Source of the DNA: Teichococcus aestuarii
GTDB taxonomy: Bacteria; Pseudomonadota; Alphaproteobacteria; Acetobacterales; Acetobacteraceae
Assembly: GCF_003116135.1 (NCBI RefSeq)
Contig: NZ_PDOA01000001.1
Span: forward strand, 1 to 64,000
Direction: 5' to 3'
Length of the DNA: 64,000 nt
The notes under the pieces are model-generated. The model worked only from the letters and a program-made list of their open reading frames with translations, was not told the origin of the DNA and did no database searches. Positions 1 through 64,000 of this stretch are shown here, piece by piece. Position 1 is the first letter of the stretch, and every line of letters starts with the position of its first letter. The translations under genes and the position numbers were made by a program.

Positions 1-1
1 G

Positions 2-118
2 AACCTTTGGGCCCGCCTCAAAGAATGGCGTGCCGTCGCCACCCGCTACGAGAAGACCGCCCGATCCTTCATCGGCATCCTCTGCCTCGCAGCAGCCGCC
101 GACTGGCTCAAGCTCTAA
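2..118 (+). mobile_element. IS5-family transposase, C-terminal fragment at window edge
   Basis: The first 38 codons read NLWARLKEWRAVATRYEKTA and then a hydrophobic tail ending in DWLKL and TAA. The block N-L-x-A-R-L-K-x-W-R-x-V-A-T-R-Y is typical of the extreme C-terminus of IS5-family DDE transposases, just after the last catalytic Glu. The rest of the element lies to the left of the window, so completeness cannot be judged. The right end of the IS must lie between the stop codon and about position 131, where a chromosomal repeat begins. No terminal inverted repeat or target duplication can be confirmed from one end. Confidence 0.8.
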
Positions 119-956
119 CAGGCCCTAGTGCGCCGCCAAACTCGAAAAGTCTTTTTGCTTCTTTTTCTTCAGAAAAAGAAGAAGCTGTCACCGCGAAGGG
201 CCGGAGCGTCACCGCCTCCCCCCGCCGCGCCACCAGCACATGGTTGGGCGGTATGGGCTGCCAGCCGGCGCCGCGCTCATCCACCGGCTCCGAGACCACC
301 ATCACGCCGCCGCAGCCCTCGCGCCAGTAGAGGGTGGGCGGGTGCGCGTCGGAGGACCAGCGGAAGCAGGTGAGGGTCTCGCCATCGCTGTGCGCGGCGG
401 CGAAGCGCAGCGGCGCGCGGATGCCGGCCTCTCGCATCATCCCCAGCACGCGGCCGAGGGTGCGGGAGAGGGCCGGGGCCGGCGCCTCTGCCAGCCCGTC
501 TGCCAGGGCGGCGAGGAACAGCGCCTCCGTGTCGCCCGTGCCCTGGCGGTGGGCGTAGAGCGAATCCGGGATCAGCGCCTCGATGCGCCGCTTGATGCGG
601 AGGTAGTCCCCCACCTGCCCGTTGTGCATGAAGAGCTGCCGCCCGTGGCTGAAGGGGTGGCAGTTGGCGCGCGTGGTGGAGGTGCCGGTGGAGGCGCGCA
701 CATGCGCGAAGAACAGGCGCGAGCGCACCTGGGCGCAGAGCGAGCGAAGGTTCTCGTCCGACCAGGCGGGGCGGATCTCGCGGTAGAGGCCCGGCTCCTC
801 CCGCTCGCCATACCAGCCGAGGCCGAAGCCGTCGCCATTGGTGGCGGTCTTGCCCTCGTCGGCGTGCATCGACTGGTGGATCAGCGAATGGCGCGGGGCG
901 CAGACGAGATCCGAGAGGAAGATGGGTTCGCCCAGATAGGCGAGGAAGCGGCACAT
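108..956 (-). CDS. Class II glutamine amidotransferase (YafJ-like), repeat-encoded tail
   Basis: This 282-residue protein starts MCRFLAY, so removal of Met exposes Cys2, the N-terminal nucleophile of type-II (Ntn) amidotransferases. Other family signatures are GDGFGLGWYG (about 41-50), the HVRAST block (85-90) and HNGQVGDY (111-118). No synthase domain follows, as in YafJ/DUG3-type proteins that hydrolyse glutamine or gamma-glutamyl peptides; the true substrate is unknown. YafJ-like proteins are usually near 255 residues. Here residues about 256-282 (including SSFSEEKEAKRLFEFGG) are encoded by the composite repeat and the edge of the IS, and the stop overlaps the transposase 3' end in antisense. 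The core is intact, so the enzyme is probably active. It lies downstream of pyrE on the same strand. Confidence 0.88.
   Translation of the reverse strand: MCRFLAYLGEPIFLSDLVCAPRHSLIHQSMHADEGKTATNGDGFGLGWYGEREEPGLYREIRPAWSDENLRSLCAQVRSRLFFAHVRASTGTSTTRANCHPFSHGRQLFMHNGQVGDYLRIKRRIEALIPDSLYAHRQGTGDTEALFLAALADGLAEAPAPALSRTLGRVLGMMREAGIRAPLRFAAAHSDGETLTCFRWSSDAHPPTLYWREGCGGVMVVSEPVDERGAGWQPIPPNHVLVARRGEAVTLRPFAVTASSFSEEKEAKRLFEFGGALGPVRA
131..181. repeat. Composite palindrome copy A (half element, next to IS end)
   Basis: The arms CTTCTTTTTC (158-167) and GAAAAAGAAG (172-181) form a 10-bp stem with loop TTCA. The stem is preceded by CTCGAAAAGTCTTTTTG and by one arm of a GC block (CGCCGCCAAA). 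The same AT hairpin and spacer occur at 7650-7694, 16284-16320 and 27859-27894. The second half of the composite is missing here and is replaced by the end of the IS. The hairpin is translated in the amidotransferase frame on the minus strand. Confidence 0.85.
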
Positions 957-1120
957 CGGCGACGGGGTCCGGTCAGGAAAGTGTCATCATTCCTTCCGGA
1001 ACCCCTCTGCCGCAACGGTGGCGTGGCCATGGCCGGGGCGCGGGCGCAGGATTCGGCGCCACCGTCGCCGCCCGGACACGCCGGGGGCGGGCGGCCCCCG
1101 CCGCCCGGCTCCCCGCGTCC

Positions 1121-1831
1121 TCAGGCGAGCTTGGCTTCCTCGACGCTGCCGACGCCGCCATGCGCCTTGGACCAGCCGGTGGGGTCCTCCAGGAACTTGC
1201 GGACCTCCTTCAGCGCGCCCTCGGCGAAGTAGGGGCGCTCGCGGCACACCTCCAGCACGTCCCACCAGGTGGCGAGGTGCAGCAGGTTGAGGTTGATCTC
1301 CTTCAGCCGCTCCTGGCCGCCCGGGAACACGCCGTAGAAGAACACCACGAAGGTGTCGTTGCAGATGGCGCCAGCGTCGCGCAGCGCCTGGGCGAAGCGG
1401 ATCTTGCTGGCGCCGTCCGTCGTCAGGTCCTCGACCAGCAGGGTGCGCTTGCCCTCGGGCACGTCGCCCTCGATCTGCGCGTTGCGGCCGAAGCCCTTGG
1501 GCTTCTTCCGCACATAGGACATCGGCGCCATCATCCGGTCGGCGATCCAGGCGGCGTAGGGGATGCCGGCCGTCTCGCCGCCCGTCACCGCCTCGATCGT
1601 CTCGTAGCCGATGTGGCGGCCGATCTTCTCCACCGCCAGGTCGCAGATGCGGTTGCGCGCGCGGGGGAAGGAGATGATCTTGCGGCAGTCGATGTAGACG
1701 GGGCTCTTCCAGCCGCTGGTGAAGGTGTAGGGCTCCTCGGGCCGGAAGTTGACGGCCTTGATCTCCAGCAGGATGCGGGCGGTGGTGAGCGCGGCGTCGC
1801 GGTCCCAGTCGGAGGCGTGGGTCGAGGGCAT
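1121..1831 (-). CDS. pyrE: Orotate phosphoribosyltransferase
   Basis: This 236-residue enzyme transfers orotate to PRPP to make OMP in de novo pyrimidine synthesis in the cytoplasm. The PRPP-binding motif [10 protein letters not shown] lies at 133-142, with the expected [10 protein letters not shown] loop near 84-93 and the orotate-side motif [12 protein letters not shown] near 37-48. The long upstream frame is GC-driven. The start at 1831 has AAAGGAGA about 12 nt upstream and gives a normal family length. It is divergent from the ELM1-family gene. A GC-rich inverted repeat without a T tract lies just after the stop (about 1080-1115). Confidence 0.95.
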
Positions 1832-1879
1832 GGCAGGGGCTTCTCCTTTTACGGCGGTTCGTAACGCCGGGCGCCCGGT

Positions 1880-1930
1880 GCGTCCATGACAGAGTGGCGT
1901 CCATGACAGAGTGGCGTCCATGACGGATGC
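1880..1930 (+). repeat. Three tandem 17-bp units carrying ATG codons
   Basis: Units start at 1880, 1897 and 1914. The first two are identical (GCGTCCATGACAGAGTG) and the third matches for 13 bases before diverging into the coding sequence. Each unit holds an ATG (1886, 1903, 1920). As 17 is not a multiple of 3, the three ATGs fall in different frames. The first two open the seven-codon frame MTEWRP-stop, and the second of these stops overlaps the third ATG as ATGA. Confidence 0.9.
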
Positions 1931-2867
1931 GCGCCCGGTGTGGGTGCTGGCCGATCCGCGCGCCGGCACGGCGGCGCAGGCGCTGGGCATCGCCGAGCGG
2001 CTGGACGCGCCCTTCCGCGTGATTCCGCTGGAATGGGGCCCGCTGGCGCGGCTGCCCTGGCCGGTGCCCACGCTGGCGGGGCTGACCGGCGCGGCACGGG
2101 CGGGCATCCGGCCGCCCCAGGGCACGCCGCACTGGCCGCGGCTGGTGCTCTCGGCCGGGCGGCGCTCGGCGCCGGTGGCGCGCTGGCTGGCGCGGCGCGG
2201 CGCGCGCACCGTGCACGCCATGCGGCCGGGCTTCGGCGCGGCGGGGTTCGACCTGCTGGTGATCGGCCGGCACGACGCGCCGGCGGCGGCGCCCAACATC
2301 CTGCCCATCCTCGGCGCCTGCCACCGGATGAGCCCGCGCCGGCTGGCGGAGGCGCGGGCGGAGTGGGCCGCCCTGGCGGCGCTGCCCGCGCCGCGCGTGG
2401 CGCTGCTGCTGGGCGGCGCGGTGCGGGGGGAGGGGCTGGAGCCGGCGCTGGCGGCCGGGCTGGCGCGGCAGGCGGCGGGCCTCGGCGGCAGCGTGCTGGC
2501 CACCACCAGCCGGCGCAGCGGCACGGCGGCGACCCTGGCGGTGGCGGCGGCCCTGGCCGGCACGCCGCACCGCCTGCATGGCTGGGGCAGCACCGGCCCC
2601 AACCCCTATGCCGGCTTCCTCGCCTGGGCCGACATCATCGTTGCGACGGGCGACTCGGTCTCCATGCTGAGCGAGGCGCTTGCCACCGCCGCGCCCCTCC
2701 TCATCGCCGAGACCACGGAGGCGCCGCGCCACCGGCGGCTGTGGCGCAGCCTCTACGAGGCCGGCCAGGCCCGGCCGCTCGACGCGGCGCCCGGGCCCTT
2801 CGCCCGCGCGCCGCTCGACGAGGTGGCGCGCGTCGCGGCGACGATCCGGCTGCGCGGCTGGCTCTGA
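1920..2867 (+). CDS. ELM1/GtrOC1-family protein (mitochondrial fission ELM1-like)
   Basis: This 315-residue protein begins [17 protein letters not shown] and has the features of the ELM1 family: an early [11 protein letters not shown] segment, a Rossmann-like [17 protein letters not shown] segment, and [11 protein letters not shown] followed by [16 protein letters not shown]. The last block resembles the nucleotide-sugar site of GT-B glycosyltransferases. Bacterial members are often near envelope genes, but none are adjacent here and the biochemical role is not established. Start choice: the ATG at 1920 gives the natural N-terminus, and an in-frame GTG at 1911 would add three residues. No convincing Shine-Dalgarno is seen. 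The gene start lies in a 17-bp tandem repeat, which suggests coupling from short upstream frames. Confidence 0.85.
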
Positions 2868-2949
2868 GGCGGGGGAGGGCGTCTTGCCGGGCCGCGGCGG
2901 TGGCGGCACTGTGTCGGCAGTCGACACGACACCGGAGAAGAACGCGCCC

Positions 2950-4023
2950 ATGTCCCGATCCTATCGCATCGCCGTCGTCCCTGGGGATGGCATCGGCAAG
3001 GAGACCGTGCCCGAGGGGCTGCGCGTGCTGGATGCCGCGGCGCGGCGCTTCGGCTTCGACCTCAAGCTCGACCACTACGACTGGTCCTGCGAGACCTACA
3101 AGAACACCGGCCGCATGATGCCGGAGGACGGGCTGGAGCGGCTCGGCGAGAGCGACAGCATCTTCCTCGGCGCCGTGGGCTGGCCGGGGGTGCCGGACCA
3201 TGTCTCGCTGTGGGGCCTGCTGATCCCGATCCGCCGCGGCTTCGACCAGTATATCAGCCTGCGCCCCTGCAAGCTGATGCCCGGCACCAAGACCCCGCTG
3301 GCCAATCGCGGCCCGGCCGATATCGACTTCTACGTGGTGCGCGAGAACACCGAGGGCGAGTACTCCTCCTCCGGTGGCCGCATGTTCGAGGGCACGCCGC
3401 GCGAGTTCGTCAGCCAGGAGAGCGTGTTCACCCGCCACGGCGTGGACCGGGTGCTGAAATACGCCTTCGAGCTGGCGCAGACGCGGCCGCGCAAGAAGCT
3501 GACGAGCGCCACCAAGTCCAACGGCATCACCTTCACCATGCCCTACTGGGACGAGCGCTTCGCCGAGATGGCCAAGTCCTATCCCGGCATCACCACCGAC
3601 CAGTTCCACATCGACATCCTCTGCGCCCACTTCGTGCAGCACCCGGACTGGTTCGACGTGGTGGTGGGCTCCAACCTGTTCGGCGACATCCTCTCGGATC
3701 TCGGCCCGGCGGTGGCGGGCTCCATCGGCATCGCGCCCTCGGCCAACATCAACCCCGAGAAGGCGCATCCCTCGATGTTCGAGCCGGTGCACGGCTCGGC
3801 GCCGGACATCGCCGGCAAGTTCATCTGCAACCCGATCGGCCAGATCTGGTCCGGCGCGATGATGCTGGAGCACCTGGGCGAGAAGGAGGCGGCGGACGCC
3901 ATCCTGCGCTGCATCGAGAAGCTGCTGGCCGAAGGCGGGCCGCGCACGCGCGACCTGGGCGGCCAGGCCGGCACCGAGGATGTGGGCCGCGCCCTGGCCC
4001 AGGCCGTCGCGGCCGGCGGCTGA
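2950..4023 (+). CDS. Tartrate dehydrogenase/decarboxylase-like (beta-decarboxylating dehydrogenase)
   Basis: This 357-residue protein belongs to the isocitrate/isopropylmalate dehydrogenase superfamily. Visible features are VVPGDGIGKE at the N-terminus, the substrate-loop arginine region SLRPCKL, YVVRENTEGEYS, the metal-site Asp residues in NLFGDILSDLGP, and the NAD-binding block EPVHGSAPDIAGK. Length, the WPGVPDHVSLWGLLIPIRR insert and the absence of a leu cluster point to the TtuC/YeaU tartrate or D-malate branch, using NAD with Mn or Mg. Choosing among tartrate, D-malate and isopropylmalate is an inference. The start has GGAGAAG about 11 nt upstream. It follows the ELM1-like gene by 82 nt on the same strand. 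Confidence 0.85.
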   Translation: MSRSYRIAVVPGDGIGKETVPEGLRVLDAAARRFGFDLKLDHYDWSCETYKNTGRMMPEDGLERLGESDSIFLGAVGWPGVPDHVSLWGLLIPIRRGFDQYISLRPCKLMPGTKTPLANRGPADIDFYVVRENTEGEYSSSGGRMFEGTPREFVSQESVFTRHGVDRVLKYAFELAQTRPRKKLTSATKSNGITFTMPYWDERFAEMAKSYPGITTDQFHIDILCAHFVQHPDWFDVVVGSNLFGDILSDLGPAVAGSIGIAPSANINPEKAHPSMFEPVHGSAPDIAGKFICNPIGQIWSGAMMLEHLGEKEAADAILRCIEKLLAEGGPRTRDLGGQAGTEDVGRALAQAVAAGG

Positions 4024-4134
4024 CGCCACGGGGCGTGGCCGGCCGTCATCGGCCACGCTTGCCGGATCGGCGCCGGACCCCGACAAAGGGGCGGTGCCGA
4101 CCCGGCGGACCGGGCCTGGACGGGCATAGGAAAC

Positions 4135-4163
4135 TTGAACGCCTGTTCAGATGAGACTATAAC
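4135..4163 (+). promoter_or_regulatory. Sigma-70-type promoter for the 79-residue gene
   Basis: TTGAAC (4135-4140) and TATAAC (4158-4163) are separated by exactly 17 nt, each one or two bases off consensus. This AT-richer patch stands out against its surroundings and points directly at the small downstream gene. Confidence 0.7.
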
Positions 4164-4176
4164 TCCCCAGGGATGA

Positions 4177-4206
4177 GTTGCGAGCGATTCTCATTTGTCT
4201 CGCAAC
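4177..4206 (+). promoter_or_regulatory. 5'-leader inverted repeat enclosing a Fur-like half site
   Basis: A perfect 8-bp inverted repeat GTTGCGAG (4177-4184) and CTCGCAAC (4199-4206) encloses GATTCTCATT, which resembles half of a Fur box. It starts about 8-14 nt after the predicted transcription start and ends 3 nt before the Shine-Dalgarno. It could be an operator downstream of the promoter or an RNA hairpin controlling ribosome access. Confidence 0.5.
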
Positions 4207-4222
4207 TGCAGGAGTAATGCGG

Positions 4223-4462
4223 ATGGGCATCGATTTCAGCCACATCACCCGGCGTTGCGAGCGGGCGGTGGTGACTGCGTATCGCGAGCTGCGGGAGACG
4301 GGGAATGACGACCTGTCGTCCTTCCGTGCCTGCACGGCCCTGTACCGGATTCACCATCCGGAAGCCTCGGTGAACGAGGCGCGGCGGCTGGTCTCCGAAT
4401 GGATCGACCACCATGTGGTGCGGGGCGAATCCGGCCCCACCGATGGCTGCGACTGCCCCTGA
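4223..4462 (+). CDS. Conserved-looking 79-residue protein of unknown function
   Basis: I do not recognise this protein. It begins MGIDFSHITRRCERAV, appears all-alpha and mildly acidic, and ends in a Cys-containing tail (DGCDCP) that could bind metal. The start at 4223 has AGGAG (4210-4214) at 8-nt spacing; an ATG at 4217 is too close to the same site. It is monocistronic, with a consensus-like promoter upstream and a canonical terminator downstream, which supports a genuine independently regulated gene. A Fur-like half site in the leader hints at iron or metal control, but this is inference only. Confidence 0.75.
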   Translation: MGIDFSHITRRCERAVVTAYRELRETGNDDLSSFRACTALYRIHHPEASVNEARRLVSEWIDHHVVRGESGPTDGCDCP

Positions 4463-4486
4463 GGCGGCACCCGCGCGGGTGAGAGG

Positions 4487-4515
4487 AAGCCGCCCGTCGC
4501 CGGGCGGCTTTTTTT
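4487..4515 (+). terminator. Rho-independent terminator
   Basis: The stem AAGCCGCCCG (4487-4496) pairs perfectly with CGGGCGGCTT (4501-4510) over a 4-nt loop and is followed by a T run to 4515. It ends the 79-residue gene and faces the 3' end of the gamma-glutamyltransferase gene. Confidence 0.9.
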
Positions 4516-4533
4516 ATGGGCGGGGCGGGCGCT

Positions 4534-6234
4534 TCAGCGCTGCGCCACGTCCGGGTTGAAGCGCACATCCGGCCGCGCCAGCCCGCCCGAGAGGCCGACC
4601 GGCGTGCCATCCGCCCGCCAGCAGGCGGCGCCCTCGATCATGCCGTCCGCGCGGAAGCGCACCGCGCCCATGCCGCCGCCGATATGCTTCACGCGCTGCA
4701 CCCGGTGGCCGAGGGCGGTGAGCTTCGCCTCCGCCTCGGCCGAGACGGTGGGCTCCAGCTCCAGCACGTGGCCCTGGGTCCAGATGCGCGGCGCCTCCAC
4801 CGCGTCCTGCAACTCCATGCCGTGGTCGATCAGGTTGATCACCGCCTGCATGGCCGAGCCGAAGATGCGCAGGCCCCCCGGCAGGCCGAGCGCGAAGGCC
4901 GGCTTGCCGTCCTTCCGCACGATGGTGGGCGCCATCGAGGTGAAGACCCGCTTGCCCGGCGCCACGGAGAGCGCGCGGCCCGGATGCGGGTCGAAATTGT
5001 ACATGTAGTTGTTGGCGATCAGCCCGGTGCCGGGGATCGAGAAGCGGGCCCCGAACAGGCTGTTGATGGTCTGGGTGGAGGCGACGATGTTGCCGGCCGA
5101 ATCCGCCACCGTGACATGGGTGGTGTTGGCCGATTCGGCGAGGATCTCGCCGGGCGGGATGCCGGGGGTCCAGTCCTGCGCCGCGTCCTCGCGCAGCAGG
5201 GCGCGGCGGCTGGCGGCGTAGTCCTTGCTGGTCAGCAGTTCCACCGGCACCTTGACGAAGGCCGGGTCGGCGGTGGCGGCGCCGCGGTCGGCGAAGCCCA
5301 TCTTCAGCGCCTCGGCCAGCAGGTGGATGGTCGCCGCGCTGCCGGAGCCGAGGGCCGCGAGGTCGTAGCCCTCCAGCAGGTTCAGCATCTGCGTCACATG
5401 CACGCCGGCGGAGGAGGGGGGCGGCGGCGCCAGCACCTCGAAGCCGCGGTAGTGGCCGACGATCGGCGCGCGCTCCGCCACGCGGTAGGCCTCCAGGTCG
5501 GCAAGGGTGATCAGTCCGCCGCTGGCCGCCATGTGCGCGGCCAGCGCCCGGCCCAGCTCGCCGCCATAGAGGGCGGAGGGGCCTTCCTGCGCGATCAGCC
5601 GCAGCGACTCCGCCAGCACCGGCTGGCGCAGCAGAATCCCTGGCGCCGGCGGCGCGCCATCGGGCAGGAAGGTGGCGGCAAGGCCGGGGTCGCGCGCCAG
5701 GTCCGCCGCCGCGTCGGCGATGGCGCCGGTGAGGTAGGCGGTGACGCGGAAGCCCTCGGCGGCGGCGCGGATGGCCGGGCGCAGCACCTCCTCCAGCGGC
5801 AGGGTGCCGTGCGCGGCCAGCGCCTGGCACCAGCCGGCCAGGGCGCCGGGCACGCCCATGGCCAGCACGCCCACCTTGTTCTCCAGCCCTTCCGTCTCCT
5901 GGTAGTCCGGCAGGGTGTCGGAGACGGGGCGGTACATGTCCGGCCGTGCGGCGGCGGGGGCGGTGGAGAGGCCGTCCAGCACCACATGCCGCCCATCGGC
6001 CAGGCGGATATGGGCCACGCCGCCGCCGAGGGTGCCGACCATCATCGGCTCCACCACCGTCAGGGTGAACAGCGCAGCGATGGCGGCGTCGATGGCGTTG
6101 CCGCCCGAAAGCAGCATCTCCGCCCCCGCCGCGGAGGCGACGGGGTGGTTGGTCACCACCATCCCCTTGCTCGCCAGCGCCGGCTGCTTCTCACGCGCGA
6201 AGGGGCTGCCGGCACGGGCCTGCCAGCCGCTCAT
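4534..6234 (-). CDS. Gamma-glutamyltransferase family protein
   Basis: This 566-residue Ntn-hydrolase is made as a proenzyme that cleaves itself before a Thr nucleophile. Here that is Thr371 in NTTHVTVADSAGN, followed by STQTINSLFG and a small subunit of about 196 residues. The large subunit contains GGNAIDAAIAALFTLTVVEP and GTLGGG. GGTs hydrolyse or transfer gamma-glutamyl groups, classically from glutathione. The N-terminus (MSGWQARAGSPFAREKQ) has no signal peptide, so it is probably cytoplasmic and may act on gamma-glutamyl intermediates. Its start overlaps the stop of the upstream C26 peptidase as ATGA, so the two are translationally coupled and probably work on related substrates. Confidence 0.93.
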   Translation of the reverse strand: MSGWQARAGSPFAREKQPALASKGMVVTNHPVASAAGAEMLLSGGNAIDAAIAALFTLTVVEPMMVGTLGGGVAHIRLADGRHVVLDGLSTAPAAARPDMYRPVSDTLPDYQETEGLENKVGVLAMGVPGALAGWCQALAAHGTLPLEEVLRPAIRAAAEGFRVTAYLTGAIADAAADLARDPGLAATFLPDGAPPAPGILLRQPVLAESLRLIAQEGPSALYGGELGRALAAHMAASGGLITLADLEAYRVAERAPIVGHYRGFEVLAPPPPSSAGVHVTQMLNLLEGYDLAALGSGSAATIHLLAEALKMGFADRGAATADPAFVKVPVELLTSKDYAASRRALLREDAAQDWTPGIPPGEILAESANTTHVTVADSAGNIVASTQTINSLFGARFSIPGTGLIANNYMYNFDPHPGRALSVAPGKRVFTSMAPTIVRKDGKPAFALGLPGGLRIFGSAMQAVINLIDHGMELQDAVEAPRIWTQGHVLELEPTVSAEAEAKLTALGHRVQRVKHIGGGMGAVRFRADGMIEGAACWRADGTPVGLSGGLARPDVRFNPDVAQR

Positions 6235-6977
6235 GGCGCCACCCCCGCGCAGGCAGCGCCGAAGGCGCGGAACAGGGCGGTGCTCGGCGCGTCCTCCTGG
6301 AAGCGCCACTCCGGGTGCCACTGCACGGCGAGCTGGAAGCCGGTGGCGGCTTCGGGGCGCAGCGCCTCCACCGTGCCGTCCGGCGCGAGCGCCTCCACGG
6401 CGAGACCGGGGGCGACACGGTCGATGCCCTGCATGTGCACGGAATTCACGCGGATCTCCTTCTGTCCGGTCACGGCGCGCAGCAGCCCCTCGGCGCTGAC
6501 GGCGTGACGGTGGCGGTAGCGTTCCTCGGGCGTCGTGCCCTGGCCGCGGTGGTCGTCGCGCCCCGGCAGCAGGTGCAGCCGGCCGTGCAGCGTGCCGCCG
6601 AAGGCCACGTTCATCTCCTGCAGCCCCCGGCAGATGGCTAGCACCGGCATCCCGCGCGCGATGGCGGCGCGGATCAGGGGCAGGGCGGTGGCATCGCGCG
6701 CCGGGTCCTCCAGTTCGCCCTCGGGCGGCGGGGCGCCGCCATAGAGGGCGGGCTGCACATTGCTCGGCGAGCCGGGGATGAGGAGCCCGTCCAGCCGGTC
6801 CAGGAAGCCCTCCACGTCGAGGCTGCCGGCCAGCGGCGGGATCAGCACGGGGCGGGCGCCGGCACCCTCGGCGAGGGCCAGCATGTAGCGGGAGGGGGTG
6901 GCGTGCTGCCAATGGCCGCCGAGGTCGCGGTGGCAGGCGGGCACGCCCACCCAGGGGCGGCGGGAGGAGGAGGGCAA
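6231..6977 (-). CDS. Class I amidotransferase-like C26 peptidase (gamma-glutamyl hydrolase, PuuD-like)
   Basis: This protein of about 248 residues has nucleophile Cys116 in AICRGLQEMN and the His of QWHPEW near the C-terminus, matching peptidase C26 enzymes such as gamma-glutamyl-GABA hydrolase. LIPGSPSNVQPALYG near 66-80 is the usual oxyanion/substrate region. The frame continues far upstream over the start of the divergent ankyrin gene, so an internal start is needed. A TTG at 6977 with CGGAG about 10 nt upstream gives the usual MxxxPxVGV start. The next choice is GTG, which would cut into the fold. It is coupled to the GGT gene by a 4-nt overlap. Confidence 0.85.
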   Translation of the reverse strand: MPSSSRRPWVGVPACHRDLGGHWQHATPSRYMLALAEGAGARPVLIPPLAGSLDVEGFLDRLDGLLIPGSPSNVQPALYGGAPPPEGELEDPARDATALPLIRAAIARGMPVLAICRGLQEMNVAFGGTLHGRLHLLPGRDDHRGQGTTPEERYRHRHAVSAEGLLRAVTGQKEIRVNSVHMQGIDRVAPGLAVEALAPDGTVEALRPEAATGFQLAVQWHPEWRFQEDAPSTALFRAFGAACAGVAP

Positions 6978-7092
6978 GGCGAGGCGGCTCCGGCGGCGTC
7001 TGAACGTGGTGCGGGCAGGCTCGCGCCGTGGGGCGGGGTTGTCCAGGGGGCGGGGGCGCCCCTTATCCGCAGCCGCAGAGGAGCCAGAGCCC

Positions 7093-7611
7093 ATGACCCA
7101 GGACAACCCCACCCCGCCGCCCGTGCCGGACGAGGAGGTGATCGCCTTCGCCGGGCATGTGTTCGGCTGCGCCCGTGCAGGCCAGGCGGAGGCGCTGGAC
7201 GGGTTCCTGCGCCAGGGCCTGCCGCCCAACCTGCGGAACGACAAGGGCGATACGCTGCTGATGCTGGCCGCCTATCACGGCCATGCCGAGGCGGTGCGGG
7301 TGCTGCTGGAGCATGGCGCGGACCCCGGGATCGTCAACGACCGGGGCCAGACGCCGCTGGCCGGCGCCGCCTTCAAGGGGGCGGCGGATGTGGTGGCGGT
7401 GCTGCTGGAGCATGGCGCGGCGGTGGATGGCAGCGGCCCCGATGGCCGCACCGCGCTGATGACGGCCGCGATGTTCAACCGCGTGGAGATTGTGCGGCAA
7501 TTACTGGCCGCCGGCGCCAACCCGGCGGCGCGGGACGCGATGGGCAACACCGCCGCGCAGGCGGCGATGGCGATGGGGGCGGCGGACACGGCGGCGATGC
7601 TGAAAGGGTAA
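7093..7611 (+). CDS. Ankyrin-repeat protein
   Basis: This 172-residue protein has about four ankyrin repeats, recognised by the pattern G-x-T-x-L-x-x-A-A-x-x-G-x-x-x-x-V-x-x-L-L-x-x-G-A-x: GDTLLMLAAYHGH, GQTPLAGAAFKGA, GRTALMTAAMFNR and GNTAAQAAMAMGA. No signal peptide or membrane segment is seen, so it is probably a cytosolic protein-binding scaffold; the partner is unknown. The start at 7093 has GAGGAG 10-15 nt upstream. It is divergent from the peptidase/GGT pair and convergent with the racemase, with composite palindrome copy B in between. Confidence 0.9.
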   Translation: MTQDNPTPPPVPDEEVIAFAGHVFGCARAGQAEALDGFLRQGLPPNLRNDKGDTLLMLAAYHGHAEAVRVLLEHGADPGIVNDRGQTPLAGAAFKGAADVVAVLLEHGAAVDGSGPDGRTALMTAAMFNRVEIVRQLLAAGANPAARDAMGNTAAQAAMAMGAADTAAMLKG

Positions 7612-7621
7612 CCGTGGGTTC

Positions 7622-7694
7622 GGCGCTGCGCGGATGAATGGCGCAGCGCCCAACTCGAAAAGTCTTTTTGCTTCTTTTTCTTCAGAAAAAGAAG
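7622..7694. repeat. Composite palindrome copy B (GC stem plus AT hairpin) between convergent genes
   Basis: A perfect 10-bp GC stem (GGCGCTGCGC 7622-7631, GCGCAGCGCC 7641-7650) is followed by CAACTCGAAAAGTCTTTTTG. Then comes the AT hairpin with arms CTTCTTTTTC (7671-7680) and GAAAAAGAAG (7685-7694). On the plus strand the GC stem is followed by T-rich sequence, as in an intrinsic terminator. It lies between the ankyrin gene and the racemase gene. Confidence 0.85.
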
Positions 7695-7703
7695 ATTCCT
7701 GAC

Positions 7704-8429
7704 CTAGATTTTCTTCGCCCAGCGCAGCGCCGCGAGGGCCAGAGCATCGATGGTGTCGATGAGCGGCACCCCGATCTCGGCGTGAGGCCCTGCCAGGATG
7801 CCGAGCGGGATCTCGGTGCAGCCCAGCACCACCGCCCGCGCGCCGCGCGCCTTGAGGTTGGCGGCCGCCTCGGCCAGCGGCGGATAGGCCTCGGCCACGC
7901 GGTTGGCCTTCACCAGCGCGATGCCGGGGGAGACGAGCGACTCCATCTCGGCCTCGGTGGGGGTGAGGCAGTCATAGCCGCGCCCTTCCAGCCGCTCCTG
8001 GTAGAGCCGCATGGCCAGCGTGCCGGCCGTGCCCATCACGCCGATGGGGCCGCCCGTCACGCCCTGCCGCGCCAGTTCCTCGGCCGCGGCGTCGACGATG
8101 TGCAGGATGGGCAGGCCGGTGGCCGCAACCATCCCCTCGTACCAGCCATGGGCGGTGTTGCAGGGGATGGCGATGGCGCCGCACCCCGCCGCCTCCAGCC
8201 CGGCGATGCCGCGCGCCAGCCAGGGCAGCGGGTCCTCGCCCCCTGAGAGGCGCGCCGCCGTGCGGTCCGGCACGCGGGGGTCGGACCAGAGGATGGCGGG
8301 CAGGTGGTCCTGGTCGCGCGTGGCGGGGGTCAGCAGCGTCAGGCGCAGCATGAACTGGGCGCTGGCCAGCGGTCCCATGCCGCCCAGCACACCAAGAGGG
8401 GGCACGCCGAGGACGGGGGCGCCGCTCAC
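7704..8429 (-). CDS. Aspartate/glutamate racemase family protein
   Basis: This 241-residue cofactor-independent racemase has both catalytic cysteines: Cys90 in AIPCNTAH and Cys204 in VVLGCTEIP. LGGMGPLAS near the N-terminus and TDIDALALAALRWA-like C-terminal residues fit aspartate/amino-acid racemases. The cysteine pair inverts the alpha-carbon by two-base proton transfer; the amino acid used cannot be assigned. The start is a GTG at 8429 that overlaps the stop of the upstream TauE-type gene (GTGA), so the two form an operon. Longer in-frame extensions run across the permease and are rejected. Confidence 0.9.
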   Translation of the reverse strand: MSGAPVLGVPPLGVLGGMGPLASAQFMLRLTLLTPATRDQDHLPAILWSDPRVPDRTAARLSGGEDPLPWLARGIAGLEAAGCGAIAIPCNTAHGWYEGMVAATGLPILHIVDAAAEELARQGVTGGPIGVMGTAGTLAMRLYQERLEGRGYDCLTPTEAEMESLVSPGIALVKANRVAEAYPPLAEAAANLKARGARAVVLGCTEIPLGILAGPHAEIGVPLIDTIDALALAALRWAKKI

Positions 8430-9244
8430 AGCCCCAGCCCGTCCGCCACCAGCTTGCAGCCGGTGAGTGCCAAAAGAATGTGGATCAACTGGTAGAACAC
8501 CTTGTCGCTGATGCGCCCCTGCAGCCAGACGCCCAGCCGCACGCCGAGGGGCGCCAGCGGCAGCAGCACCAGGCTGGTGAGCAGGTTGCCCGGGCTCAAT
8601 TGCCCGAGCAGCGCATAGGGCACCAGCTTGACGTAGTTGACCACCCCGAAGAACACCACCGTCGTCGCCGCCAGCCGGGCGCGCTCCAGCCGCAGCGGGT
8701 AGAGATAGACGGCGAGCGGCGGCCCGCCGGCATGGGCGATGGTGCTGGTGAAGCCCGAGACGGTGGACCAGAAGCCGCCCCGCCACCGACTCGGCGCCGC
8801 CGCCTCCGGTGGCCCGCCGCGGCGGGAGAGCCACAGCGTGCGCGCCAGGAAGGCCAGCGCGATGACGCCCACCATCAGCTTGGTCATCCGGTCGCTCATG
8901 GCGCCGAAGGCCAGGCTGCCGAGCAGGATGCCGAGCAGCCCGCCGGGGAGGATGGCCAGCATCTCCCGCCGGCTCCAGCGCCCCCACCAGGCGCGCAGCC
9001 CGGCGATGTCCATGGCGCAGAGCACGGGCAGGCTGATGGCGGCGGCCTGCGGCGCCGGCAGCAGCAGCGCCATGGCCGGCACCGAGAGGTTGCCGCCCCC
9101 CGAGGCGAAGCCGCCCTTGCTGATGCCGGTGACCAGCAGCGCCGGCACGGCCAGCGCATAGAACCAGGGATCGGTGATCAGCAGATCGGTGATGGGTGGC
9201 ACGGGCTGACGACGCCGGAAGTGGGGTGTAAGCACAGGGTGCAT
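8426..9244 (-). CDS. TauE/SafE-family membrane permease
   Basis: This 272-residue integral membrane protein has about eight hydrophobic segments and the family motifs SKGGFASGGGN near 43-53 in the first repeat and GFTSTIAHAGGPP in the second. TauE/SafE proteins move small organic or inorganic anions such as sulfite, sulfoacetate or other organosulfonates. The ATG at 9244 has AGGAAGG at good spacing; an alternative GTG at 9202 lacks one. It is coupled to the downstream racemase by GTGA. It starts 32 nt from another TauE-family gene facing the opposite way. Confidence 0.88.
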   Translation of the reverse strand: MHPVLTPHFRRRQPVPPITDLLITDPWFYALAVPALLVTGISKGGFASGGGNLSVPAMALLLPAPQAAAISLPVLCAMDIAGLRAWWGRWSRREMLAILPGGLLGILLGSLAFGAMSDRMTKLMVGVIALAFLARTLWLSRRGGPPEAAAPSRWRGGFWSTVSGFTSTIAHAGGPPLAVYLYPLRLERARLAATTVVFFGVVNYVKLVPYALLGQLSPGNLLTSLVLLPLAPLGVRLGVWLQGRISDKVFYQLIHILLALTGCKLVADGLGL

Positions 9245-9276
9245 TCCCGCCTTCCTGCCGCCAAGGTCCCCTCTGC

Positions 9277-10107
9277 ATGGAACATATGTCCGACCCGCTC
9301 TGGCTTGCGGGTCTCGCCGTCGCGATGGCGATCACCGGCCTGCTCTCCGGCACCCTGGCCGGGCTGCTCGGCGTCGGCGGCGGCATCGTCATCGTGCCGG
9401 TGCTGTTCAACGTCTTTCCGCTGCTCGGCATCCCCGAGGCGGTGCAGATGAAGCTGGCCGTCGGCACCAGCCTCGCCACCATCATCCCCACCTCGATCGT
9501 CTCGGCCCGCAAGCACCACGCCAAGGGCGCCATCGACACCGGGCTGCTCAAGGCCATCTGGCCGTCGATGATCCTCGGCGTCGTGCTCGGCACGGTGCTC
9601 GCCATCTGGCTGCACGGCGAGGCGCTCTCGGCGGTGTTCGCCACCATCGCGCTGCTGGTCGCGCTCAACATGGGCTTCACGGGCGTGGACTTCAAACTGC
9701 GCGACATCACGCCGCGCGGCCCCGGCCTGTGGGGCATCGGCGGCTTCATCGGCACCGTCTCGGCCATGATGGGCATCGGCGGCGGCACGGTGGGGGTACC
9801 CATCCTGTCGATGTTCGGCACGCCGATCCGCTCCGCCGTCGCCACCTCCTCGGTGTTCGGGCTGATCATCTCGATCCCGGCGACGCTGGGCTTCCTCTAT
9901 GGCGGCTGGGGGGTGGAGGACCTGCCGCCCTTCTCGGTGGGCTACGTCAACCTGATCGGCTTCGCGCTGATCGTGCCGAGCTCGATCCTCGCCACGCCCT
10001 GGGGGGTGCATCTGGCGCACACCATCCCGCCGCTGGCGCTCAAGCGCGCCTTCGCGGTGTTCCTCGCCATCACGGCGGCGCGGATGTTCTACGGGCTGCT
10101 CACCTGA
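9277..10107 (+). CDS. TauE/SafE-family membrane permease
   Basis: This 276-residue polytopic membrane protein has paired repeats, each with a glycine-rich motif: AGLLGVGGGIVIVPVLF near 30 and AMMGIGGGTVGVPILSMFG near 165-183. This is the classic two-repeat TauE/SafE form and differs from the neighbouring divergent family member, so the two are probably not recent duplicates. The substrate is likely an anion such as sulfite or a sulfonate, but no metabolic neighbour decides this. ATGs at 9277 and 9286 are both possible; AAGG upstream favours the first. Confidence 0.88.
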   Translation: MEHMSDPLWLAGLAVAMAITGLLSGTLAGLLGVGGGIVIVPVLFNVFPLLGIPEAVQMKLAVGTSLATIIPTSIVSARKHHAKGAIDTGLLKAIWPSMILGVVLGTVLAIWLHGEALSAVFATIALLVALNMGFTGVDFKLRDITPRGPGLWGIGGFIGTVSAMMGIGGGTVGVPILSMFGTPIRSAVATSSVFGLIISIPATLGFLYGGWGVEDLPPFSVGYVNLIGFALIVPSSILATPWGVHLAHTIPPLALKRAFAVFLAITAARMFYGLLT

Positions 10108-10220
10108 CACAGGCGCGCGCGGCGTGAGAATGAGGCTCAGCGCCGCGCTCCAGGCGCGGGGAGCGGTGTTAGCCTCCAGGCCGGCGGGGCAACCCGCCCG
10201 CCACCGCACAGAGAGACGAC

Positions 10221-10475
10221 ATGCTGAAGACGCTCGCCGCCACGGCCCTGATCACCCTCTCCCTCGTCCCCGCCGCCTTCGCCGCCTGCTCCCCCGATGA
10301 CGCCATGCTGAAGGCCTCCGCCATCGCCGAGGCCCTGGCCCCCAAGGCGCAGAGCAAGGCCGAGGCCGCCGCCGCCATCATGACCGAGATGAACGCCGCC
10401 GTCGGCGACGGCAACGTCACCGCAGCCACCTGCACCAAGCTCGACGCCCTGCTCGACCGGGCGAAGAAGCTGTAA
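10221..10475 (+). CDS. Small exported protein of unknown function
   Basis: This 84-residue protein has a clear Sec signal peptide (MLKTLAATALITLSLVPAAFA, cleaved after AFA) and a mature part of about 63 residues rich in Ala, Lys and Asp. Two cysteines (mature C2 and the C of ATCTKL) could form one disulfide in the periplasm. The amphipathic alanine-rich pattern suggests helices. No family is recognised. It stands alone after the TauE gene, with a composite-palindrome variant just after its stop. Confidence 0.75.
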   Translation: MLKTLAATALITLSLVPAAFAACSPDDAMLKASAIAEALAPKAQSKAEAAAAIMTEMNAAVGDGNVTAATCTKLDALLDRAKKL

Positions 10476-10484
10476 GACAGAGAG

Positions 10485-10551
10485 AAAAGTTCTTTTTGGG
10501 AAAAAGCCCCAAAACTTTTTCCCGCTGGCGCCCCGCCTTCCTGGCAAGGCG
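10485..10551. repeat. Composite palindrome copy E (variant half element) between convergent genes
   Basis: AAAAGTT (10485-10491) pairs with AACTTTT (10513-10519) around an inner CTTTTT/AAAAAG hairpin. A GC hairpin follows (CGCCTT 10534-10539, AAGGCG 10546-10551). Read on the minus strand, this is a GC stem followed by AAAAGTTTTGGGG and a T-rich hairpin. It matches the right-hand half of copies C and D with a few substitutions. It lies between the small exported protein and the GTPase gene. Confidence 0.7.
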
Positions 10552-10597
10552 AGGCGCGCACTGAAAGCAAAATGGGAAACAAGCGGGCGGCCTGGAA

Positions 10598-12172
10598 TCA
10601 GGCGTGGGGGGACTTCTCCTTTTCGCCCCAGCTTTCCCAGAACTTGCGGAAGCCCTCGCGCAGCTCGTCACCCTCCGGCATGTGGCCGCGCGCGGCGTGG
10701 AAGCGGCAGAGATACTCGGTGAAGCCGTAGCCCAGGCCATAGGTGGTGCTGCCGGCCACAGCCGCCGTGATGGCGCCGCCCGCCAGGCTGCCGATGCCGG
10801 GGATGAACTTCAGCACCTGCCCGGCGATCATCCGGCCGCCCGCCGAGGTGGCCAGGGCGCCCGCCAGGCTGGCGGCCAGCGCCAGCATGCTGTCGCGGTC
10901 CAGCGAGACGCCCATGGCGGTGGCGATGGCGGCGATCATGCCGGCATTCACCGCGAAGACGCCCGCCGCATCCGCCACCGGGATCGGCACGGCGGCGGCA
11001 CCAGCGGCGGAGGCCGCGGCACCGGCCGCGATCTTCAGCGCCCGCTTGCGCTTGCGCTCCACATCCACCCGCTGCGCCGCGATGAAGGCGGCCTGCCGCG
11101 CCTCCGGCAGCACCGCCTCGGTGACGCGGATCAGCTCGTCGAGGCCGAAGGGCGGGCGGTCGTCCCACGGCTCGGCCAGCACGCGGACGATCTGCCGCGC
11201 CTCGGGGATCTCCTGCTTCACCGTGTCCTGGAAGGCGCGCGGGCCGATCGCCTTGGTCAGGATCACCACCGCCGGGATGCCGTGCCGGGCGCAGAGCCGC
11301 GCCACGGCGCGCTCGCCTTCCTCCACCCGCGTGCCCGGCTCGCTGATGCACAGCCAGAGGATGTGGATGCGCTGGTCGAACTGCCCGCTGGCATTGGCGC
11401 GCTCGATCTCGCCCTCCAGCGCCGCCAGCGTGGCCTGGAAGCCTTCCATCTCCAGCCCCTTGGTGTCGCACAGGCGCACCGGCAGGTTGGGCGGCTCGTA
11501 CCAGGCGATGTCCTGCGTCACGGGGCGGCCCATGCCGGTGCGGGCCACCGCCTCGCCGAACACGGCGTTCACCAGCGTGCTCTTGCCGGCGCCGGTCTTG
11601 CCGGCCACCAGGATGTTCACACGCCCCATGCGCCGCTTCTCCTCCTCCGCCTGCTTCTGGAATTCCGCGAAGAACGGGTTGTTGCCGATCAGCCCGGTGA
11701 TGCTCTGGAAAACGTCGGTGACCAGGGTGCCCTCCTTCCCGGCATCGGGCCGGGCTTCCAAGATGGGGGCTTCGGGCGCCATGCGCACCTGGGCGGCGCG
11801 GGCGAGGCGCGGCTGGCGCAGCCGGGCCACGGCCAGCGCCAATGCGGCCAGCGGCTCCAGCTCCGGCAGCGGCCCCAGCGCCGCGATCACCTGCGCCTCC
11901 AGCGCCGGCAGGCTGGCGCGCTGCGGCACCGCCTGCCCGGCGCGGCGCAGCGCGGCGGCGGCGAGGTCGGCCTGCGGCTCGCCGAAGCGCCCCTCCGCCG
12001 CCAGCCCGCGCGCCAGCTCCGCCACGGCGGCGGCCATCTGGTCGGGCGTCCCGGCGCCGGGGGCGTCCGGGCGCAGCGCGTGCAGCGCCGCCTCCACCGG
12101 GCGCAGCGCGGCGGTGCGGCTGGCCAGGAACAGGCCGGTGAGGTCGAGCAGAAGGGTCGAGAAGGAATCCAT
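10598..12172 (-). CDS. Dynamin-like/Era-type GTPase with C-terminal DUF697-like hydrophobic domain
   Basis: This 524-residue protein has three parts. An alanine-rich helical N-terminal region covers about 1-140. A GTPase domain has P-loop AGKTGAGKSTLVN near 190-202, an effector-region T in GRPVTQD, DTKG for G3, and TKA for G4 (normally NKxD, here ILTKAIG). A C-terminal region (about 355-480) of hydrophobic Gly/Ala-rich helices with VPIPVADAAG and KFIPGIGSLAGG resembles DUF697, which inserts into membranes. Related proteins include YcjX/YcjF-like and YeeP-like GTPases of unknown physiological role. It is divergent, 51 nt apart, from a membrane-protein gene that may be its partner. Confidence 0.85.
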   Translation of the reverse strand: MDSFSTLLLDLTGLFLASRTAALRPVEAALHALRPDAPGAGTPDQMAAAVAELARGLAAEGRFGEPQADLAAAALRRAGQAVPQRASLPALEAQVIAALGPLPELEPLAALALAVARLRQPRLARAAQVRMAPEAPILEARPDAGKEGTLVTDVFQSITGLIGNNPFFAEFQKQAEEEKRRMGRVNILVAGKTGAGKSTLVNAVFGEAVARTGMGRPVTQDIAWYEPPNLPVRLCDTKGLEMEGFQATLAALEGEIERANASGQFDQRIHILWLCISEPGTRVEEGERAVARLCARHGIPAVVILTKAIGPRAFQDTVKQEIPEARQIVRVLAEPWDDRPPFGLDELIRVTEAVLPEARQAAFIAAQRVDVERKRKRALKIAAGAAASAAGAAAVPIPVADAAGVFAVNAGMIAAIATAMGVSLDRDSMLALAASLAGALATSAGGRMIAGQVLKFIPGIGSLAGGAITAAVAGSTTYGLGYGFTEYLCRFHAARGHMPEGDELREGFRKFWESWGEKEKSPHA

Positions 12173-12223
12173 GCAGCCTTGCCTTGGGGCGTGACGCTAT
12201 CAAACTCCACGCAAAGGTCGAGG

Positions 12224-12991
12224 ATGCCGGCGATGATGGACAACGCGGCGGGCTTCGCCGGGCGGCAGTTGGGCGAATGGGTGGCGGGGCGCTGGGGCAC
12301 CCCGCTGCGCGAGGCCTTCGAGGATGGCAAGGGCCTCTCCGGCCCGCTGGCCCGCGCCCTGCTGGATGCCGCGGTGGTGGAGCAGGTGGTGGGCGTCATC
12401 TGGCCCTCCTTCGCGCTGCTGGCGGCGCTGCTGGGGCTGCACGCCACGGCGGTGTGGCTGGATGCGCCGGTGGAGCTGGAGCGCATCGCCACCGGCCTGA
12501 TCGTGCTCGCGGCCCTGGGCTGGACGGCCTATGGCGTGGGCATGGCCGCGCATTTCTCGGCGCCGCACCTGCGCTTCTGGTGGGTGACGCGGCTGCCGCC
12601 GGGGCGGCAGGCGCGGCTGATCCTGTTCCACCTGATCCGCGACCAGCACCACCGCCTTCGCGCCGCGCTGCCCGGCGGCGGCTTCACCGCCACGCTGCTG
12701 CGCGAGGCGCTGGCCACGCTGGAGCGCCGCCTCGGCCTCAGCCCGGACCACGCCGCCTTCGCCCTCGCCGACCACCTGGCGCCGATGCTGCTGCGCCACC
12801 TGCTGGAGCGCGTGGCGCTGCTGGTGCTGCCGGTGGCGGCGGCGCTGCTCTACTACCGCTTCGCCATCTATCCGGGCCTGCTGGCCTATACCGGCGCCGG
12901 CGCCTGGACGGTGGCGCTCTACCCGCTCGCCGCGCTGACCGACGCGGTGCTCTCCACCGACTGGCGCGCCGCGCTGCTGCGGCCCTCCTGA
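12224..12991 (+). CDS. Membrane protein of unknown function, divergent partner of the GTPase
   Basis: This 255-residue protein has at least four hydrophobic segments: IWPSFALLAALLGLHATAVW near 60-80, a second near 90-110, and two near 200-245 (LVLPVAAALLYYRFAIYPG). A charged cytoplasmic middle (about 125-195) is rich in Arg and His. No known family is recognised. The start at 12224 has AAAGG 8 nt upstream; ATGs at 12233 and 12236 are alternatives. It shares a 51-nt divergent promoter region with the DUF697-type GTPase, a common arrangement for co-regulated GTPase and membrane-anchor pairs. It ends 13 nt before the converging oxidoreductase gene. Confidence 0.75.
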   Translation: MPAMMDNAAGFAGRQLGEWVAGRWGTPLREAFEDGKGLSGPLARALLDAAVVEQVVGVIWPSFALLAALLGLHATAVWLDAPVELERIATGLIVLAALGWTAYGVGMAAHFSAPHLRFWWVTRLPPGRQARLILFHLIRDQHHRLRAALPGGGFTATLLREALATLERRLGLSPDHAAFALADHLAPMLLRHLLERVALLVLPVAAALLYYRFAIYPGLLAYTGAGAWTVALYPLAALTDAVLSTDWRAALLRPS

Positions 12992-13004
12992 GCGGCGGCG
13001 CCGC

Positions 13005-14330
13005 TCAGCCCAGCATCCGGTCCAGCCTGTCGCGCAGCCGGTACCATTCGCCGACCAGCGGCAGGAACCAGGGATTGCCGCGGTAGCCCGGCGGGGCGGG
13101 GAAGTTCAGCCCGTCCAGCGCGAAGGGCTCGCTGGCGGCGCCCGCCATTTTCAGCGCCACGTTGTGGCCGAGCCAGCTTGCCATGGCGACGCCCGAGCCC
13201 TGGCAGCCGGCGGCGTAGTAGAGCCCGTCCTGCACGCCGATATGCGGCAGGAAGTCGAAGGTGAAGGCGACGTTGCCGGTCCAGCCATGGGTCAGGCGGA
13301 TCTCGGCCAGCTCGGGGAAGACCTCCAGCATCGACTGCCGCAGCACCGGCGCCGCCACTTCCGGCGCGACGGGCGCGAAGCTGGCGCGGCCGCCCCACAG
13401 GATGCGCGTGCCGTCCGGCGAGGGGCGGAAGTAGTTCAGCACCCGCCGGCTGTCGCTGATCATGCGCCGGCCGGGGAAGAGGCCCTCGACGAAATCCGTA
13501 TCCAGCGGCTCGGTGGCGATGATGTAGGAGCCCACGGGAATCAGCCGCCGTGTCAGCCAGGGCATGGCGCCGCCGCCATCGGGCGCGCGGGAATAGCCGT
13601 TGGTGGTGACCAGCACCGTGTTGGCCGCCAGCTCCCCCAGGGTGGTGTCCAGCCGGAAGCCGGTGCCGTGCTGGCGGATGCCGCGCACCCGCACGCCATC
13701 GGCCAGCACGGCGCCGGCCCGTTCGGCGGCCTCGGCCAGGCCGCGCGCATACTTGGCCGGGTGCAGGCTGCCGCAGGCCTCGGCCAGCATGCCGCCATGG
13801 TAGTGGTCGCTGCCCAGGGCCTCGCGCTGGCGCTCGCGCGGCAGCATCCGCACCGGCAGGCCGGTGAGCGCCTGCAGGGCGGGGGCGCGGGCGGCCATCG
13901 CCTCGTAGTGGCGCGGCGTCCAGGCGGGGGTGAAGCGGCCGCAGCGCACATAGTCGCACTCGATCGCCTCGCGCGTCAGCAGCTCCTCCAGGAAGGGGAA
14001 GCTGGCGGCGGCGGCGCTGCCGATGGCCTGCACCTGCTCCGGCGGGAGCTGCCGCCGCAGCGCCCCCGTGGCCACCTTCAGCCCGCCCGAGACCATGCCC
14101 CCGTTGCGCGAGGAGGCACCCCAGCCGATCCGCTCGGCTTCCAGCACCAGCGGCGCGTGGCCCATCCGCGCCAGGGTCAGCGCCGCGGACAGCCCGGCAT
14201 AGCCGCCGCCGACGATGGCGATCTCCGCGCTCTCGGGCAGCTCCGCGTCGCGCGCCTCGGGCTCGGCCTCGTCCCACCAGTAGGGGGTGGTGCGGAAGCC
14301 GGTGGCGAAGGGGAAATAGGAGTCGCTCAT
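13005..14330 (-). CDS. FAD-dependent oxidoreductase, DAO family (PuuB/OrdL-like)
   Basis: This 441-residue protein has a dinucleotide-binding motif IAIVGGGYAGLSAALTL near 35-52 and the DAO-family segment ASSRNGGMVSGG used for flavin attachment or orientation. The N-terminal YWWDEAEP and the C-terminal GWTGNVAFTFDFLPHIG and GCQGSGVAMAS segments match gamma-glutamylputrescine oxidase-like enzymes, which oxidise a secondary or primary amine with O2. The exact amine is unknown. The ATG at 14330 is the first to give a proper N-terminus. It is divergent from the hydroxyacid dehydrogenase/aldolase pair, so a shared catabolic role is possible. Confidence 0.88.
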   Translation of the reverse strand: MSDSYFPFATGFRTTPYWWDEAEPEARDAELPESAEIAIVGGGYAGLSAALTLARMGHAPLVLEAERIGWGASSRNGGMVSGGLKVATGALRRQLPPEQVQAIGSAAAASFPFLEELLTREAIECDYVRCGRFTPAWTPRHYEAMAARAPALQALTGLPVRMLPRERQREALGSDHYHGGMLAEACGSLHPAKYARGLAEAAERAGAVLADGVRVRGIRQHGTGFRLDTTLGELAANTVLVTTNGYSRAPDGGGAMPWLTRRLIPVGSYIIATEPLDTDFVEGLFPGRRMISDSRRVLNYFRPSPDGTRILWGGRASFAPVAPEVAAPVLRQSMLEVFPELAEIRLTHGWTGNVAFTFDFLPHIGVQDGLYYAAGCQGSGVAMASWLGHNVALKMAGAASEPFALDGLNFPAPPGYRGNPWFLPLVGEWYRLRDRLDRMLG

Positions 14331-14566
14331 CGAGACCCTGGGGATGCGGAATGCCAGGGCGCAGCCTCGCCCCGTTCCCCTTCCGGTTGCAAGGGCTGCC
14401 TGTGCCTTGCACAGAATGACCAAAGGGCCGGCGCCGCGCGGCCCGGGCCGGTGCGAAAAGCACCCCGCCGCGCCGCGCCGCCCCTGGACGCGGCCGGGGT
14501 GGCGGCGCAGGTTCCGCTCCTCGCGACGGGCGAGGATGAGGGGCGGCGGATGAGGGTTTGCGACAG

Positions 14567-15508
14567 GTGGTGACGCTACTGGTGAAGTCCGGCGGCGAGC
14601 AGGCCGTGCCGGACTGGCAGGAATGCTTCCGCGCGGTGGACCCGCGCATCACCGTGCGCTGGTGGGCCGACCCCGCCGTGCCGCCGGAGGCGGTGGACTA
14701 CGTCCTGGTGTGGGAGCCGCAGCATGGCTGGCTGGCGAGCCTGCCCAGGCTGAAGGCGGTGTTCTCCTCCGGCGCCGGCGTGGACCACATCACCTGCGAC
14801 CCGGCCTGGCCGCGCCACATCCCCCTGGTGCGCATGGGCGGCGAGGCGACGGCGCAGCGCATGGGCGAGTACATCCTCTGGTCCTGCCTCTCGCTGCTGC
14901 GGGACGCGCGGCACTTCGCGCTCGGCCAGGCGGCCGGCGAATGGCGCCACCGCGAGACGCGCCACTACGCCCAGGACCGCACGGTCGGCATCATGGGTCT
15001 CGGCAATCTCGGCGGCCACGCGGCGCGGATGCTGCAATCGGTGGGCTTCCCCGTGCGTGGCTGGGCGCGCTCGCGCAAGGACATCCCCGGCGTGCGGAGC
15101 TTCGCCGGCGCGGCGGAGCTGCCCGAACTCCTCGCCGGCACCGACATCCTGGTCTGCCTGCTGCCCTCGACGAAGGAGACGGAAGGGCTGATCGACGCCC
15201 GCCTGCTGGCGCAACTCCCACCGGGGGCGGAACTGGTGAATGCCGGGCGCGGCTCCCACCTGCGGGAGGCGGACCTGCTGGCGGCGCTGGACTCCGGCCA
15301 TCTCGCCGGTGCGGTGCTGGACGTGTTCGAGGAGGAGCCGCTGCCGCCCGGCAGCCCGCTCTGGGCGCACCCCAAGGTGACGGTGACGCCGCATGTGGCC
15401 TCCATGGCCAGCCGGCCGGAGCGCGCCCGCTACCTCGCCGGCGCCATCGCCGATTTCGAGGCGGGCCGCCCGCTGCCCAACCTCTACGACCCCGAGCGAG
15501 GCTACTGA
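14567..15508 (+). CDS. D-2-hydroxyacid dehydrogenase (glyoxylate/hydroxypyruvate reductase-like)
   Basis: This protein of about 313 residues has the NAD(P) motif GIMGLGNLGGHAARML and catalytic Arg in NAGRGSHL, Glu in DVFEEEPLP and His in TPHVASMASRPE, the classic Arg-Glu-His set. The family reduces glyoxylate, hydroxypyruvate or other 2-oxoacids. The usual GhrA-like length is about 310. No ATG is available: GTG at 14567 or 14570, with GAGGG (14552-14556) about 10 nt upstream, is the best choice, and TTG at 14558 is also open. Its stop overlaps the ATG of the class II aldolase by one base, so the two are co-translated. Confidence 0.88.
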   Translation: MVTLLVKSGGEQAVPDWQECFRAVDPRITVRWWADPAVPPEAVDYVLVWEPQHGWLASLPRLKAVFSSGAGVDHITCDPAWPRHIPLVRMGGEATAQRMGEYILWSCLSLLRDARHFALGQAAGEWRHRETRHYAQDRTVGIMGLGNLGGHAARMLQSVGFPVRGWARSRKDIPGVRSFAGAAELPELLAGTDILVCLLPSTKETEGLIDARLLAQLPPGAELVNAGRGSHLREADLLAALDSGHLAGAVLDVFEEEPLPPGSPLWAHPKVTVTPHVASMASRPERARYLAGAIADFEAGRPLPNLYDPERGY

Positions 15509-16278
15509 TGCCGCTGCCCCCGCCCCCCGTCCGCCCCGACCCCGCCCGCGCCCTCACCGAGCGCGAACTGCGCGAGGACCTCGCCTGCGCCTACCGGCTG
15601 CTGGCGCATTTCGGCATGACGGACCTCGTCTACACCCACCTCTCCGTGCGCATCCCGGGCGAGGGGCACCGCTTCCTGGTGAACCCCTACGGGCTGCTGT
15701 TCGAGGAGATCACCGCCTCCTCGCTCGTCGCCGTGGATGCGGAGGGCGAGCCGCTGCAGGAGACCGCCTGGCCGGTGAATCCGGCGGGCTTCGTCATCCA
15801 CTCCGCCGTGCACCGCGCGGTGGATCGGGCGCAATGCGTGATGCACACCCACACCCTGGCCGGCATGACGGTGGCGGCCCAGGCGGGGGGCCTGCTGCCG
15901 CTGAACCAGATGAACATGGAGCTGCACGACCGCGTGGCGGTCCACGAGTACGAGGGGATCGCGGCCGATGACAACCTCGCCGAGCGCGAGCGCATCGTGC
16001 GCGACCTGGGCGACAAGCCCTGCCTGATCCTGCGCAACCACGGGCTGCTGACCATCGGCCGCACGGTGGGCGAGGCCTTCTACTGGATGTACTACCTGGA
16101 GCAGTCCTGCCGCATCCAGGTGGCGGCGCAATCGACCGGCGCGCCGCTCTCCATGCCCTCGGCCGAGATGGTGGAGCGGGTGCGCGCCCAGGCGAAGGAC
16201 AGCCCGGTGAAGGGCTGGCTGCCCTGGCAGGCGCTGAAGCGGAAGATGGACCGCGAGCAGCCCGGATACCGGGACTGA
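15508..16278 (+). CDS. Class II aldolase/adducin family protein (copy 1)
   Basis: This 256-residue protein has the Zn-binding HTHT motif in CVMHTHTLAG (near 112-121) and the third His in ILRNHGLLTIG (near 180). These enzymes cleave or form aldols of phosphorylated sugars or act as decarboxylating or dehydrating enzymes. The substrate is unknown. Its closest relative in the window is the gene at 18353, with long shared stretches such as YRLLAHFGMTD/YRLVAHFRMTD. It is coupled by TGATG to the preceding hydroxyacid dehydrogenase, suggesting the dehydrogenase handles the product or precursor of the aldol step. Confidence 0.88.
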   Translation: MPLPPPPVRPDPARALTERELREDLACAYRLLAHFGMTDLVYTHLSVRIPGEGHRFLVNPYGLLFEEITASSLVAVDAEGEPLQETAWPVNPAGFVIHSAVHRAVDRAQCVMHTHTLAGMTVAAQAGGLLPLNQMNMELHDRVAVHEYEGIAADDNLAERERIVRDLGDKPCLILRNHGLLTIGRTVGEAFYWMYYLEQSCRIQVAAQSTGAPLSMPSAEMVERVRAQAKDSPVKGWLPWQALKRKMDREQPGYRD

Positions 16279-16283
16279 AGGAT

Positions 16284-16399
16284 CTTCTTTTTCTGAAGAA
16301 AAAGAAGCAAAAAGACTTTTCGGGTCTGGCGGCGCGCCCTCAACCGACGCACCGCCAGACTGACAAAAGTTTTTTGGTTCTTTTTTTCAAAAAAGAACC
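16284..16399. repeat. Composite palindrome copy C (full element), probable bidirectional terminator
   Basis: Three stems lie in order. AT hairpin 1 has arms CTTCTTTTTC (16284-16293) and GAAAAAGAAG (16298-16307). The GC stem is GTCTGGCGG (16324-16332) with CCGCCAGAC (16352-16360). AT hairpin 2 is GGTTCTTTTTT (16376-16386) with AAAAAAGAACC (16389-16399). The GC stem is flanked by AAAAAGACTTTT on the left and AAAAGTTTTTT on the right, which also pair with one G-U wobble. Both strands therefore read a GC hairpin followed by T-rich sequence. It lies between the converging aldolase and solute-binding protein genes. Confidence 0.9.
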
Positions 16400-16411
16400 C
16401 TTCTCAGTCTC

Positions 16412-18025
16412 TTACTTCCGCTCGACGTTCCAGAACACCGGCACCGTGGCCGGCAGCACGCCGGTCAGGTTGCTGCGCCAGGCCGACTTGGTGCGGAACT
16501 GCCCGGCATTGATGTAGGGCAGCACCTCGTAGGCGCGGGCATGCACGGCGTCGAGCAGAGTGCGGCGCTTGGCAGCATCCGGCTCCTCCCACCAGGCGCG
16601 GCGCAGCTCCTCCAGCTTCGCGTCGCAGGGCCAGCCGGTGAGGCCGCCCTCGCAGGGGCTGGCGAGATAGAGGTTGGAGAGCGGGCTGCCCGCGTCCAGC
16701 GCGTTGGCGATGGTGACGAACAGGTTCCAGCCGCCCTGGGCCGGCGGCTCGCGCCGGTTGCGGCGCACCGTCACGGTGGCCCAGTCCAGCGTCTGCACGT
16801 CCATGTTCATGCCGGCGCGCTTGAACTGCTCCGCCAGCACCAGGGTGGAGCCGTTGTTCAGCGGATTGTCAGCGCCGTTCAGGAACACCACGGGGCGGTT
16901 GTCGTAGCCGGCCTCGCGCAGCAGAGTGCGCGCGCGGCCGAGATCGGGGTCGCGCAGGCCCACGGCGCCGGCGGTGCTCTCCAGCGGCGTGCCGCACATG
17001 AAGTAGGCGGGGCAGTAGGGCACCTGGTCCTCGGCCGGGATGCCGAGGCCCTGCAGCACCTCCTTCTGGTCGATGGCGTGCAGCAGCGCCTGCCGGGCTT
17101 TCGGGTTGTCGAAGGGCGGCTGGGTGTGGTTGATGCGCAGCCACACCATGCTGCCCACCGGGTTGATCAGCCCGACGGTGACGCCGCGCGCCTTCTGCAA
17201 CAGCGGCAGCAGGTCCGGCGCCGGGTGCTCGACGAAGTCGATCTCGCCATTGCTCAGCGCGCTGGCGGCCACCGAGGCATCCGGCATGGCGAGCCATTCC
17301 AGCCGCTCCACCTTCACCACCTTGCCGCCGGCCAGGCCATCGGCCGGCTCGGCGCGCGGCGTGTAGGCCGGGTTGCGGCGATAGACGGCACGGTCGCCGA
17401 TGCGCCAGTTCTCGCGGTCCATGATGAACGGGCCGGAGCCGGTGGCATCGGTGATGGCGGTGGTGGCGGGGGTGTTCGCCACGCGCTCGGGCATGACGAA
17501 CAGCGCGCTTGCGGTGGAGCGCGCCAGCGCATCCGTCACCGGGCCGAAGGGGCGGGAGAGCTTCAGCTCGAAGCTGCGCTCGTCGATCACCTCGAGCGAG
17601 GCGGTGGAGGCGGCCAGCGCCTTGCCCACCACGTCGCGCTGGCCCCAGCGGCGGATCGAGGCCACCGCATCGGCCGCGCGCACCGGCGCGCCGTCATGGA
17701 ACAGCAGGCCCGGGCGCAGCGTGAAACGGTGCGTCATGGCATCGGCGGAGACGCTGTGGCTCTCCACCATCTGCGGCCGCGCGATGCCCTTGCCGTCCAC
17801 GGCGAAGAGCTGGTCGTAGACCATGAAGCCGTGGTTGCGCACGAAGGCGGCGGTGGAGAGCACCGGGTCGATGCTGGTCAGCTCGTTGCTGAGCACGACG
17901 CGCAGCGTGGCCTCGCGCGCGGGCGCCTGGGCGGCGGCCGGCGAGAGCAGCGCGGCGAGTGCGCCGGCCGCCAGAAGGCTTGCCCGCAGCGGCGCGGCCG
18001 CTACGGTGTGGAGACGGGAAAGCAC
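16412..18025 (-). CDS. ABC transporter solute-binding protein, family 5 (peptide/opine/nickel type)
   Basis: This protein of about 537 residues has an N-terminal Sec signal (hydrophobic run about 10-33, ending PAAAQA) and the SBP_bac_5 fold. Marks include an SIDPVLSTAAFVRNHGFMVYDQLF start, LRPGLLFHDGAPVRAADAVASIRRW, and a QALLHAIDQKEVLQGLG segment. Family members deliver di- and oligopeptides, opines, glutathione or other amino compounds. The frame extends upstream, but the GTG at 18025 with AAGGA near 10 nt upstream starts just before the signal peptide. It is divergent from the aldolase/ABC operon, sharing a 327-nt control region, and may be an alternative receptor for that transporter. Confidence 0.88.
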   Translation of the reverse strand: MLSRLHTVAAAPLRASLLAAGALAALLSPAAAQAPAREATLRVVLSNELTSIDPVLSTAAFVRNHGFMVYDQLFAVDGKGIARPQMVESHSVSADAMTHRFTLRPGLLFHDGAPVRAADAVASIRRWGQRDVVGKALAASTASLEVIDERSFELKLSRPFGPVTDALARSTASALFVMPERVANTPATTAITDATGSGPFIMDRENWRIGDRAVYRRNPAYTPRAEPADGLAGGKVVKVERLEWLAMPDASVAASALSNGEIDFVEHPAPDLLPLLQKARGVTVGLINPVGSMVWLRINHTQPPFDNPKARQALLHAIDQKEVLQGLGIPAEDQVPYCPAYFMCGTPLESTAGAVGLRDPDLGRARTLLREAGYDNRPVVFLNGADNPLNNGSTLVLAEQFKRAGMNMDVQTLDWATVTVRRNRREPPAQGGWNLFVTIANALDAGSPLSNLYLASPCEGGLTGWPCDAKLEELRRAWWEEPDAAKRRTLLDAVHARAYEVLPYINAGQFRTKSAWRSNLTGVLPATVPVFWNVERK

Positions 18026-18352
18026 GGGCGGGAATCCTTCTCGCGGCGGATGGCGGAATGCCAGTCGGCGCCACAGGATTGCAGGAATCGCGCCAGAGGG
18101 GAGGGGAGCGCGGTGGATTTCATTCCGCTCGCTTGCAACCGCCCGCAACTCCGTCTATTCGGTCAGGTATCGCAGGGCGGGCGGCGCGGATTTGCTGCGC
18201 CGCACAGCAATGCCTGTGAAGCGGGCGCGCGATGCAGGGATTTGCTTGCAGGGCAGGCAGATCGCCTTTTGCTGCGCCGCAAACATCCTCACACCCTGTT
18301 GACGCGGCGCCGGCCGGCTGATGACATTCCCCTAACCTGAGGGGAGTTGGTC
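18026..18352. promoter_or_regulatory. Divergent control region with a repeated operator-like site
   Basis: This 327-nt intergenic region separates the solute-binding protein gene from the aldolase operon. The 14-mer TTTGCTGCGCCGCA occurs twice (18191-18204 and 18268-18281). The second copy extends to TTTGC-N6-GCAAA, a short palindrome. The sites are 77 bp apart, about seven helical turns, as in looping operators. A third partial match (ATTTGCTTGCAGG) lies at about 18239. No coding sequence is apparent. Promoter boxes cannot be assigned with confidence. Confidence 0.5.
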
Positions 18353-19129
18353 ATGAATATCGCCACGCCACCCGCGCGCCTCGCCTGTTCCGAGGAAGAG
18401 TGGCGCGTCCGCTGCGACCTCGCCGCGCTCTACCGGCTGGTCGCGCATTTCCGCATGACCGACTTCATCTACACGCACATCAGCGCGCGCGTGCCGGGGC
18501 CGGAGCACCACTTCCTCATCAACAAGTACGGCGTGCTGTTCGACCAGATGCGCGCCAGCGACCTGGTGAAGATCGATCTCGACGGCAACGTCGTCGAGGG
18601 CGACGCCGAGAGCAAGCCGGTGAACGCGGCGGGCTTCACCATCCATTCCGCGCTGCACATGGCGCGCGAGGACGCGGTGTGCGTGGTGCACACCCACACC
18701 GCCGCCGGCATCGCTGTCTCGGCGCAGAAGCACGGGCTGCTGCCGATCAGCCAGCACGCGCTGAAGTTCTACGGCCACCTCGCCTATCACGGCTATGAGG
18801 GCGTGGCGCTCGACCTCGACGAGCGGGACCGGCTGGTGGCCGACCTCGGCGAGCACAAGGCGATGATCCTGCGCAACCACGGCCTGCTGGTGGCCGGGCG
18901 CAGCATCCCCGAGGCGTTCAATTTGATCTACTACCTGGAGCGCGCCTGCCAGGCGCAGGTGGCCGCCCTCTCCGGCGGCGCCGAGCTGGTGCTGCCGCCC
19001 GAGGAGGTGCGCCTGAAGACCGCCGCCCAGTTCAACGGCGACCCGCAGCGCTCCCTCGCGCACAGCGAATGGGCCTGGGGCTCGGCGCTGCAGCTGATCG
19101 AGGGCTCGAAGCTGGACTGGCGCGCATGA
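18353..19129 (+). CDS. Class II aldolase/adducin family protein (copy 2)
   Basis: This 258-residue protein has Zn ligands in VVHTHTAAG (HTH) and ILRNHGLLV, as in class II aldolases such as fuculose- or ribulose-phosphate aldolase-type enzymes. The C-terminal QFNGDPQRSLAHSEWAWGSALQLIE is longer than the phosphate-specific members, which suggests a different substrate. The start at 18353 has GGGGAG at 7 nt; an upstream GTG at 18347 is less likely. It is the first gene of a probable seven-gene operon running to 27849 and overlaps the next gene as ATGA. It is clearly paralogous to the gene at 15508. Confidence 0.88.
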   Translation: MNIATPPARLACSEEEWRVRCDLAALYRLVAHFRMTDFIYTHISARVPGPEHHFLINKYGVLFDQMRASDLVKIDLDGNVVEGDAESKPVNAAGFTIHSALHMAREDAVCVVHTHTAAGIAVSAQKHGLLPISQHALKFYGHLAYHGYEGVALDLDERDRLVADLGEHKAMILRNHGLLVAGRSIPEAFNLIYYLERACQAQVAALSGGAELVLPPEEVRLKTAAQFNGDPQRSLAHSEWAWGSALQLIEGSKLDWRA

Positions 19130-20802
19130 GCGCCGACCTGCTGATCACCGGCGGCCGCATCTTCCGCGGCCTCTCGGGAGGCTTCGCCGAGGCGCTCGCC
19201 GTGAAGGACGGGCGCGTGCTGGCGGTGGGTCCGGCGGATGCGGTGGAGGCCCATGCGGGCGCCGCCACGCGCCGCATCGACCTTGGCGGCCGCGTGGCCA
19301 CCCCGGCGCTGAACGAAGCGCATATGCACCTGCTGCCCTATGGGCTCGGCCTCTCCCAGGTGAACCTCCGCGCCGAGGACAATGTCCGCTCGCTGGACGA
19401 GATCCTGAAGCGCGTCGCCACCGCCGCGCGCGAGACGCCGAAGGGCGGCTGGATCCTCGGGCGCGGCTACGACCATGGCGAGCTGGATGTCGGCCGCCAC
19501 CCGCTGGCCGAGGAGCTGGACCGCGTGGCGCCGGACCATCCGGTGTTCCTGACGCGCACCTGCGGCCACGTGGCCGTGGCCAACAGCATGGCGATGAAGC
19601 TCGCCGGCGTCGGCCACAACACGCCGGACCCCGAGGGCGGCGCCATCGAGCGCAAGGGCGGGCGCCTCACCGGCCTGTTCCAGGAACGCGCGATGCGGCT
19701 GGTGCGCGACATCATGCCGCCGCCCTCCGAGACGGAGATGGTGGCCGCCATCGAGAAGGCCGGCCAGAACCTCGCGGCCCTCGGCTTCGCCTCGGCCAGC
19801 GACATGAATGTGGGCATGACGGCGGGCCTCGCCGAGATCGCCGCCTATCGCCGCGCCGCGGCCGAGGGGAAGCTCGGCCAGCGCATGTGGCAGGTGCTGG
19901 CGGGCAACCCCGAGGGCATCGCGAAGCAGGCCTGGGAGGCGGGGCTGCGCCCCAACATCTCCGCCGGCGCCACGGCCGATGAGATGCTCGCCTGGGGCGC
20001 CGTGAAGGTGTTCGGCGACGGCTCGGCCGGCGGGCTGACGGCCGCCTTCTTCGACCCCTACCTGGAGAGCGCGGGCGGCGGCACCGGCATCTTCTGCTTC
20101 CCCGACAGCGCGATGCAGGAAATGCTCGGCCACTACCACCGCCAGGGCTGGCAGCTCGACATCCACGCCATCGGCGATGCCGCCATCGAGCAGGTGCTGG
20201 TGGCGATGGAGATGGCAGACAGCGAGGGCGCGCCGCTCGCCGGCCGCCGCCACCGCATCGAGCATTGCGGCTTCCTCAATGCCGCGCAGCGGAAGCGGAT
20301 GCTGGCGCATGGCATCCTGCCGGTGCCGCAGCCGGTGTTCATGTACGAGTTCGGCGACCTCTACGTCCGCAACCTGGGGCGCGAGCGCGCCGAGGTGGCC
20401 TACCCGATGCGCACCTGGCTGGAGGAGGGGCACCACCCCGCCGCCTCGTCCGACAGCCCCGTCTGCACGGTGGACCCGTTCATCAACCTGTTCACCATGG
20501 TCACCCGCAAGACCAGCCGCGGCACCGTGCTGGGCGAGGGCGAGAGGCTGACGCCGGAGCAGGCCATGCACTGCTACACCTGGTGCGGCGCCTACAGCCA
20601 GTTCGCCGAGGCCGAGCGCGGCACGCTGGAGCCGGGCATGCAGGCCGACATCGCCATCTTCTCGCGCGACCTTCTGGCCTGCGCGCCGGAGGAGATCCTG
20701 ACCACCCAGGCGGACCTCACCTTCCGCGGCGGGCGCGTCATCTTCGACCGCCACGGCGAGGCCGCCGCGGCCGATGACGCCCTGGCCGGAGCTGCGAACT
20801 AA
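19126..20802 (+). CDS. Amidohydrolase family protein, YtcJ-like
   Basis: This 558-residue metal-dependent hydrolase has an N-terminal beta-sandwich start (SADLLITGGRIFRGLSGGF) and the HxH metal site in NEAHMHLLPYG. A QLDIHAIGDAAIEQVL segment and the C-terminal ASSDSPVCTVDP supply further metal and catalytic residues. The form matches the large amidohydrolase-3/YtcJ group. Members hydrolyse amides or deaminate, but few are characterised, so the substrate is not assigned. It starts inside the stop of the aldolase gene (ATGA), indicating coupled translation within the transport/catabolic operon. Confidence 0.87.
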   Translation: MSADLLITGGRIFRGLSGGFAEALAVKDGRVLAVGPADAVEAHAGAATRRIDLGGRVATPALNEAHMHLLPYGLGLSQVNLRAEDNVRSLDEILKRVATAARETPKGGWILGRGYDHGELDVGRHPLAEELDRVAPDHPVFLTRTCGHVAVANSMAMKLAGVGHNTPDPEGGAIERKGGRLTGLFQERAMRLVRDIMPPPSETEMVAAIEKAGQNLAALGFASASDMNVGMTAGLAEIAAYRRAAAEGKLGQRMWQVLAGNPEGIAKQAWEAGLRPNISAGATADEMLAWGAVKVFGDGSAGGLTAAFFDPYLESAGGGTGIFCFPDSAMQEMLGHYHRQGWQLDIHAIGDAAIEQVLVAMEMADSEGAPLAGRRHRIEHCGFLNAAQRKRMLAHGILPVPQPVFMYEFGDLYVRNLGRERAEVAYPMRTWLEEGHHPAASSDSPVCTVDPFINLFTMVTRKTSRGTVLGEGERLTPEQAMHCYTWCGAYSQFAEAERGTLEPGMQADIAIFSRDLLACAPEEILTTQADLTFRGGRVIFDRHGEAAAADDALAGAAN

Positions 20803-20806
20803 CACC

Positions 20807-21748
20807 ATGCTGCGTCATGTTTTCCAGCGCCTGCTGATGACGGTGCCCGTGATGTTCGGGGTGCTGCTCATCGGCTTCCTGCTGATGCAGGTGGTGCCGA
20901 CCGACCCCGCCATCGTCCGCGCCGGCCCCACCGCCACCGCCGAGCTGGTGCAGGAGATCCGGCGCGAGCTGGGCCTCGATCAGCCGCTCTACGTGCAGTT
21001 CGGCATCTATCTGTGGCGCCTGCTGCAGGGTGATCTCGGCGTTTCCATCATCAACAACGTCGCCGTCACCCAGGAGCTGGGCGGCACCATCGGCCCGACG
21101 CTGGAGCTGATGTTCGCCTCGCTGTTCTGGTCGATCCCGATCGGCATCGCGCTCGGCACCATCGCCGCCTACTGGCGCGGCTCGGTGCTGGACCGCTTCG
21201 TCACCGCCCTCTCGGTGGCGGGCGGCTCGGTGCCGGTGTTCTTCCTCGGGCTCATGCTGATCTGGTTCGTCGGCTTCCAGTGGCAGTGGCTGCCCTTCAC
21301 CGGGCGCGGCGGGCCGCTCTGGACGGTCGAGGGCTGGCGCTCCATCGCGCTGCCCGCGCTGACGCTGGGCGGCGTGTTCATCGCCCCCGTGGCGCGCATG
21401 ACGCGCACCGCCGTGCTGGAGGTGCTGGGCGCCGAGCATGTCCGCACCGCCCGCGCCAAGGGGCTGAGCGAGAGCGCCGTGGTGCTGCACCACGCGCTGC
21501 GCAACGCGCTGATCCCGGTGGTCACGCTGATCGGCCTGCAGATCGGCTTCCTGCTCGGCGGCGCGGTGGTCACCGAGACGGTGTTCTCCTGGCCGGGCGT
21601 CGGCCGGCTGGCTGTGGGCGCGATCCTGTCCTCCGACTTCCCGATGGCGCAGGGCACCATCATCGTGCTCTCGCTGGGCTTCATTCTCGTCAACCTCGTG
21701 GTCGATGTGCTCTATGTGGCGCTCGATCCGCGCATGCGTGGAGGCTGA
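20807..21748 (+). CDS. ABC transporter permease, DppB/OppB type
   Basis: This 313-residue inner-membrane permease has about six transmembrane helices, beginning LMTVPVMFGVLLIGFLLMQ. The cytoplasmic EAA loop reads VLGAEHVRTARAKGLSE with the conserved Gly, the contact site for the ATPases. A VVTETVFSWPGVGRL segment is typical of the DppB family. It forms the pore with the next gene. The start at 20807 lies 4 nt after the preceding stop with only a weak ribosome site, consistent with translational coupling. Confidence 0.92.
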   Translation: MLRHVFQRLLMTVPVMFGVLLIGFLLMQVVPTDPAIVRAGPTATAELVQEIRRELGLDQPLYVQFGIYLWRLLQGDLGVSIINNVAVTQELGGTIGPTLELMFASLFWSIPIGIALGTIAAYWRGSVLDRFVTALSVAGGSVPVFFLGLMLIWFVGFQWQWLPFTGRGGPLWTVEGWRSIALPALTLGGVFIAPVARMTRTAVLEVLGAEHVRTARAKGLSESAVVLHHALRNALIPVVTLIGLQIGFLLGGAVVTETVFSWPGVGRLAVGAILSSDFPMAQGTIIVLSLGFILVNLVVDVLYVALDPRMRGG

Positions 21749-21750
21749 GC

Positions 21751-22644
21751 ATGGCCGGCGCGAATTCCGTGGCGGCCACCGCCGCCACGCCGGTCCAGCC
21801 CACGGCGCCGCGGCGCCCGGGCATGCTGAAGCGGCTTCTGCGCGAGCCGGTGGCGGCCTTCGCCTTCGTGCTGGTGGTGGCGCTGGTGCTGGCGGCGCTG
21901 CTGGCGCCCTGGCTGGCGCCGACCGACCCCTTCGACAACGACCTGGCCAACGCCATGGCGGTGCCCGGCACCAACGGGCTGCTGCTCGGCGCCGACAGCC
22001 AGGGCCGCAACATGATCACCCGGCTGCTCTACGGCCTGCGCATCACCATGATGATGGGGCTGGCCTCGGTGCTGCTGGGCGGTGGCATCGGCGCCCTGGT
22101 GGGCTTCGCCGCCGCCTATTACCGCCGCATCGACGGGCTGCTGATGCGGCTGATGGACGTGCTGCTGTCCTTCCCCGCCATCCTGTTCGGCCTCGCCATC
22201 GCCGCCATCTTCGGCCCTGGCGTGCCGGCGGTGGTGCTGGCGCTCTCGGTGGCCACGGTGCCGCTGATGGCGCGCATCGTGCGCGGCGCGGCGCTGGTCA
22301 TCATGCGGCAGGACTACATCGAGGCGGCGCGCGCCACCGGCATGAACGATGCCCGGCTGATCCTGCGCCACCTGGCGCCCAACTGCCTGTCGCCGATCTT
22401 CGTCTTCGCCACGCTGCGCTTCGGGCAGGTGATCCTGCTCGGCTCGGCGCTGTCCTTCCTCGGCCTCGGCGCGCAGCCGCCGGTGGCGGAGCTGGGCGCG
22501 ATGGCGTCCGAGGGGCGCAACTTCCTGTTCTTCGCCCCGCACATCGCGGTCATCCCCTGCGTGCTGATCTTCGTGGTGGTGCTGGCCTTCAACGTGCTGG
22601 GCGACGCGCTGCGCGACGCGCTGGACCCGCGCCTGCGGGTCTGA
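21751..22644 (+). CDS. ABC transporter permease, DppC/OppC type
   Basis: This 297-residue inner-membrane permease has a cytoplasmic N-terminus and about six transmembrane helices. A periplasmic LLGADSQGRNMITRLLYG motif marks DppC-type proteins (usual form: GTDxxGRD). The EAA loop reads IEAARATGMNDARLILRHLAPN. It pairs with the DppB-type protein just upstream. GGAGG lies 7 nt before the ATG, so the start is secure. Confidence 0.92.
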   Translation: MAGANSVAATAATPVQPTAPRRPGMLKRLLREPVAAFAFVLVVALVLAALLAPWLAPTDPFDNDLANAMAVPGTNGLLLGADSQGRNMITRLLYGLRITMMMGLASVLLGGGIGALVGFAAAYYRRIDGLLMRLMDVLLSFPAILFGLAIAAIFGPGVPAVVLALSVATVPLMARIVRGAALVIMRQDYIEAARATGMNDARLILRHLAPNCLSPIFVFATLRFGQVILLGSALSFLGLGAQPPVAELGAMASEGRNFLFFAPHIAVIPCVLIFVVVLAFNVLGDALRDALDPRLRV

Positions 22645-22734
22645 CGCGCCAATGAGGCGGCCCGGCCCCGCGCCGGGCCGGAGGCTTCGGATAACAGGCC
22701 CGCGCGGATGCGACGGGCCGATGGGAGAGAGTGG

Positions 22735-24327
22735 ATGAAGAAGACCCTGGGGGCCGCGCTGCTGTCGCTGGCCGCGACCGTCCCGGTGGCGGATGCGCTG
22801 GCGCAGGCCGCGCCGCGCGACACGCTGGTGGTGCTGCGCGAATACGACGCCGACCGCTACGACCCGGCGCGCTCCACCGCGCGCAGCGCCGGCGAGGTCA
22901 TCTACATGATGTCCGACACGCTGGTCTCGCTCGACTTCGACCAGAAGACGGTCAAGCCCGGCCTGGCCGAGAGCTGGACGGTGAGCGAGGACGGCAAGCT
23001 CTACACCTTCAAGCTGCGCCGGGACGTGACGTTCTGCGACGGCAAGAAGATGACGGCGGCCGACGTGGTCTACTCGATCAACCGCTGGGTGGCGCCCGAG
23101 ACGCGCAGCCCGGTGAAGTGGCGCGCCGGCCCGCTCAAGGAGATCCGCGCCACCGACGACTACACGGTCGAGTACGAGCTGAACGAGCCCTATGGCGAGC
23201 TGCTCTACCAGCTGACGCTGTTCTTCGCCTCGATCGTTGACAAGGAGTCGGTGGAGAAGCTCGGCGCCAATTTCGGCGTGCAGGGCTTCAACGGCACCGG
23301 CCCCTATTGCTGGCAGTCCTGGACCCCGCGCCAGGACCTGGTGCTGACCAAGCACCCCAACTACACCTGGGGTCCGCCGATCTACCAGAACCGCAGCCCG
23401 CAGATCGGCAAGGTGATCTGGCGCATCATCCCCGAGGCCAACACCCGCCTCGCCGCGCTGCAGACGGGCCAGGGCGACATCACCCAGTACGTGCCGCCCT
23501 TCGCGGTCGCGCAGCTGCAGCGCCTGCCCACCATCAAGATGTCGACCCAGCCGAACTACTTCTGGGACTACTTCCTGGGCTTCAAGGTGGACAAGCCGGT
23601 GGTCAACGACCCCGCCATCCGCCAGGCCGTGAACATGGCCGTCAACCGCGAGGCGCTGGTCAAGGCCGTGTTCTTCGGCGCCGCCGAGCCGGCCGATGCC
23701 TATGTCAACCCCAACACGCTGGGCTATGACGCCGAGGCCGCCAAGCTGGTGCCGCAGTTCAACGCCGACGCCGCCCGCAAGGTGCTGGACGAGGCGGGGT
23801 GGAAGCCCGGCGCCGACGGCATCCGCGAGAAGGGCGGCGAGCGCGCCTCCTTCAACGTCTATGGCATCCAGACCGCCGAGTGGCGCCGCATGACCGAGGC
23901 GATGCAGGCCGACCTGCGCCGCGTTGGCATCGACCTGCGCATCCAGCTCTGGGACGCGACGGTGGCCTGGGGCAAGCTGGCGACGCAGGAGTTCGACAGC
24001 TTCGTGATGTCCTACCCCTACATCTCGGCGACCGACGGCTTCGCCCTCTACTTCGACGGCGCCAACCGGCCGACGCCGAACCGCATGAACTGGAACGACG
24101 AGGCGACCAACAAGCTGCTCAACACCGCCAAGACCGCGCTCTCCGCCGAGGAGCGCGCCAAGGCGATCGCCGAGGTGCAGAAGATCGTCGCGCGCAACAA
24201 CGTCTGGTTCCCGATCGCGCGGGAGAGCCTCTACCTCGCCGCGGCGCAGCGGGTGGAAGGCGCCAAGGCGCACGGCCTCTATGGCGCGGGCCTCTACAAG
24301 GGCCTCGACCTGCGGCTGACGCGCTGA
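22735..24327 (+). CDS. ABC transporter solute-binding protein, family 5
   Basis: This 530-residue periplasmic receptor has a signal peptide of about 23 residues (MKKTLGAALLSLAATVPVADA then LAQ). Core SBP_bac_5 features are DPARSTARSAGEVIYMMSDTL, LRRDVTFCDGKKMTAADVVYSINRW and RQAVNMAVNREALVKAVFFG. Aromatic residues around the predicted cleft (WGPPIYQNRSPQ, YFWDYFLGF) suggest an organic ligand. As the receptor inside the operon it is the likely main partner of the permeases. The start is preceded by GGGAGAGAG. Confidence 0.92.
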   Translation: MKKTLGAALLSLAATVPVADALAQAAPRDTLVVLREYDADRYDPARSTARSAGEVIYMMSDTLVSLDFDQKTVKPGLAESWTVSEDGKLYTFKLRRDVTFCDGKKMTAADVVYSINRWVAPETRSPVKWRAGPLKEIRATDDYTVEYELNEPYGELLYQLTLFFASIVDKESVEKLGANFGVQGFNGTGPYCWQSWTPRQDLVLTKHPNYTWGPPIYQNRSPQIGKVIWRIIPEANTRLAALQTGQGDITQYVPPFAVAQLQRLPTIKMSTQPNYFWDYFLGFKVDKPVVNDPAIRQAVNMAVNREALVKAVFFGAAEPADAYVNPNTLGYDAEAAKLVPQFNADAARKVLDEAGWKPGADGIREKGGERASFNVYGIQTAEWRRMTEAMQADLRRVGIDLRIQLWDATVAWGKLATQEFDSFVMSYPYISATDGFALYFDGANRPTPNRMNWNDEATNKLLNTAKTALSAEERAKAIAEVQKIVARNNVWFPIARESLYLAAAQRVEGAKAHGLYGAGLYKGLDLRLTR

Positions 24328-24353
24328 ACCACGGACAGGGAAGGGCAGGGGAC

Positions 24354-25787
24354 ATGACCACCACCGTCATCCGCAACGCCGACCTGGTGATCGCCTGGGA
24401 CGCGGCCGAGAAGCAGCACATCTATCTCACGGATGCGGAGGTGGCCTATCGCGACGGCCAGATCACCTTCGTCGGCCGCGGCTATGACGGCCCGGCGGAC
24501 GAGGTGATCGACGGCAAGGGCATGATGGTCATGCCCGGCCTCGTGAACATCCACTGCCACCCCTCCAGCGAGCCGATGAACAAGGGGCTGATCGACGAGA
24601 TCGGCTCCCCCGGCCTCTACAATTCCTCGCTCTACGAATACATGCCGATCTTCCGGGCCGATGCGGAGGCGGTGCCCTCCTGCGTCCGGGTGGCACTGTC
24701 GGAGCTGCTGCTCTCCGGCGTCACCACGGTCGCCGACCTGTCCATGGCGCATCCCGGCTGGCTCGACCTGCTGGGCGAGAGCGGCATGCGGGTCTGCATC
24801 GCGCCGATGTTCCGCTCGGCGCGCTGGGCCACCAAGAACGGCCACACGGTCGAGTATGCCTGGGACGAGGCCGCCGGCGAGAAGTCGATGGCCGAGGCCT
24901 TCAGCCTGATCGAGCGCGCCGAGCAGCACTCCTCCGGCCGCCTCTTCGGCATGGTGGTGCCGGCGCAGATCGACACCTGCTCGGAAACTCTTCTGCGGGA
25001 GAGCTTCCAGGAGGCCGCGAAGAGAAATCTCTCCTGGCAGATCCACGCGGCGCAGAGCGTCCACGAGTTCCACGAGATCACCCGCCGCAGCGGCTTCACG
25101 CCGATCGGTTGGCTCGACAGCATGGACCTGCTCTCCGAGCGCTCGATCATCGGCCACGGCATCTTCCTCGACGACCACCCGCGGACGAAGTGGCACACCG
25201 AGAACGACCTGGATCGCCTCGCGGCGACGGGGACCACGGTGGCGCATTGCCCCACCGTGTTCGCCCGGCGCGGCATCGCCATGCGGTCCTTCGGGCGCTA
25301 CCGCAAGCGCGGCGTCAACATGGGCGTCGGCACCGATACCTATCCGCACAACATGCTCGACGAACTGCGGCTGGTCTCCTACCTCGCGCGCACCCAGTCC
25401 GAGGACCCGCGCAGCCTCTCCTCCACCGACCTGTTCGACGCGGCGACCATCGGCGGCGCGACCGCGCTGAACCGTGACGATATCGGCCGGCTCGCCCCGG
25501 GCTGCCGCGCGGATTTCGTCATGGTGGACGTGACCCACCCGCAGATGCGCCCCGCCCGCGACCCGATGCGCAGCCTGATCTACGCCGCGGGCGACCGCGC
25601 CATCCGCTCCGTCCATGTCGACGGCCAGGCGGTGGTGCGCGACGGCAAGGTGCTGACCATGGACTACGAAGGCGCGGCCGCGCATCTGGACGAGGCGCAG
25701 AAGCGCATCGTCGCCCGCGCGCCGCAGCAGGACTGGGCGCACCGCCCGGTCGACAAGATTTCCCCTCCCACTTTCCGATGGGCGTGA
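24354..25787 (+). CDS. Amidohydrolase family protein (cytosine deaminase/TRZ-ATZ type)
   Basis: This 477-residue protein has the deaminase-type amidohydrolase arrangement: HCH in [11 protein letters not shown], His in [12 protein letters not shown], His in [10 protein letters not shown], and the catalytic Asp in [10 protein letters not shown]. This set is used by guanine, cytosine, S-adenosylhomocysteine and s-triazine deaminases or chlorohydrolases, which bind one Fe or Zn. Position in an ABC uptake operon suggests it attacks the imported nitrogenous compound after entry. The start has AGGGGAC upstream. The stop overlaps the next gene. Confidence 0.88.
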
Positions 25788-26788
25788 TGCAGCCGGATCT
25801 TCTGCGTATCGAGGGCCTTCGCACGGTCTTCAAGACCTCCTCCGGCCTGGTGCGTGCCGTGGACGGCATCGACCTCTCCGTGCCGCGCGGCAAGACGCTG
25901 GGCATCGTGGGCGAGAGCGGCTGCGGCAAGTCGATGCTGTCGCTCTCCATCATGCGGCTGGTGCCGCCCCCCGGCCGCACGGTGGAAGGCCGCGTGCTGC
26001 TGGAGGGGCGCAACCTGCTCGACCTCTCCACCGCCGAGATGCGGCAGGTGCGCGGCGGGCAGATCGCCATGATCTTCCAGGAGCCGATGACCAGCCTCAA
26101 CCCGGTGCACAGCGTCGGGCGCCAGCTGACCGAGGCGATGCATGTGCACTCGCCGGGGCTCAACGCCTCGGCGCTGAAGGACAAGGCGATCGCGGCGCTG
26201 AAGCGCGTGCGAATCCCCTCGCCGGAGCGGCGCTTCGACGAGTATCCGCACCAGCTCTCGGGCGGCATGCGGCAGCGCGTGATGATCGCCATGGCGCTGG
26301 CCTGCGAGCCGCGCCTGCTGATCGCCGACGAGCCGACCACCGCGCTCGACGTGACGGTGCAGGCGCAGATCCTCGACCTGCTGCGCGAGTTGCAGGCCGA
26401 TACCGGCATGTCCATCATCCTCATCACCCACGATCTGGGCGTGGTGGCCGAGATGGCGGATGAGGTGGCGGTGATGTACGCCGGCAAGGTGGCCGAGCGC
26501 GCCACCGCCCGCGAATTGTTCGAGGACCCGCAGCACCCCTACACGCTGGGCCTGCTCGGCTCCGTGCCACGGCTGGACGAGGAGCGGGAGCGGCTGCTGG
26601 CGATCGACGGCAGCGTGCCGCCGCCCTTCGCCTTCCCCGAGGGCTGCCGCTTCAACCCGCGCTGCCCCTTCGCCATCGCCCCCTGCCGGGCGGAGCTGCC
26701 GCCGCTGCGCGAGATCACGCCCGGCCATCAGGCGGCCTGCATCCGCGCCCCCGTCGAGAACGCCCTGTCCCTGGAGAGCGCAGCATGA
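25778..26788 (+). CDS. ABC transporter ATPase, DppD/OppD type
   Basis: This 336-residue ATPase has Walker [10 protein letters not shown], the Q-loop in [12 protein letters not shown], the ABC signature [15 protein letters not shown], and Walker [14 protein letters not shown] with the switch His in ILITHDLG. The C-terminal cysteine-containing [14 protein letters not shown] block is the oligopeptide-ATPase domain that in some members holds an FeS cluster. ATG at 25778, within the previous gene, or 25787, overlapping its stop, are both possible. It overlaps the next ATPase as ATGA. Confidence 0.93.
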
Positions 26789-27849
26789 GCCCCCTGCTGG
26801 AAGTCTCCGGCCTGGCCAAGCACTACCCGGTGAAGAAGGGCGTCATCGTCCAGAAGCAGGTCGGCACGGTGCGCGCCGTCGACGGCGTCTCCTTCCATGT
26901 GAACCGCGGCGAGACGCTGGCGCTGGTCGGCGAGAGCGGCTGCGGCAAGTCCACCACGGCGCGTCTGGTGCTGCGGCTGATCGAGCCCTCCGCCGGCACC
27001 ATCCGCTTCGAGGGCAAGGACGTGACGAAGGTGGAGGGGGGTGCCATGCGGCTGCTGCGGCGGCGCATGCAGATCGTCTTCCAGGACCCCTATGCCAGCC
27101 TCAACCCGCGCCTGACGGTGGGCGACGCCATCGCCGAACCGATGGTGGTGCACAACATCGGCGACAATGCCAGCCGCCGCGCCAAGGTGCATGAGCTGCT
27201 GCGGCTGGTGGGCCTCGCGCCCTTCCATGCCGAGCGCTACCCGCACGAATTCTCGGGCGGGCAGCGGCAGCGCATCGGCATCGCCCGCGCCCTCTCGGTC
27301 GAGCCGGACCTGGTGGTGTGCGACGAGCCGGTCTCGGCGCTCGACGTGTCGATCCAGGCGCAGGTGGTGAACCTCATGAAGGATCTCCAGGCCCGGCTCG
27401 GCCTGTCCTACCTGTTCATCGCGCACGACCTCGCCGTGGTGAAGCACATGGCGGACCGCATCGCCGTCATGTATCTCGGCGCGGTGATGGAGATCGGCGA
27501 CAAGGGCGCGCTGTTCGCCAATCCGCGCCACCCCTATACCCGTGCCCTGCTCGCCGCCATCCCGCACCCCGACCCGGCGCGGCGCGGCCGCGTCACCCCC
27601 TTGGGCGGCGACGTGCCGAGCCCGATGGCGGTGCCGCCGGGCTGCCGCTTCCACACGCGCTGCCCCTTCGCGCAGGCGCGCTGCAAGCAGGAAGTGCCGG
27701 AACTCCGCGAGATCACCCCCGGCCAGCGCGTGGCCTGCCACTTCGCCGAGACGCTGCCCGACCCGGGGCTGGACTATACGGGCGGCCTGACGGAGGCGGC
27801 GACGAAGCGCCTCGCCCTCTACGACGCCGCGCGCCGGAAGGCGGCGTGA
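26785..27849 (+). CDS. ABC transporter ATPase, DppF/OppF type
   Basis: This 354-residue ATPase has Walker [11 protein letters not shown]-loop [11 protein letters not shown], signature [15 protein letters not shown], Walker [14 protein letters not shown] and switch His in FIAHDLA. The C-terminal [16 protein letters not shown] block matches the oligopeptide-ATPase extension. With the gene before it, it completes the two-ATPase, two-permease, one-receptor peptide-type transporter. It is the last gene of the operon and is followed directly by composite palindrome copy D. Confidence 0.93.
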
Positions 27850-27858
27850 GGTAAGTCC

Positions 27859-27972
27859 CTTCTTTTTCTGAAGAAAAAGAAGCAAAAAGACTTTGCCAGT
27901 TTGGCGCCGCGCTCTCCGCCAGCGTGTCGCCAACTGACAAAAGTTTTTTGGTTCTTTTTTCCAAAAAAGAAC
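27859..27972. repeat. Composite palindrome copy D (full element), probable bidirectional terminator
   Basis: It has the same architecture as the copy at 16284. AT hairpin 1 is at 27859-27868/27873-27882. The GC stem is AGTTTGGCG (27898-27906) with CGCCAACT (27928-27935), with one bulged T. AT hairpin 2 is at 27951-27960/27963-27972. The AT parts are nearly identical to copy C, but the GC stem is a different sequence that still self-pairs. It lies between the converging ABC ATPase and thioesterase genes. Confidence 0.9.
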
Positions 27973-27975
27973 GTC

Positions 27976-28401
27976 TCACTTCTTCAGGCTCAGTTCCTCC
28001 AGCGCCGCCCGCACATCCGCCGGCAGCGGCGTGGAGCGGCGGGTGGCCGCATCCACCAGCACCACCACCCCATCCCCCGTGGCCGAGCACATCTCGCCCT
28101 GGAAGACGCCCTGCCCGGTGGTGAAGGAGCTGCGCCCGATGCCGGTGATGGCGGTGCCGATGCGGATCGGTCCCAGCTCCTGCATCTCCGCCAGGTAGTC
28201 GATGCTCATGCGGGCCAGCACGAAATAGGTTTCCGGCCCGCGCAGCAGGCGCTGCATCAGCTCGACGCGCGCCGTCTCCAGATAGGTGCCATAGACGGCG
28301 TTGTTCACATGGCCCAGCCGGTCCGTGTCGCCGAAGCGGATGCGCTCCTCTGTCCAGAGGGGGTAGGCGCCGGCATTCCGCAGCATCGGGTCGTTGGGCA
28401 T
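27976..28401 (-). CDS. Acyl-CoA thioesterase, 4-hydroxybenzoyl-CoA thioesterase (hot-dog) type
   Basis: This 141-residue hot-dog-fold protein has the 4HBT-I signature RFGDTDRLGHVNNAVY, with catalytic Asp27 in D-x-x-G-H. Such enzymes hydrolyse acyl-CoA or aryl-CoA thioesters in the cytoplasm. Length and the LETARVEL helix are standard. The substrate is unassigned. It lies downstream of lpxB on the same strand with a 24-nt gap and may belong to that transcription unit. Confidence 0.9.
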   Translation of the reverse strand: MPNDPMLRNAGAYPLWTEERIRFGDTDRLGHVNNAVYGTYLETARVELMQRLLRGPETYFVLARMSIDYLAEMQELGPIRIGTAITGIGRSSFTTGQGVFQGEMCSATGDGVVVLVDAATRRSTPLPADVRAALEELSLKK

Positions 28402-28425
28402 GGTGTCTTCTCCGGGGTGGGGCGT

Positions 28426-29580
28426 TCAGCCTTCGTCGAGCATGGCGAGGACGGCCTCGGCGGCGGCCTCGCTGGGCAGGCCCTGCGGCGGGCGCAGCCG
28501 GTTCATCACCCGCTCGAAGCCGGCGCGCTGGGTGGCGACGGGGCCGGGCCGGGTCAGCAGCTCCTCCAGCGCCTCGGCCAGCAGCGCCGGCGTGCAGCGC
28601 TCCTGCAGGAATTCCGGGATCACCGGCGCATCGGCCAGCAGGTTGACGATGCTGACGAAGCGCACCTTGATCAGCCGCCGCACGATGGCGGCGGTGAGGG
28701 GGTTGACGCGGTAGCCCACCACCATCGGCACGCCGGCCAGCGCCACCTCCAGCGAGGAGGTGCCGGACTTGATCAGCCCCGCGCCATTCTCCCGCGCGGC
28801 GGCGTAGGCGTCGTATTTCTCCACCACGCCGCGCAGCAGGATGGGGGCGGGGTGCCAGCGCGCCGCGGCCTCGCGCACCGCCTCCTCCACCGGGCCGGCG
28901 AGCGGCACCACGGGGCGCAGATTGGGCACGCGGGCCGAGAGCCGCGCCAGCGCCTCGCCGAAGACGGGCAGCAGCCGCCCCACCTCGCTGCGCCGGCTGC
29001 CGGGCATCACCAGCAGCACCCGCTCCTCGGGCCGCAGCCCGTGCGCGGCGCGGAAGCGCGCGGCCTCCCCCCGGTCGGCGCCCGATTCCAGGATGGAATG
29101 GCCGACGAAGCTAACCGGGATGCCCGCGCGCTCGAAGAAGGGCGCCTCGAAGGGCAGCAGGGCCAGGATGCGGTCCACCTCGCGGGCGATGCGCCTCACC
29201 CGCCCCGGCCGCCAAGCCCAGACCTGCGGCGCGACATAGTGCGCCACGCGGAACCCCTGGGCCTTGGCGCGCTTCGCCACGCGCAGGGTGAAGCCCGGGC
29301 TGTCGATGGTCACGACCAGGGCCGGGCGGCGCGCGGCGATGTCGGAGGCCGTCTCGTCCAGCCGGCGGGCGAGGCGGCGGAGGTTGGGCAGCACCTCCAG
29401 CAGACCCATCAGCGCCAGCTCGCGCATCGGGAACAGGCTGTGGAAGCCCTGCTCGGCCATGCGCTCGCCGCCCACCCCGGCGAAGGTGAGGCCCGGGCGG
29501 CGGCGGCGCAGCGCGGCCATCAGCCGGGCGCCCAGCATGTCGCCCGAGGCCTCGCCGGCGACGAGGTAGAGCAGCGTCAC
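28426..29580 (-). CDS. lpxB: Lipid-A-disaccharide synthase
   Basis: This 384-residue GT-B glycosyltransferase joins UDP-2,3-diacylglucosamine and lipid X to make the lipid A disaccharide at the inner membrane. Family marks are LVAGEASGDMLGARLM at the N-terminus, FAGVGGERM, ALVVTIDSPGFTLRVAK, HYVAPQVWAWRPGR, LLVMPGSRRSEV and GLIKSGTSSLEVALAGVPMVV. The start is a GTG at 29580 overlapping the stop of the nitrilase gene (GTGA). It lies outside the usual lpxD-fabZ-lpxA-lpxB order. Presence implies an LPS-bearing outer membrane. Confidence 0.95.
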   Translation of the reverse strand: MTLLYLVAGEASGDMLGARLMAALRRRRPGLTFAGVGGERMAEQGFHSLFPMRELALMGLLEVLPNLRRLARRLDETASDIAARRPALVVTIDSPGFTLRVAKRAKAQGFRVAHYVAPQVWAWRPGRVRRIAREVDRILALLPFEAPFFERAGIPVSFVGHSILESGADRGEAARFRAAHGLRPEERVLLVMPGSRRSEVGRLLPVFGEALARLSARVPNLRPVVPLAGPVEEAVREAAARWHPAPILLRGVVEKYDAYAAARENGAGLIKSGTSSLEVALAGVPMVVGYRVNPLTAAIVRRLIKVRFVSIVNLLADAPVIPEFLQERCTPALLAEALEELLTRPGPVATQRAGFERVMNRLRPPQGLPSEAAAEAVLAMLDEG

Positions 29581-30467
29581 GCGAAGCGCGCCACGGCCGG
29601 CTCGGGGAAGCCCTGGCGCGGCCAGTCCCGGTGGTTGCGCACCGCGCCTTCCTCCCGCACGCGGGCAATGCGCGCGGGGTCGAGATCGGCATAGATCCAT
29701 TGCGGCGCGTCCAGCGCGCCATGGGCGATGACGCCATCCTCCGGGAAGCCGCGGTCGATCGGGCCGAAGACGGCGGCGTAGCCGCGGTTGCGGTCCAGCG
29801 CCGCCGACCACTCGGCCTCGCCCACCGTGGGGGCGATGGCGACGAAGCACTGGTTCTCCAGCGCCCGCGCGGCGGCGGAGAAGCGCACGCGGTTGAAGCC
29901 GTGCAGCGTGTCCGTGCAGGTGGGCACGAGCACCAGCCAGGCGCCGGCCTCCACCTGGGCGCGGACATGCTTGGGGAACTCGCTGTCGTAGCAGATGGAG
30001 AGGCCGATGCGGCCCCAGGGCGTGTCGAACACCACCGGCGCGGCGCCGGAAGCCACGCCCCAGCGCTCCATCTCGAAGCGCGTCATGGCGTGCTTGTCCT
30101 GGAAGGCCAGCGTGCCCTCCGGCGTGATCAGCGGCGCGCGGTTGCGGATGGCGCCGTCCGCGTCGCGCATCGGCAGGGAGCCGGGCACCAGCCAGAGGCC
30201 GGCCCGCCGCGCCGCGTGGCGCATCGAGGCCAGGATGGCGGGCGCCGCCTCCACCATGGCGGCCAGCTCCTCCGCCTCCCCGGCCGGGGACCGGCCCGCG
30301 AGCGCCGAGCCCAGCTCGACGCAGGCATATTCCGGCAGCACCGCCATCTCGGCGCCGCGCGCGCGGGCCTCGTCCAGCCAGCGGTCCAGCTTGGCCTCCC
30401 AGGCGGCGACGCTGCCCGGGCGCTCGACGGGGTATTGCAGCAGGGCGAGGCGGAGCGTCCGGCTCAT
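29577..30467 (-). CDS. Carbon-nitrogen hydrolase (nitrilase superfamily)
   Basis: This 296-residue amidase has the catalytic triad Glu46 (LPEYA), Lys125 (QDKHAM) and Cys159 (LSICYDSEFP). Nitrilase-superfamily enzymes hydrolyse amides or ureides through a thioester. Sequence around the triad resembles the branch often found fused to or beside a GNAT acetyltransferase. Here a GNAT gene lies directly upstream with an ATGA overlap, in the same order as those fusions. The downstream lpxB overlap means the three are co-translated. Confidence 0.9.
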   Translation of the reverse strand: MSRTLRLALLQYPVERPGSVAAWEAKLDRWLDEARARGAEMAVLPEYACVELGSALAGRSPAGEAEELAAMVEAAPAILASMRHAARRAGLWLVPGSLPMRDADGAIRNRAPLITPEGTLAFQDKHAMTRFEMERWGVASGAAPVVFDTPWGRIGLSICYDSEFPKHVRAQVEAGAWLVLVPTCTDTLHGFNRVRFSAAARALENQCFVAIAPTVGEAEWSAALDRNRGYAAVFGPIDRGFPEDGVIAHGALDAPQWIYADLDPARIARVREEGAVRNHRDWPRQGFPEPAVARFA

Positions 30468-31096
30468 GCTTGGGTCTCCAGCGCGGGCAGCGGCGCCCCG
30501 GTGAGGGATTTCAGCCAGAAGGAGAGGCGGTGTGGCACCTCTTCCGTCCCGCCCGGCTCCTGCCAGCGCATGGTGCAGGCGAGGGCGGGGTAGGGGGTAT
30601 AGCCGCGCTTGCGCCAGAAGGCGTCGAGCGGGGTGTAGTCCGCCGGGCGGCGCGGGTCCGCCGCGTCGCGGAGCACGGCGCAGAAGGCGGCGTGGTCGGT
30701 GCCGAGGCTGCGGGCGTGTTCCTCCCGCCGGCGGAAGAACTCCACCCCCGCCCCCTGGCCCCGGTAGGGCGCGAGCAGCACGCTCTCGCCGAAATAGGTG
30801 TAGCGGGCGGGGTCCAGCCCGGCATCGAGGAAGGCGGCGCGCACCGTGCCATGGGTCTCGCCCATCGGCTCGCAGGTGGCGATGCCGACCGGCTCCGCCC
30901 CGTCCAGCGCCACCACCACGGCGGCGCCGGGGGCATCGGCATAGGCGCGGAGGTAGCGCGCCTCGTAGGCCTCGTCGCCCTCGTAGAGATAGGGCCAGTC
31001 GCGGAACACCGCGATGCGCAGCCGGGCCAGCGCCGGCAGCAGCGGGTGCAGCGCGCCGCCACGCAGCGTCTCGAAGCGGAGGGAGGAAGCGACCAT
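30464..31096 (-). CDS. GNAT-family N-acetyltransferase
   Basis: This protein of about 210 residues has a GNAT fold with FGESVLLAPYRGQGAGVEFFRRREEHARSLG, the R/Q-x-x-G-x-G/A acetyl-CoA pyrophosphate loop. The C-terminal FWRKRGYTPYPAL fits acetyltransferases that pair with nitrilase-type amidohydrolases. The acceptor is unknown. The ATG at 31096 has GGGGAGG only 1 nt away, an unusually tight spacing, and upstream in-frame codons are less convincing. It is the first gene of the GNAT-nitrilase-lpxB unit and divergent from a chemoreceptor. Confidence 0.82.
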   Translation of the reverse strand: MVASSLRFETLRGGALHPLLPALARLRIAVFRDWPYLYEGDEAYEARYLRAYADAPGAAVVVALDGAEPVGIATCEPMGETHGTVRAAFLDAGLDPARYTYFGESVLLAPYRGQGAGVEFFRRREEHARSLGTDHAAFCAVLRDAADPRRPADYTPLDAFWRKRGYTPYPALACTMRWQEPGGTEEVPHRLSFWLKSLTGAPLPALETQA

Positions 31097-31287
31097 GCCT
31101 CCCCGGATAAAGGTTTTGCGGCGCGGCGGCGAGAGGGGGCGGGCCCGCCCGGCCTCTCCGCCACGCTCACCTTCTTTCAACGCATGGTGACTAGGGTGGG
31201 GACGTCCTTGGGGAAAGGGCGGCGAGACCTGCAGGCGGGCCAGCCGGAGTGTCTCCGACCCGCCCCCGCATCATTGGGAAACGCCTC

Positions 31288-32988
31288 ATGCCGCTGCTTG
31301 CAAGGCTGCCTCTCGGTACGGCCATCATGGCGGGCTTCGCGGCCATGCTGGCACTGATGGCGATGATCACCGGCGTGGCCATCCACCAAGTCAACGGGAT
31401 CAACGACAACCTGACCCTGATGAACGACGTGAACAGCGTCAAGCAGCGCTACGCGATCAACTTCCGCGGCAGCGTGCATGACCGCGCCATCAGCCTGCGC
31501 GATGTCGTCCTGGCCGGCACGCCGCAGGAGCGGCGCTCCGCCATCGACGAGATCGACAGGCTGGCGCGGTTCTACGCCGAATCCGCCACCGCGCTCGACA
31601 CCATGTTCGCCCGCCGCAGCGACATCACGGCGCGGGAGCGCGAGATCCTGGCCGGTATCAAGGAGATCGAATCGCGCACCCTGCCGCAGATCCGTCAGGT
31701 CGTCGCCGAGCAGGAGGCCGGCCGCGGCGAGGCGGCGCACCGGATGCTGATGCAGCAGGCGGCGCCGAGCTTCACCGAATGGCTGAAGCGCATCAACGCC
31801 TTCATCGACCTCCAGGAAGCCAGCAACCGGGCCATCTCGCAGCAGTCGCGGGAGACCTCCGGCGGCTTCCAGGCGCTGATGGCCGTGGTCTTCTGCATCG
31901 CTCTGGCGGTCGGCGCCGGCTTCGCCATGCTGGGCATCGGCGCCGTGCGGCCCCTGCGGCAACTGGCGGCCCTGATGATGCGCAGCGCCCATGGCGAGCA
32001 CCATGTCGTGCTGCCGCAGCCTTCGGGGAGCAACGAGGTGGCCGAGATCACCCGCGCCGCCCTCCTGTTCCGCGAGAAGATGCTGGAGGTGGACCGGATG
32101 GCGGCCGAGCGCCTGCGGGAGAAGGCGCGGATGGAGGAGCGGGCGAATGCGCTGGCGCGCCTAGTGGGGGATTTCGACACCCGCGCCGCCCGGCTGGTCG
32201 AGCAGTTGCGCGGCGGCGCCCAGGCGCTGCAGGGCTCGGCGCGCAGCCTCTCGGACGGCGCCGGCAGCTCCTGCCGCCAGGCCGGCGAGGTGACGGGCGC
32301 CGCCGAGCAGGCCAGCGCCAATGTGCAGACCGTGGCGGCCGCGGCCGAGGAGCTTTCCGCCTCCGTCGCCGAGATCTCCCGCCAGGTGGCGCAATCCTCC
32401 CGCGTGGCGGCCGAGGCGGCCAGCGCCGCCCAGCGCACCGACACCACGGTGCGCGCCCTTGCCGAAGGCGCCCAGCGCATCGGGGAGGTGGTCAACCTGA
32501 TCAACGACATCGCCGGGCAGACCAACCTGCTGGCGCTCAATGCCACGATCGAGGCGGCACGTGCGGGGGAGGCGGGCAAGGGCTTCGCCGTGGTGGCGTC
32601 CGAGGTGAAGAACCTCGCCAGCCAGACCGCCCGCGCCACCGAGGAGATCGGCGGGCAGATCGGCCAGATCCAGCAGGCGACGCGCGAGGCGGTGGCGGCC
32701 ATCCAGAGCATCGCCAACACCATCAACGAGGTGAACGAGATCGCCGCCGCCATCGCCGCCGCCGTGCAGGAACAGGGTTCCGCCACCAACGAGATCGCCC
32801 GCAACGTGCAGCAGGCCGCCTCCGGCACGCAGTCGGTGACGCACAGCATCGGCGAGGTCAGCCGCTCGGCACAGCAGGCCATGGCGATGGCGCAGGAGCT
32901 GCTCCGGTCGGCCGAGGCCGTCTCGCGCCAGTCCGGCGAACTGGAAGGGACGATCGGCGGCTTCCTGCAACAGGTCCGGGCCGCCTGA
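31288..32988 (+). CDS. Methyl-accepting chemotaxis protein
   Basis: This protein of about 566 residues has a transmembrane segment near 13-32 ([21 protein letters not shown]) and a periplasmic four-helix sensor of about 150 residues. A second transmembrane segment near 195-215 is followed by a HAMP domain and a cytoplasmic signalling domain. The hairpin tip reads [25 protein letters not shown], the CheA/CheW contact. The ligand is unknown. ATG at 31288 is preferred; GTG at 31249 overlaps its own ribosome site. No che genes are adjacent, so it is an orphan receptor. Confidence 0.92.
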
Positions 32989-33194
32989 GCCGCCGCGCCG
33001 GAACCGCGCCGCGGTCTCCTCTCCACCGTCAGGCCGGCAAGCCGCGCAGCGCCGCGCCGTGGCGCTGCTGCGCGTATTTCGTGCCTGTGCGCCGCGCCCT
33101 GGGGGTGTTCCTGCACGGCCCGGCACCGGGCCTCCCCGCCTCGTGAGGGAGGCCCCCCTCTGGCCGGGCCGGGCCGGCGGCGGCACTATGGGGC

Positions 33195-34238
33195 ATGGCC
33201 CAGACCCCTCTGACCAACACCCTCCTCCCCGGCGACCTGCTGCCGCCCATCGCCCTGCCGGACGCGGCGGGCGAGGCGGTGGACCTGTTCCACCAGAGCC
33301 TGGCCGGCCTGTCCTGCGTGCTGGTGCTGGGCCGCCCCCCGGCGCGGCCGGAGGCGGCGCAGGCCCGCGCGGCCGCGCTGGACGCGCGGCTCTTCCTGGT
33401 GGCGCCGCAGCGCCCCGACGGCGCCGCCCGGCGCGAGGACGCGCCCCGGCGCCTGTTCGACCCGGAGCGCCGCCTGTTCAACGCCTTCGGCCTGCCGGAA
33501 GGCGGCGTGGCGGTGATCTCGCCGCGCGGCCGGCTGGCCTTCCTGCAGGCGGGGGAGGGCGCGCTGGAGGCGGCGCTCGAGGCCCTGCCGAGGCCCGCCG
33601 CCGCGCCACCCGTCATCCGCCGCGGCGGCGCGCCGGTGCTGCTGGTGCCGGGCGTGCTGGAGCCGGCGCTGATCGCCGCCCTGCTGGCGCATTGGGAGAA
33701 GGGCGAGAAGAGCCACGACCGCGTGGCCTCCACCACCGGCCAGGGAGCGGCCGCCGGCATCAAGCGCCGCACCGATGTCTGGCTGGACGACCGCGCGCTC
33801 TACGCCACCTTCCGCCAGCGGCTGGAGCGGCGCGTGCTGCCGGAGCTGTGGCGCGCCTTCCGCTTCCGTGCCGCCAGCTTCGAGGCGCCGCGCCTCGGCT
33901 GCTACGACGCCGCCAATGCCGGCGGCTTCGGCGCGCACCGCGACAACCGCACGCCCTTCACCGCGCATCGCCGCTTCGCCATGAGCCTCAACCTCAACTC
34001 GGGCGAATACCAGGGCGGCGCGTTGCGCTTCCCCGAATTCGGCCCGGACCTCTACGAGCCGGAGGCGGGCGGCGCGGCGCTGTTCTGCTGCGACCTGCTG
34101 CACGAGGCGCAGCCCGTCACGCAGGGGCGGCGCTTCGCGCTGTTCACCTTCCTGACGGATGCGGCGGGGGCGGAGCAGGAGAAGCGGCTCATCGCCGAGC
34201 GCGAGGCGGCGGGCGAGCGCGGCGTGGCGATACGCTGA
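33195..34238 (+). CDS. Fusion: degenerate peroxiredoxin-like domain plus 2OG-Fe(II) oxygenase
   Basis: This 347-residue protein has two domains. Residues about 10-130 look like a thioredoxin-fold peroxiredoxin (PGDLLPPIALPDAAG, FDPERRLFNAFGL), but the usual peroxidatic Cys motif is absent: the only Cys in that region is Cys41 in GLSCVLVLGRPP, out of place. Residues about 145-335 form a prolyl-4-hydroxylase-like dioxygenase with Fe ligands His248 and Asp250 (AHRDN) and His303 (LLHEA), and a 2-oxoglutarate Arg near 313 (QGRRFAL). The oxygenase site looks complete. The N-terminal domain is probably a redox-dead binding or regulatory module. The gene is not in an obvious operon. Confidence 0.87.
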   Translation: MAQTPLTNTLLPGDLLPPIALPDAAGEAVDLFHQSLAGLSCVLVLGRPPARPEAAQARAAALDARLFLVAPQRPDGAARREDAPRRLFDPERRLFNAFGLPEGGVAVISPRGRLAFLQAGEGALEAALEALPRPAAAPPVIRRGGAPVLLVPGVLEPALIAALLAHWEKGEKSHDRVASTTGQGAAAGIKRRTDVWLDDRALYATFRQRLERRVLPELWRAFRFRAASFEAPRLGCYDAANAGGFGAHRDNRTPFTAHRRFAMSLNLNSGEYQGGALRFPEFGPDLYEPEAGGAALFCCDLLHEAQPVTQGRRFALFTFLTDAAGAEQEKRLIAEREAAGERGVAIR

Positions 34239-34283
34239 CACGCCGCCACGGCGGCGGGAGGAGCCGTGCTCTCCCCGCCTGCC

Positions 34284-34997
34284 TCATTCGGCGTAGATCA
34301 TCTTCCGCGTCATGCCGCCATCGGCGACGAACTCACCGCCGGTGACGAAGCCCGCCTGCGGCCCCACCAGCCACGCCACCAGCGCCGCGATGTCCTCGAC
34401 GCGCCCGACCCGCCCGGCGGGATGCTGCGCGTGGTCCTCCGGCCGCAATGCCTCCCCGCTGACATCGATCCAGCCCGGGCTGACGCAGTTGGCCCGCACG
34501 TCGGGGCCGAGGCTGACGGCCAGCGCATGGGTCAGCGCCAGGATGCCGCCCTTGGTGGCGGAGTAGGATTCCGTGTCCGGCTCCGACATGTGGGCGCGGG
34601 TGGAGGCGATGGTGACGATGCTGCCGCGCGCCGCGCGGAGCAGCGTCTCGGCGGCGCGGGCGAGCAGGAAGGCGCTGGTCAGGTTGGTGCCCAGCACCTT
34701 GTTCCATTCGGCGAGGGAGAGCGCGGCCAGCGGCTTGCGCACCATGATGCCGGCATTGCAGACCAGCGCGTCCAGCCGCCCCTCCTGCCGCGCGATGCCG
34801 TCCACCAGCGCACCGACCGCCGCCTCGTCCGAGACATCGGCGATGACATGGCGCGTGCCGGCCTCGCCCGGGTTGAGGTCGGCGGTGACGACGCGCCAGC
34901 CCTCCCGCTTCAGGTGGCTGGCGATGCCCGCGCCGATGCCGTGCGCGGCGCCGCTGACGAGGGCGACGGGGGAGGATGGGGTCATGGTCTGGCTCAT
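34284..34997 (-). CDS. Short-chain dehydrogenase/reductase
   Basis: This protein of about 237 residues has the cofactor motif [18 protein letters not shown], and the catalytic Ser-Tyr-Lys set in [25 protein letters not shown], with the usual SPGWI afterwards. SDRs of this form oxidise or reduce alcohol/carbonyl pairs with NAD(P). The substrate is unknown. Two starts are possible (34997 or 34985), and neither has a clear ribosome site. It faces the oxygenase gene tail-to-tail, 45 nt apart. Confidence 0.87.
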
Positions 34998-35053
34998 GGA
35001 TCGTGCAACGCGCGGGCTGGCCCCGCGCTGCGGGGCGGCGCCGCGCCGGGGCC

Positions 35054-35704
35054 TCACATCATCGGGGCGTAGCGGGCCACCTCGTTGAAGATGTCGCGCA
35101 CCGCGGCGGAGAGGCTGCGGTTGAGCTGCTCCATGTCGGCCACCGCGTCGATGCGCGGCTGGGCGCGTTCCAGCTCGGTGGGGGCCAGCAGCATCGGGAA
35201 CAGCCCGGCGGCCCGCGTCAGCCCGATCAGCAGGCAGTCGCGCGGCTCCGGCACGCCCTCCTCGAAGATGACGTTCATCAGCCGCGCCTTCACCTCGCGT
35301 TCCTCCTTGTCGGAGATCTGCGGGTAGCGGCGCTCGGGGAAGATCCAGAGGAAGCGCCCTTCCTCCGCCTTCAGGATGCCGCGCTCGATCAGGCGGTTGA
35401 AATAGTGGTCGCGGTGGCGGTCGGCGTCGCGCGACAGGGTCTCGATCCACCAGCGGTTGCCCCGCGGCTCCGCCTCGGCGGCGATGCGGCCCAGCACCTC
35501 GTCCAGCACCGCGTCGCCCGTCGGCGTGGCGTCGCGCACCGAGAGGCGGCCGGGCTCGGTGGCGATGCGCTCCTCCAGCAGCAACTCGGCGAGGATGGCG
35601 CCGGTCAGCGCGTAGTCGCCCGAGGGCGCGGCGCGGTCGGTCAGGCGGCCCGTCTCGTCATCGAGCATGAGCAGGAGGATCTCCTCCGGCATGGTCAGCG
35701 GCAT
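35054..35704 (-). CDS. GPP34-family protein (bacterial GOLPH3 homologue)
   Basis: This 216-residue all-helical protein matches the GPP34/GOLPH3 pattern. It opens [18 protein letters not shown], followed by [18 protein letters not shown], then [32 protein letters not shown] and a C-terminal [15 protein letters not shown]. Eukaryotic GOLPH3 binds PI4P on Golgi membranes and retains glycosyltransferases. Bacterial homologues are known, but their function is not established. A membrane-associated lipid-binding role is plausible. GGAGAA lies 5 nt from the start. It is flanked by an SDR and a COG0523 GTPase without overlaps. Confidence 0.88.
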
Positions 35705-35809
35705 GGGCGTTCTCCGGTGCGGTGGTTCATCGTGGTGTTAAAGCCAGGGAAGCGCCTGGGTTTGGCCCCGTCAAAGCACGGGCTGGAGAACGGCCACGGC
35801 GCAGCCGGC

Positions 35810-36931
35810 TCAGCCGGCCGCGATGCGCGCCTCGGCCGCCGCGGCCTGGCAGAAGGCGGCCAGTCCTTCCTCGATGGCGCTGCGCGGCAGGTCGCGCAGG
35901 ATGAACACCAGCCGCGAGCGGCGCGGCTGCCCCGCCGGCCAGGCCGGCAGGAAGGTGGGATTGTGCCAGACGCTCTGCACGCCATGGATCACCACCGGCC
36001 GGTCCTGTCCCTCCAGGTCCAGGATGCCCTTCACCCGCAGCACCGCATCGCCCCGCGTGGCGGTGAGGACCTCCAGCCAGGTGGCCAGCCCCTCCCAGGG
36101 CAGGGGGGTGTCGTAGGTCAGGCAGAAGGCGTGGATGCGTGAATCGTGCCGGTTCGGGTCGTGGCCATGATGCACATGGCCATGGTGGTGGTCCCCGTGC
36201 CCATGCTCATGCCCGTGCTCCGCCCAGGCCGCCTCGTCGAGCCAGTGGCGCAGCTCGGGGGTGCGGGTGGCGGGGTCGAAGGGGCCGCAGCCCAGCAGGG
36301 CCTCTGGCGCCACCGCGCCGCCGGTGACGGCGACCGGCACCACCCCCGGGTTCAGCGCGCGCAGCCGCGCGGTCAGCGCCGCCAGCGCGGCGGGCGGGGC
36401 GAGGTCGGTCTTGCTCAGCAGCAGCCGGTCGGCCACCGCCGCCTGCCGCACCGCCTCGGGCTGGGCATCCAGCGTGGCGGCGCCGTTCACCGCGTCCACC
36501 AGCGTCACCACGCCATCCAGCACGAAGTCCCGCGCCACGGCGGGCTCGGCCATCAGCGTCTGCAGGATGGGCAGCGGGTCGGCGAGGCCGGTGGTCTCGA
36601 TCACCACCCGCCGCAGCGCCTGGCCCTGCCGCACCCGCCCGGCGATGCGCCCCAGCGCCAGGGCGAGGTCGCCGCGGATGGTGCAGCAGAGGCAGCCGGA
36701 TTGCAGCAGCACCGCATCCTCGTCGGACGTCTCCACCAGCAGGTGGTCGAGCCCGATCTCGCCGAACTCGTTGATCAGCACGGCGGTGCCGGCCATCGCG
36801 GGCTGCTTCAGCAGGTGGTTCAGCAGCGTCGTCTTGCCGGCGCCGAGGAAGCCGGTCAGCAGCGTGACCGGCAGCGGGAAGGACGGAGCCTCAGCAACCC
36901 CCGGATCAACGGCCTCCGGATCAACGGCCAT
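35810..36931 (-). CDS. CobW/COG0523-family GTP-binding zinc metallochaperone
   Basis: This 373-residue GTPase has Walker A GFLGAGKTT (27-35) and the diagnostic CxCC metal motif GCLCC (Cys80, Cys82, Cys83). It also has IETTGLADP and SKTD for nucleotide binding, a His-rich linker near 225-250 (HGHEHGHGDHHHGHVHHGH), and a C-terminal CobW_C domain. Such proteins load zinc onto client enzymes under zinc starvation. It overlaps the upstream hisI gene by 11 nt, and a Zur-box candidate controls that operon. HisI, which needs zinc, is therefore a likely client or neighbour in the same stress response. Confidence 0.92.
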   Translation of the reverse strand: MAVDPEAVDPGVAEAPSFPLPVTLLTGFLGAGKTTLLNHLLKQPAMAGTAVLINEFGEIGLDHLLVETSDEDAVLLQSGCLCCTIRGDLALALGRIAGRVRQGQALRRVVIETTGLADPLPILQTLMAEPAVARDFVLDGVVTLVDAVNGAATLDAQPEAVRQAAVADRLLLSKTDLAPPAALAALTARLRALNPGVVPVAVTGGAVAPEALLGCGPFDPATRTPELRHWLDEAAWAEHGHEHGHGDHHHGHVHHGHDPNRHDSRIHAFCLTYDTPLPWEGLATWLEVLTATRGDAVLRVKGILDLEGQDRPVVIHGVQSVWHNPTFLPAWPAGQPRRSRLVFILRDLPRSAIEEGLAAFCQAAAAEARIAAG

Positions 36932-37328
36932 AGAGCACCGCCGGGTCCACCTCGGGCGCCGCGATCGGCACCAGTTCGCCCTCGCGCAGCGCCTGGTAGA
37001 AGCAGGAGCGGCGGCCGGTGTGGCAGGCCACGCCCTTCTGCGCCACCAGCGCCAGGATGGTGTCGCCATCGCAATCCAGCCGCAGGTCCACCAGATGCTG
37101 CTCCTGGCCGGAGGTCTCGCCCTTGCGCCAGAGCGCGTTGCGGCTGCGGCTGAAATAGACCACACGTCCGGTGGCCAGCGTCTCCTGCAGGGCCTCGGCG
37201 TTCATCCAGGCCATCATCAGTACCTCGCCGGTGGCATGGTCCTGGGCGATGGCGGGCACCAGCCCCTGCTCGTTGAACCGCGTGGCGGCAAGGAAGCGGG
37301 CGCGGGCATCGGGTTCGGCAACCGGCAT
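36921..37328 (-). CDS. hisI: Phosphoribosyl-AMP cyclohydrolase, probable zinc-starvation paralogue
   Basis: This 135-residue HisI opens the purine ring of phosphoribosyl-AMP in histidine synthesis. Metal residues are visible: DCDGD (Cys86 plus Asp ligands for Mg) and the zinc cysteines Cys102 (ACHTG) and Cys109 (RRSC). It has no HisE domain. The ATG at 37328 has GGAGAAA at 7 nt. No other his gene is nearby. Instead it is the first gene of a unit with a COG0523 zinc chaperone and faces zur. This makes it a likely zinc-stress copy, though it keeps all the zinc ligands. Confidence 0.92.
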   Translation of the reverse strand: MPVAEPDARARFLAATRFNEQGLVPAIAQDHATGEVLMMAWMNAEALQETLATGRVVYFSRSRNALWRKGETSGQEQHLVDLRLDCDGDTILALVAQKGVACHTGRRSCFYQALREGELVPIAAPEVDPAVLYGR

Positions 37329-37353
37329 GGGGCGGTTTCTCCACTCAGGTCGG

Positions 37354-37366
37354 GTTACTATATAAC
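37354..37366. promoter_or_regulatory. Zur box between hisI and zur
   Basis: GTTACTATATAAC is a dyad (GTTA-N5-TAAC) in an AT island within very GC-rich DNA. It lies 25 nt before the hisI start and 26 nt before the zur start. It closely matches the GTTATAnnATAAC-type sites bound by Zur in alphaproteobacteria. One site placed centrally would repress both directions when zinc is sufficient. Confidence 0.8.
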
Positions 37367-37392
37367 ATCTGTGACGGTTCGGGAGAGAGCGC

Positions 37393-37902
37393 ATGGCGGC
37401 AGGGCAGGGTGGCGCGGAGGGGATGCCCCACGGCGCGCCGGGCGGGGTGGAGCAGGCGCTGCACGCGGCCGAGGCCCGCTGCCTGCGCGCCGGCGTGCAG
37501 CTGACGCCGCTGCGCCGGCAGGTGCTGGAGCTGGTGCTGGAGGCGGAGCAGCCACTCGGCGCCTATGCGCTGCTGGACCGGCTGAAGGCGCAGCGGCCGG
37601 GGGCGGCGCCGCCCACCGTCTACCGGGCGCTGGATTTCCTGCTGGAGCAGGGTCTGATCCACAAGGTGGAGCGGCTCAACGCCTTCATCGGCTGCGTCGA
37701 GGCCGGGCACGCGCACCATGAGGGGCATGGGCACGACCATGCCCACCAATTCCTCATCTGCCGGCAATGTGGCCTGACCGTGGAGCTGAGCGACCATGCC
37801 GTAGCGCATGCGCTCGACGACGCGGCCCGGCGCGCGGGCTTCCGCATCGGCAACGCCACGGTGGAGGTCGAGGGCCTCTGCGCCGGCTGCGCGGCCGGCT
37901 GA
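37393..37902 (+). CDS. zur: Fur-family transcriptional regulator, Zur type
   Basis: This 169-residue repressor has a Fur-type winged helix near 35-95 (LTPLRRQVLELVLEAEQPLGAYALLDRL, APPTVYRALDFLLEQGLIHKVE). Two structural CxxC pairs occur, CRQC and CAGC at the C-terminus. The His-rich hinge HAHHEGHGHDHAH (near 101-113) is longer than usual. The combination and the neighbouring zinc genes support Zur rather than Fur. The divergent promoter holds the GTTACTATATAAC box, so autoregulation is likely. It converges on glgX, 58 nt away. Confidence 0.92.
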   Translation: MAAGQGGAEGMPHGAPGGVEQALHAAEARCLRAGVQLTPLRRQVLELVLEAEQPLGAYALLDRLKAQRPGAAPPTVYRALDFLLEQGLIHKVERLNAFIGCVEAGHAHHEGHGHDHAHQFLICRQCGLTVELSDHAVAHALDDAARRAGFRIGNATVEVEGLCAGCAAG

Positions 37903-37960
37903 GGCGCGGCCGGCTGAGGCGTGGCAGGGGAGGCGCCGCCCCTCCTGCCACGGCGTTCCG

Positions 37961-40114
<2,154 letters not shown>

Positions 40115-40207
40115 AGGGAGGTCCTCGTTGGGGGAGTCCCTGGCTAAGCGCCGCAGCCGCGCCCCGGGTTGCGGGGCGCGGCGGAAATCCCTCGCGGTCC
40201 GGTGTGC

Positions 40208-41179
40208 TCAGCCGGGCGTGATGCCGGCCTCGCGGATGACGGGCGGCCAGAGCGCCATCTCCGCCGCCAGGCGCTGGCGCAGGGCGGCGGCGTCCCCGTC
40301 CATCAGCACCACGCCCTGGTTCTCCACCCGGGCACGCAGCGCCGGGTCCGCCAAGGCGGCGCGGAGGGCGCCGTGCAGCCGCTCCAGCACCGGCGGCGGC
40401 GTGCCGGCGGGCGCGAACAGCCCCTGCCACAGCACGCCCGCGCAGCCCTCGAAGCTCTCCGCCACCGAGGGCAGCTCCGGCAGGCTCGGGATGCGCCCGG
40501 GCGAGGAGATGGCCAGCAGCCGCGCCTTGCCCTCCTGCACCAGCGGCCGCACGTCGAGCGGCGTGGCGTAGAACAGGTCGATGCGGCCGGTGCGCAGCTC
40601 CAGCAGGGCGGGGCCGGCGCCGCGGAAGGGGATGTGCGTCATCTGCGCGCCGGCGCGCTGCAGCAGCAGCTCGGTCAGCAGGTGGTTCACCGAGCCGGAG
40701 CCGGAGCTGCCGTAGTTGAGGTGGCCCGGCTTCTCGCGTGCCAGCGCCATCAGCCCGGCCAGGTCCCGCGCCGGCACTTCCGGGCGCACCGCCAGGGCGA
40801 AGGGGCTGTAATAGACCTCGCCGATGGGCGCGAAGGCCGCCAGAGGGTCCGCCGGCGTGGCGCCGGGCGTCAGCGCCGGGTTGATGGCCAGGCTGTTGGT
40901 GCCGACCAGCAGGGTGTGGCCATCCGGCCGCGCCTGCGCCACGGCGGTGGCGGCGATGGCGGTGGCGGCGCCGGTGCGGTTCTCGACCACCACGGGCTGG
41001 CCGAGCTCCTGCTGCAGCCGCTCGGCCACCAGCCGCACCATCACATCGGTCAGCCCGCCCGGCGCGTAGCCGATGAGGAGGCTGACAGGGCGGCTGGGAT
41101 AGGTCTCGGCCCGCGGCAGGGCCGGCCGCGCGAGGGCCAGGGCGGCGGCCCCGGCCAGGACATGGCGCCGGTTCGGCAT
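40208..41179 (-). CDS. Bug/TctC-family tripartite transporter receptor
   Basis: This 323-residue periplasmic receptor has a Tat-like or Sec signal (MPNRRHVLAGAAALALARPALPRA). The family start YPSRPVSLLIGYAPGGLTDVMVRLVAE is followed by VVVENRTGAATAIAA. The loops bind a carboxylate ligand through water. Bug proteins are abundant orphans in related bacteria, and no TctA/TctB membrane genes are nearby. The ligand is unknown. It lies between glgX and metC in the same direction with gaps of about 90 nt, so it is probably its own unit. Confidence 0.9.
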   Translation of the reverse strand: MPNRRHVLAGAAALALARPALPRAETYPSRPVSLLIGYAPGGLTDVMVRLVAERLQQELGQPVVVENRTGAATAIAATAVAQARPDGHTLLVGTNSLAINPALTPGATPADPLAAFAPIGEVYYSPFALAVRPEVPARDLAGLMALAREKPGHLNYGSSGSGSVNHLLTELLLQRAGAQMTHIPFRGAGPALLELRTGRIDLFYATPLDVRPLVQEGKARLLAISSPGRIPSLPELPSVAESFEGCAGVLWQGLFAPAGTPPPVLERLHGALRAALADPALRARVENQGVVLMDGDAAALRQRLAAEMALWPPVIREAGITPG

Positions 41180-41267
41180 GGATGTTCCCCCGTTCTTCTG
41201 GTTCGGAGGGGGAGGCTAGCACCGGCCGGCGCGGGGTGGCGACAGGCGCGCCCCGCGCCGCCCGCCC

Positions 41268-42488
41268 TCAGCGCGGCAGGCCGTCCAGCCCCGCCTCCAG
41301 GTCGGCGATCAGGTCGGCCGTCTCCTCCAGGCCGATGTGGAAGCGCACCGTCGGGCCCTGCAGCACGCCGGCATCGGTGGCGGTGCGGGTGATGTACTGG
41401 GTGGTGGGCAGCGCCAGGCTCTCATAGCCGCCCCAGGAGGCGCCGATGCCGAACAGCTTCAGCCCGTCCACCACCGCGTTGATCTGCTTCACGTCGTAGC
41501 GCGGCTGGAACACCACGCCGAAGAGCGAGCAGCCGCCGGTGAAGTCCCGCTTGAACAGCGCGTGCTGCGGGTGGCTGGGCAGGGCCGGGTGGATGACGCG
41601 CAGCACCTCCGGCCGGCCCTCGAACCAGCGCGCCACGGCCAGCCCCGCCTCGTACTGGTGCTTCAGCCGCATCGGCATGGAGCGCAGGCCGCGCAGCGCC
41701 AGCCAGCAATCATCGGGGCTGGCGTAGTGGCCGATCTCGCGCGCCGCCGAGGCCACGCGCACCCAGTCCTCCTCCGAGGCCACGGTCACGCTGCCCAGCA
41801 GCACGTCCGAATGCCCGCCAACATACTTGGTCAGCGCCTGGATCGAGACGTCGACGCCCTTGGTGAAGGGCTGGAAGTGGTGGATGCCCCAGGTGTTGTC
41901 CATCAGCACCTTGGCGCCGTGGGCATGCGCCACCTCGGCCAGCGCCGGGATGTCCTGCAGCTCGAAGGTGTGGCTGCCCGGGCTCTCGGTGTAGAGCACC
42001 TTCGTGTTCGGGCGCAGCAGCGCCTGCAGGCCGGCGGCGTCGATCGTCGGGTCGTAGTAGCTGGTCTCGATGCCGAAGCGCTTCAGCATTCCCTCCGCCA
42101 CGCGGCGCGTCGGGCCATAGACGCTGTCGGGGATCAGGCAGTGCTCGCCCGCCGAGAGATAGGCCATCAGCGGCAGGGTGCAGGCGGCGAGGCCGGTGCC
42201 GGTGATGAGGGCGCGGGTGCCGCCCTCGATCTCGGCCACCATGTTCTCCAGCGCGAAATGCGTGGGTCCGCCGGCGGTGCCGTAGGTCATCACCTGCTCG
42301 AGCGAGCGGGCGTTCAGCGCGCCGCGCGCCTCGCAGGAGGGGTAGAGCACCGTCGAGCCGCGGTGGACCGGGGTGTTGACGAAGCCATGCTCGCGCACGC
42401 CGGGCCGCCCGCCATGCGCCATGCGGGTGGCGAAGCCATGGCCGGTGTTGGTGCCGTGCTTCGGGCCGTGGGGAACGTCGTCGGGCAT
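41268..42488 (-). CDS. metC: Cystathionine beta-lyase (PLP, Cys/Met metabolism family)
   Basis: This 406-residue PLP enzyme has the Schiff-base Lys221 in SIQALTKYVGGHSDVLLG. Other marks are MTYGTAGGPTHFALENMVAEIEGG and LITGTGLAACTLPLMAYLSAGEHCLIPDSVYGPTRR, which contact the cofactor. The WGGYESLALP block favours the MetC branch, which cleaves cystathionine to homocysteine, pyruvate and ammonia. Assignment of MetC rather than another gamma-family lyase is by similarity. It overlaps the stop of the sulfurtransferase gene by one base, placing both in a sulfur operon. Confidence 0.9.
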   Translation of the reverse strand: MPDDVPHGPKHGTNTGHGFATRMAHGGRPGVREHGFVNTPVHRGSTVLYPSCEARGALNARSLEQVMTYGTAGGPTHFALENMVAEIEGGTRALITGTGLAACTLPLMAYLSAGEHCLIPDSVYGPTRRVAEGMLKRFGIETSYYDPTIDAAGLQALLRPNTKVLYTESPGSHTFELQDIPALAEVAHAHGAKVLMDNTWGIHHFQPFTKGVDVSIQALTKYVGGHSDVLLGSVTVASEEDWVRVASAAREIGHYASPDDCWLALRGLRSMPMRLKHQYEAGLAVARWFEGRPEVLRVIHPALPSHPQHALFKRDFTGGCSLFGVVFQPRYDVKQINAVVDGLKLFGIGASWGGYESLALPTTQYITRTATDAGVLQGPTVRFHIGLEETADLIADLEAGLDGLPR

Positions 42489-43330
42489 CAGGGGGTGCTC
42501 TGCTTCGGGGTTTCGGGGCGGCTGGCCCATTCGGTCCAGGAGCCGTCATAGACGGCGGGCTCGGGCAGGCCGGCCTGCACCAGCCCCAGCGCCAGCACGC
42601 AGGCGGTGACGCCGGTGCCGCAGGAGGTGACGAGCGCCTTGCTGCCATCGACGCCCGCCTCGGCGAAGCGGGCGCGCAGCCGCTCGGGCGGCAGCATCGT
42701 CATGTCGGGCGCCAGCAGCTCGGTGATCGGCACGCTGGCGGCGCCGGGCATGTGGCCGGAGGGCAGGCCGGGCCGCGGTTCCGGCGCCGTGCCGTCGAAG
42801 CGGCCCTTGGCGCGGGCGTCGAGGATCAGCGCCGAGCGGTCGGCCACGATGCGCTTGACGTCGCCGATGCCGGCGAGGCGGCGGGCGATGAAATCGGCCC
42901 AGAAATCCTGCTTCTGCGCCGTGGCGGGGGCGCCGGTGGCGGTGGCGCGGCCCTCGGCCAGCCATTTCGGCAGGCCGCCATCCAGCACGGCGGCGTTCTC
43001 GTGGCCGAACAGCCGCATCAGCCACCAGCCGCGCGCCGCCGAGAACAGTCCCTTCTGGTCGTAGAACACCACGCGGTGGGCGTTGGAGATGCCGAGCTGC
43101 CCCAGCATCCGCGCGGCGCGGCCCGGGGTGGGGGCCATGTGCGGCAGGTCCGTCTCCGGGTCGGCCACGGCGTCGATGTCGAAGAAGCCGGCGCCGGGGA
43201 TGTGCGCGGCGGCGAATTCGGCCAGCGCGTCCTTCGGCTCGTTGGGCAGGTACTTGGTGGTGTCGAACACCAGCAGGTCCGGCTTGCCGAGCTCGGCCGC
43301 CAGCCATTCGGTGGAAACGAGGTTGTTCAT
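42488..43330 (-). CDS. 3-mercaptopyruvate/thiosulfate sulfurtransferase (double rhodanese)
   Basis: This protein of about 280 residues has two rhodanese domains. The C-terminal one carries catalytic Cys237 in VTSCGTGVTACVLALGL, and the CG(S/T)GVTA loop is typical of mercaptopyruvate sulfurtransferase. FDGTAPEPRPGLPSGHMPGA and YDGSWTEWASRP are also conserved. It transfers sulfane sulfur from mercaptopyruvate to thiols or cyanide. ATG at 43330 has GGAGG at about 10 nt; ATG at 43339 overlaps the alaX stop (ATGA) and is also possible. Position between alaX and metC ties it to cysteine and homocysteine metabolism. Confidence 0.9.
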   Translation of the reverse strand: MNNLVSTEWLAAELGKPDLLVFDTTKYLPNEPKDALAEFAAAHIPGAGFFDIDAVADPETDLPHMAPTPGRAARMLGQLGISNAHRVVFYDQKGLFSAARGWWLMRLFGHENAAVLDGGLPKWLAEGRATATGAPATAQKQDFWADFIARRLAGIGDVKRIVADRSALILDARAKGRFDGTAPEPRPGLPSGHMPGAASVPITELLAPDMTMLPPERLRARFAEAGVDGSKALVTSCGTGVTACVLALGLVQAGLPEPAVYDGSWTEWASRPETPKQSTP

Positions 43331-43335
43331 GCGTT

Positions 43336-44052
43336 TCATCCCTCCAGCGTGATGTAGACGCGCCGGTTCTGCTTGCCCTTGTTCTCGAGCTTGGTGACGG
43401 TGACGGGGCCGATCTCCCCCGTGCGCGCCACATGCGTGCCGCCGCAGGGCTGGAGATCGACCGGCGAGGCCTCGGCGCCGATCCGCACCAGCCGAACCTG
43501 CCCGGCGCCGCGCGGCGGCTTCACCGAGAGGGTGCGCACCAGGCCCGGATTCTCGTCCAGCTCCGCCTCGGTGATCCAGCGCTCGCCCACCGCGTGGTCC
43601 TCGGCGGCGAGCGCGGTGAGGCGCTCGCTCAGCCATTCCTTGCTGGGCGGCTCGGCCAGGTCGAAATCCAGCCGCGACTTCTCCACCCCGATCTGCCCGC
43701 CGGTGACGCCGGCGCCGGGGATCAGGCTGCACAGCAGGTGCAGGGTGGTGTGCATCCGCATCAGCCGGTGGCGGCGCGGCCAGTCCAGCGCGGCGGTGAC
43801 CTCGGTGCCGGGGGCGGGGAGGGGCGCGTCGGGCGCCGGCAGGTGCAGCACCGCGCCGGCCTCGCCCTTCACCGCGTTGCTCACGGGCATCTCGCCCCCC
43901 GCCCAGCGCAGCCAGCCGGTGTCCCCCGGCTGGCCGCCGCCCTGGGCGTAGAACACGGTGCGGTCCAGGACCACGCCCTCCGGCCCCGAGGAGACCACCG
44001 TGGCGGTGCATTCGCGGGCATAGGGCTCGGTGCGGAACAGCGTCTCTGTCAT
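43336..44052 (-). CDS. Alanyl-tRNA editing protein, AlaX type
   Basis: This 238-residue trans-editing factor hydrolyses Ser- or Gly-tRNA(Ala). It resembles the AlaRS editing domain. FYAQGGGQPGDTGWL is the canonical strand, HTTLHLLCS supplies two zinc His residues, and CGGTHVARTGEIG supplies the Cys and His. The GVTGGQIGVEKSRLDFDL segment fits AlaX-L/M forms. The start overlaps the NUDIX stop as TGATG; an upstream in-frame ATG at 44064 is less likely. It is the second gene of the NUDIX-alaX-sulfurtransferase-metC unit. Confidence 0.9.
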   Translation of the reverse strand: MTETLFRTEPYARECTATVVSSGPEGVVLDRTVFYAQGGGQPGDTGWLRWAGGEMPVSNAVKGEAGAVLHLPAPDAPLPAPGTEVTAALDWPRRHRLMRMHTTLHLLCSLIPGAGVTGGQIGVEKSRLDFDLAEPPSKEWLSERLTALAAEDHAVGERWITEAELDENPGLVRTLSVKPPRGAGQVRLVRIGAEASPVDLQPCGGTHVARTGEIGPVTVTKLENKGKQNRRVYITLEG

Positions 44053-44705
44053 CAATCCATCCATTCGGTATCGAGGCGCGGCGCGTTGACCTGCAACCAG
44101 AGCAGGGACATCGCCGCCGTGACGTTGCGGATCTCGTTGCGGGCGAGCTGGGCCAGGGCCTCGTCCAGCGGCAGCACCAGGATGCGCGTCTCCTCGCCCT
44201 CCGCCTCCAGCCCGCGCAGGCCGAGCAGCCCTGCCTCGGGCAGGGAGACGCGGCCGCAGTAGAAGTGCATCCGCTCGTCGCAGCCGCCCTGCATCAGCAT
44301 GAACTGGCCGATCGGTTCCACGCGGTCGGGCACCAGCCCGGTCTCCTCCTCCGCCTCGCGCCGCGCGGCAAGCTCGGGGTCCTCGCCCTCGCCGAGCAGG
44401 CCGGCGGGGCATTCGCGCATCACCGGCGCCTCGCCCGCGGCCAGGGCGGGCAGGCGGAACTGCTCGATCAGCGCCACGCGGCGGGTGCGCGGGTCATAGG
44501 GCAGCAGCACCACGCCCTGGCCGCGCCGCCACATCTCCCAGGTGAGCAGGGCGGAGGGCGTGCCGTCGCTGCGCCGGTAGCGGAAGCGCACGACCTGCAG
44601 CGCGAAGCGGCCGGACCAGGCAACCTCGTCGCTCTCCGGCAGGTAGAGCGGGTGCGGCGGCACCGGCGGCGCCTTGGGGTGCCGCGGGGATGGTCTGGCC
44701 TTCAT
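44052..44705 (-). CDS. NUDIX hydrolase, ADP-ribose pyrophosphatase type
   Basis: This 217-residue protein has a NUDIX box near 103-125: GEGEDPELAARREAEEETGL, with the REAxEExG core. VALIEQFRLPA and the proline/glycine-rich N-terminus fit NudF-like ADP-ribose pyrophosphatases, which release AMP and ribose-5-phosphate and need Mg. The substrate is inferred. It is the promoter-proximal gene of the alaX/sulfurtransferase/metC unit and divergent from the DMT permease gene. Confidence 0.88.
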   Translation of the reverse strand: MKARPSPRHPKAPPVPPHPLYLPESDEVAWSGRFALQVVRFRYRRSDGTPSALLTWEMWRRGQGVVLLPYDPRTRRVALIEQFRLPALAAGEAPVMRECPAGLLGEGEDPELAARREAEEETGLVPDRVEPIGQFMLMQGGCDERMHFYCGRVSLPEAGLLGLRGLEAEGEETRILVLPLDEALAQLARNEIRNVTAAMSLLWLQVNAPRLDTEWMD

Positions 44706-44839
44706 GCGGGGGGCAGCCTAACCTCGTCTGGAAACGCCACAATCATGAGCCGCCCCATTTCCTCCGTCCATGCCCCGCCGGCCCGTCCTGACGACAGGGG
44801 CGCGCTGCTCGCCGCGCGCGCCGCGCCATCCTCTGCGTC

Positions 44840-45697
44840 ATGGGGGCAGCCCTCACCTTCGCCCTCGCCGCCGTGGCGGTGAAGCTGCTGGGCGGGGCCA
44901 TCCCGGTCATGCAGGTCATCCTGTTCCGCAACCTCTTCGCGATCCCGGTGCTGCTGGCCCTGGCGCTGGCCACCGCCCCGCCGGGAGGGCGGAGCGCGGT
45001 CCTGGCCACGCGCAACCCGTGGTCGCATGTGCAGCGCATCGTCTACGGGCTGATCGGCATGTTCGGCAGCTTCTACGGCTATGTCCACCTGCCGCTGGCC
45101 ACCGTCACGGCGCTGGGCTTCACCATGCCGCTGTTCCTCACCGCCCTGTCCATCCCGCTGCTGGGGGAGAAGGTGGGGTGGCGCCGGTGCAGCGCGGTGC
45201 TGGTGGGCTTCGCCGGCGTGCTGCTGATGCTCCGCCCCGGCTTCGGCGGCGGCGGCGTGCTGCCGGGCGGCGCGGTGGCGGCGGTGCTGGCCGGCGCCGT
45301 GGCCTGGGCGCTGGCGATGATCACCATCCGCCGCATGGGCGCGCAGGGGGAGAGCGGCGCCGCCATCGTGCTGTGGTTCGCCATCGGCGGCAGCGTGGTG
45401 GGGGCGGCGGCGGCGATTCCCGGCTGGGTCTGGCCGACGCCCGCGCAATGGGGGCTGCTGGCGGCGGTGGGCCTCGTCTCCGCCCTGGCGCAGCTGCTGA
45501 TGACGGCCGCCTACCGCAGCGGCGAGACGACGCTGATCGCACCCTTCGAGTATTCCGGCATCCTCTGGACCATGACGCTGGGCATCCTGGTCTGGGGCGA
45601 GCGGCCGGATGGCTGGGATTTCGCCGGCATCGCCGTGCTGGTGGCCTCGGGCCTCTACATCTGGCACCGCGAGGTGCGGCTCGGGGTGAAGCGCTGA
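44840..45697 (+). CDS. EamA/DMT-family permease, probable N-terminal frameshift
   Basis: This 285-residue membrane protein has ten predicted helices in two EamA repeats, with VMQVILFRNLFAIPVLL after helix 1 and EYSGILWTMTLGILVWGE late in the second repeat. DMT carriers export metabolites or amino acids. The only in-frame start is ATG 44840, with no ribosome site, and it cuts into helix 1: the family-like residues RRAILCV lie just upstream with no start codon. A second frame opening at ATG 44743 (MSRPISSVH, with a GGAAA site) leads straight to that point and ends RGALLAARAA. A one-base frameshift near 44820-44830 would join them. Confidence 0.8.
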   Translation: MGAALTFALAAVAVKLLGGAIPVMQVILFRNLFAIPVLLALALATAPPGGRSAVLATRNPWSHVQRIVYGLIGMFGSFYGYVHLPLATVTALGFTMPLFLTALSIPLLGEKVGWRRCSAVLVGFAGVLLMLRPGFGGGGVLPGGAVAAVLAGAVAWALAMITIRRMGAQGESGAAIVLWFAIGGSVVGAAAAIPGWVWPTPAQWGLLAAVGLVSALAQLLMTAAYRSGETTLIAPFEYSGILWTMTLGILVWGERPDGWDFAGIAVLVASGLYIWHREVRLGVKR

Positions 45698-45770
45698 GGC
45701 CGGGGGGCGGTGCGGGGGGCGGTGGCTGAGGGAGCGCGCCAGGGCCGGGATGCCGGCCCTGGCATGCCGG

Positions 45771-47117
45771 TCAGCTCCGCACCTCGGCCAGGAAGGCGCC
45801 GACCGCCTCCTGCAGGCTGTCGGTCTGCCGGCCCAGCGCGCCGGCGGCGCCGGTGAGCTGCGCGGCGACGCCCTGGGTCTCCTGGGCGCCATGCGTCAGG
45901 CCGGCGGCCAGCGCGCTGACCTTGCGGTTGCCCTCGGCGGCGTGGTGGATGCTGGCGGCGATCTCGCGCGTGGTCTGCCCCTGCTGCTCGACGGCGGCGG
46001 CGATGGCGGTGGAAACCTCGCCCACCGCCCCGATGGCGCGGGCGATGTTCTCGATCGCCGCCACCGCCTCGCGCGTCGCGTCCTGCACCTGGCCGATCTG
46101 GCCGCTGATCTCCTCCGTCGCGCGGGCGGTCTGGCTGGCCAGGTTCTTCACCTCGGAGGCGACGACGGCAAAGCCCTTGCCGGCCTCGCCGGCGCGCGCC
46201 GCCTCGATGGTGGCGTTCAGCGCCAGCAGGTTGGTCTGCCCGGCGATGCTGCTGATCAGCCCCACCACGTCGTCGATCCGCCTGGCGCCCTCGGCCAGCG
46301 CCTGCACCACCGTGTCCGTGCGGTGGGCGTCCTCCACCGCGCGCGCGGTCATCTGCGCCGAATGCGAGACCTGGCGGCGGATCTCGTCCACCGAGGCCGT
46401 CAGCTCCTGGGTGGCGCTGGCCACGGTCTGCACCGTGGCGCTGGCCTCCTGCGCCACCTCGGCCAGGGTGTGCGAGGCACCGCCCATCCGCCCGGCGGTG
46501 CCGGACATGACCTGCACCGCCTGATCCAGCGCGCCGGCGGAGGCGCCGACGCCCTGCACCACGCCGCTCACCCGCGCCTCGAAGGTGCCGGCCAGGGCGT
46601 GCAGCGCCGCCTGCCGGCTGGCGCGTTCGGCGGTGGCATAGCTCTCCAGCAGCACCTCCAGGTCCAGCCAGGCGACGCGCACCAGCGCGGCGCGCAGCCC
46701 GGCGGCCCGTCGCCGGGCGGCAAAGGGCCACAGGCGCCCCAGGCCGCGCGGCGCCAGCGCCTCCGCCAGCATGTCGGCCACGCCATGCGCCACGGTGGCG
46801 TGGCAGATGGCCACGGCGTAGCCCGGCACGCCATGGCGGTAGAAGGCATCGGCCAGGGCGCGGGCGGAGGCGGTGAAGCCCTCGTCCAGCTGGCCGCTGG
46901 CCAGGCGCAGCCAGTGCGCCAGCCGCACGCGGTGCACCTCGGGCCGGGCCAGGGCGGACTGGATCTCGGGCCAGGGCGCGAAGCGGGCTTGCAGGCTCTC
47001 GATCAGCGAGGGCAGCCGCTGCTGCAACAGCGGCGCCTGGGCGCGCAGCGCCGAAAGGTCCGCTTCGCTCAGCTGGAAGGCGGCCAGCAGATTCGCGCGG
47101 GCCTGGGGTGTGTCCAC
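45771..47117 (-). CDS. Soluble methyl-accepting chemotaxis protein with globin-like N-terminal sensor
   Basis: This protein of about 448 residues has no transmembrane segment. An all-helical N-terminal domain (about 1-165) resembles globin-coupled sensors: [26 protein letters not shown] and [26 protein letters not shown]. The C-terminal half is the MCP signalling domain with tip [25 protein letters not shown]. In the aligned position where protoglobin-type sensors have the heme-ligating His, I read Phe, so heme binding is uncertain. GTG at 47117 has GAGGA at 9-10 nt. It converges with the DMT gene. The tip matches the receptor at 31288, so both use the same core array. Confidence 0.85.
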
Positions 47118-47284
47118 GGGGGGTAGTCCTCGATGCGGGGAGGCAGCCTGATGGGCAGCCGGCTGGTCGCCGGCCGCCTGCACAAAGCGGAAGGAATGGC
47201 CAAGTTTCGGCTTATTGCCTCATCCGCACAAATAAACACGTCGTGGCGCCCCGGCCCGCCGCCCGGTTAGGGGCGGCGCCGGGT

Positions 47285-48196
47285 TCAGGCGGCGCCGCGG
47301 TGCTGCATCCGGCGCTTGAGCAGGAAGACGCTGCCGCCGCCCGCCACGACGCAGACCACGTCGAGGGCCCAGCGCAGCAGCGCCTTGCCGGCCAGCACGA
47401 ATTCCAGGCTGACCACCGCCATGCCGACGATCGTCATGGTGGGGATCAGGGCCAGCGCAATCATCACGCCGGTGGTCAGCACCGAGTGCTGCGCCGCGAT
47501 GATCACCGCCCCGGCGGCCCCGGCCGCCAGCGAGACGAGCACCGAGGAGATCTCCGCCTTGGTCCAGTACTGCACCCAGTGCTGCTCGCCCAGGCTGGCG
47601 GCCGAGGGCGAGGCCATGCCCAGGAACAGCATGGCGAGGGCGGCGCCGAGGAGGAGGGCGGCATAGCCGCCGGCGGTGGATTTCAGCCCATGCAGCGTCG
47701 CCTGGTTCCGGCCGCCCAGCAGGCCGAAGGGCACGCGCAGGATCGGCTCGAAGCCGGGCGCGATGACCATGGCGCCGATGACGATGTGCAGCGTGTCGGT
47801 CCAGAGGCCCGCAGCGGCCACGACCCCGGCCAGGAACATCGCCAGCAGGAAGTTGCTGCCGATGTTGGTGTCCTGGCGCATCAGGGTGTTCATCTCCTCC
47901 CAGTCCGCCTCGTCATCCTCGCAGCTGATGGCGTCCTGGCCCTGGGCGGCGATCAGGCTGGAGGGGTTGCCGGTCGTCACCAGGCCGACCTCCGTGCCGA
48001 TACCGTGCTCATCCAGCACCCGCCGGGCCGCCGCGAGACCCTGGTTGGTGGCCTGCACCGTGAGCACGTCGCCGGCCGGCTTGAGCGAGCCGCCACGCTG
48101 CAGGCCCAGCCCGACCACGCCTTCGCAGCCGCCAAGCCGGGCGGCCACCGCGTCGGTCCTTTCCGGAGGCAGCAGAATGGTGATGGTACGCGACAT
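47285..48196 (-). CDS. DUF389-family membrane protein
   Basis: This 303-residue protein has a soluble ferredoxin-like N-terminal domain (about 1-85, RTITILLPPERTDAVAARLGG) and six or so membrane helices. DUF389 marks are DTNIGSNFLLAMFLAGVVAAAGL, IVIGAMVIAPGFEPILRVPFGL and a glycine-rich later half. The family has no established function. It is monocistronic, after a chemoreceptor gene and before a GNAT operon on the same strand. The ATG at 48196 follows a GGAGG-containing stretch. Confidence 0.87.
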   Translation of the reverse strand: MSRTITILLPPERTDAVAARLGGCEGVVGLGLQRGGSLKPAGDVLTVQATNQGLAAARRVLDEHGIGTEVGLVTTGNPSSLIAAQGQDAISCEDDEADWEEMNTLMRQDTNIGSNFLLAMFLAGVVAAAGLWTDTLHIVIGAMVIAPGFEPILRVPFGLLGGRNQATLHGLKSTAGGYAALLLGAALAMLFLGMASPSAASLGEQHWVQYWTKAEISSVLVSLAAGAAGAVIIAAQHSVLTTGVMIALALIPTMTIVGMAVVSLEFVLAGKALLRWALDVVCVVAGGGSVFLLKRRMQHRGAA

Positions 48197-48293
48197 GCCG
48201 GCAGGCCTCCTTGATGGCGGGCGAGGAGCCGCCCGCCGCAGGAGAACCGCGCCAGCCAGGGCGGGTTCGGAAGCCGCCCCGGCGGCGGCGCCC

Positions 48294-48746
48294 TCAGCCG
48301 GCCGGCGCCCCGAAGCGCTTGGCGAACCAGAGGCGGTGGTGCCCCCGCGGCCGCCCTTCCAGCCGGCCGATCTCCTGGAAGCCGTGCTTGCGGTAGAAGG
48401 CCGGCGCCTGGAAGCTGCTGGTGTAGAGATGCGCCCCCACCGCGCCGAGGCGCCGCGCCTCGGCCTCGGCGGCGGCGAGCAGGGCGCTGCCGGTGCCCTG
48501 GCCGCGCAGGCTCTCATCGACCCAGAACTTGTCGATGAACAGCCAGTCCATCGTCACCTCGCCCACCAGCCCGGCGCGGATGACGCCCCCGGCATCCCGC
48601 CGCAGGAAGCAGAGCGGGTGCGCTTCCAGCGCCTCCGGCCGCGCTGCCATGGCGGCGCGGCGGTGCGTGGCGAGGCCGGCCAGCACCGCCTGCGCCTCCG
48701 GCCCCTTGTTGTCGGGGACCAGCTCGATCCCGGCCGCCAGGCTCAT
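48294..48746 (-). CDS. GNAT-family N-acetyltransferase
   Basis: This 150-residue protein is a compact GNAT domain. FIDKFWVDESLRGQGTGSALLAAAEAEARRLG holds the acetyl-CoA loop, and YTSSFQAPAFYRKHGFQEIGRL is the usual C-terminal half. The acceptor is not assignable. It overlaps the upstream CopD-like gene as ATGA and is last in a ParA-CopD-GNAT unit. Confidence 0.88.
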   Translation of the reverse strand: MSLAAGIELVPDNKGPEAQAVLAGLATHRRAAMAARPEALEAHPLCFLRRDAGGVIRAGLVGEVTMDWLFIDKFWVDESLRGQGTGSALLAAAEAEARRLGAVGAHLYTSSFQAPAFYRKHGFQEIGRLEGRPRGHHRLWFAKRFGAPAG

Positions 48747-49207
48747 CCGCCGAAGCGCCCCCAGCCGGCGACGATGACGGTGAGCAGGCCGATGACGAGG
48801 TTGAGGGTGACGAGGCGGCGCACCTTGTCGGCCGCCGCGGCCGCCGCGGCATCCTGCCCGGCGGCGAGGGCGGCGCGCATCGCCTTCCACGGCCCGAAGA
48901 AGATGGCCAGGAACACGGCCGACATGATCAGCCCGGTCAGGTGCATGGTGTGGATGTGCCAGCCCGAGCCGGCGAAGCCGCCATACCAGCCGAACAGCAG
49001 CGCGTAGCCGCTGGCCAGCATCACCGGCATGGCGTGCCACACCACCAGGAAGAAGCGGCGGTAGGTGCCCCCCAGCACGGCGAGCCGCTGCGGCCCGGGC
49101 AGCGTGGCCAGGCTCGGCCGCAGCGCCAGGATCGCGAAAGCCATGCCCCCGACCCAGAGCACGGCCCCCAGCAGGTGCAGCACATAGACAAGCGTCATCC
49201 CGGTCAT
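48743..49207 (-). CDS. CopD-like small integral membrane protein
   Basis: This protein of about 154 residues has four hydrophobic helices: LVYVLHLLGAVLWVGGMAFAIL, FFLVVWHAMPVMLASGYALLFG, HTMHLTGLIMSAVFLAIFFG and LVTLNLVIGLLTVIVAGWG. The conserved His in LHLLGAVLWVGG, VWHAM and IHTMH resemble heme- or copper-site residues of CopD-like proteins. Function is not established. ATG at 49207 overlaps the ParA stop (ATGA); ATG at 49198 has AAGGA at 9 nt and is equally likely. It is co-translated with the downstream GNAT gene. Confidence 0.85.
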   Translation of the reverse strand: MTGMTLVYVLHLLGAVLWVGGMAFAILALRPSLATLPGPQRLAVLGGTYRRFFLVVWHAMPVMLASGYALLFGWYGGFAGSGWHIHTMHLTGLIMSAVFLAIFFGPWKAMRAALAAGQDAAAAAAADKVRRLVTLNLVIGLLTVIVAGWGRFGG

Positions 49208-49836
49208 TCCTTGCGGTGGTCCTCGATGGCGCGCGCCAGGGCACGCGCCTCGTCGGCGGCGGTACCACGCGGCGCGGCTTCCGCCACCCCCAGCCCCTGC
49301 GCGAAGGCGCTGGCGAAGGCGGTGCGGTTGCCCAGCGTGGGTGCCAGCACCGGCAGGCCGCGCCGCGCCAGCTCGGCGGCGATCTCGTCGCGCAGGCGGC
49401 CGCTGGGGGGCACGCGGTTCATCAGCAGCCGCACCGGGCGCCGCTCGGCGGCCGCCACATCCAGCGTCGCGTCCATCGCCCACAGATCGGCATGCGAGGG
49501 CTGCAGCGGCACCAGCACCAGGTCGGCCGCGCGGATGGCGATACGCGAATCGGTGTCGGCGTGCGGCGGCGTGTCGATGATCAGGAAGTCGTGTTCACGG
49601 CGCAGCCGGTCCAGCGTGGCCGGCATGCGCCAGCCGGCCACCGCCTCGAAGCGCAGGGCGGCCGCCTGGGCGCGGCCCTGCCGCTCCTGGTTCCACCGCG
49701 CCAGGGTCTGCTGCGGGTCGCTGTCCAGCAAGGCCACGCCATGGCCGCTGGCCGCCAGCGCCGTCGCCAGGGTGGCCGCGACGGTCGATTTTCCGGCGCC
49801 GCCCTTGCGTTGCGCCACCGCCACCACGAGTGCCAT
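49204..49836 (-). CDS. ParA/MinD-family ATPase (orphan)
   Basis: This 210-residue protein has a deviant Walker A motif QRKGGAGKSTVAATLATAL at the N-terminus, Walker A' DSDPQQTLARW and Walker B-like FLIIDTPPHAD. Such small ParA ATPases form ATP-sandwich dimers on DNA or membranes and position plasmids, chromosomes or protein cargos. No ParB or parS partner is adjacent, so it is an orphan. AGGAGG at 8 nt supports the ATG at 49836. It is the first gene of a unit with a CopD-like membrane protein and a GNAT. Confidence 0.9.
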   Translation of the reverse strand: MALVVAVAQRKGGAGKSTVAATLATALAASGHGVALLDSDPQQTLARWNQERQGRAQAAALRFEAVAGWRMPATLDRLRREHDFLIIDTPPHADTDSRIAIRAADLVLVPLQPSHADLWAMDATLDVAAAERRPVRLLMNRVPPSGRLRDEIAAELARRGLPVLAPTLGNRTAFASAFAQGLGVAEAAPRGTAADEARALARAIEDHRKE

Positions 49837-49964
49837 CCCCAACCCTCCTGCCGCCCGACGCTGCCGCGCATCCTGCCCCGGCCGGCGCGTCGGGGCCAGT
49901 GGCATGGACGCCGCGCCGCCGCGACCCCACACTGTAAGGACTGGACACGCAGAGGAGTTCCGCC

Positions 49965-50378
49965 ATGAGCGTCGACGACGTGACCCCGGGTGCCACCTGG
50001 GAAAGCCTGCGCACCGACCCGGACGCCGTGCTGGTGGATGTGCGCACCGATGCCGAATGGAATTTCGTCGGGCTGCCGGATCTCGGGGAGGCCGGCAAGC
50101 AGCCGGTGCTGATTCCCTGGCAGGTTTATCCCAGCATGCAGGTGAACGGCGCCTTCCCGGACCATCTGCGCAAGGCCGGGCTGACGCCGCTGAACAAGCT
50201 GTATTTCCTGTGCCGCTCCGGCGCGCGCAGCCTGGCGGCGGCGCAGGCGGCGAAGGCCGCCGGCTTCCAGCACGCCTACAACGTGGCGGACGGCTTCGAG
50301 GGGCCGCCGGACGCGGGCGGCCACCGCGGCACCGTGGCCGGCTGGAAGGCCGAGGGGCTGCCCTGGCGGCAGCGCTGA
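49965..50378 (+). CDS. Rhodanese-like sulfurtransferase, single domain
   Basis: This 137-residue protein has one rhodanese domain with catalytic Cys83 in YFLCRSGARSLAAAQ, the CRSGxRS loop usual for sulfane-sulfur carriers. VDVRTDAEWNFVG near 24-36 is the conserved N-terminal strand. It probably shuttles sulfur or reduces persulfide in the cytoplasm. GAGGAG lies 9 nt before the ATG. It stands alone between the ParA unit and a small hydrophilic protein gene it converges on. Confidence 0.92.
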   Translation: MSVDDVTPGATWESLRTDPDAVLVDVRTDAEWNFVGLPDLGEAGKQPVLIPWQVYPSMQVNGAFPDHLRKAGLTPLNKLYFLCRSGARSLAAAQAAKAAGFQHAYNVADGFEGPPDAGGHRGTVAGWKAEGLPWRQR

Positions 50379-50403
50379 GCGGCGGAGGGGGCGGCCTGCC
50401 CCC

Positions 50404-50706
50404 TCAGTGCTGATGCGCCCGGCGCGTCTCGGCGGCCTTCTTCGCCGAGGCGGAGCGGGCCGCCGCCGGGCGGTGGGCCGAAGCCTCGCCGCCCTTTTGG
50501 CCGCCTTCATGCGCGGCGGCGTTGCTGTCCGGGTGGCCGCGGCCCGAGCCGCTCTTGTTGCCGCCGCCCGAATCCTTGTTCACGGTCGCCCAGGCGCGGC
50601 GCTCCGCCTCCTCCTCCGGCACGCCGCGGGCCTCGTAGCTTTCCTCGATGTGCTCCGCCTTGCGCTTCTGCTTGTCCGTGTAGGCCGATTTGTCTCCACG
50701 CGGCAT
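50404..50706 (-). CDS. Small basic hydrophilic protein (often named plasmid stabilisation protein)
   Basis: This 100-residue protein begins MPRGDKSAYTDKQKRKAEHI and continues EESYEARGVPEEEAERRAWATVNKD, a pattern common in alphaproteobacteria and annotated as a plasmid stabilisation protein without firm evidence. The C-terminal half is low complexity, Gly/Ala/Lys rich (GGGNKSGSGRG, RSASAKKAAETRRA), and likely disordered or DNA-binding. Longer upstream frames are GC-driven. The role is unknown. Confidence 0.82.
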   Translation of the reverse strand: MPRGDKSAYTDKQKRKAEHIEESYEARGVPEEEAERRAWATVNKDSGGGNKSGSGRGHPDSNAAAHEGGQKGGEASAHRPAAARSASAKKAAETRRAHQH

Positions 50707-50771
50707 GGCCGGTCTCCTTCCGGCGAAGGAACGCCCGGCCCGCCGCGTGGTTCCCGCCTCAGCCTGCCCGC

Positions 50772-51635
50772 TCAACCACAGTTCGGCGTGTGCGCGGTGG
50801 CGTCGTGGCCGGGCAGGCCGGGCACGCCATAGCCGGGGAAGACGGTGTTCTCGGCGTCATCCGCCGCCGGCTTGCTGCCGAACCACTTCTCAGAGAGCTT
50901 GGCCACCGTGCCGTCCTGCTTCATGCATTCCAGCACGTTCTCCACCGCGTTGCGCAGCGCCGCATTGTCCTTGCGGAAGGGCGCGGCCCAATGGGCGCGG
51001 GTCTCCTTGATGGTGAAGTCCGGCACCAGCATCGGCGCGCGCGTCGCGGCGTAGCGGATGGTGGTGTTGCCGCCCAGGGTGGCATAGACGCGGTTGGCGA
51101 TGACGGCCTGCACCGCGTCCGGCTGGCTGTCGAAGGTCTGCACCGTGAAGCCGTACCGCTCCGCGTTCTTCTGCGCCCAGGCGTCGTAGGCCGAGCCCTT
51201 GTTCACCGCGATGGCCTTGCCGCGGATGTCGTCGAGCGACTTGATCGGCGGCGTGCCCTTGCGGATGCCGAACTGGAACTCGGTGTAGAGATAGCCCTCG
51301 GTGAAGAGCAGGTTCTCGGCGCGCTCGGCCGTCACCGTCACCGGCGCGGCCAGGAAGTCATAGCGCCCGGCGTTCAGCGCCGGCACCAGGCCGGAGAAGC
51401 TGGCGCTGTCGATGGTGATGGGGCGGCCCATGCGGCGCGCCACCTCGGTGAACAGATCGACGTTGAAGCCCTGCACGCCGCCATCGAGCTTGGGGAAGGC
51501 GTGGGGGGCGAAGGTGCCGTCCACCGCCGTGCGCAGCGGCTGCTGGGCGCCTCCTTGCTGGGCGTGGGCGGCGCCGGAGAGCGCGGCCAGCGCCAGCGGC
51601 GCGGCAAGGAAGGCGGACAGGACAAGACGACGCAT
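50772..51635 (-). CDS. ABC transporter substrate-binding protein, family 3 (amino-acid type)
   Basis: This 287-residue periplasmic receptor has a signal peptide of about 25 residues (RRLVLSAFLAAPLALAALSGAAHA) and an SBP_bac_3 fold. LRTAVDGTFAPHAFPK, GFNVDLFTEVARRMG and YDFLAAPVTVTAERAENLLFTEGYL match the amino-acid receptor core. The ligand is unknown, and no permease or ATPase gene is adjacent. It follows mtnA in the same direction with a 113-nt gap. Confidence 0.9.
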   Translation of the reverse strand: MRRLVLSAFLAAPLALAALSGAAHAQQGGAQQPLRTAVDGTFAPHAFPKLDGGVQGFNVDLFTEVARRMGRPITIDSASFSGLVPALNAGRYDFLAAPVTVTAERAENLLFTEGYLYTEFQFGIRKGTPPIKSLDDIRGKAIAVNKGSAYDAWAQKNAERYGFTVQTFDSQPDAVQAVIANRVYATLGGNTTIRYAATRAPMLVPDFTIKETRAHWAAPFRKDNAALRNAVENVLECMKQDGTVAKLSEKWFGSKPAADDAENTVFPGYGVPGLPGHDATAHTPNCG

Positions 51636-51748
51636 CGGCGAGACACTCCCTGAGGGCCGGGTTACGGCCGGAAATGGCCGCCCGGCTTGCAAGAAGCGTG
51701 CAACGGCACGCGCCCGGAGGGAAGGGGGCGCGCCCCCTTCCATGCCAT

Positions 51749-52852
51749 TCAGGCGGCGGCCGCGAACTCCGGGTAGAGGCCGAGCAGCCCCGCCTCGGAG
51801 GCGTCGCAACGGCCGCGCTCGGTGATCAGCCCGGTGACGAGACGGGCCGGCGTCACGTCGAAGGCCGGGTTGAGGCCGGCGCTGCCGGGGGCGGCGGTGC
51901 GCACCGTCTCGACGCGGCCATCCCAGGTCTGGCCGGTGGTCTCCAGCACCTCGCGCGCGTCGCGCTCCTCGATCGGGATCTCGCGCACCCCGTCGCGCAC
52001 GCTCATGTCCAGCGTGGAGTGCGGCAGCGCCACCCAGAAGGGCACGCCATTGTCGTGCGCCGCCAGCGCCTTCAGGTAGGTGCCGATCTTGTTGGCCACG
52101 TCGCCCTGGCGCGTCACCCGGTCGGTGCCCACCAGCACGATGTCCACCTCGCCATGCTGCATCAGATGGCCACCGGCATTGTCGGCGATGACGGTGTGCG
52201 GCACGCCGTGCTTGCCCAGCTCCCACGCCGTCAGCGCCGAGCCCTGGTTGCGCGGGCGCGTCTCGTCCACCCACACATGCACCGGCAGCCCGGCATCATG
52301 CGCCTGGTAGATGACGGAGAGCGCCGTGCCGTAGTCGACGGTGGCGATCCAGCCGGTGTTGCAATGGGTCAGCACGTTAATGGGCTTGCCCGGCTTGCGG
52401 GCGGCGATCGCCTGCAACAGAGGCAGCCCGTGCTGGCCGATGCGGCGGCAGGTCTCCACATCGTCCTCGGCGATGTCGGCCGCGGCGGCGTAGGCGGCGG
52501 CGGCGCGGTTGCCGGGCGCCACCGGGCGCAGCGCGCGCAGCATGCGGTCCAGCGCCCAGCGCAGGTTGATGGCGGTGGGGCGGGTACGGCCCAGCATGGC
52601 GGCCACGGCCTCCAGCGCCGCGTCCGAATCGTCGCGCCGCAGCGCCAGCGCCAACCCGTAGGCGGCCACGGCCCCGATCAGCGGCGCGCCGCGCACCTGC
52701 ATGGACTTGATGGCGTGCGCCACCTGCTTCTCGTCCACGAGGCGCAGGATCTCGACCGTCCAGGGCAAGCGGGTCTGGTCCAGAATGCGGACCGACCAGC
52801 CATCCTCGGGGTCAACCCAGACGCTGCGATAGGGAACGCCGTCGATCTTCAT
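51749..52852 (-). CDS. mtnA: S-methyl-5-thioribose-1-phosphate isomerase
   Basis: This 367-residue enzyme converts methylthioribose-1-phosphate to the ribulose form in methionine salvage. Catalytic Cys164 in LTHCNTGWIA and Asp244 in LVGTDRVTRQGDVANKIGTY are visible, along with QVRGAPLIGAVAAYG and NLRWALDRM. The family is homologous to eIF2B subunits. No other mtn gene is nearby. The ATG at 52852 gives the standard length. Confidence 0.95.
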   Translation of the reverse strand: MKIDGVPYRSVWVDPEDGWSVRILDQTRLPWTVEILRLVDEKQVAHAIKSMQVRGAPLIGAVAAYGLALALRRDDSDAALEAVAAMLGRTRPTAINLRWALDRMLRALRPVAPGNRAAAAYAAAADIAEDDVETCRRIGQHGLPLLQAIAARKPGKPINVLTHCNTGWIATVDYGTALSVIYQAHDAGLPVHVWVDETRPRNQGSALTAWELGKHGVPHTVIADNAGGHLMQHGEVDIVLVGTDRVTRQGDVANKIGTYLKALAAHDNGVPFWVALPHSTLDMSVRDGVREIPIEERDAREVLETTGQTWDGRVETVRTAAPGSAGLNPAFDVTPARLVTGLITERGRCDASEAGLLGLYPEFAAAA

Positions 52853-52954
52853 GGGGGGCAGGCTCCGTCCGTGTGGCCGCGCGCGGGCGGGGGGAGAATT
52901 CCGGCCCCCGCATATAGGCGCTTTGCCGCCGCCGCGTCATGTGAAGCGGGCGGG

Positions 52955-53425
52955 TCAGATCCGCTGGTGCAGGGCGCAGACCAGGGTGAAGAGACGGCGG
53001 GAGGTCTCGAAATCCAGCGTCACGCGGCCGTCCAGCCGCTGGCAGAGCAGCTCGGCGCCCTCGTTGTGCAGGCCGCGCCGGCCCATGTCGATGGCCTGGA
53101 TGCGTGCCTCGGAACCGCCTTCCGTCACCGCCTGCTCATGGCTGGCGACGACCATGTGGTAGTCCTTGATCAGCCGGCGGAACGGGCCGAGCGCCAGCGC
53201 GATGATGCGCAGCGGCGCATCGCGCGTGTCGTGGATGTCGAAGACCAGCCGGCCGTCGCGGACCTCCAGATGCAGCACATAGGGGCCGGGTGGCAGGCCG
53301 GTGGGGTCGAAGCGGTTGCCGGCCAGCAGGTCGGCCACCGCCTGGGCGCGGTCGGCCTCGGCATAGGGGTTGGGCAGGGGGGCGGTGTCCGGCAGGGCAA
53401 TCCGCTCCAGCCGCTGGTCAGCCAT
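52955..53425 (-). CDS. UPF0262 family protein
   Basis: This protein of about 156 residues matches the alphaproteobacterial UPF0262 family: DQRLERIALPD at the N-terminus, LHLEVRDGRLVFDI, then RRLIKDYHMVVASHEQAV, IDMGRRGLHNEGAELL and FETSRRLFTLVCALH. Function is unknown. ATG 53425 (or GTG 53431) overlaps the end of the upstream DUF983 gene by a few bases, a conserved pair in related genomes. Confidence 0.9.
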   Translation of the reverse strand: MADQRLERIALPDTAPLPNPYAEADRAQAVADLLAGNRFDPTGLPPGPYVLHLEVRDGRLVFDIHDTRDAPLRIIALALGPFRRLIKDYHMVVASHEQAVTEGGSEARIQAIDMGRRGLHNEGAELLCQRLDGRVTLDFETSRRLFTLVCALHQRI

Positions 53426-53918
53426 CGCCACGCTGCACCGAGGGGTTTACCACCACGGGCTTGGCCGTGCCGTCGCGCCGGCGCACCACGGGGGCGTCGC
53501 CCTCGTTGCCGGTCAGGCCGAGGCGCAGCATCCACCCCACCACCGCGCCCTTGACCGGCCGCAGCGTGAGCATGGAGGCGATGGTGAAGAGCGGCAGCCA
53601 CAGCGCCATGTGCAGCCACATCGGCGGCTCATAGGCCTTCTCGACCCAGAACACGACGGGGACGAAGAGGTGGCCGACGATGAAGATGGTGAAGTAGGGC
53701 GGCGCGTCGTCGGCGCGCAGGCGGCCCAGCTCGGCGCCGCAATGGCTGCATTCCGGCACCACGGTCAGATAGCCACGGAACACCTTGCCCTCGCCGCAGA
53801 ACGGGCAGCGGTTCAGGGCGCCCCGCTTCAGCATGGTGGTGAGCGGCGGGAGCGGCACGGTATCGGTGGAGGCGGCGCGGTCTGGCTCCCAGCGCTCGGG
53901 CGGGCGATCCATGGGCAT
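53418..53918 (-). CDS. DUF983 family zinc-ribbon membrane protein
   Basis: This protein of about 166 residues has a zinc ribbon (CPFCGEGKVFRG and CSHCGAELG, four Cys) and two transmembrane helices (IFIVGHLFVPVVFWVEKA and MWLHMALWLPLFTIAS). This is the DUF983 layout, whose function is unknown. Starts at 53918 or 53912 are both possible. It overlaps the UPF0262 gene, forming a two-gene unit. It is divergent from the hydantoin racemase gene. Confidence 0.9.
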   Translation of the reverse strand: MPMDRPPERWEPDRAASTDTVPLPPLTTMLKRGALNRCPFCGEGKVFRGYLTVVPECSHCGAELGRLRADDAPPYFTIFIVGHLFVPVVFWVEKAYEPPMWLHMALWLPLFTIASMLTLRPVKGAVVGWMLRLGLTGNEGDAPVVRRRDGTAKPVVVNPSVQRGDG

Positions 53919-54060
53919 GGTCCTGGCTTTATCGTTTTCAGCCCTGTCGCCGGGCATTTCGTGTGCGGTGCAATAACCGCATGTCCGGCCCCGGCGATCA
54001 AGAGCAGCCGCGCGAGCGGGGGCCTTGCGCGGTCGCAGGCTGGCGGAGGATATCTGGCAG

Positions 54061-54702
54061 ATGGGCCATCGTATCCTCGTCATCAACCCGAACAGCTCGG
54101 AAAGCTGCACCCGCGGCATCGCCGAGAGCCTGGCGGAGTTCGCCCTGCCAGGGCGGCCGCCCTTCGAGGTGGTCTCGCTGCCCGGCGGTCCGCCCGCCAT
54201 TGCCTCCTGGCGGGACTGGTACGGCGTGGCCGAGCCGCTCTGCCGCATGGTCGAGGCCGAGCCGGCGGCGGCCTACATCATCGCCTGCGTGTCCGACCCC
54301 GGGCTGGAGGCGGTGCGCAGCGTGACGCGGCGCCCGGTCTTCGGCCCGTTCCGCGCGGCGGTGGCGGCGGCGCTGGCGCGGGCGGAGCGCTTCGGCGTCA
54401 TCGCCTTCGTCGAGGCGTCCAAGGCGCGGCAGCGGCGTGCGCTGCAGGCGATGGGAGCGGAGCAGCGCCTGGCCGCCAGCATCGCCCTCAACCTGCCGAT
54501 GGAGACGCTGACCGACCCGCAGGCGGCGCGCGGCGCGCTGTGCGATACGGCGCGGGCCCTGGTGGCCGAGGGCGCCGAAGCCGTCATCCTGGGCTGCGCC
54601 GGCATGGCCGGGCACCGCGCGGCGGTCGAGGACGCTGCGGGCGTGCCGGTGATCGAGCCCTGCCAGGCGGCGGCGGTGCAGGCGCTGCTGGCGACAGGCT
54701 AG
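54061..54702 (+). CDS. Aspartate/hydantoin racemase family protein
   Basis: This 213-residue racemase has catalytic cysteines Cys76 (IIACVSDPGL) and Cys179 (VILGCAGMAG), and the start LVINPNSS typical of hydantoin and allantoin racemases. These enzymes epimerise 5-substituted hydantoins by two-base catalysis. GGAGG lies upstream of ATG 54061; an upstream in-frame start near 54025 is less likely. It lies about 200 nt from the Asp-rich gene and near genes for a hydantoinase and a D-carbamoylase, which together would give D-amino acids. Confidence 0.88.
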   Translation: MGHRILVINPNSSESCTRGIAESLAEFALPGRPPFEVVSLPGGPPAIASWRDWYGVAEPLCRMVEAEPAAAYIIACVSDPGLEAVRSVTRRPVFGPFRAAVAAALARAERFGVIAFVEASKARQRRALQAMGAEQRLAASIALNLPMETLTDPQAARGALCDTARALVAEGAEAVILGCAGMAGHRAAVEDAAGVPVIEPCQAAAVQALLATG

Positions 54703-54756
54703 AGCCTACTCCGCTCGCACCGGCGCACGGAAAAGGCTCCGGCTCGTTGCTTTTAC

Positions 54757-54803
54757 GAGCATCTTCACGCGATCAGGCAAAGCAGCCTGCTCGCGCTCTG
54801 CTC
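54757..54803. repeat. REP-like extragenic hairpin
   Basis: A 47-nt element has nested complementarity: outer GAGCA (54757-54761) with TGCTC (54799-54803), and an inner CGCGA-t-CAGGC paired with GCCTG-c-TCGCG across the loop AAAGCA. It lies between the converging racemase and Asp-rich genes. It resembles repetitive extragenic palindromes of alphaproteobacteria, but only one copy was noticed here. Confidence 0.6.
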
Positions 54804-54901
54804 CAGGGGGCGGCGGCATTCGGCGAGCCGGGGAGGCCTCTTCCCGTCTCGCCCGGCGCCGCTCCTAGCGCCGCTGTCCGCACATGCCGGCGGCGGCGGC
54901 C

Positions 54902-55186
54902 TCAACCGTCATCATCGTCGTCATCCCGCCCGCGCCGGCCGCGGCGGTCCTCATCATCGTCGTCATCGTCCCGGTCGTCATCGTCCCGGTCGTCATCATC
55001 CCGGTCGTCATCATCCCGGTCGTCGTCATCGTCGTCCCGGTCGCGGCGGCGATCGGACAGCCAGCCGCGACTGCGGCGGCCATCGTCATCGTCGTCGTCG
55101 TCCGCCCGGGCGGGCGCCAGCGGCAGCAGCAGGCCGCCCATCAGCAGCAGGCCGAACCGGCGGCGGGTCTGGAATTCATCAGCCAT
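54902..55186 (-). CDS. Tat-type exported Asp/Arg-rich low-complexity protein
   Basis: This 94-residue protein has an N-terminal TRRRFGLLLMGGLLLPLAPARA, a twin-arginine motif followed by a hydrophobic run and an AxA-like cleavage site. The mature part is almost only Asp and Arg, with tandem DDDDR pentapeptides (encoded by 15-bp repeats at about 54960-55040) and a short RRGRRG stretch. GGAGG at 7 nt supports the ATG at 55186. Poly-acidic exported proteins may bind Ca or other cations, but no family is recognised. It follows the D-carbamoylase gene in the same direction, 86 nt apart. Confidence 0.75.
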   Translation of the reverse strand: MADEFQTRRRFGLLLMGGLLLPLAPARADDDDDDDGRRSRGWLSDRRRDRDDDDDDRDDDDRDDDDRDDDDRDDDDDDEDRRGRRGRDDDDDDG

Positions 55187-55272
55187 GGGATCACCTCCAC
55201 CGCCGAGATGGCGATGGAGGCGCGGCAAGGCTGCGGCGGTGGCGGCCCTGTTTCCGCCACCTTGCGGAAAGT

Positions 55273-56274
55273 TTACTCGGCGGTGCGGGCGGCGGGCTGC
55301 CACTCGGCCGGCGCCACGCTGCCCGTCTGCTCGACGATGCGGCCATAGGCCTCCGGGCGGCGGTGGGCGGCGAAGTTGAAGATGCTGGTGCGGCCCAGCG
55401 TGCACTGGTCGAGATCGCAATCGGCCACGATCAGCTCGTCATCCCAGCTCGTCGCCTGGGCCATGATCTCGCCCTGCGGGTTGACGATGATGGAATGGCC
55501 GAACAGCTCGCAGCCATCCTCCACCCCCGCCTTGGCCACGCCCACGCCGAAGCAGGCATTCTGGTAGCAGCCGGCCTGGATGGAGAGGTGGGAGTGCAGC
55601 ACCCGCAGGTGGTGCGCCTCGAAGCCCTTGGCGTCCTGGTTGATGGAGGGCGTGTTGTAGCCCAGCATTACCAGCTCCACCTGCTGCAGGCCGAGCACGC
55701 GCCAGGCCTCCGGCCAGCGGCGGTCGTTGCAGATCAGCATGCCGATGTTCACCGGCCCGGCCTGGCCGATCGGCGCCCGCACCACGGGGAAGCCCAGATT
55801 GCCCACCTCGAAGTAGCGCTTCTCCAGGTGCTGCACCTTGCGCGCCGGGTCGAACTCGCGGTGCCCGGGCAGGTGCACCTTGCGGTACTTCAGCACCACC
55901 TCGCCCGAGGGATGCACATAGACGGCGGTGTTGAAGTGCCGCTTGCGCACCACCCCCGTCTCGTCCGCCTCGTGGGCGATCTCGGCATAGCCGAGGTGGA
56001 AGCCGATGTTGAACTTCCGCGCCGCCTCGAACAGCGGCGCCGTTTCGTTCGAGGGCAGCGCCTGCTCGTACCAGTGGTCGGCGGCGTTGATGTCCTCCTC
56101 GTACCAGCGCGGGAAGAAGGTGGTCAGCGCCAGCTCGGGGAAGACGACGACCTCGGCGCCGCGCCTGTGCGCGGTCTCCATCAGCCGCACCAGGCGGGCG
56201 ACGACGGCCGCGCGCGGCTCGGCTTTCTGGATGGGGCCGAGCTGGGCGGCGGCGACGGTGAGGCGGCGGGACAT
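55273..56274 (-). CDS. N-carbamoyl-D-amino-acid hydrolase
   Basis: This 333-residue nitrilase-superfamily enzyme has triad Glu47 (VFPELAL), Lys132 (YRKVHLPG) and Cys182 (LICNDRRWPE). The CNDRRWPEAWRVLGL block with GYNTP is close to D-carbamoylases of Agrobacterium type, which release D-amino acids, CO2 and ammonia. The RWYEEDINAADHWYEQ segment supports it. It lies downstream of two tiny genes and the hydantoinase, completing a hydantoin-to-D-amino-acid route. Confidence 0.92.
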   Translation of the reverse strand: MSRRLTVAAAQLGPIQKAEPRAAVVARLVRLMETAHRRGAEVVVFPELALTTFFPRWYEEDINAADHWYEQALPSNETAPLFEAARKFNIGFHLGYAEIAHEADETGVVRKRHFNTAVYVHPSGEVVLKYRKVHLPGHREFDPARKVQHLEKRYFEVGNLGFPVVRAPIGQAGPVNIGMLICNDRRWPEAWRVLGLQQVELVMLGYNTPSINQDAKGFEAHHLRVLHSHLSIQAGCYQNACFGVGVAKAGVEDGCELFGHSIIVNPQGEIMAQATSWDDELIVADCDLDQCTLGRTSIFNFAAHRRPEAYGRIVEQTGSVAPAEWQPAARTAE

Positions 56275-56309
56275 GCGGGCTCTCCTCGGCTTCAGTTGCT
56301 GGCGGGGCT

Positions 56310-56522
56310 TCAGTTGCTGGCGGGGGGCAGGGGGTCGATGAAATCGGCCGCGTAGTCCTCCTGCACCGAGGCCACGGCCTGCATGAAGGCTTCGTCCCAG
56401 GAATCCTCGAAGGCTTCCATCAGCGCCACGGCGGCCGCCTCGGTCTTCAGCATGGCCAGGCGCTCCTGCCCGGCGATCCAGACGGAGAAATTGCCGTCCT
56501 TCTCCTCGCGCACCTCAAACAT
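56310..56522 (-). CDS. 70-residue soluble protein of unknown function
   Basis: This acidic 70-residue protein (MFEVREEKDGNFSVWIAGQE) likely has a small alpha-beta fold: a beta hairpin, then helices (MLKTEAAAVALMEAFEDSWDEAFMQAV). No family is recognised. It overlaps the small membrane-protein gene by 8 nt and precedes the D-carbamoylase by 35 nt. Its place within a catabolic operon suggests a function tied to the hydantoin pathway or its transport, but nothing more can be said. Confidence 0.65.
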   Translation of the reverse strand: MFEVREEKDGNFSVWIAGQERLAMLKTEAAAVALMEAFEDSWDEAFMQAVASVQEDYAADFIDPLPPASN

Positions 56523-56727
56523 CGCGCTTTCCTCTGTCTTGCGCCCCTTCGGGGCCGGTGTCGTTCTCGGGGGAGGGTGGCGTCAGCAGCCGGTAGGCGA
56601 CGCGCCCGGCCAGCAGCGCGAACAGGCCGCCGCCGAGCGCGAGCGGCAGGCTGGTGCCGGGCCCGGTGAGCCAGATCCAGAGGGCGAAGGCTCCGACCGT
56701 CGCCCCGGCCACCAGCAGGCCGCGCAT
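56515..56727 (-). CDS. 70-residue membrane protein of unknown function
   Basis: This small protein has two hydrophobic helices, LLVAGATVGAFALWIWLTG and LPLALGGGLFALLAGRVAYRLL, and a polar C-terminal tail (SPENDTGPEGAQDRGKRDV), so it is an inner-membrane hairpin. The start overlaps the hydantoinase stop by one base, and the end overlaps the next tiny gene by 8 nt, so it is translated with the pathway genes. It could anchor an enzyme or assist uptake. No family is recognised. Confidence 0.65.
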   Translation of the reverse strand: MRGLLVAGATVGAFALWIWLTGPGTSLPLALGGGLFALLAGRVAYRLLTPPSPENDTGPEGAQDRGKRDV

Positions 56728-58103
56728 CAGCCGAGCACGCTCTCGCGGTGCTGGCGCGGCACGAAGCGGCCCTGGCCGGGCTTCGCCGTCACCGTGGCGC
56801 CGTCCCACACCTGCGCGCCGCGCAGATAGGTGGCGGCCACGCGCGCCTTCATCGGCCGGCCATGATAGGGCGACCAGCGGGCATCCGGCCGGTCCTGGAT
56901 GCTGGCCTCGTCGAAGATGAAGTCGCCTTCCTCCATCACCAGCAGGTCGGCGTCCGAGCCGAGGCGGATGGCGCCCTTCTTCGGGAACAGCCCGTGGTAG
57001 CGGGCGGTGTTCTCGGCGCAGTACTTCGCCATCAGCGTCAGCGGCAGGCCGCGCTCGACCAGCATGGAATACATCAGCGGCGCGTAGCTCTGCATGCCGG
57101 TGAGGCCCGCGCCGCAGGCGAAGATGTCGTCGCCGAGCTTCTTCTCGCGCTGCCACGGGGCGTGGTCGGTGGAGACATAGGCCATCTTGCCGGCCACCAG
57201 CGCCGCCCACATGCGCTCCACCTCCTCGGCCGTGCGGAAGGGCGGGTTGCACTTGCCGAAGCCCTTGAGGCGGACGAGGTCCTCCTCCGTCATGCAGAGA
57301 TACTGGATGCAGGCCTCGCCGCTGGCCTTCGCCCCCATGGCGCGGAAGCTCTCGGCGATCTCGAAGCCGCGGGCCACGGAGGAATGGGCGATGTGCACAT
57401 GCGCCCCCGTCTCCAGCCCGATCTCGAAGATCTCGAGGTCGGCCATGGTCTCGGCCAGGGGCGGGCGGGTGCGGGCGTGCATGATCGGGTCCACCCGGCC
57501 GCTGGCCTTCGCCTCGGCGGTCAGGCGCTCGACCAGCTCCTGGTCCTCGTTGTGGACGGCCACCATCAGCCCGGTCTTGGCGATCTCGCGGAAGGCGGCG
57601 ACCATGGTCGGGTGGTCGATGCGCGGGAAGCGCACCGCGTCGTACTCATAGGTGGAGAGCTTGAAGGCGGAGGCGCCCGCCTCGGCCAGCCCGGCGATCT
57701 CGTTCACGCCGCCGGTCTTGCGGATGGTGCCGTAGAGCGCGACGTCCACATGCGAGAGCTGGTGCACCGCCTCCACCTTCTCGTGGAAGATGGCGGCCGA
57801 GGTGACGGCGCGCGGGATGTCGTAGGGCATGTCGCACACCGTGGTCACGCCGCCGGCGGCGGCGGACATGGTGGCACCCTCGATGCCGGGCCAGCCGATG
57901 GCGCTGCCGGTGTGCATGTGGCCATCCACCAGCCCGGGCAGGATGGTGCGGCCGGAGAAATCGTCCACCTGCTTCGCCGGGGGCAGCTCGCCCGCGCCGA
58001 TCGCCGCGATGCTCTCGCCGCGCACCGCGACATAGCCATCCTTCAGGATGCCGTCCGGGAGCACGAGGTTGCCGCGCAGGACGCGGTCGTAGGGAAGCTG
58101 CAT
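56727..58103 (-). CDS. Dihydropyrimidinase/D-hydantoinase-like cyclic amidohydrolase
   Basis: This 458-residue metal hydrolase has HxH in DGHMHTG (His62, His64), the carbamylated Lys148 in SAFKLSTYEYD, His in VAVHNEDQ and HIAHSS, and the Asp of STDHAPW, a full binuclear zinc set. The KLS(T)Y segment and YDIPRAV are typical of hydantoinase/dihydroorotase-like enzymes, which open 5-substituted hydantoins or dihydropyrimidines to carbamoyl amino acids. The exact substrate is unproven. The next genes (two tiny ones and a D-carbamoylase) point to the D-amino-acid route. Confidence 0.9.
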   Translation of the reverse strand: MQLPYDRVLRGNLVLPDGILKDGYVAVRGESIAAIGAGELPPAKQVDDFSGRTILPGLVDGHMHTGSAIGWPGIEGATMSAAAGGVTTVCDMPYDIPRAVTSAAIFHEKVEAVHQLSHVDVALYGTIRKTGGVNEIAGLAEAGASAFKLSTYEYDAVRFPRIDHPTMVAAFREIAKTGLMVAVHNEDQELVERLTAEAKASGRVDPIMHARTRPPLAETMADLEIFEIGLETGAHVHIAHSSVARGFEIAESFRAMGAKASGEACIQYLCMTEEDLVRLKGFGKCNPPFRTAEEVERMWAALVAGKMAYVSTDHAPWQREKKLGDDIFACGAGLTGMQSYAPLMYSMLVERGLPLTLMAKYCAENTARYHGLFPKKGAIRLGSDADLLVMEEGDFIFDEASIQDRPDARWSPYHGRPMKARVAATYLRGAQVWDGATVTAKPGQGRFVPRQHRESVLG

Positions 58104-58236
58104 GGCCGGGAGGTCCGCCTCGCTCGGGTTGAGGAACGCGGCGGGCAGACTAGGCCCGGCCCGGCCTCCCCTCAACCGGGCGCGGCGCGGATTCGCGCCC
58201 GGCGCCGCCCGGGAGGCGGGCCGGGCTCCGGGAGCC

Positions 58237-59463
58237 TCAGGGCGAAATCACCATGCAGGGGCCGCGCACCTGCCGGCAGATGCGGCGCGCCTGGGCGGCG
58301 GAGAGGTCCGTGACCTGGGCGCGCCAGAAGCGCTTGCCATCCACCCGCACCGCCTGCACCCGGGCGGTGCCGGGGCCGCGCGCCGCGCGGCCGGCCACCT
58401 GGCGGGCCGTGCCGCTGTCGGCGAAGGCGCCGACCTGCGCCACCCAGTCGCCGCCACGCGGGGCGGGGCGGGGGGTGCGGCTGGCCGCCGGCGTGGCCGG
58501 CTTGATGGACGGCTTCACCGCCCGCGCCACGGGGGCGGCCATCGGCGCCGCCTGCGCCGCGCCCACGAGGCGGGCACCGCCCATGGACGGCCCCCGCGCC
58601 ATCAGCATGTCGGGCGGCAGGCCGCGCCGGGCCTCGGCGAAGCCGCGGTCGAGCAGCGCCATCACATGGTCGTCGCGCTCGCGGCTGTTGGCGCCGCCGA
58701 ACACCACGGCCACCAGCCGCGTGCCCTGGCGCTCGGCGCTGGCCGCCAGGTTGAAGCCGCTGGCGCGGATGTAGCCGGTCTTGATGCCGTCCGCCCCGTC
58801 ATACTCGGTGAGCAGGCGGTTGTGGTTGCCCATGCTCTGCCCGGCGTAGCGGAAGCTGCGGGCGCTGAAATAGGCGTAGCGCCCGGGGAAGTCGTGGATC
58901 AGCGCGCGGCTGAGGATCGACATGTCGCGCGCCGTGGTCACCTGGTTGGCGTCCGGCAGGCCGGAGGCGTTGCGGAAGCTGGTGTTGCGCATGCCCAGCG
59001 CCTGCGCCTTGCGCGTCATCATGCGGCCGAACTGCACCTCGCTGCCCTGCGCCAGGTACTCGCCGAGCGCGGCGGCGGCGTCGTTGGCCGACTTGGTGAC
59101 CAGCGCCATGACGGCATCCCGCACCGCGATGCTGCCGCCCGCCTTCAGCCCCAGCTTCGAGGGCTCCTGCCCCGCCGCGTGGCGCGAGACGGGGATGCGC
59201 GTGCTGGCCGAGACGCGGCCGCGCTCCATCGCCTCGAACACCATGTAGAGCGTCATCATCTTGGTCAGCGAGGCCGGGTAGCGCGGCTCGTCGGCGTTGA
59301 TCGCCAGCAGCTCCTCGCCCGTGCCGGCGTCGACGACGATGGCGGCGTAGCGGCTGCCGCCGATCTGCGCCCGGGCGGGCGCGGTTGACAGGACAAGCAG
59401 GGCCGCGGCGAGCAGTGCGAAGATGCCCGCGCGGCATCGTTGTGTGATGCCGTTCTCCAGCAT
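58237..59463 (-). CDS. D-alanyl-D-alanine carboxypeptidase (PBP5-like) with C-terminal SPOR domain
   Basis: This protein of about 408 residues has a Sec signal (about 10-32, ending ARA) and the serine peptidase triads: SLTK (Ser65, Lys68), SAN (125-127) and KTG (228-230). It trims the terminal D-Ala of peptidoglycan stem peptides. A Pro/Ala-rich linker leads to a SPOR-like domain (about 325-408, WVAQVGAFADSGTARQVAGRA) that binds denuded glycan at division sites. The ATG at 59463 has GGGGAAGG at 6 nt; an ATG at 59484 is an alternative. Confidence 0.93.
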   Translation of the reverse strand: MLENGITQRCRAGIFALLAAALLVLSTAPARAQIGGSRYAAIVVDAGTGEELLAINADEPRYPASLTKMMTLYMVFEAMERGRVSASTRIPVSRHAAGQEPSKLGLKAGGSIAVRDAVMALVTKSANDAAAALGEYLAQGSEVQFGRMMTRKAQALGMRNTSFRNASGLPDANQVTTARDMSILSRALIHDFPGRYAYFSARSFRYAGQSMGNHNRLLTEYDGADGIKTGYIRASGFNLAASAERQGTRLVAVVFGGANSRERDDHVMALLDRGFAEARRGLPPDMLMARGPSMGGARLVGAAQAAPMAAPVARAVKPSIKPATPAASRTPRPAPRGGDWVAQVGAFADSGTARQVAGRAARGPGTARVQAVRVDGKRFWRAQVTDLSAAQARRICRQVRGPCMVISP

Positions 59464-59778
59464 GATGGCCTTCCCCCTCTGCATGGCCGCGGCACCGCCC
59501 CCGGTGCCTCCGCCACGCATCCCCCAGGAGCCCCGCCGGCAGGCGCCGCCAGGGCCGAGGCCGGGCCACGCAACCTGCAAATCCGGCGCACCGGCCCGGG
59601 TGTGAACGGGCCGTGTGCCGGGCGTGCAGGGTCCCCTGCATGGCCTGGCCGCCCGCACAATGCCGACATGCCGCCTGAGAAGAAAGCGCTTATGGCCTGA
59701 TCGCGCAGGAAAATCGGCGTGTGGAGCGTTGCGGCGCGATGATGGGGCACAAATCCGCCGCCGGCCAGGGACGTACGC
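59464..59778. other. Intergenic region, 315 nt, no gene seen
   Basis: This region lies between the D,D-carboxypeptidase start and the 3' end of the LysR gene. It has no convincing ORF, repeat or RNA gene. It probably holds the carboxypeptidase promoter, but I cannot place boxes with confidence. Confidence 0.6.
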
Positions 59779-60702
59779 TCACACACCAGGCCTGAGCGGG
59801 GCGGGGCCGTTGAACACCTGCCGGGCGACGCGCAGCACATCCTCCGCCGCCTCGCTCTGCCGCTCCTCGTTCCAGGCCAGCGCCACGCCGACGGCGCGGA
59901 TCGGCCCGCGCAATTCGCGGAACACCACGCCCGGCGGGTGGATGCGCGCCATGCCGGAGGAAACCAGCGCGACGCCAAGGCCGGAGGCGACGAAGCCGAG
60001 CTGCGCCATCGCCGAGCCGACCTCGCGCACGCCGCGCGGCTCGAATCCGGCGGCGCGGCAGGCGGCCACCAGCGCGTCGAAATAGGCCGGGCTGATCGAG
60101 CGCGGCAGGGTGAGCAGCGGCGCGCCGGCCAGCGCCGAGAGCGGCAGCGCCTCGGGGTAGGCGGCGAGCAGCGGGTGGCCCTCGGGCAGCGCCGCCACCA
60201 GCATGTCCTCGCCGAGCGGCAGCACGCGCACCGGCGGGCGGTCGCGGTCCAGCCGCAGCAGGGCGATGTCCACCTCGCCGCGGCGCAGCGCCTCCACCGC
60301 GTCGGCCGTGTCCATCTCGCGCACGGCGATCGCGGCCTCGGGGCGCGCGGCGCGCAGCGCCCGCACCAGCGGGGGGAGGTGGTCGAACAGGCCAGAGGTG
60401 ACGCAGGCGAGGGCCACCGGCGCGTGCCGCCCGGCGCGCAGCTCGCGCGCCAGCGCCTCCAGCGCGCCGGCATCCTCCGCCACGCGGCGCGCCAGCGGCA
60501 GCAGCGCCTCGCCCTCGCGCGTCGGCCGCGCGCCCTTGCGGGTGCGCTCCAGCAGCCGCACGCCAAGCTCCGCCTCCAGCGCCTGGATCTGCGCGGTGAG
60601 CGGCGGCTGCGACAGGCCGAGCCGCGCGGCGGCGCGGCCGAAATGGCCCTCCTCGGCGACGGCGAGGAAATGCCCGAGGCGGCGGAGGAGTCGGAAATCC
60701 AT
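59779..60702 (-). CDS. LysR-family transcriptional regulator
   Basis: This 307-residue regulator has an N-terminal winged helix-turn-helix (about 5-62: [43 protein letters not shown]) and a two-lobe effector domain. It is divergent from prpD with a 111-nt gap, so it probably controls the propionate/methylcitrate genes and itself. That differs from the usual sigma-54 PrpR or GntR regulators. The effector is unknown. Confidence 0.9.
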
Positions 60703-60813
60703 CGGCGATACGGAAAAGCTATCGTGCCGCGCCGTCAATCGGAATGGACGATGGCGTGGACGCGGCGCACAACAGCGCCACTATTCCACACGGATGAGGG
60801 AGAACGCCCGCCC

Positions 60814-62337
60814 ATGAAGAAACACCCCGTCAAGGTCCACCCCTCCAAGGCGCTGCTGCCGCGCGAGGAGCAACTGGCCTGGAAGATCGCCGGCGTCGCC
60901 GCCGACAAGGTGGCGGTGCAGAAGCCGGTGGCCGAGATGATCATCAACCGCATCATCGACAACGCGGCGGTGGCGATCGCGGCGATCAACCGCTCCGCCC
61001 CCACCACCGCGCGCACCATGGCGCTGGGCCACCCGAGGAAGGGCGGCGCCACGGTGTTCGGCCTGCCGGCGTCGAAGGAGATCTCGCCGGAATGGGCGGC
61101 CTGGGCGAACGGCACGGCGGTGCGCGAGCTCGACATGCACGACACCTTCCTCGCTGCCGACTATTCCCACCCGGGCGACAACATCCCGCCCGTGCTGGCG
61201 GTCGCGCAGACCATGGGCCGCTCCGGCAAGGACCTGATCCGCGGCCTGGCCACCGGCTACGAGATCCAGGTGGACCTGGTGCGCGCCATCTGCCTGCACG
61301 AGCACAAGGTGGACCACATCGCCCATCTCGGGCCTTCGGCGGCGGCGGGCATCGGCACGCTGCTCGGGCTGAAGCAGGAGGTGATCTACCAGGCGGTGCA
61401 GCAGGCGCTGCACACCACCATCACCTTCCGCCAGAGCCGCAAGGGCGAGATCTCCTCCTGGAAGGCCTTCGCGCCCGCCCATGCCGGGAAGCTGGCGGTG
61501 GAAGCCGTGGACCGCGCCATGCGCGGCGAGGGCGCGCCGAGCCCGATCTACGAAGGCGAGGATTCGGTCATCGCCTGGGTGCTGTCGGGGCGGAGCAACC
61601 GCGCCGATGTCTATGGCCCGACCTACTACGAGGTGCCGCTGCCGGAGAAGGGCGAGCCCAAGCGCGCCATCCTCGACACCTACACCAAGGAGCACTCGGC
61701 CGAGTACCAGAGCCAGGCGCTGATCGACCTCGCCTTCAAGCTGCGCGAGCAGATCCCGGACCAGGAGGCGATCGAGAAGATCGTCATCCACACCTCCCAC
61801 CACACCCACTACGTCATCGGCACCGGGGCCAACGACCCGCAGAAGATGGACCCCAAGGCCAGCCGCGAGACGCTGGACCACTCCATCATGTACATCTTCG
61901 CCGTCGCCCTGCAGGACGGGCGCTGGCACCATGTGGACAGCTACGCGCCGAAGCGCGCGGGGCGGGCCGACACGGTGCGGCTGTGGCACAAGATCGAGAC
62001 GCGCGAGGACCCGGAGTGGACCCGCCGCTACCACTCGACCGACCCGGACGAGAAGGCCTTCGGCGCGCGCGTCGAGATCATCTTCAAGGACGGCACGAGG
62101 CTGGTGGACGAGATGGCGGTGGCCAACGCCCACCCGCTGGGGGCGAAGCCCTTCGGCCGCGAGGACTACATCCGCAAGTTCGAGATCCTGACCGAGGGGC
62201 TGATCACCCCGCGCGAGAGCCGCCGCTTCCTGGAGGTGGTGCAGGACCTGCCGCGCCTGGAGGCCGGCGAGCTGCACCTGCTCAATGTCAGCCTGCCGCG
62301 CGGCGCGCTGGCCGAGGGCAAGCCGGGCATCTTCTGA
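60814..62337 (+). CDS. prpD: 2-methylcitrate dehydratase (MmgE/PrpD family)
   Basis: This 507-residue protein matches bacterial Prp[13 protein letters not shown]-like and [31 protein letters not shown] are the conserved N-terminal parts, followed by [15 protein letters not shown] and [19 protein letters not shown]. It dehydrates 2-methylcitrate to cis-2-methylaconitate in propionyl-CoA breakdown. GGGAGAA lies upstream. It is followed by prpC after 104 nt, and no prpB (methylisocitrate lyase) is seen before the window ends. Confidence 0.92.
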
Positions 62338-62441
62338 CCCGCCGCGGCTGATCCCCCGCCGGCCGGGGCGCGCCACCATGCGCCCCGGCCTCTCCTCTGC
62401 CTGGCCCGCCCGACAAGAACACCAAGGAAGGAACGACACCC

Positions 62442-63578
62442 ATGAGCGACACCCAGCCCGAGATCCGCAAGGGCCTGGTCGGCGTCATCGCCGATGTCTC
62501 CGCCGTCTCGAAGGTGATGCCGGAGACCAACAGCCTGACCTATCGCGGCTACGCGGTGCAGGATCTCGCCGAGCAGTGCAGCTTCGAGGAGGTGGCCTAC
62601 CTGCTGTGGAACGGCGAGCTGCCCAATGCCGCGCAGCTGGCCGGGTTCCGGCGCGAGGAGGCCGCGCAGCGAGGCATCAGCCCGGCGCTGCACCAGGTGA
62701 TCCAGGCCTTCCCGCACGATGCCCACCCGATGGACGCGATCCGCACCGCGGTGAGCTTCCTCGGCATGGAGGACCCCGAGGCGGCGGATACCTCCGAGCC
62801 CGCCACGCGCCGCAAGGCGATGCGGCTGCTGGCCAAGATCCCGACCGCCATCGCCGCCGCGCACCGCGCCAGCAAGGGACAGGCGCCGGTGGAGCCGGAC
62901 CCGAAGCTCACCTTCGCCGAGAACTTCTTCCATGTCGTGTTTGGTAAGGTTCCGCAGCCCGAGGTGGTGAAGGCCTTCGACGTCTCGCTGATCCTCTACG
63001 CCGAGCACGGCTTCAACGCCTCCACCTTCACCGCCCGCACCGTGACCAGCACGGGCGCCGACCTGCACGGCGCCGTCACCGCCGGCATCGCCGCGCTGAA
63101 GGGGCCGCTGCATGGCGGCGCCAACGAGGCGGTGATGCACATGCTGGCCGAGATCGGCGAGCCGTCGAAGGCGGTGGCGTGGCTGGAGGGCAAGTTCGAC
63201 CACAAGGCGCTGGTGATGGGCTTCGGCCACCGCGTCTACAAGAACGGCGACAGCCGCGTGCCCACCATGACGAAGTACGCCGAGAAGATGGCCGAGGTGG
63301 TGGGCGACCGCCGCTGGATGGAGATGAGCCGCCTGCTGGCCGGCGCCATGCTGGAGCGGAAGAACATCCACCCCAACCTCGACTTCCCCGCCGGCCCCGC
63401 CTACCACCTGATGGGCTTCGACATCCCGCTCTTCACGCCGATCTTCGTCGCCAGCCGCATCACCGGATGGGCGGCGCATGTCATCGAGCAGGCGGCGGAC
63501 AACCGCCTCATCCGCCCGCTCTCGCACTACACGGGGGCCGCGCAGCGCAGTGTGCCGGCGCTCTCGGCGCGCGGCTGA
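62442..63578 (+). CDS. prpC: 2-methylcitrate synthase / citrate synthase family
   Basis: This 378-residue citrate-synthase fold protein condenses propionyl-CoA with oxaloacetate. Catalytic residues are visible in AEHGFNASTF (His), GFGHRVYKNGDSR (His) and LDFPAGPAYHLMG (Asp). Length and the short N-terminus (GLVGVIADVSAVSKV) favour 2-methylcitrate synthase over the longer hexameric citrate synthase. AAGGAAGG before the ATG is a good ribosome site. Placement after prpD supports the name. Confidence 0.92.
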   Translation: MSDTQPEIRKGLVGVIADVSAVSKVMPETNSLTYRGYAVQDLAEQCSFEEVAYLLWNGELPNAAQLAGFRREEAAQRGISPALHQVIQAFPHDAHPMDAIRTAVSFLGMEDPEAADTSEPATRRKAMRLLAKIPTAIAAAHRASKGQAPVEPDPKLTFAENFFHVVFGKVPQPEVVKAFDVSLILYAEHGFNASTFTARTVTSTGADLHGAVTAGIAALKGPLHGGANEAVMHMLAEIGEPSKAVAWLEGKFDHKALVMGFGHRVYKNGDSRVPTMTKYAEKMAEVVGDRRWMEMSRLLAGAMLERKNIHPNLDFPAGPAYHLMGFDIPLFTPIFVASRITGWAAHVIEQAADNRLIRPLSHYTGAAQRSVPALSARG

Positions 63579-63608
63579 TTCACTTTCGTTAAAGGCCTCC
63601 GCAGCAGG

Positions 63609-63637
63609 AACGCGGCGCCGGGTGACGGCGCCGCGTT
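63609..63637 (+). terminator. Terminator-like hairpin after prpC
   Basis: AACGCGGCGCC pairs perfectly with GGCGCCGCGTT across a 7-nt loop, 31 nt after the prpC stop. The following sequence lacks a T run, so it may be only a 3'-end stabiliser. Confidence 0.5.
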
Positions 63638-63835
63638 CGCCGTTCCGGGTCATCGCACTTTCCACGGCCCGCTATTGCAACGGTATCTGGCGGATTTCGT
63701 TGACAAGCAGATTGCGCGTGAAGATAGCGTGTTGCCGTCGCGTACCGGTTCCGCGCGATTCGCACGATCCATGTCAAGAGACGACGTGCGTTTCGGATGC
63801 CGGCGAGAGCGGCATGGTTCGGAAGGACAACTCGC

Positions 63836-64000
63836 ATGGGCGGCCAGACAGGGCACCACACCGCGAAGGGCCATCGGCCAATCGGGTGCGGAGCCTTTTC
63901 GTCGCGCCCGCTGCGGCCAGGGCTTTCCGGAGCGTGCAGCGCAGGCGGCAGGGCGAAGGCGGTGCGAGGCTGCCCCGCCACGCCGGGCGGCATCGGTTGA
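63836..64000 (+). CDS. Possible 54-residue ORF, weak support
   Basis: ATG 63836 has GGAAGGA at 8 nt and a TTGACA promoter candidate about 130 nt upstream. The product is Gly/Ala/Arg-rich with three cysteines and no recognisable domain. GC-rich DNA readily makes such frames, so it may be spurious. Confidence 0.25.
   Translation: MGGQTGHHTAKGHRPIGCGAFSSRPLRPGLSGACSAGGRAKAVRGCPATPGGIG

Follow-up and report, generated by a model that had tools for sequence, protein, structure and literature searches.

The pneumococcal SPRITE is the closest known system to the repeat considered here. In the excerpted description, its ends are AAAA/TTTT, and a duplex of 18 bp precedes a U-rich tract (PMC3049150). 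The same excerpt describes MITEs, such as Correia elements, RUP, and BOX, as small, with inverted-repeat ends and lineage-specific amplification; our repeat is similar in each respect. It also resembles REP/BIME sequences, which, in an extract of PMC3733652, are palindromes scattered through the genome, mainly where neighbouring genes converge or share a direction.

Our analysis concerns a repeat present in a 64,000 nucleotide stretch of the Teichococcus aestuarii genome (contig NZ_PDOA01000001.1, positions 1 to 64,000; hereafter, the window). The most probable explanation, in our view, is that it belongs to a family of composite elements at 3' ends that has been amplified in one lineage; these are predicted to be two-way intrinsic terminators and are limited, as sampled, to the Acetobacteraceae.

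Results

Anatomy of the repeat

A complete copy of the repeat is a palindrome of ~115 bp. This consists of an AT hairpin, an A/T tract, a GC core, a mirrored A/T tract, and a second AT hairpin. The hairpins are AT islands; the DNA around them, in the window, is 72% GC. Our motif scan of the window placed the first hairpin, H1 (CTTCTTTTTC-TGAA/TTCA-GAAAAAGAAG), at 158-181, 7671-7694, 16284-16307, and 27859-27882. The second, H2 (GTTCTTTTTT..AAAAAAGAAC), is at 16376-16399 and 27950-27973. Note that the two are slightly unlike: H1 is C-outer, with a 7-nt spacer, and H2 is G-outer, with a 6-nt spacer. Folds of ten copies, and the alignment, show that the arms of one element are complementary to each other, as inverted-repeat ends. 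The arms are also the most conserved part of the element. They are 95-99% identical between copies, compared to 63% for the GC core.

An earlier, sequence-only reading listed five copies in the window, all sharing the AT hairpins. Four do so. At the fifth (10485-10551), the motif scan found neither hairpin with up to 4 mismatches, and we regard it as a decayed relative. The proposed full form, of GC stem between AT hairpins, applies to two copies; the others with hairpins are a half form and a fragment. No Rfam family matched, at the gathering score, within the window.

Both full copies are in the forward orientation, and were defined by sequence, motif scan, alignment, and folding of both strands. 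The first (16284-16399), with H1 at 16284-16307 and H2 at 16376-16399, separates a forward gene with a class II aldolase domain (15508-16278, Pfam PF00596) from a reverse gene for an SBP_bac_5 solute-binding protein (16412-18025). The second (27859-27972) separates a forward ABC transporter ATPase gene, with an oligopeptide-transporter C-terminal region (26785-27849), from a reverse thioesterase-like gene (27976-28401). All four gene assignments rest on Pfam and our own gene-calling script, which was used in place of a standard caller.

The half form, on the reverse strand at 7622-7694, has a GC hairpin (7622-7631 with 7641-7650) and the H1 arm (7671-7694), and lacks H2. The matching junction of a congener, G006, has a full element (left and right genes are 70% and 85% identical, respectively). 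The fragment, also on the reverse strand (131-181), retains H1 and part of the core. It is next to an apparent IS end, and the preceding sequence looks like the 3' end of a candidate IS transposase. The decayed relative occupies a convergent gap (10476-10597), where sequence, and alignment with L243:18316, reveal a degenerate AT arm and then a GC core resembling that of a cleaner G006 copy, found at the same junction; 138/198 alignment columns agree, within a stretch in which overall identity is 82%.

Position relative to genes

Searching the whole T. aestuarii genome identified 47 copies. The hairpin pattern occurs at 43 exact places, compared to 0 for a reversed-pattern control. Both neighbouring genes could be called for 44 copies, using our own script here as for the background pairs and other genomes: 32 are convergent, 12 tandem, and 0 divergent. 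The 392 background pairs, which take in some element gaps, are 65 convergent, 259 tandem, and 68 divergent. Hence, the predicted enrichment between converging genes is evident (32/44 versus 65/392, P=3e-14). Conversely, the claim that every copy lies in such a position is too strong, because 12/44 are tandem. Within the window it holds except at 131-181, where a minus-strand ORF (108-956) runs through the fragment. Copies were not commonly found within genes or ahead of promoters; none of the 44 is divergent and a single fragment is within an ORF.

A better description is that copies lie just behind stop codons. The distance from stop codon to hairpin edge, for full copies, has a median of 7 bp and a maximum of 39 (54 distances). 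Visual inspection of the flanks showed no remnant of older intergenic sequence. Runs of at least 6 A or T were also catalogued in 464 kb. There are 47 in total: 20 are close to such hairpins (no further than 130 bp), 25 are elsewhere in intergenic DNA, and 2 are in genes.

Other genomes are consistent with this description. The 29 copies in G006 are 15 convergent, 13 tandem, and 1 divergent; for 12 of the 13 tandem copies, the upstream stop is closer than the next start. Tandem copies outnumber convergent copies in genera g65, g55, and g107, and convergent enrichment is not significant in any of the three. Across 94 places in genomes beyond T. aestuarii, 4 are divergent and 1 is inside an ORF. 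We also found two records of Pseudoroseomonas cervicalis in a plasmid collection. According to their deposited annotation, one copy is exactly in a convergent gap and one is in a tandem gap. A match to an E. coli plasmid was discounted, being 32 bases long and A/T-rich. Separately, a phage collection contained an exact match of 34 bases, in one Microviridae record.

Predicted terminator structures

Transcribed from either side, the core would fold into a hairpin ending no more than 3 nt before a run of 4-6 U. Next would come another U-rich run, supplied by the near half of the AT hairpin on the far side. If a hairpin and U runs are met from either side, RNA polymerase should stop both ways. 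The element is thus predicted to halt transcription in both directions.

Both strands have this anatomy. No more than 3 nt separate the hairpin end from the U tract in 31/34 full copies for the forward strand (30% for shuffled cores) and 30/34 for the reverse strand (64% for shuffled cores). With a further requirement for an MFE of -15 or lower, the numbers are 27/34 and 28/34, compared to 11% and 31% for the respective shuffled controls. Cores in other genera differ in sequence and still fold; counted across all groups, 66/87 cores have a z-score below -1. In g65, 10 cores barely outfold their shuffles (mean z -0.77).

Some results were less favourable. A simple terminator scan of positions 1-20000, accepting only loops of 3-8 nt, called just one window copy, the decayed relative (at 10494). 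Swapping core halves between copies did not significantly weaken their pairing (265/5000 shuffles were as good; 612/5000 for the basal stem). No two-sided changes were found in the RNAalifold consensus fold, which is uninformative; the likely reason is poor alignment of the variable core. We conclude that the suggested two-way terminator is supported by the anatomy of both strands, relative to shuffled cores, and by placement behind stop codons. Support did not come from the simple scan or copy-specific pairing of core halves.

Note that all 12 tandem copies in T. aestuarii retain both arms. Intrinsic termination in one direction can dispense with the distal half of the downstream AT hairpin. 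Hence, one-way termination alone does not seem to explain why the arms persist.

Distribution and origin of the repeat

The arm is present in 81/395 genomes of the family, representing 31/84 genera, and in 0/285 genomes from other families of the same class. We infer that the family is the Acetobacteraceae from named kin (the taxonomy of P. cervicalis). Genomes of the same genus as T. aestuarii contain between 0 and about 300 arms. The genera g87, g81, and g65 have high copy numbers. In other genera, where stretches were picked at known arms, the same arms have different cores behind them. One locus, L032:4200-4308, was rejected, being another repeat. The suggestion that this is an amplified family, made from five copies, is strongly supported.

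Variable arm number, and arms conserved while the core varies freely, would also suit a MITE-like selfish repeat. Such a repeat would be mobilised in trans, tolerated behind stop codons, and purged where blocking, with its resemblance to a terminator being incidental. We consider this possible, if doubtful. The left and right arms stay distinct, as would be expected; a C-outer 7-nt arm is paired with a G-outer 6-nt arm in 26/30 pairs of the T. aestuarii genome, and 7/6 spacers occur in 70/91 arm pairs. An exact copy is also delimited by the hairpins. Specifically, in another genus, two copies are identical at 119/119 bases, and identity stops 0 bp to the left and 2 bp to the right of the hairpins. 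Junctions in relatives are unoccupied or different, although no clean empty site was found among those compared. Furthermore, the excerpt of PMC3049150 reports the same convergent bias for pneumococcal repeats and IS elements, and offers the same reading. Against this, the 34 full copies share no target duplication; 30 have no direct match at their edges and 4 have unrelated matches of 2-5 nt. No Y1 transposase is encoded by the T. aestuarii genome and, in the genus, the profile gave one weak match, in 1/17 genomes. Similarly, tolerance does not readily account for copies a median of 7 bp from stop codons, by eye with no older intergenic sequence beside them, or for hairpin and U tract geometry maintained on both strands.

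A second, less probable explanation is concerted evolution. Here, old terminators at fixed sites would be homogenised by gene conversion, with no new insertions. In a set of 50 cores, 33/34 from T. aestuarii are closest to another T. aestuarii core, as this predicts. Consistent with fixed sites, the 3' end of one gene bears the family in T. aestuarii, G006, G010, and G015, each with a different core, and the junction shared with G006 has a decayed form. However, the repeat is not conserved at orthologous junctions of the nearest relative, G005. The element is absent from 11/11 junctions compared, where gaps are 0-67 bp. This comparison covers 11 of 44 element gaps, using ~400 kb of G005 plus further matches; L029:4982 was excluded since its neighbour differs in G005. 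Therefore, many sites have gained or lost the element outright.

We think it very unlikely that the repeat is a DNA topology element, acting between converging genes, where positive supercoils would meet, as an AT-rich site for GapR or gyrase to land. The copies are AT islands within 72% GC DNA, and a GapR domain is encoded by 16/17 genomes of the genus, including T. aestuarii (the exception is a 71% complete genome). In addition, an extract of PMC8360656 describes enriched GapR signal between convergent genes of E. coli and yeast. However, GapR is present in congeners with 0 or 300 arms alike and, according to the same extract, GapR cannot be predicted from AT content alone (PMC8360656). The geometry from hairpin to U tract, and near letter-level conservation of the arms, are also left unexplained. 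A role in stabilising mRNA 3' ends, or as an element of the REP/BIME kind, with hairpins blocking exonucleases, is equally improbable: while copies are at 3' ends, and both transcripts of the ten copies folded have stable hairpins, this role does not require long U tracts, the consensus has no GTAG or CGTC end, and the absence of a Y1 transposase (Y1_Tnp) from T. aestuarii discounts a REP/RAYT origin.

Discussion

To our knowledge, transcript ends are poorly mapped in very GC-rich alphaproteobacteria. The repeat flags gene ends with a precision of a few bases, on either strand, and is absent from the same junctions of a close relative. Hence, it would serve as a natural experiment for the origin, spread, and replacement of terminators, and for the needs of convergent genes. 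It could also offer compact two-way terminators, usable in GC-rich hosts.

Under our preferred explanation, an amplified family of two-way terminators, copies would spread as a unit. The retention of arms as an unequal pair, and the recent exact copy bounded by hairpin edges, point to this. Selection would then retain copies wherever a stop is useful. Spread may have been by transposition in trans that leaves no target duplication, or one existing terminator may have been converted by another. We know of no IS related to the repeat.

A tentative extension is that the two ends of the element, left and right, are defined by the unequal arms. A putative family-specific factor would recognise these, and copy the arm-core-arm unit to sites right behind stop codons without target duplication. 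As the hairpin would be all that matters in the core, its sequence could change freely. If the arms are recognised by a factor, this would be a mobile element with termination as its cargo and, in some species, native terminators at perhaps hundreds of gene ends would have been overwritten.

Comparison with known systems

Among the matches listed, from open-licence papers, none described the repeat in Roseomonas or the Acetobacteraceae. The absence of a shared target duplication, from 34 full copies in T. aestuarii, sets the repeat apart from MITEs. DNA uptake sequences, of Neisseria and Pasteurellaceae, are also repeated, form terminator hairpins, and are enriched in tail-to-tail positions, according to an extract of PMC1852404. 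Those sequences are ~9-11 nt long and generally number at least 1000 copies (PMC1852404). With 43 exact hairpin places, and 47 elements of ~115 bp, the repeat does not belong with them.

The likeness to SPRITE is closer. Both are small interspersed repeats, AT-rich relative to the host genome, with a stem and a long U-rich tract, and both are strongly enriched near the 3' ends of convergent genes (excerpt of PMC3049150). No similar IS ends are known for either, and for neither was a target duplication established, as far as that excerpt extends (PMC3049150). By description, the repeat differs from SPRITE in being from other bacteria, in having two outer AT hairpins, of ~24 bp, round a variable core, and in appearing suited to use both ways.

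Placement of the element in the genome

The element is roughly 115 bp long and comprises a left AT hairpin (H1), an A/T tract, a GC core, a second A/T tract and a right AT hairpin (H2). In the 5.2 Mb T. aestuarii genome, H1 matched 43 places (reversed control, 0) and H2, with up to 3 mismatches, 31. Stretches around these matches hold 47 distinct elements (48 listed rows, one entered for both strands). Setting aside three at contig or IS edges, 32 of 44 lie between convergent genes, 12 between co-directed genes and none between divergent genes. Background neighbour pairs (n = 392), from 464 kb (the window plus 200 kb from the start of each of contigs C30 and C41), were 65 convergent, 259 tandem and 68 divergent. 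The convergent enrichment has a Fisher P of 3e-14, or 4e-15 against gaps of at least 75 bp. The sequence-only reading was right to expect an amplified family, and the contrary pattern, many copies inside genes or upstream of promoters, was not seen in this genome, with 0 of 44 at divergent sites and one fragment inside an open reading frame. Its view that every copy lies between converging genes was too strict. Convergent gaps carrying the element span 78-171 bp; those without it, at the loci examined, are 73 bp or less in 34 of 42 cases. Read in the gene direction, the tandem copies place H2 first in 8 cases and H1 first in 4. All 12 retain both arms, though a terminator would be needed one way only.

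Five copies had been proposed in the window (72% GC). Two are full elements, at 16284-16399 and 27859-27972, each between converging genes by sequence and gene calls, with stop codons 3-13 bp from the hairpin edge. The copy at 7622-7694 is a half form, a GC hairpin retaining one arm, and 131-181 is an arm fragment adjoining an apparent IS transposase end. A minus-strand open reading frame (108-956, glutamine amidotransferase-like) passes through this fragment and hence takes its C-terminal residues from the repeat. The IS-like end, AAGCTCTAACAGGCC then CTAG or TTAA, abuts a cut repeat core at window 1-130 and at L013:12900-13064, both near contig ends, as if what appears to be the same IS favoured the core as a target. 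The fifth copy, at 10476-10597, is a decayed relative with neither H1 nor H2 within 4 mismatches in a motif scan. What identified it was an alignment to the copy that congener G006 carries at the matching junction: 138 of 198 columns agree, and the surrounding 2.9 kb is 82% identical.

Element anatomy

Alignment of the 34 full copies gave mean identities of 99% for the left arm, 95% for the right arm and 63% for the core; all 34 core sequences are distinct. No more than 3 nt separate the end of the core hairpin from a U run in 31 of 34 copies read forward and 30 of 34 read in reverse; for shuffled cores placed between the same arms, the proportions are 30% and 64%. Mean core-hairpin energies are -22.5 (forward) and -25.2 kcal/mol (reverse), against -12.9 and -14.7 when shuffled. 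In folds of ten copies, the A/T tracts pair with each other, extending the GC stem. The two bases after the U run are GG or GC; they lead into another U-rich run, part of the far hairpin. The two-way terminator layout proposed earlier is thus backed by U-run geometry on both strands. Three results count against it: a simple terminator scan (window 1-20000, loops of 3-8 nt only) called neither full nor half copies, exchanging core halves between copies cost little pairing, and a consensus fold contained no two-sided changes.

The arms are unequal. In 26 of 30 T. aestuarii pairs, a C-outer arm with a 7-nt spacer is paired with a G-outer arm with a 6-nt spacer. The 7/6 spacers recur in 70 of 91 pairs across all groups; most exceptions come from IMG/VR contigs (6/6 in 11 of 22) and genus g65 (5 of 14). 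In a separate scan, paired T. aestuarii copies were H1-H2 in 35 of 35, while IMG/VR pairs scored as H2-H2 in 12 of 24.

Turnover and distribution

The element is absent from all 11 junctions compared in the nearest relative, G005, where gaps are 0-67 bp and flanking genes mostly 86-93% identical. It occurs at 2 of 4 junctions in G006 (one full, one lone arm) and 1 of 2 in G010 (a half form), and at none in G015 (0/3), G008 (0/2), G009 (0/2), G011 (0/1) or G012 (0/1). Equivalent congener junctions may be empty, or may hold a plain GC hairpin or a different composite family. At L029:13355, the 3' end of the right-hand gene carries the element family in G006, G010 and G015 as well, with different partners and different cores. 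Among 50 cores compared, the nearest to 33 of 34 T. aestuarii cores was another from that genome. Arm spacings assign L090, an IMG/VR contig, to G138, a genome of another genus. It carries two copies, 5.5 kb apart, that match at 119 of 119 bases, with identity ending at the hairpin edges, reflecting either copying of the whole unit or conversion of one copy by the other. The 34 full copies share no common target duplication, and the T. aestuarii genome has no Y1 transposase.

Other repeats occur as well. A second composite family, GGCCGGGGGAAGGAATTCCCCCGG..ACCCCCATCTT..CTGTCAG plus mirror, has GC outer hairpins and follows the same plan in different letters; it occupies convergent gaps of several congeners (L074, L075) and occurs in T. 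aestuarii at L195:19061, L193:14683 and L204:13912. Another dispersed repeat, AAAGTCTTTTCCGTTCGTACTGGCTCACGGAAAAGGCTCTAG..., lies at L032:4200-4308 (matched in G010) and L195:6462-6646. In G006, L237:14934-15112 carries three slightly differing tandem repeats of core module GCGTCCCGCTGTGCCGGGAGACGGCGGCAGCCTGAAAAAA behind a single arm.

With at most 1 mismatch, the arm occurs in 81 of 395 Acetobacteraceae genomes, spread over 31 of 84 genera. None of 285 genomes from other alphaproteobacterial families has it; the sole match of that search was the T. aestuarii genome itself. Copy number is patchy: 0-303 in this genus, 0-199 in g65 and 217-294 in five sampled g87 genomes. Across genera, cores look unrelated and arms alike, some letter-identical. 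Of 104 sampled placements (10 from T. aestuarii), 55 were tandem, 35 convergent, 8 at edges, 4 divergent and 2 inside open reading frames. Hence, elsewhere too, elements track gene ends, but mostly at tandem sites. Convergent enrichment is significant in G006 (15/29, P=5e-5) and not significant in genera g65 (5/18), g55 (3/13) and g107 (4/15).

A Microviridae record from cattle blood, MG945182.1 (L282), matches the H2 arm exactly over 34 bases (5908-5941), in an intergenic position behind a GC-rich palindrome. At least three copies lie on some contigs filed as viral (L092/L100/L102, one 31 kb IMG/VR contig; L110), which are either phage or misfiled host DNA.

Proposed function and known relatives

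Judged from sequence, the element is most likely a two-way transcription stop for the flanking genes, which agrees with its excess at convergent sites and its lack at divergent ones in T. aestuarii. RNA polymerase from either gene would encounter a hairpin and U tract, then halt; halting on both sides would keep each transcript out of the opposite gene, with the far half of each AT hairpin serving the opposite direction. A fair rival is a GapR-related role in DNA topology at convergent gaps. Of 17 genomes of the genus, 16 encode GapR, whose signal is known from regions between convergent genes (PMC8360656). A two-way stop alone does not account for arm likeness across genera despite core drift; a factor that recognises the arms would explain it, as would movement of the element as one unit. 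The odds given to the rivals overlap because what the element does and how it spreads are two separate matters.

SPRITE of S. pneumoniae is closest in kind, being amplified, terminator-like and placed at convergent 3' ends, with its mobiliser not identified (PMC3049150). Paired uptake sequences of Neisseria and Pasteurellaceae act similarly (PMC1852404), and REP elements have placement in common (PMC3733652). The present element is set apart by its double-hairpin arms, two-way build and arm asymmetry.
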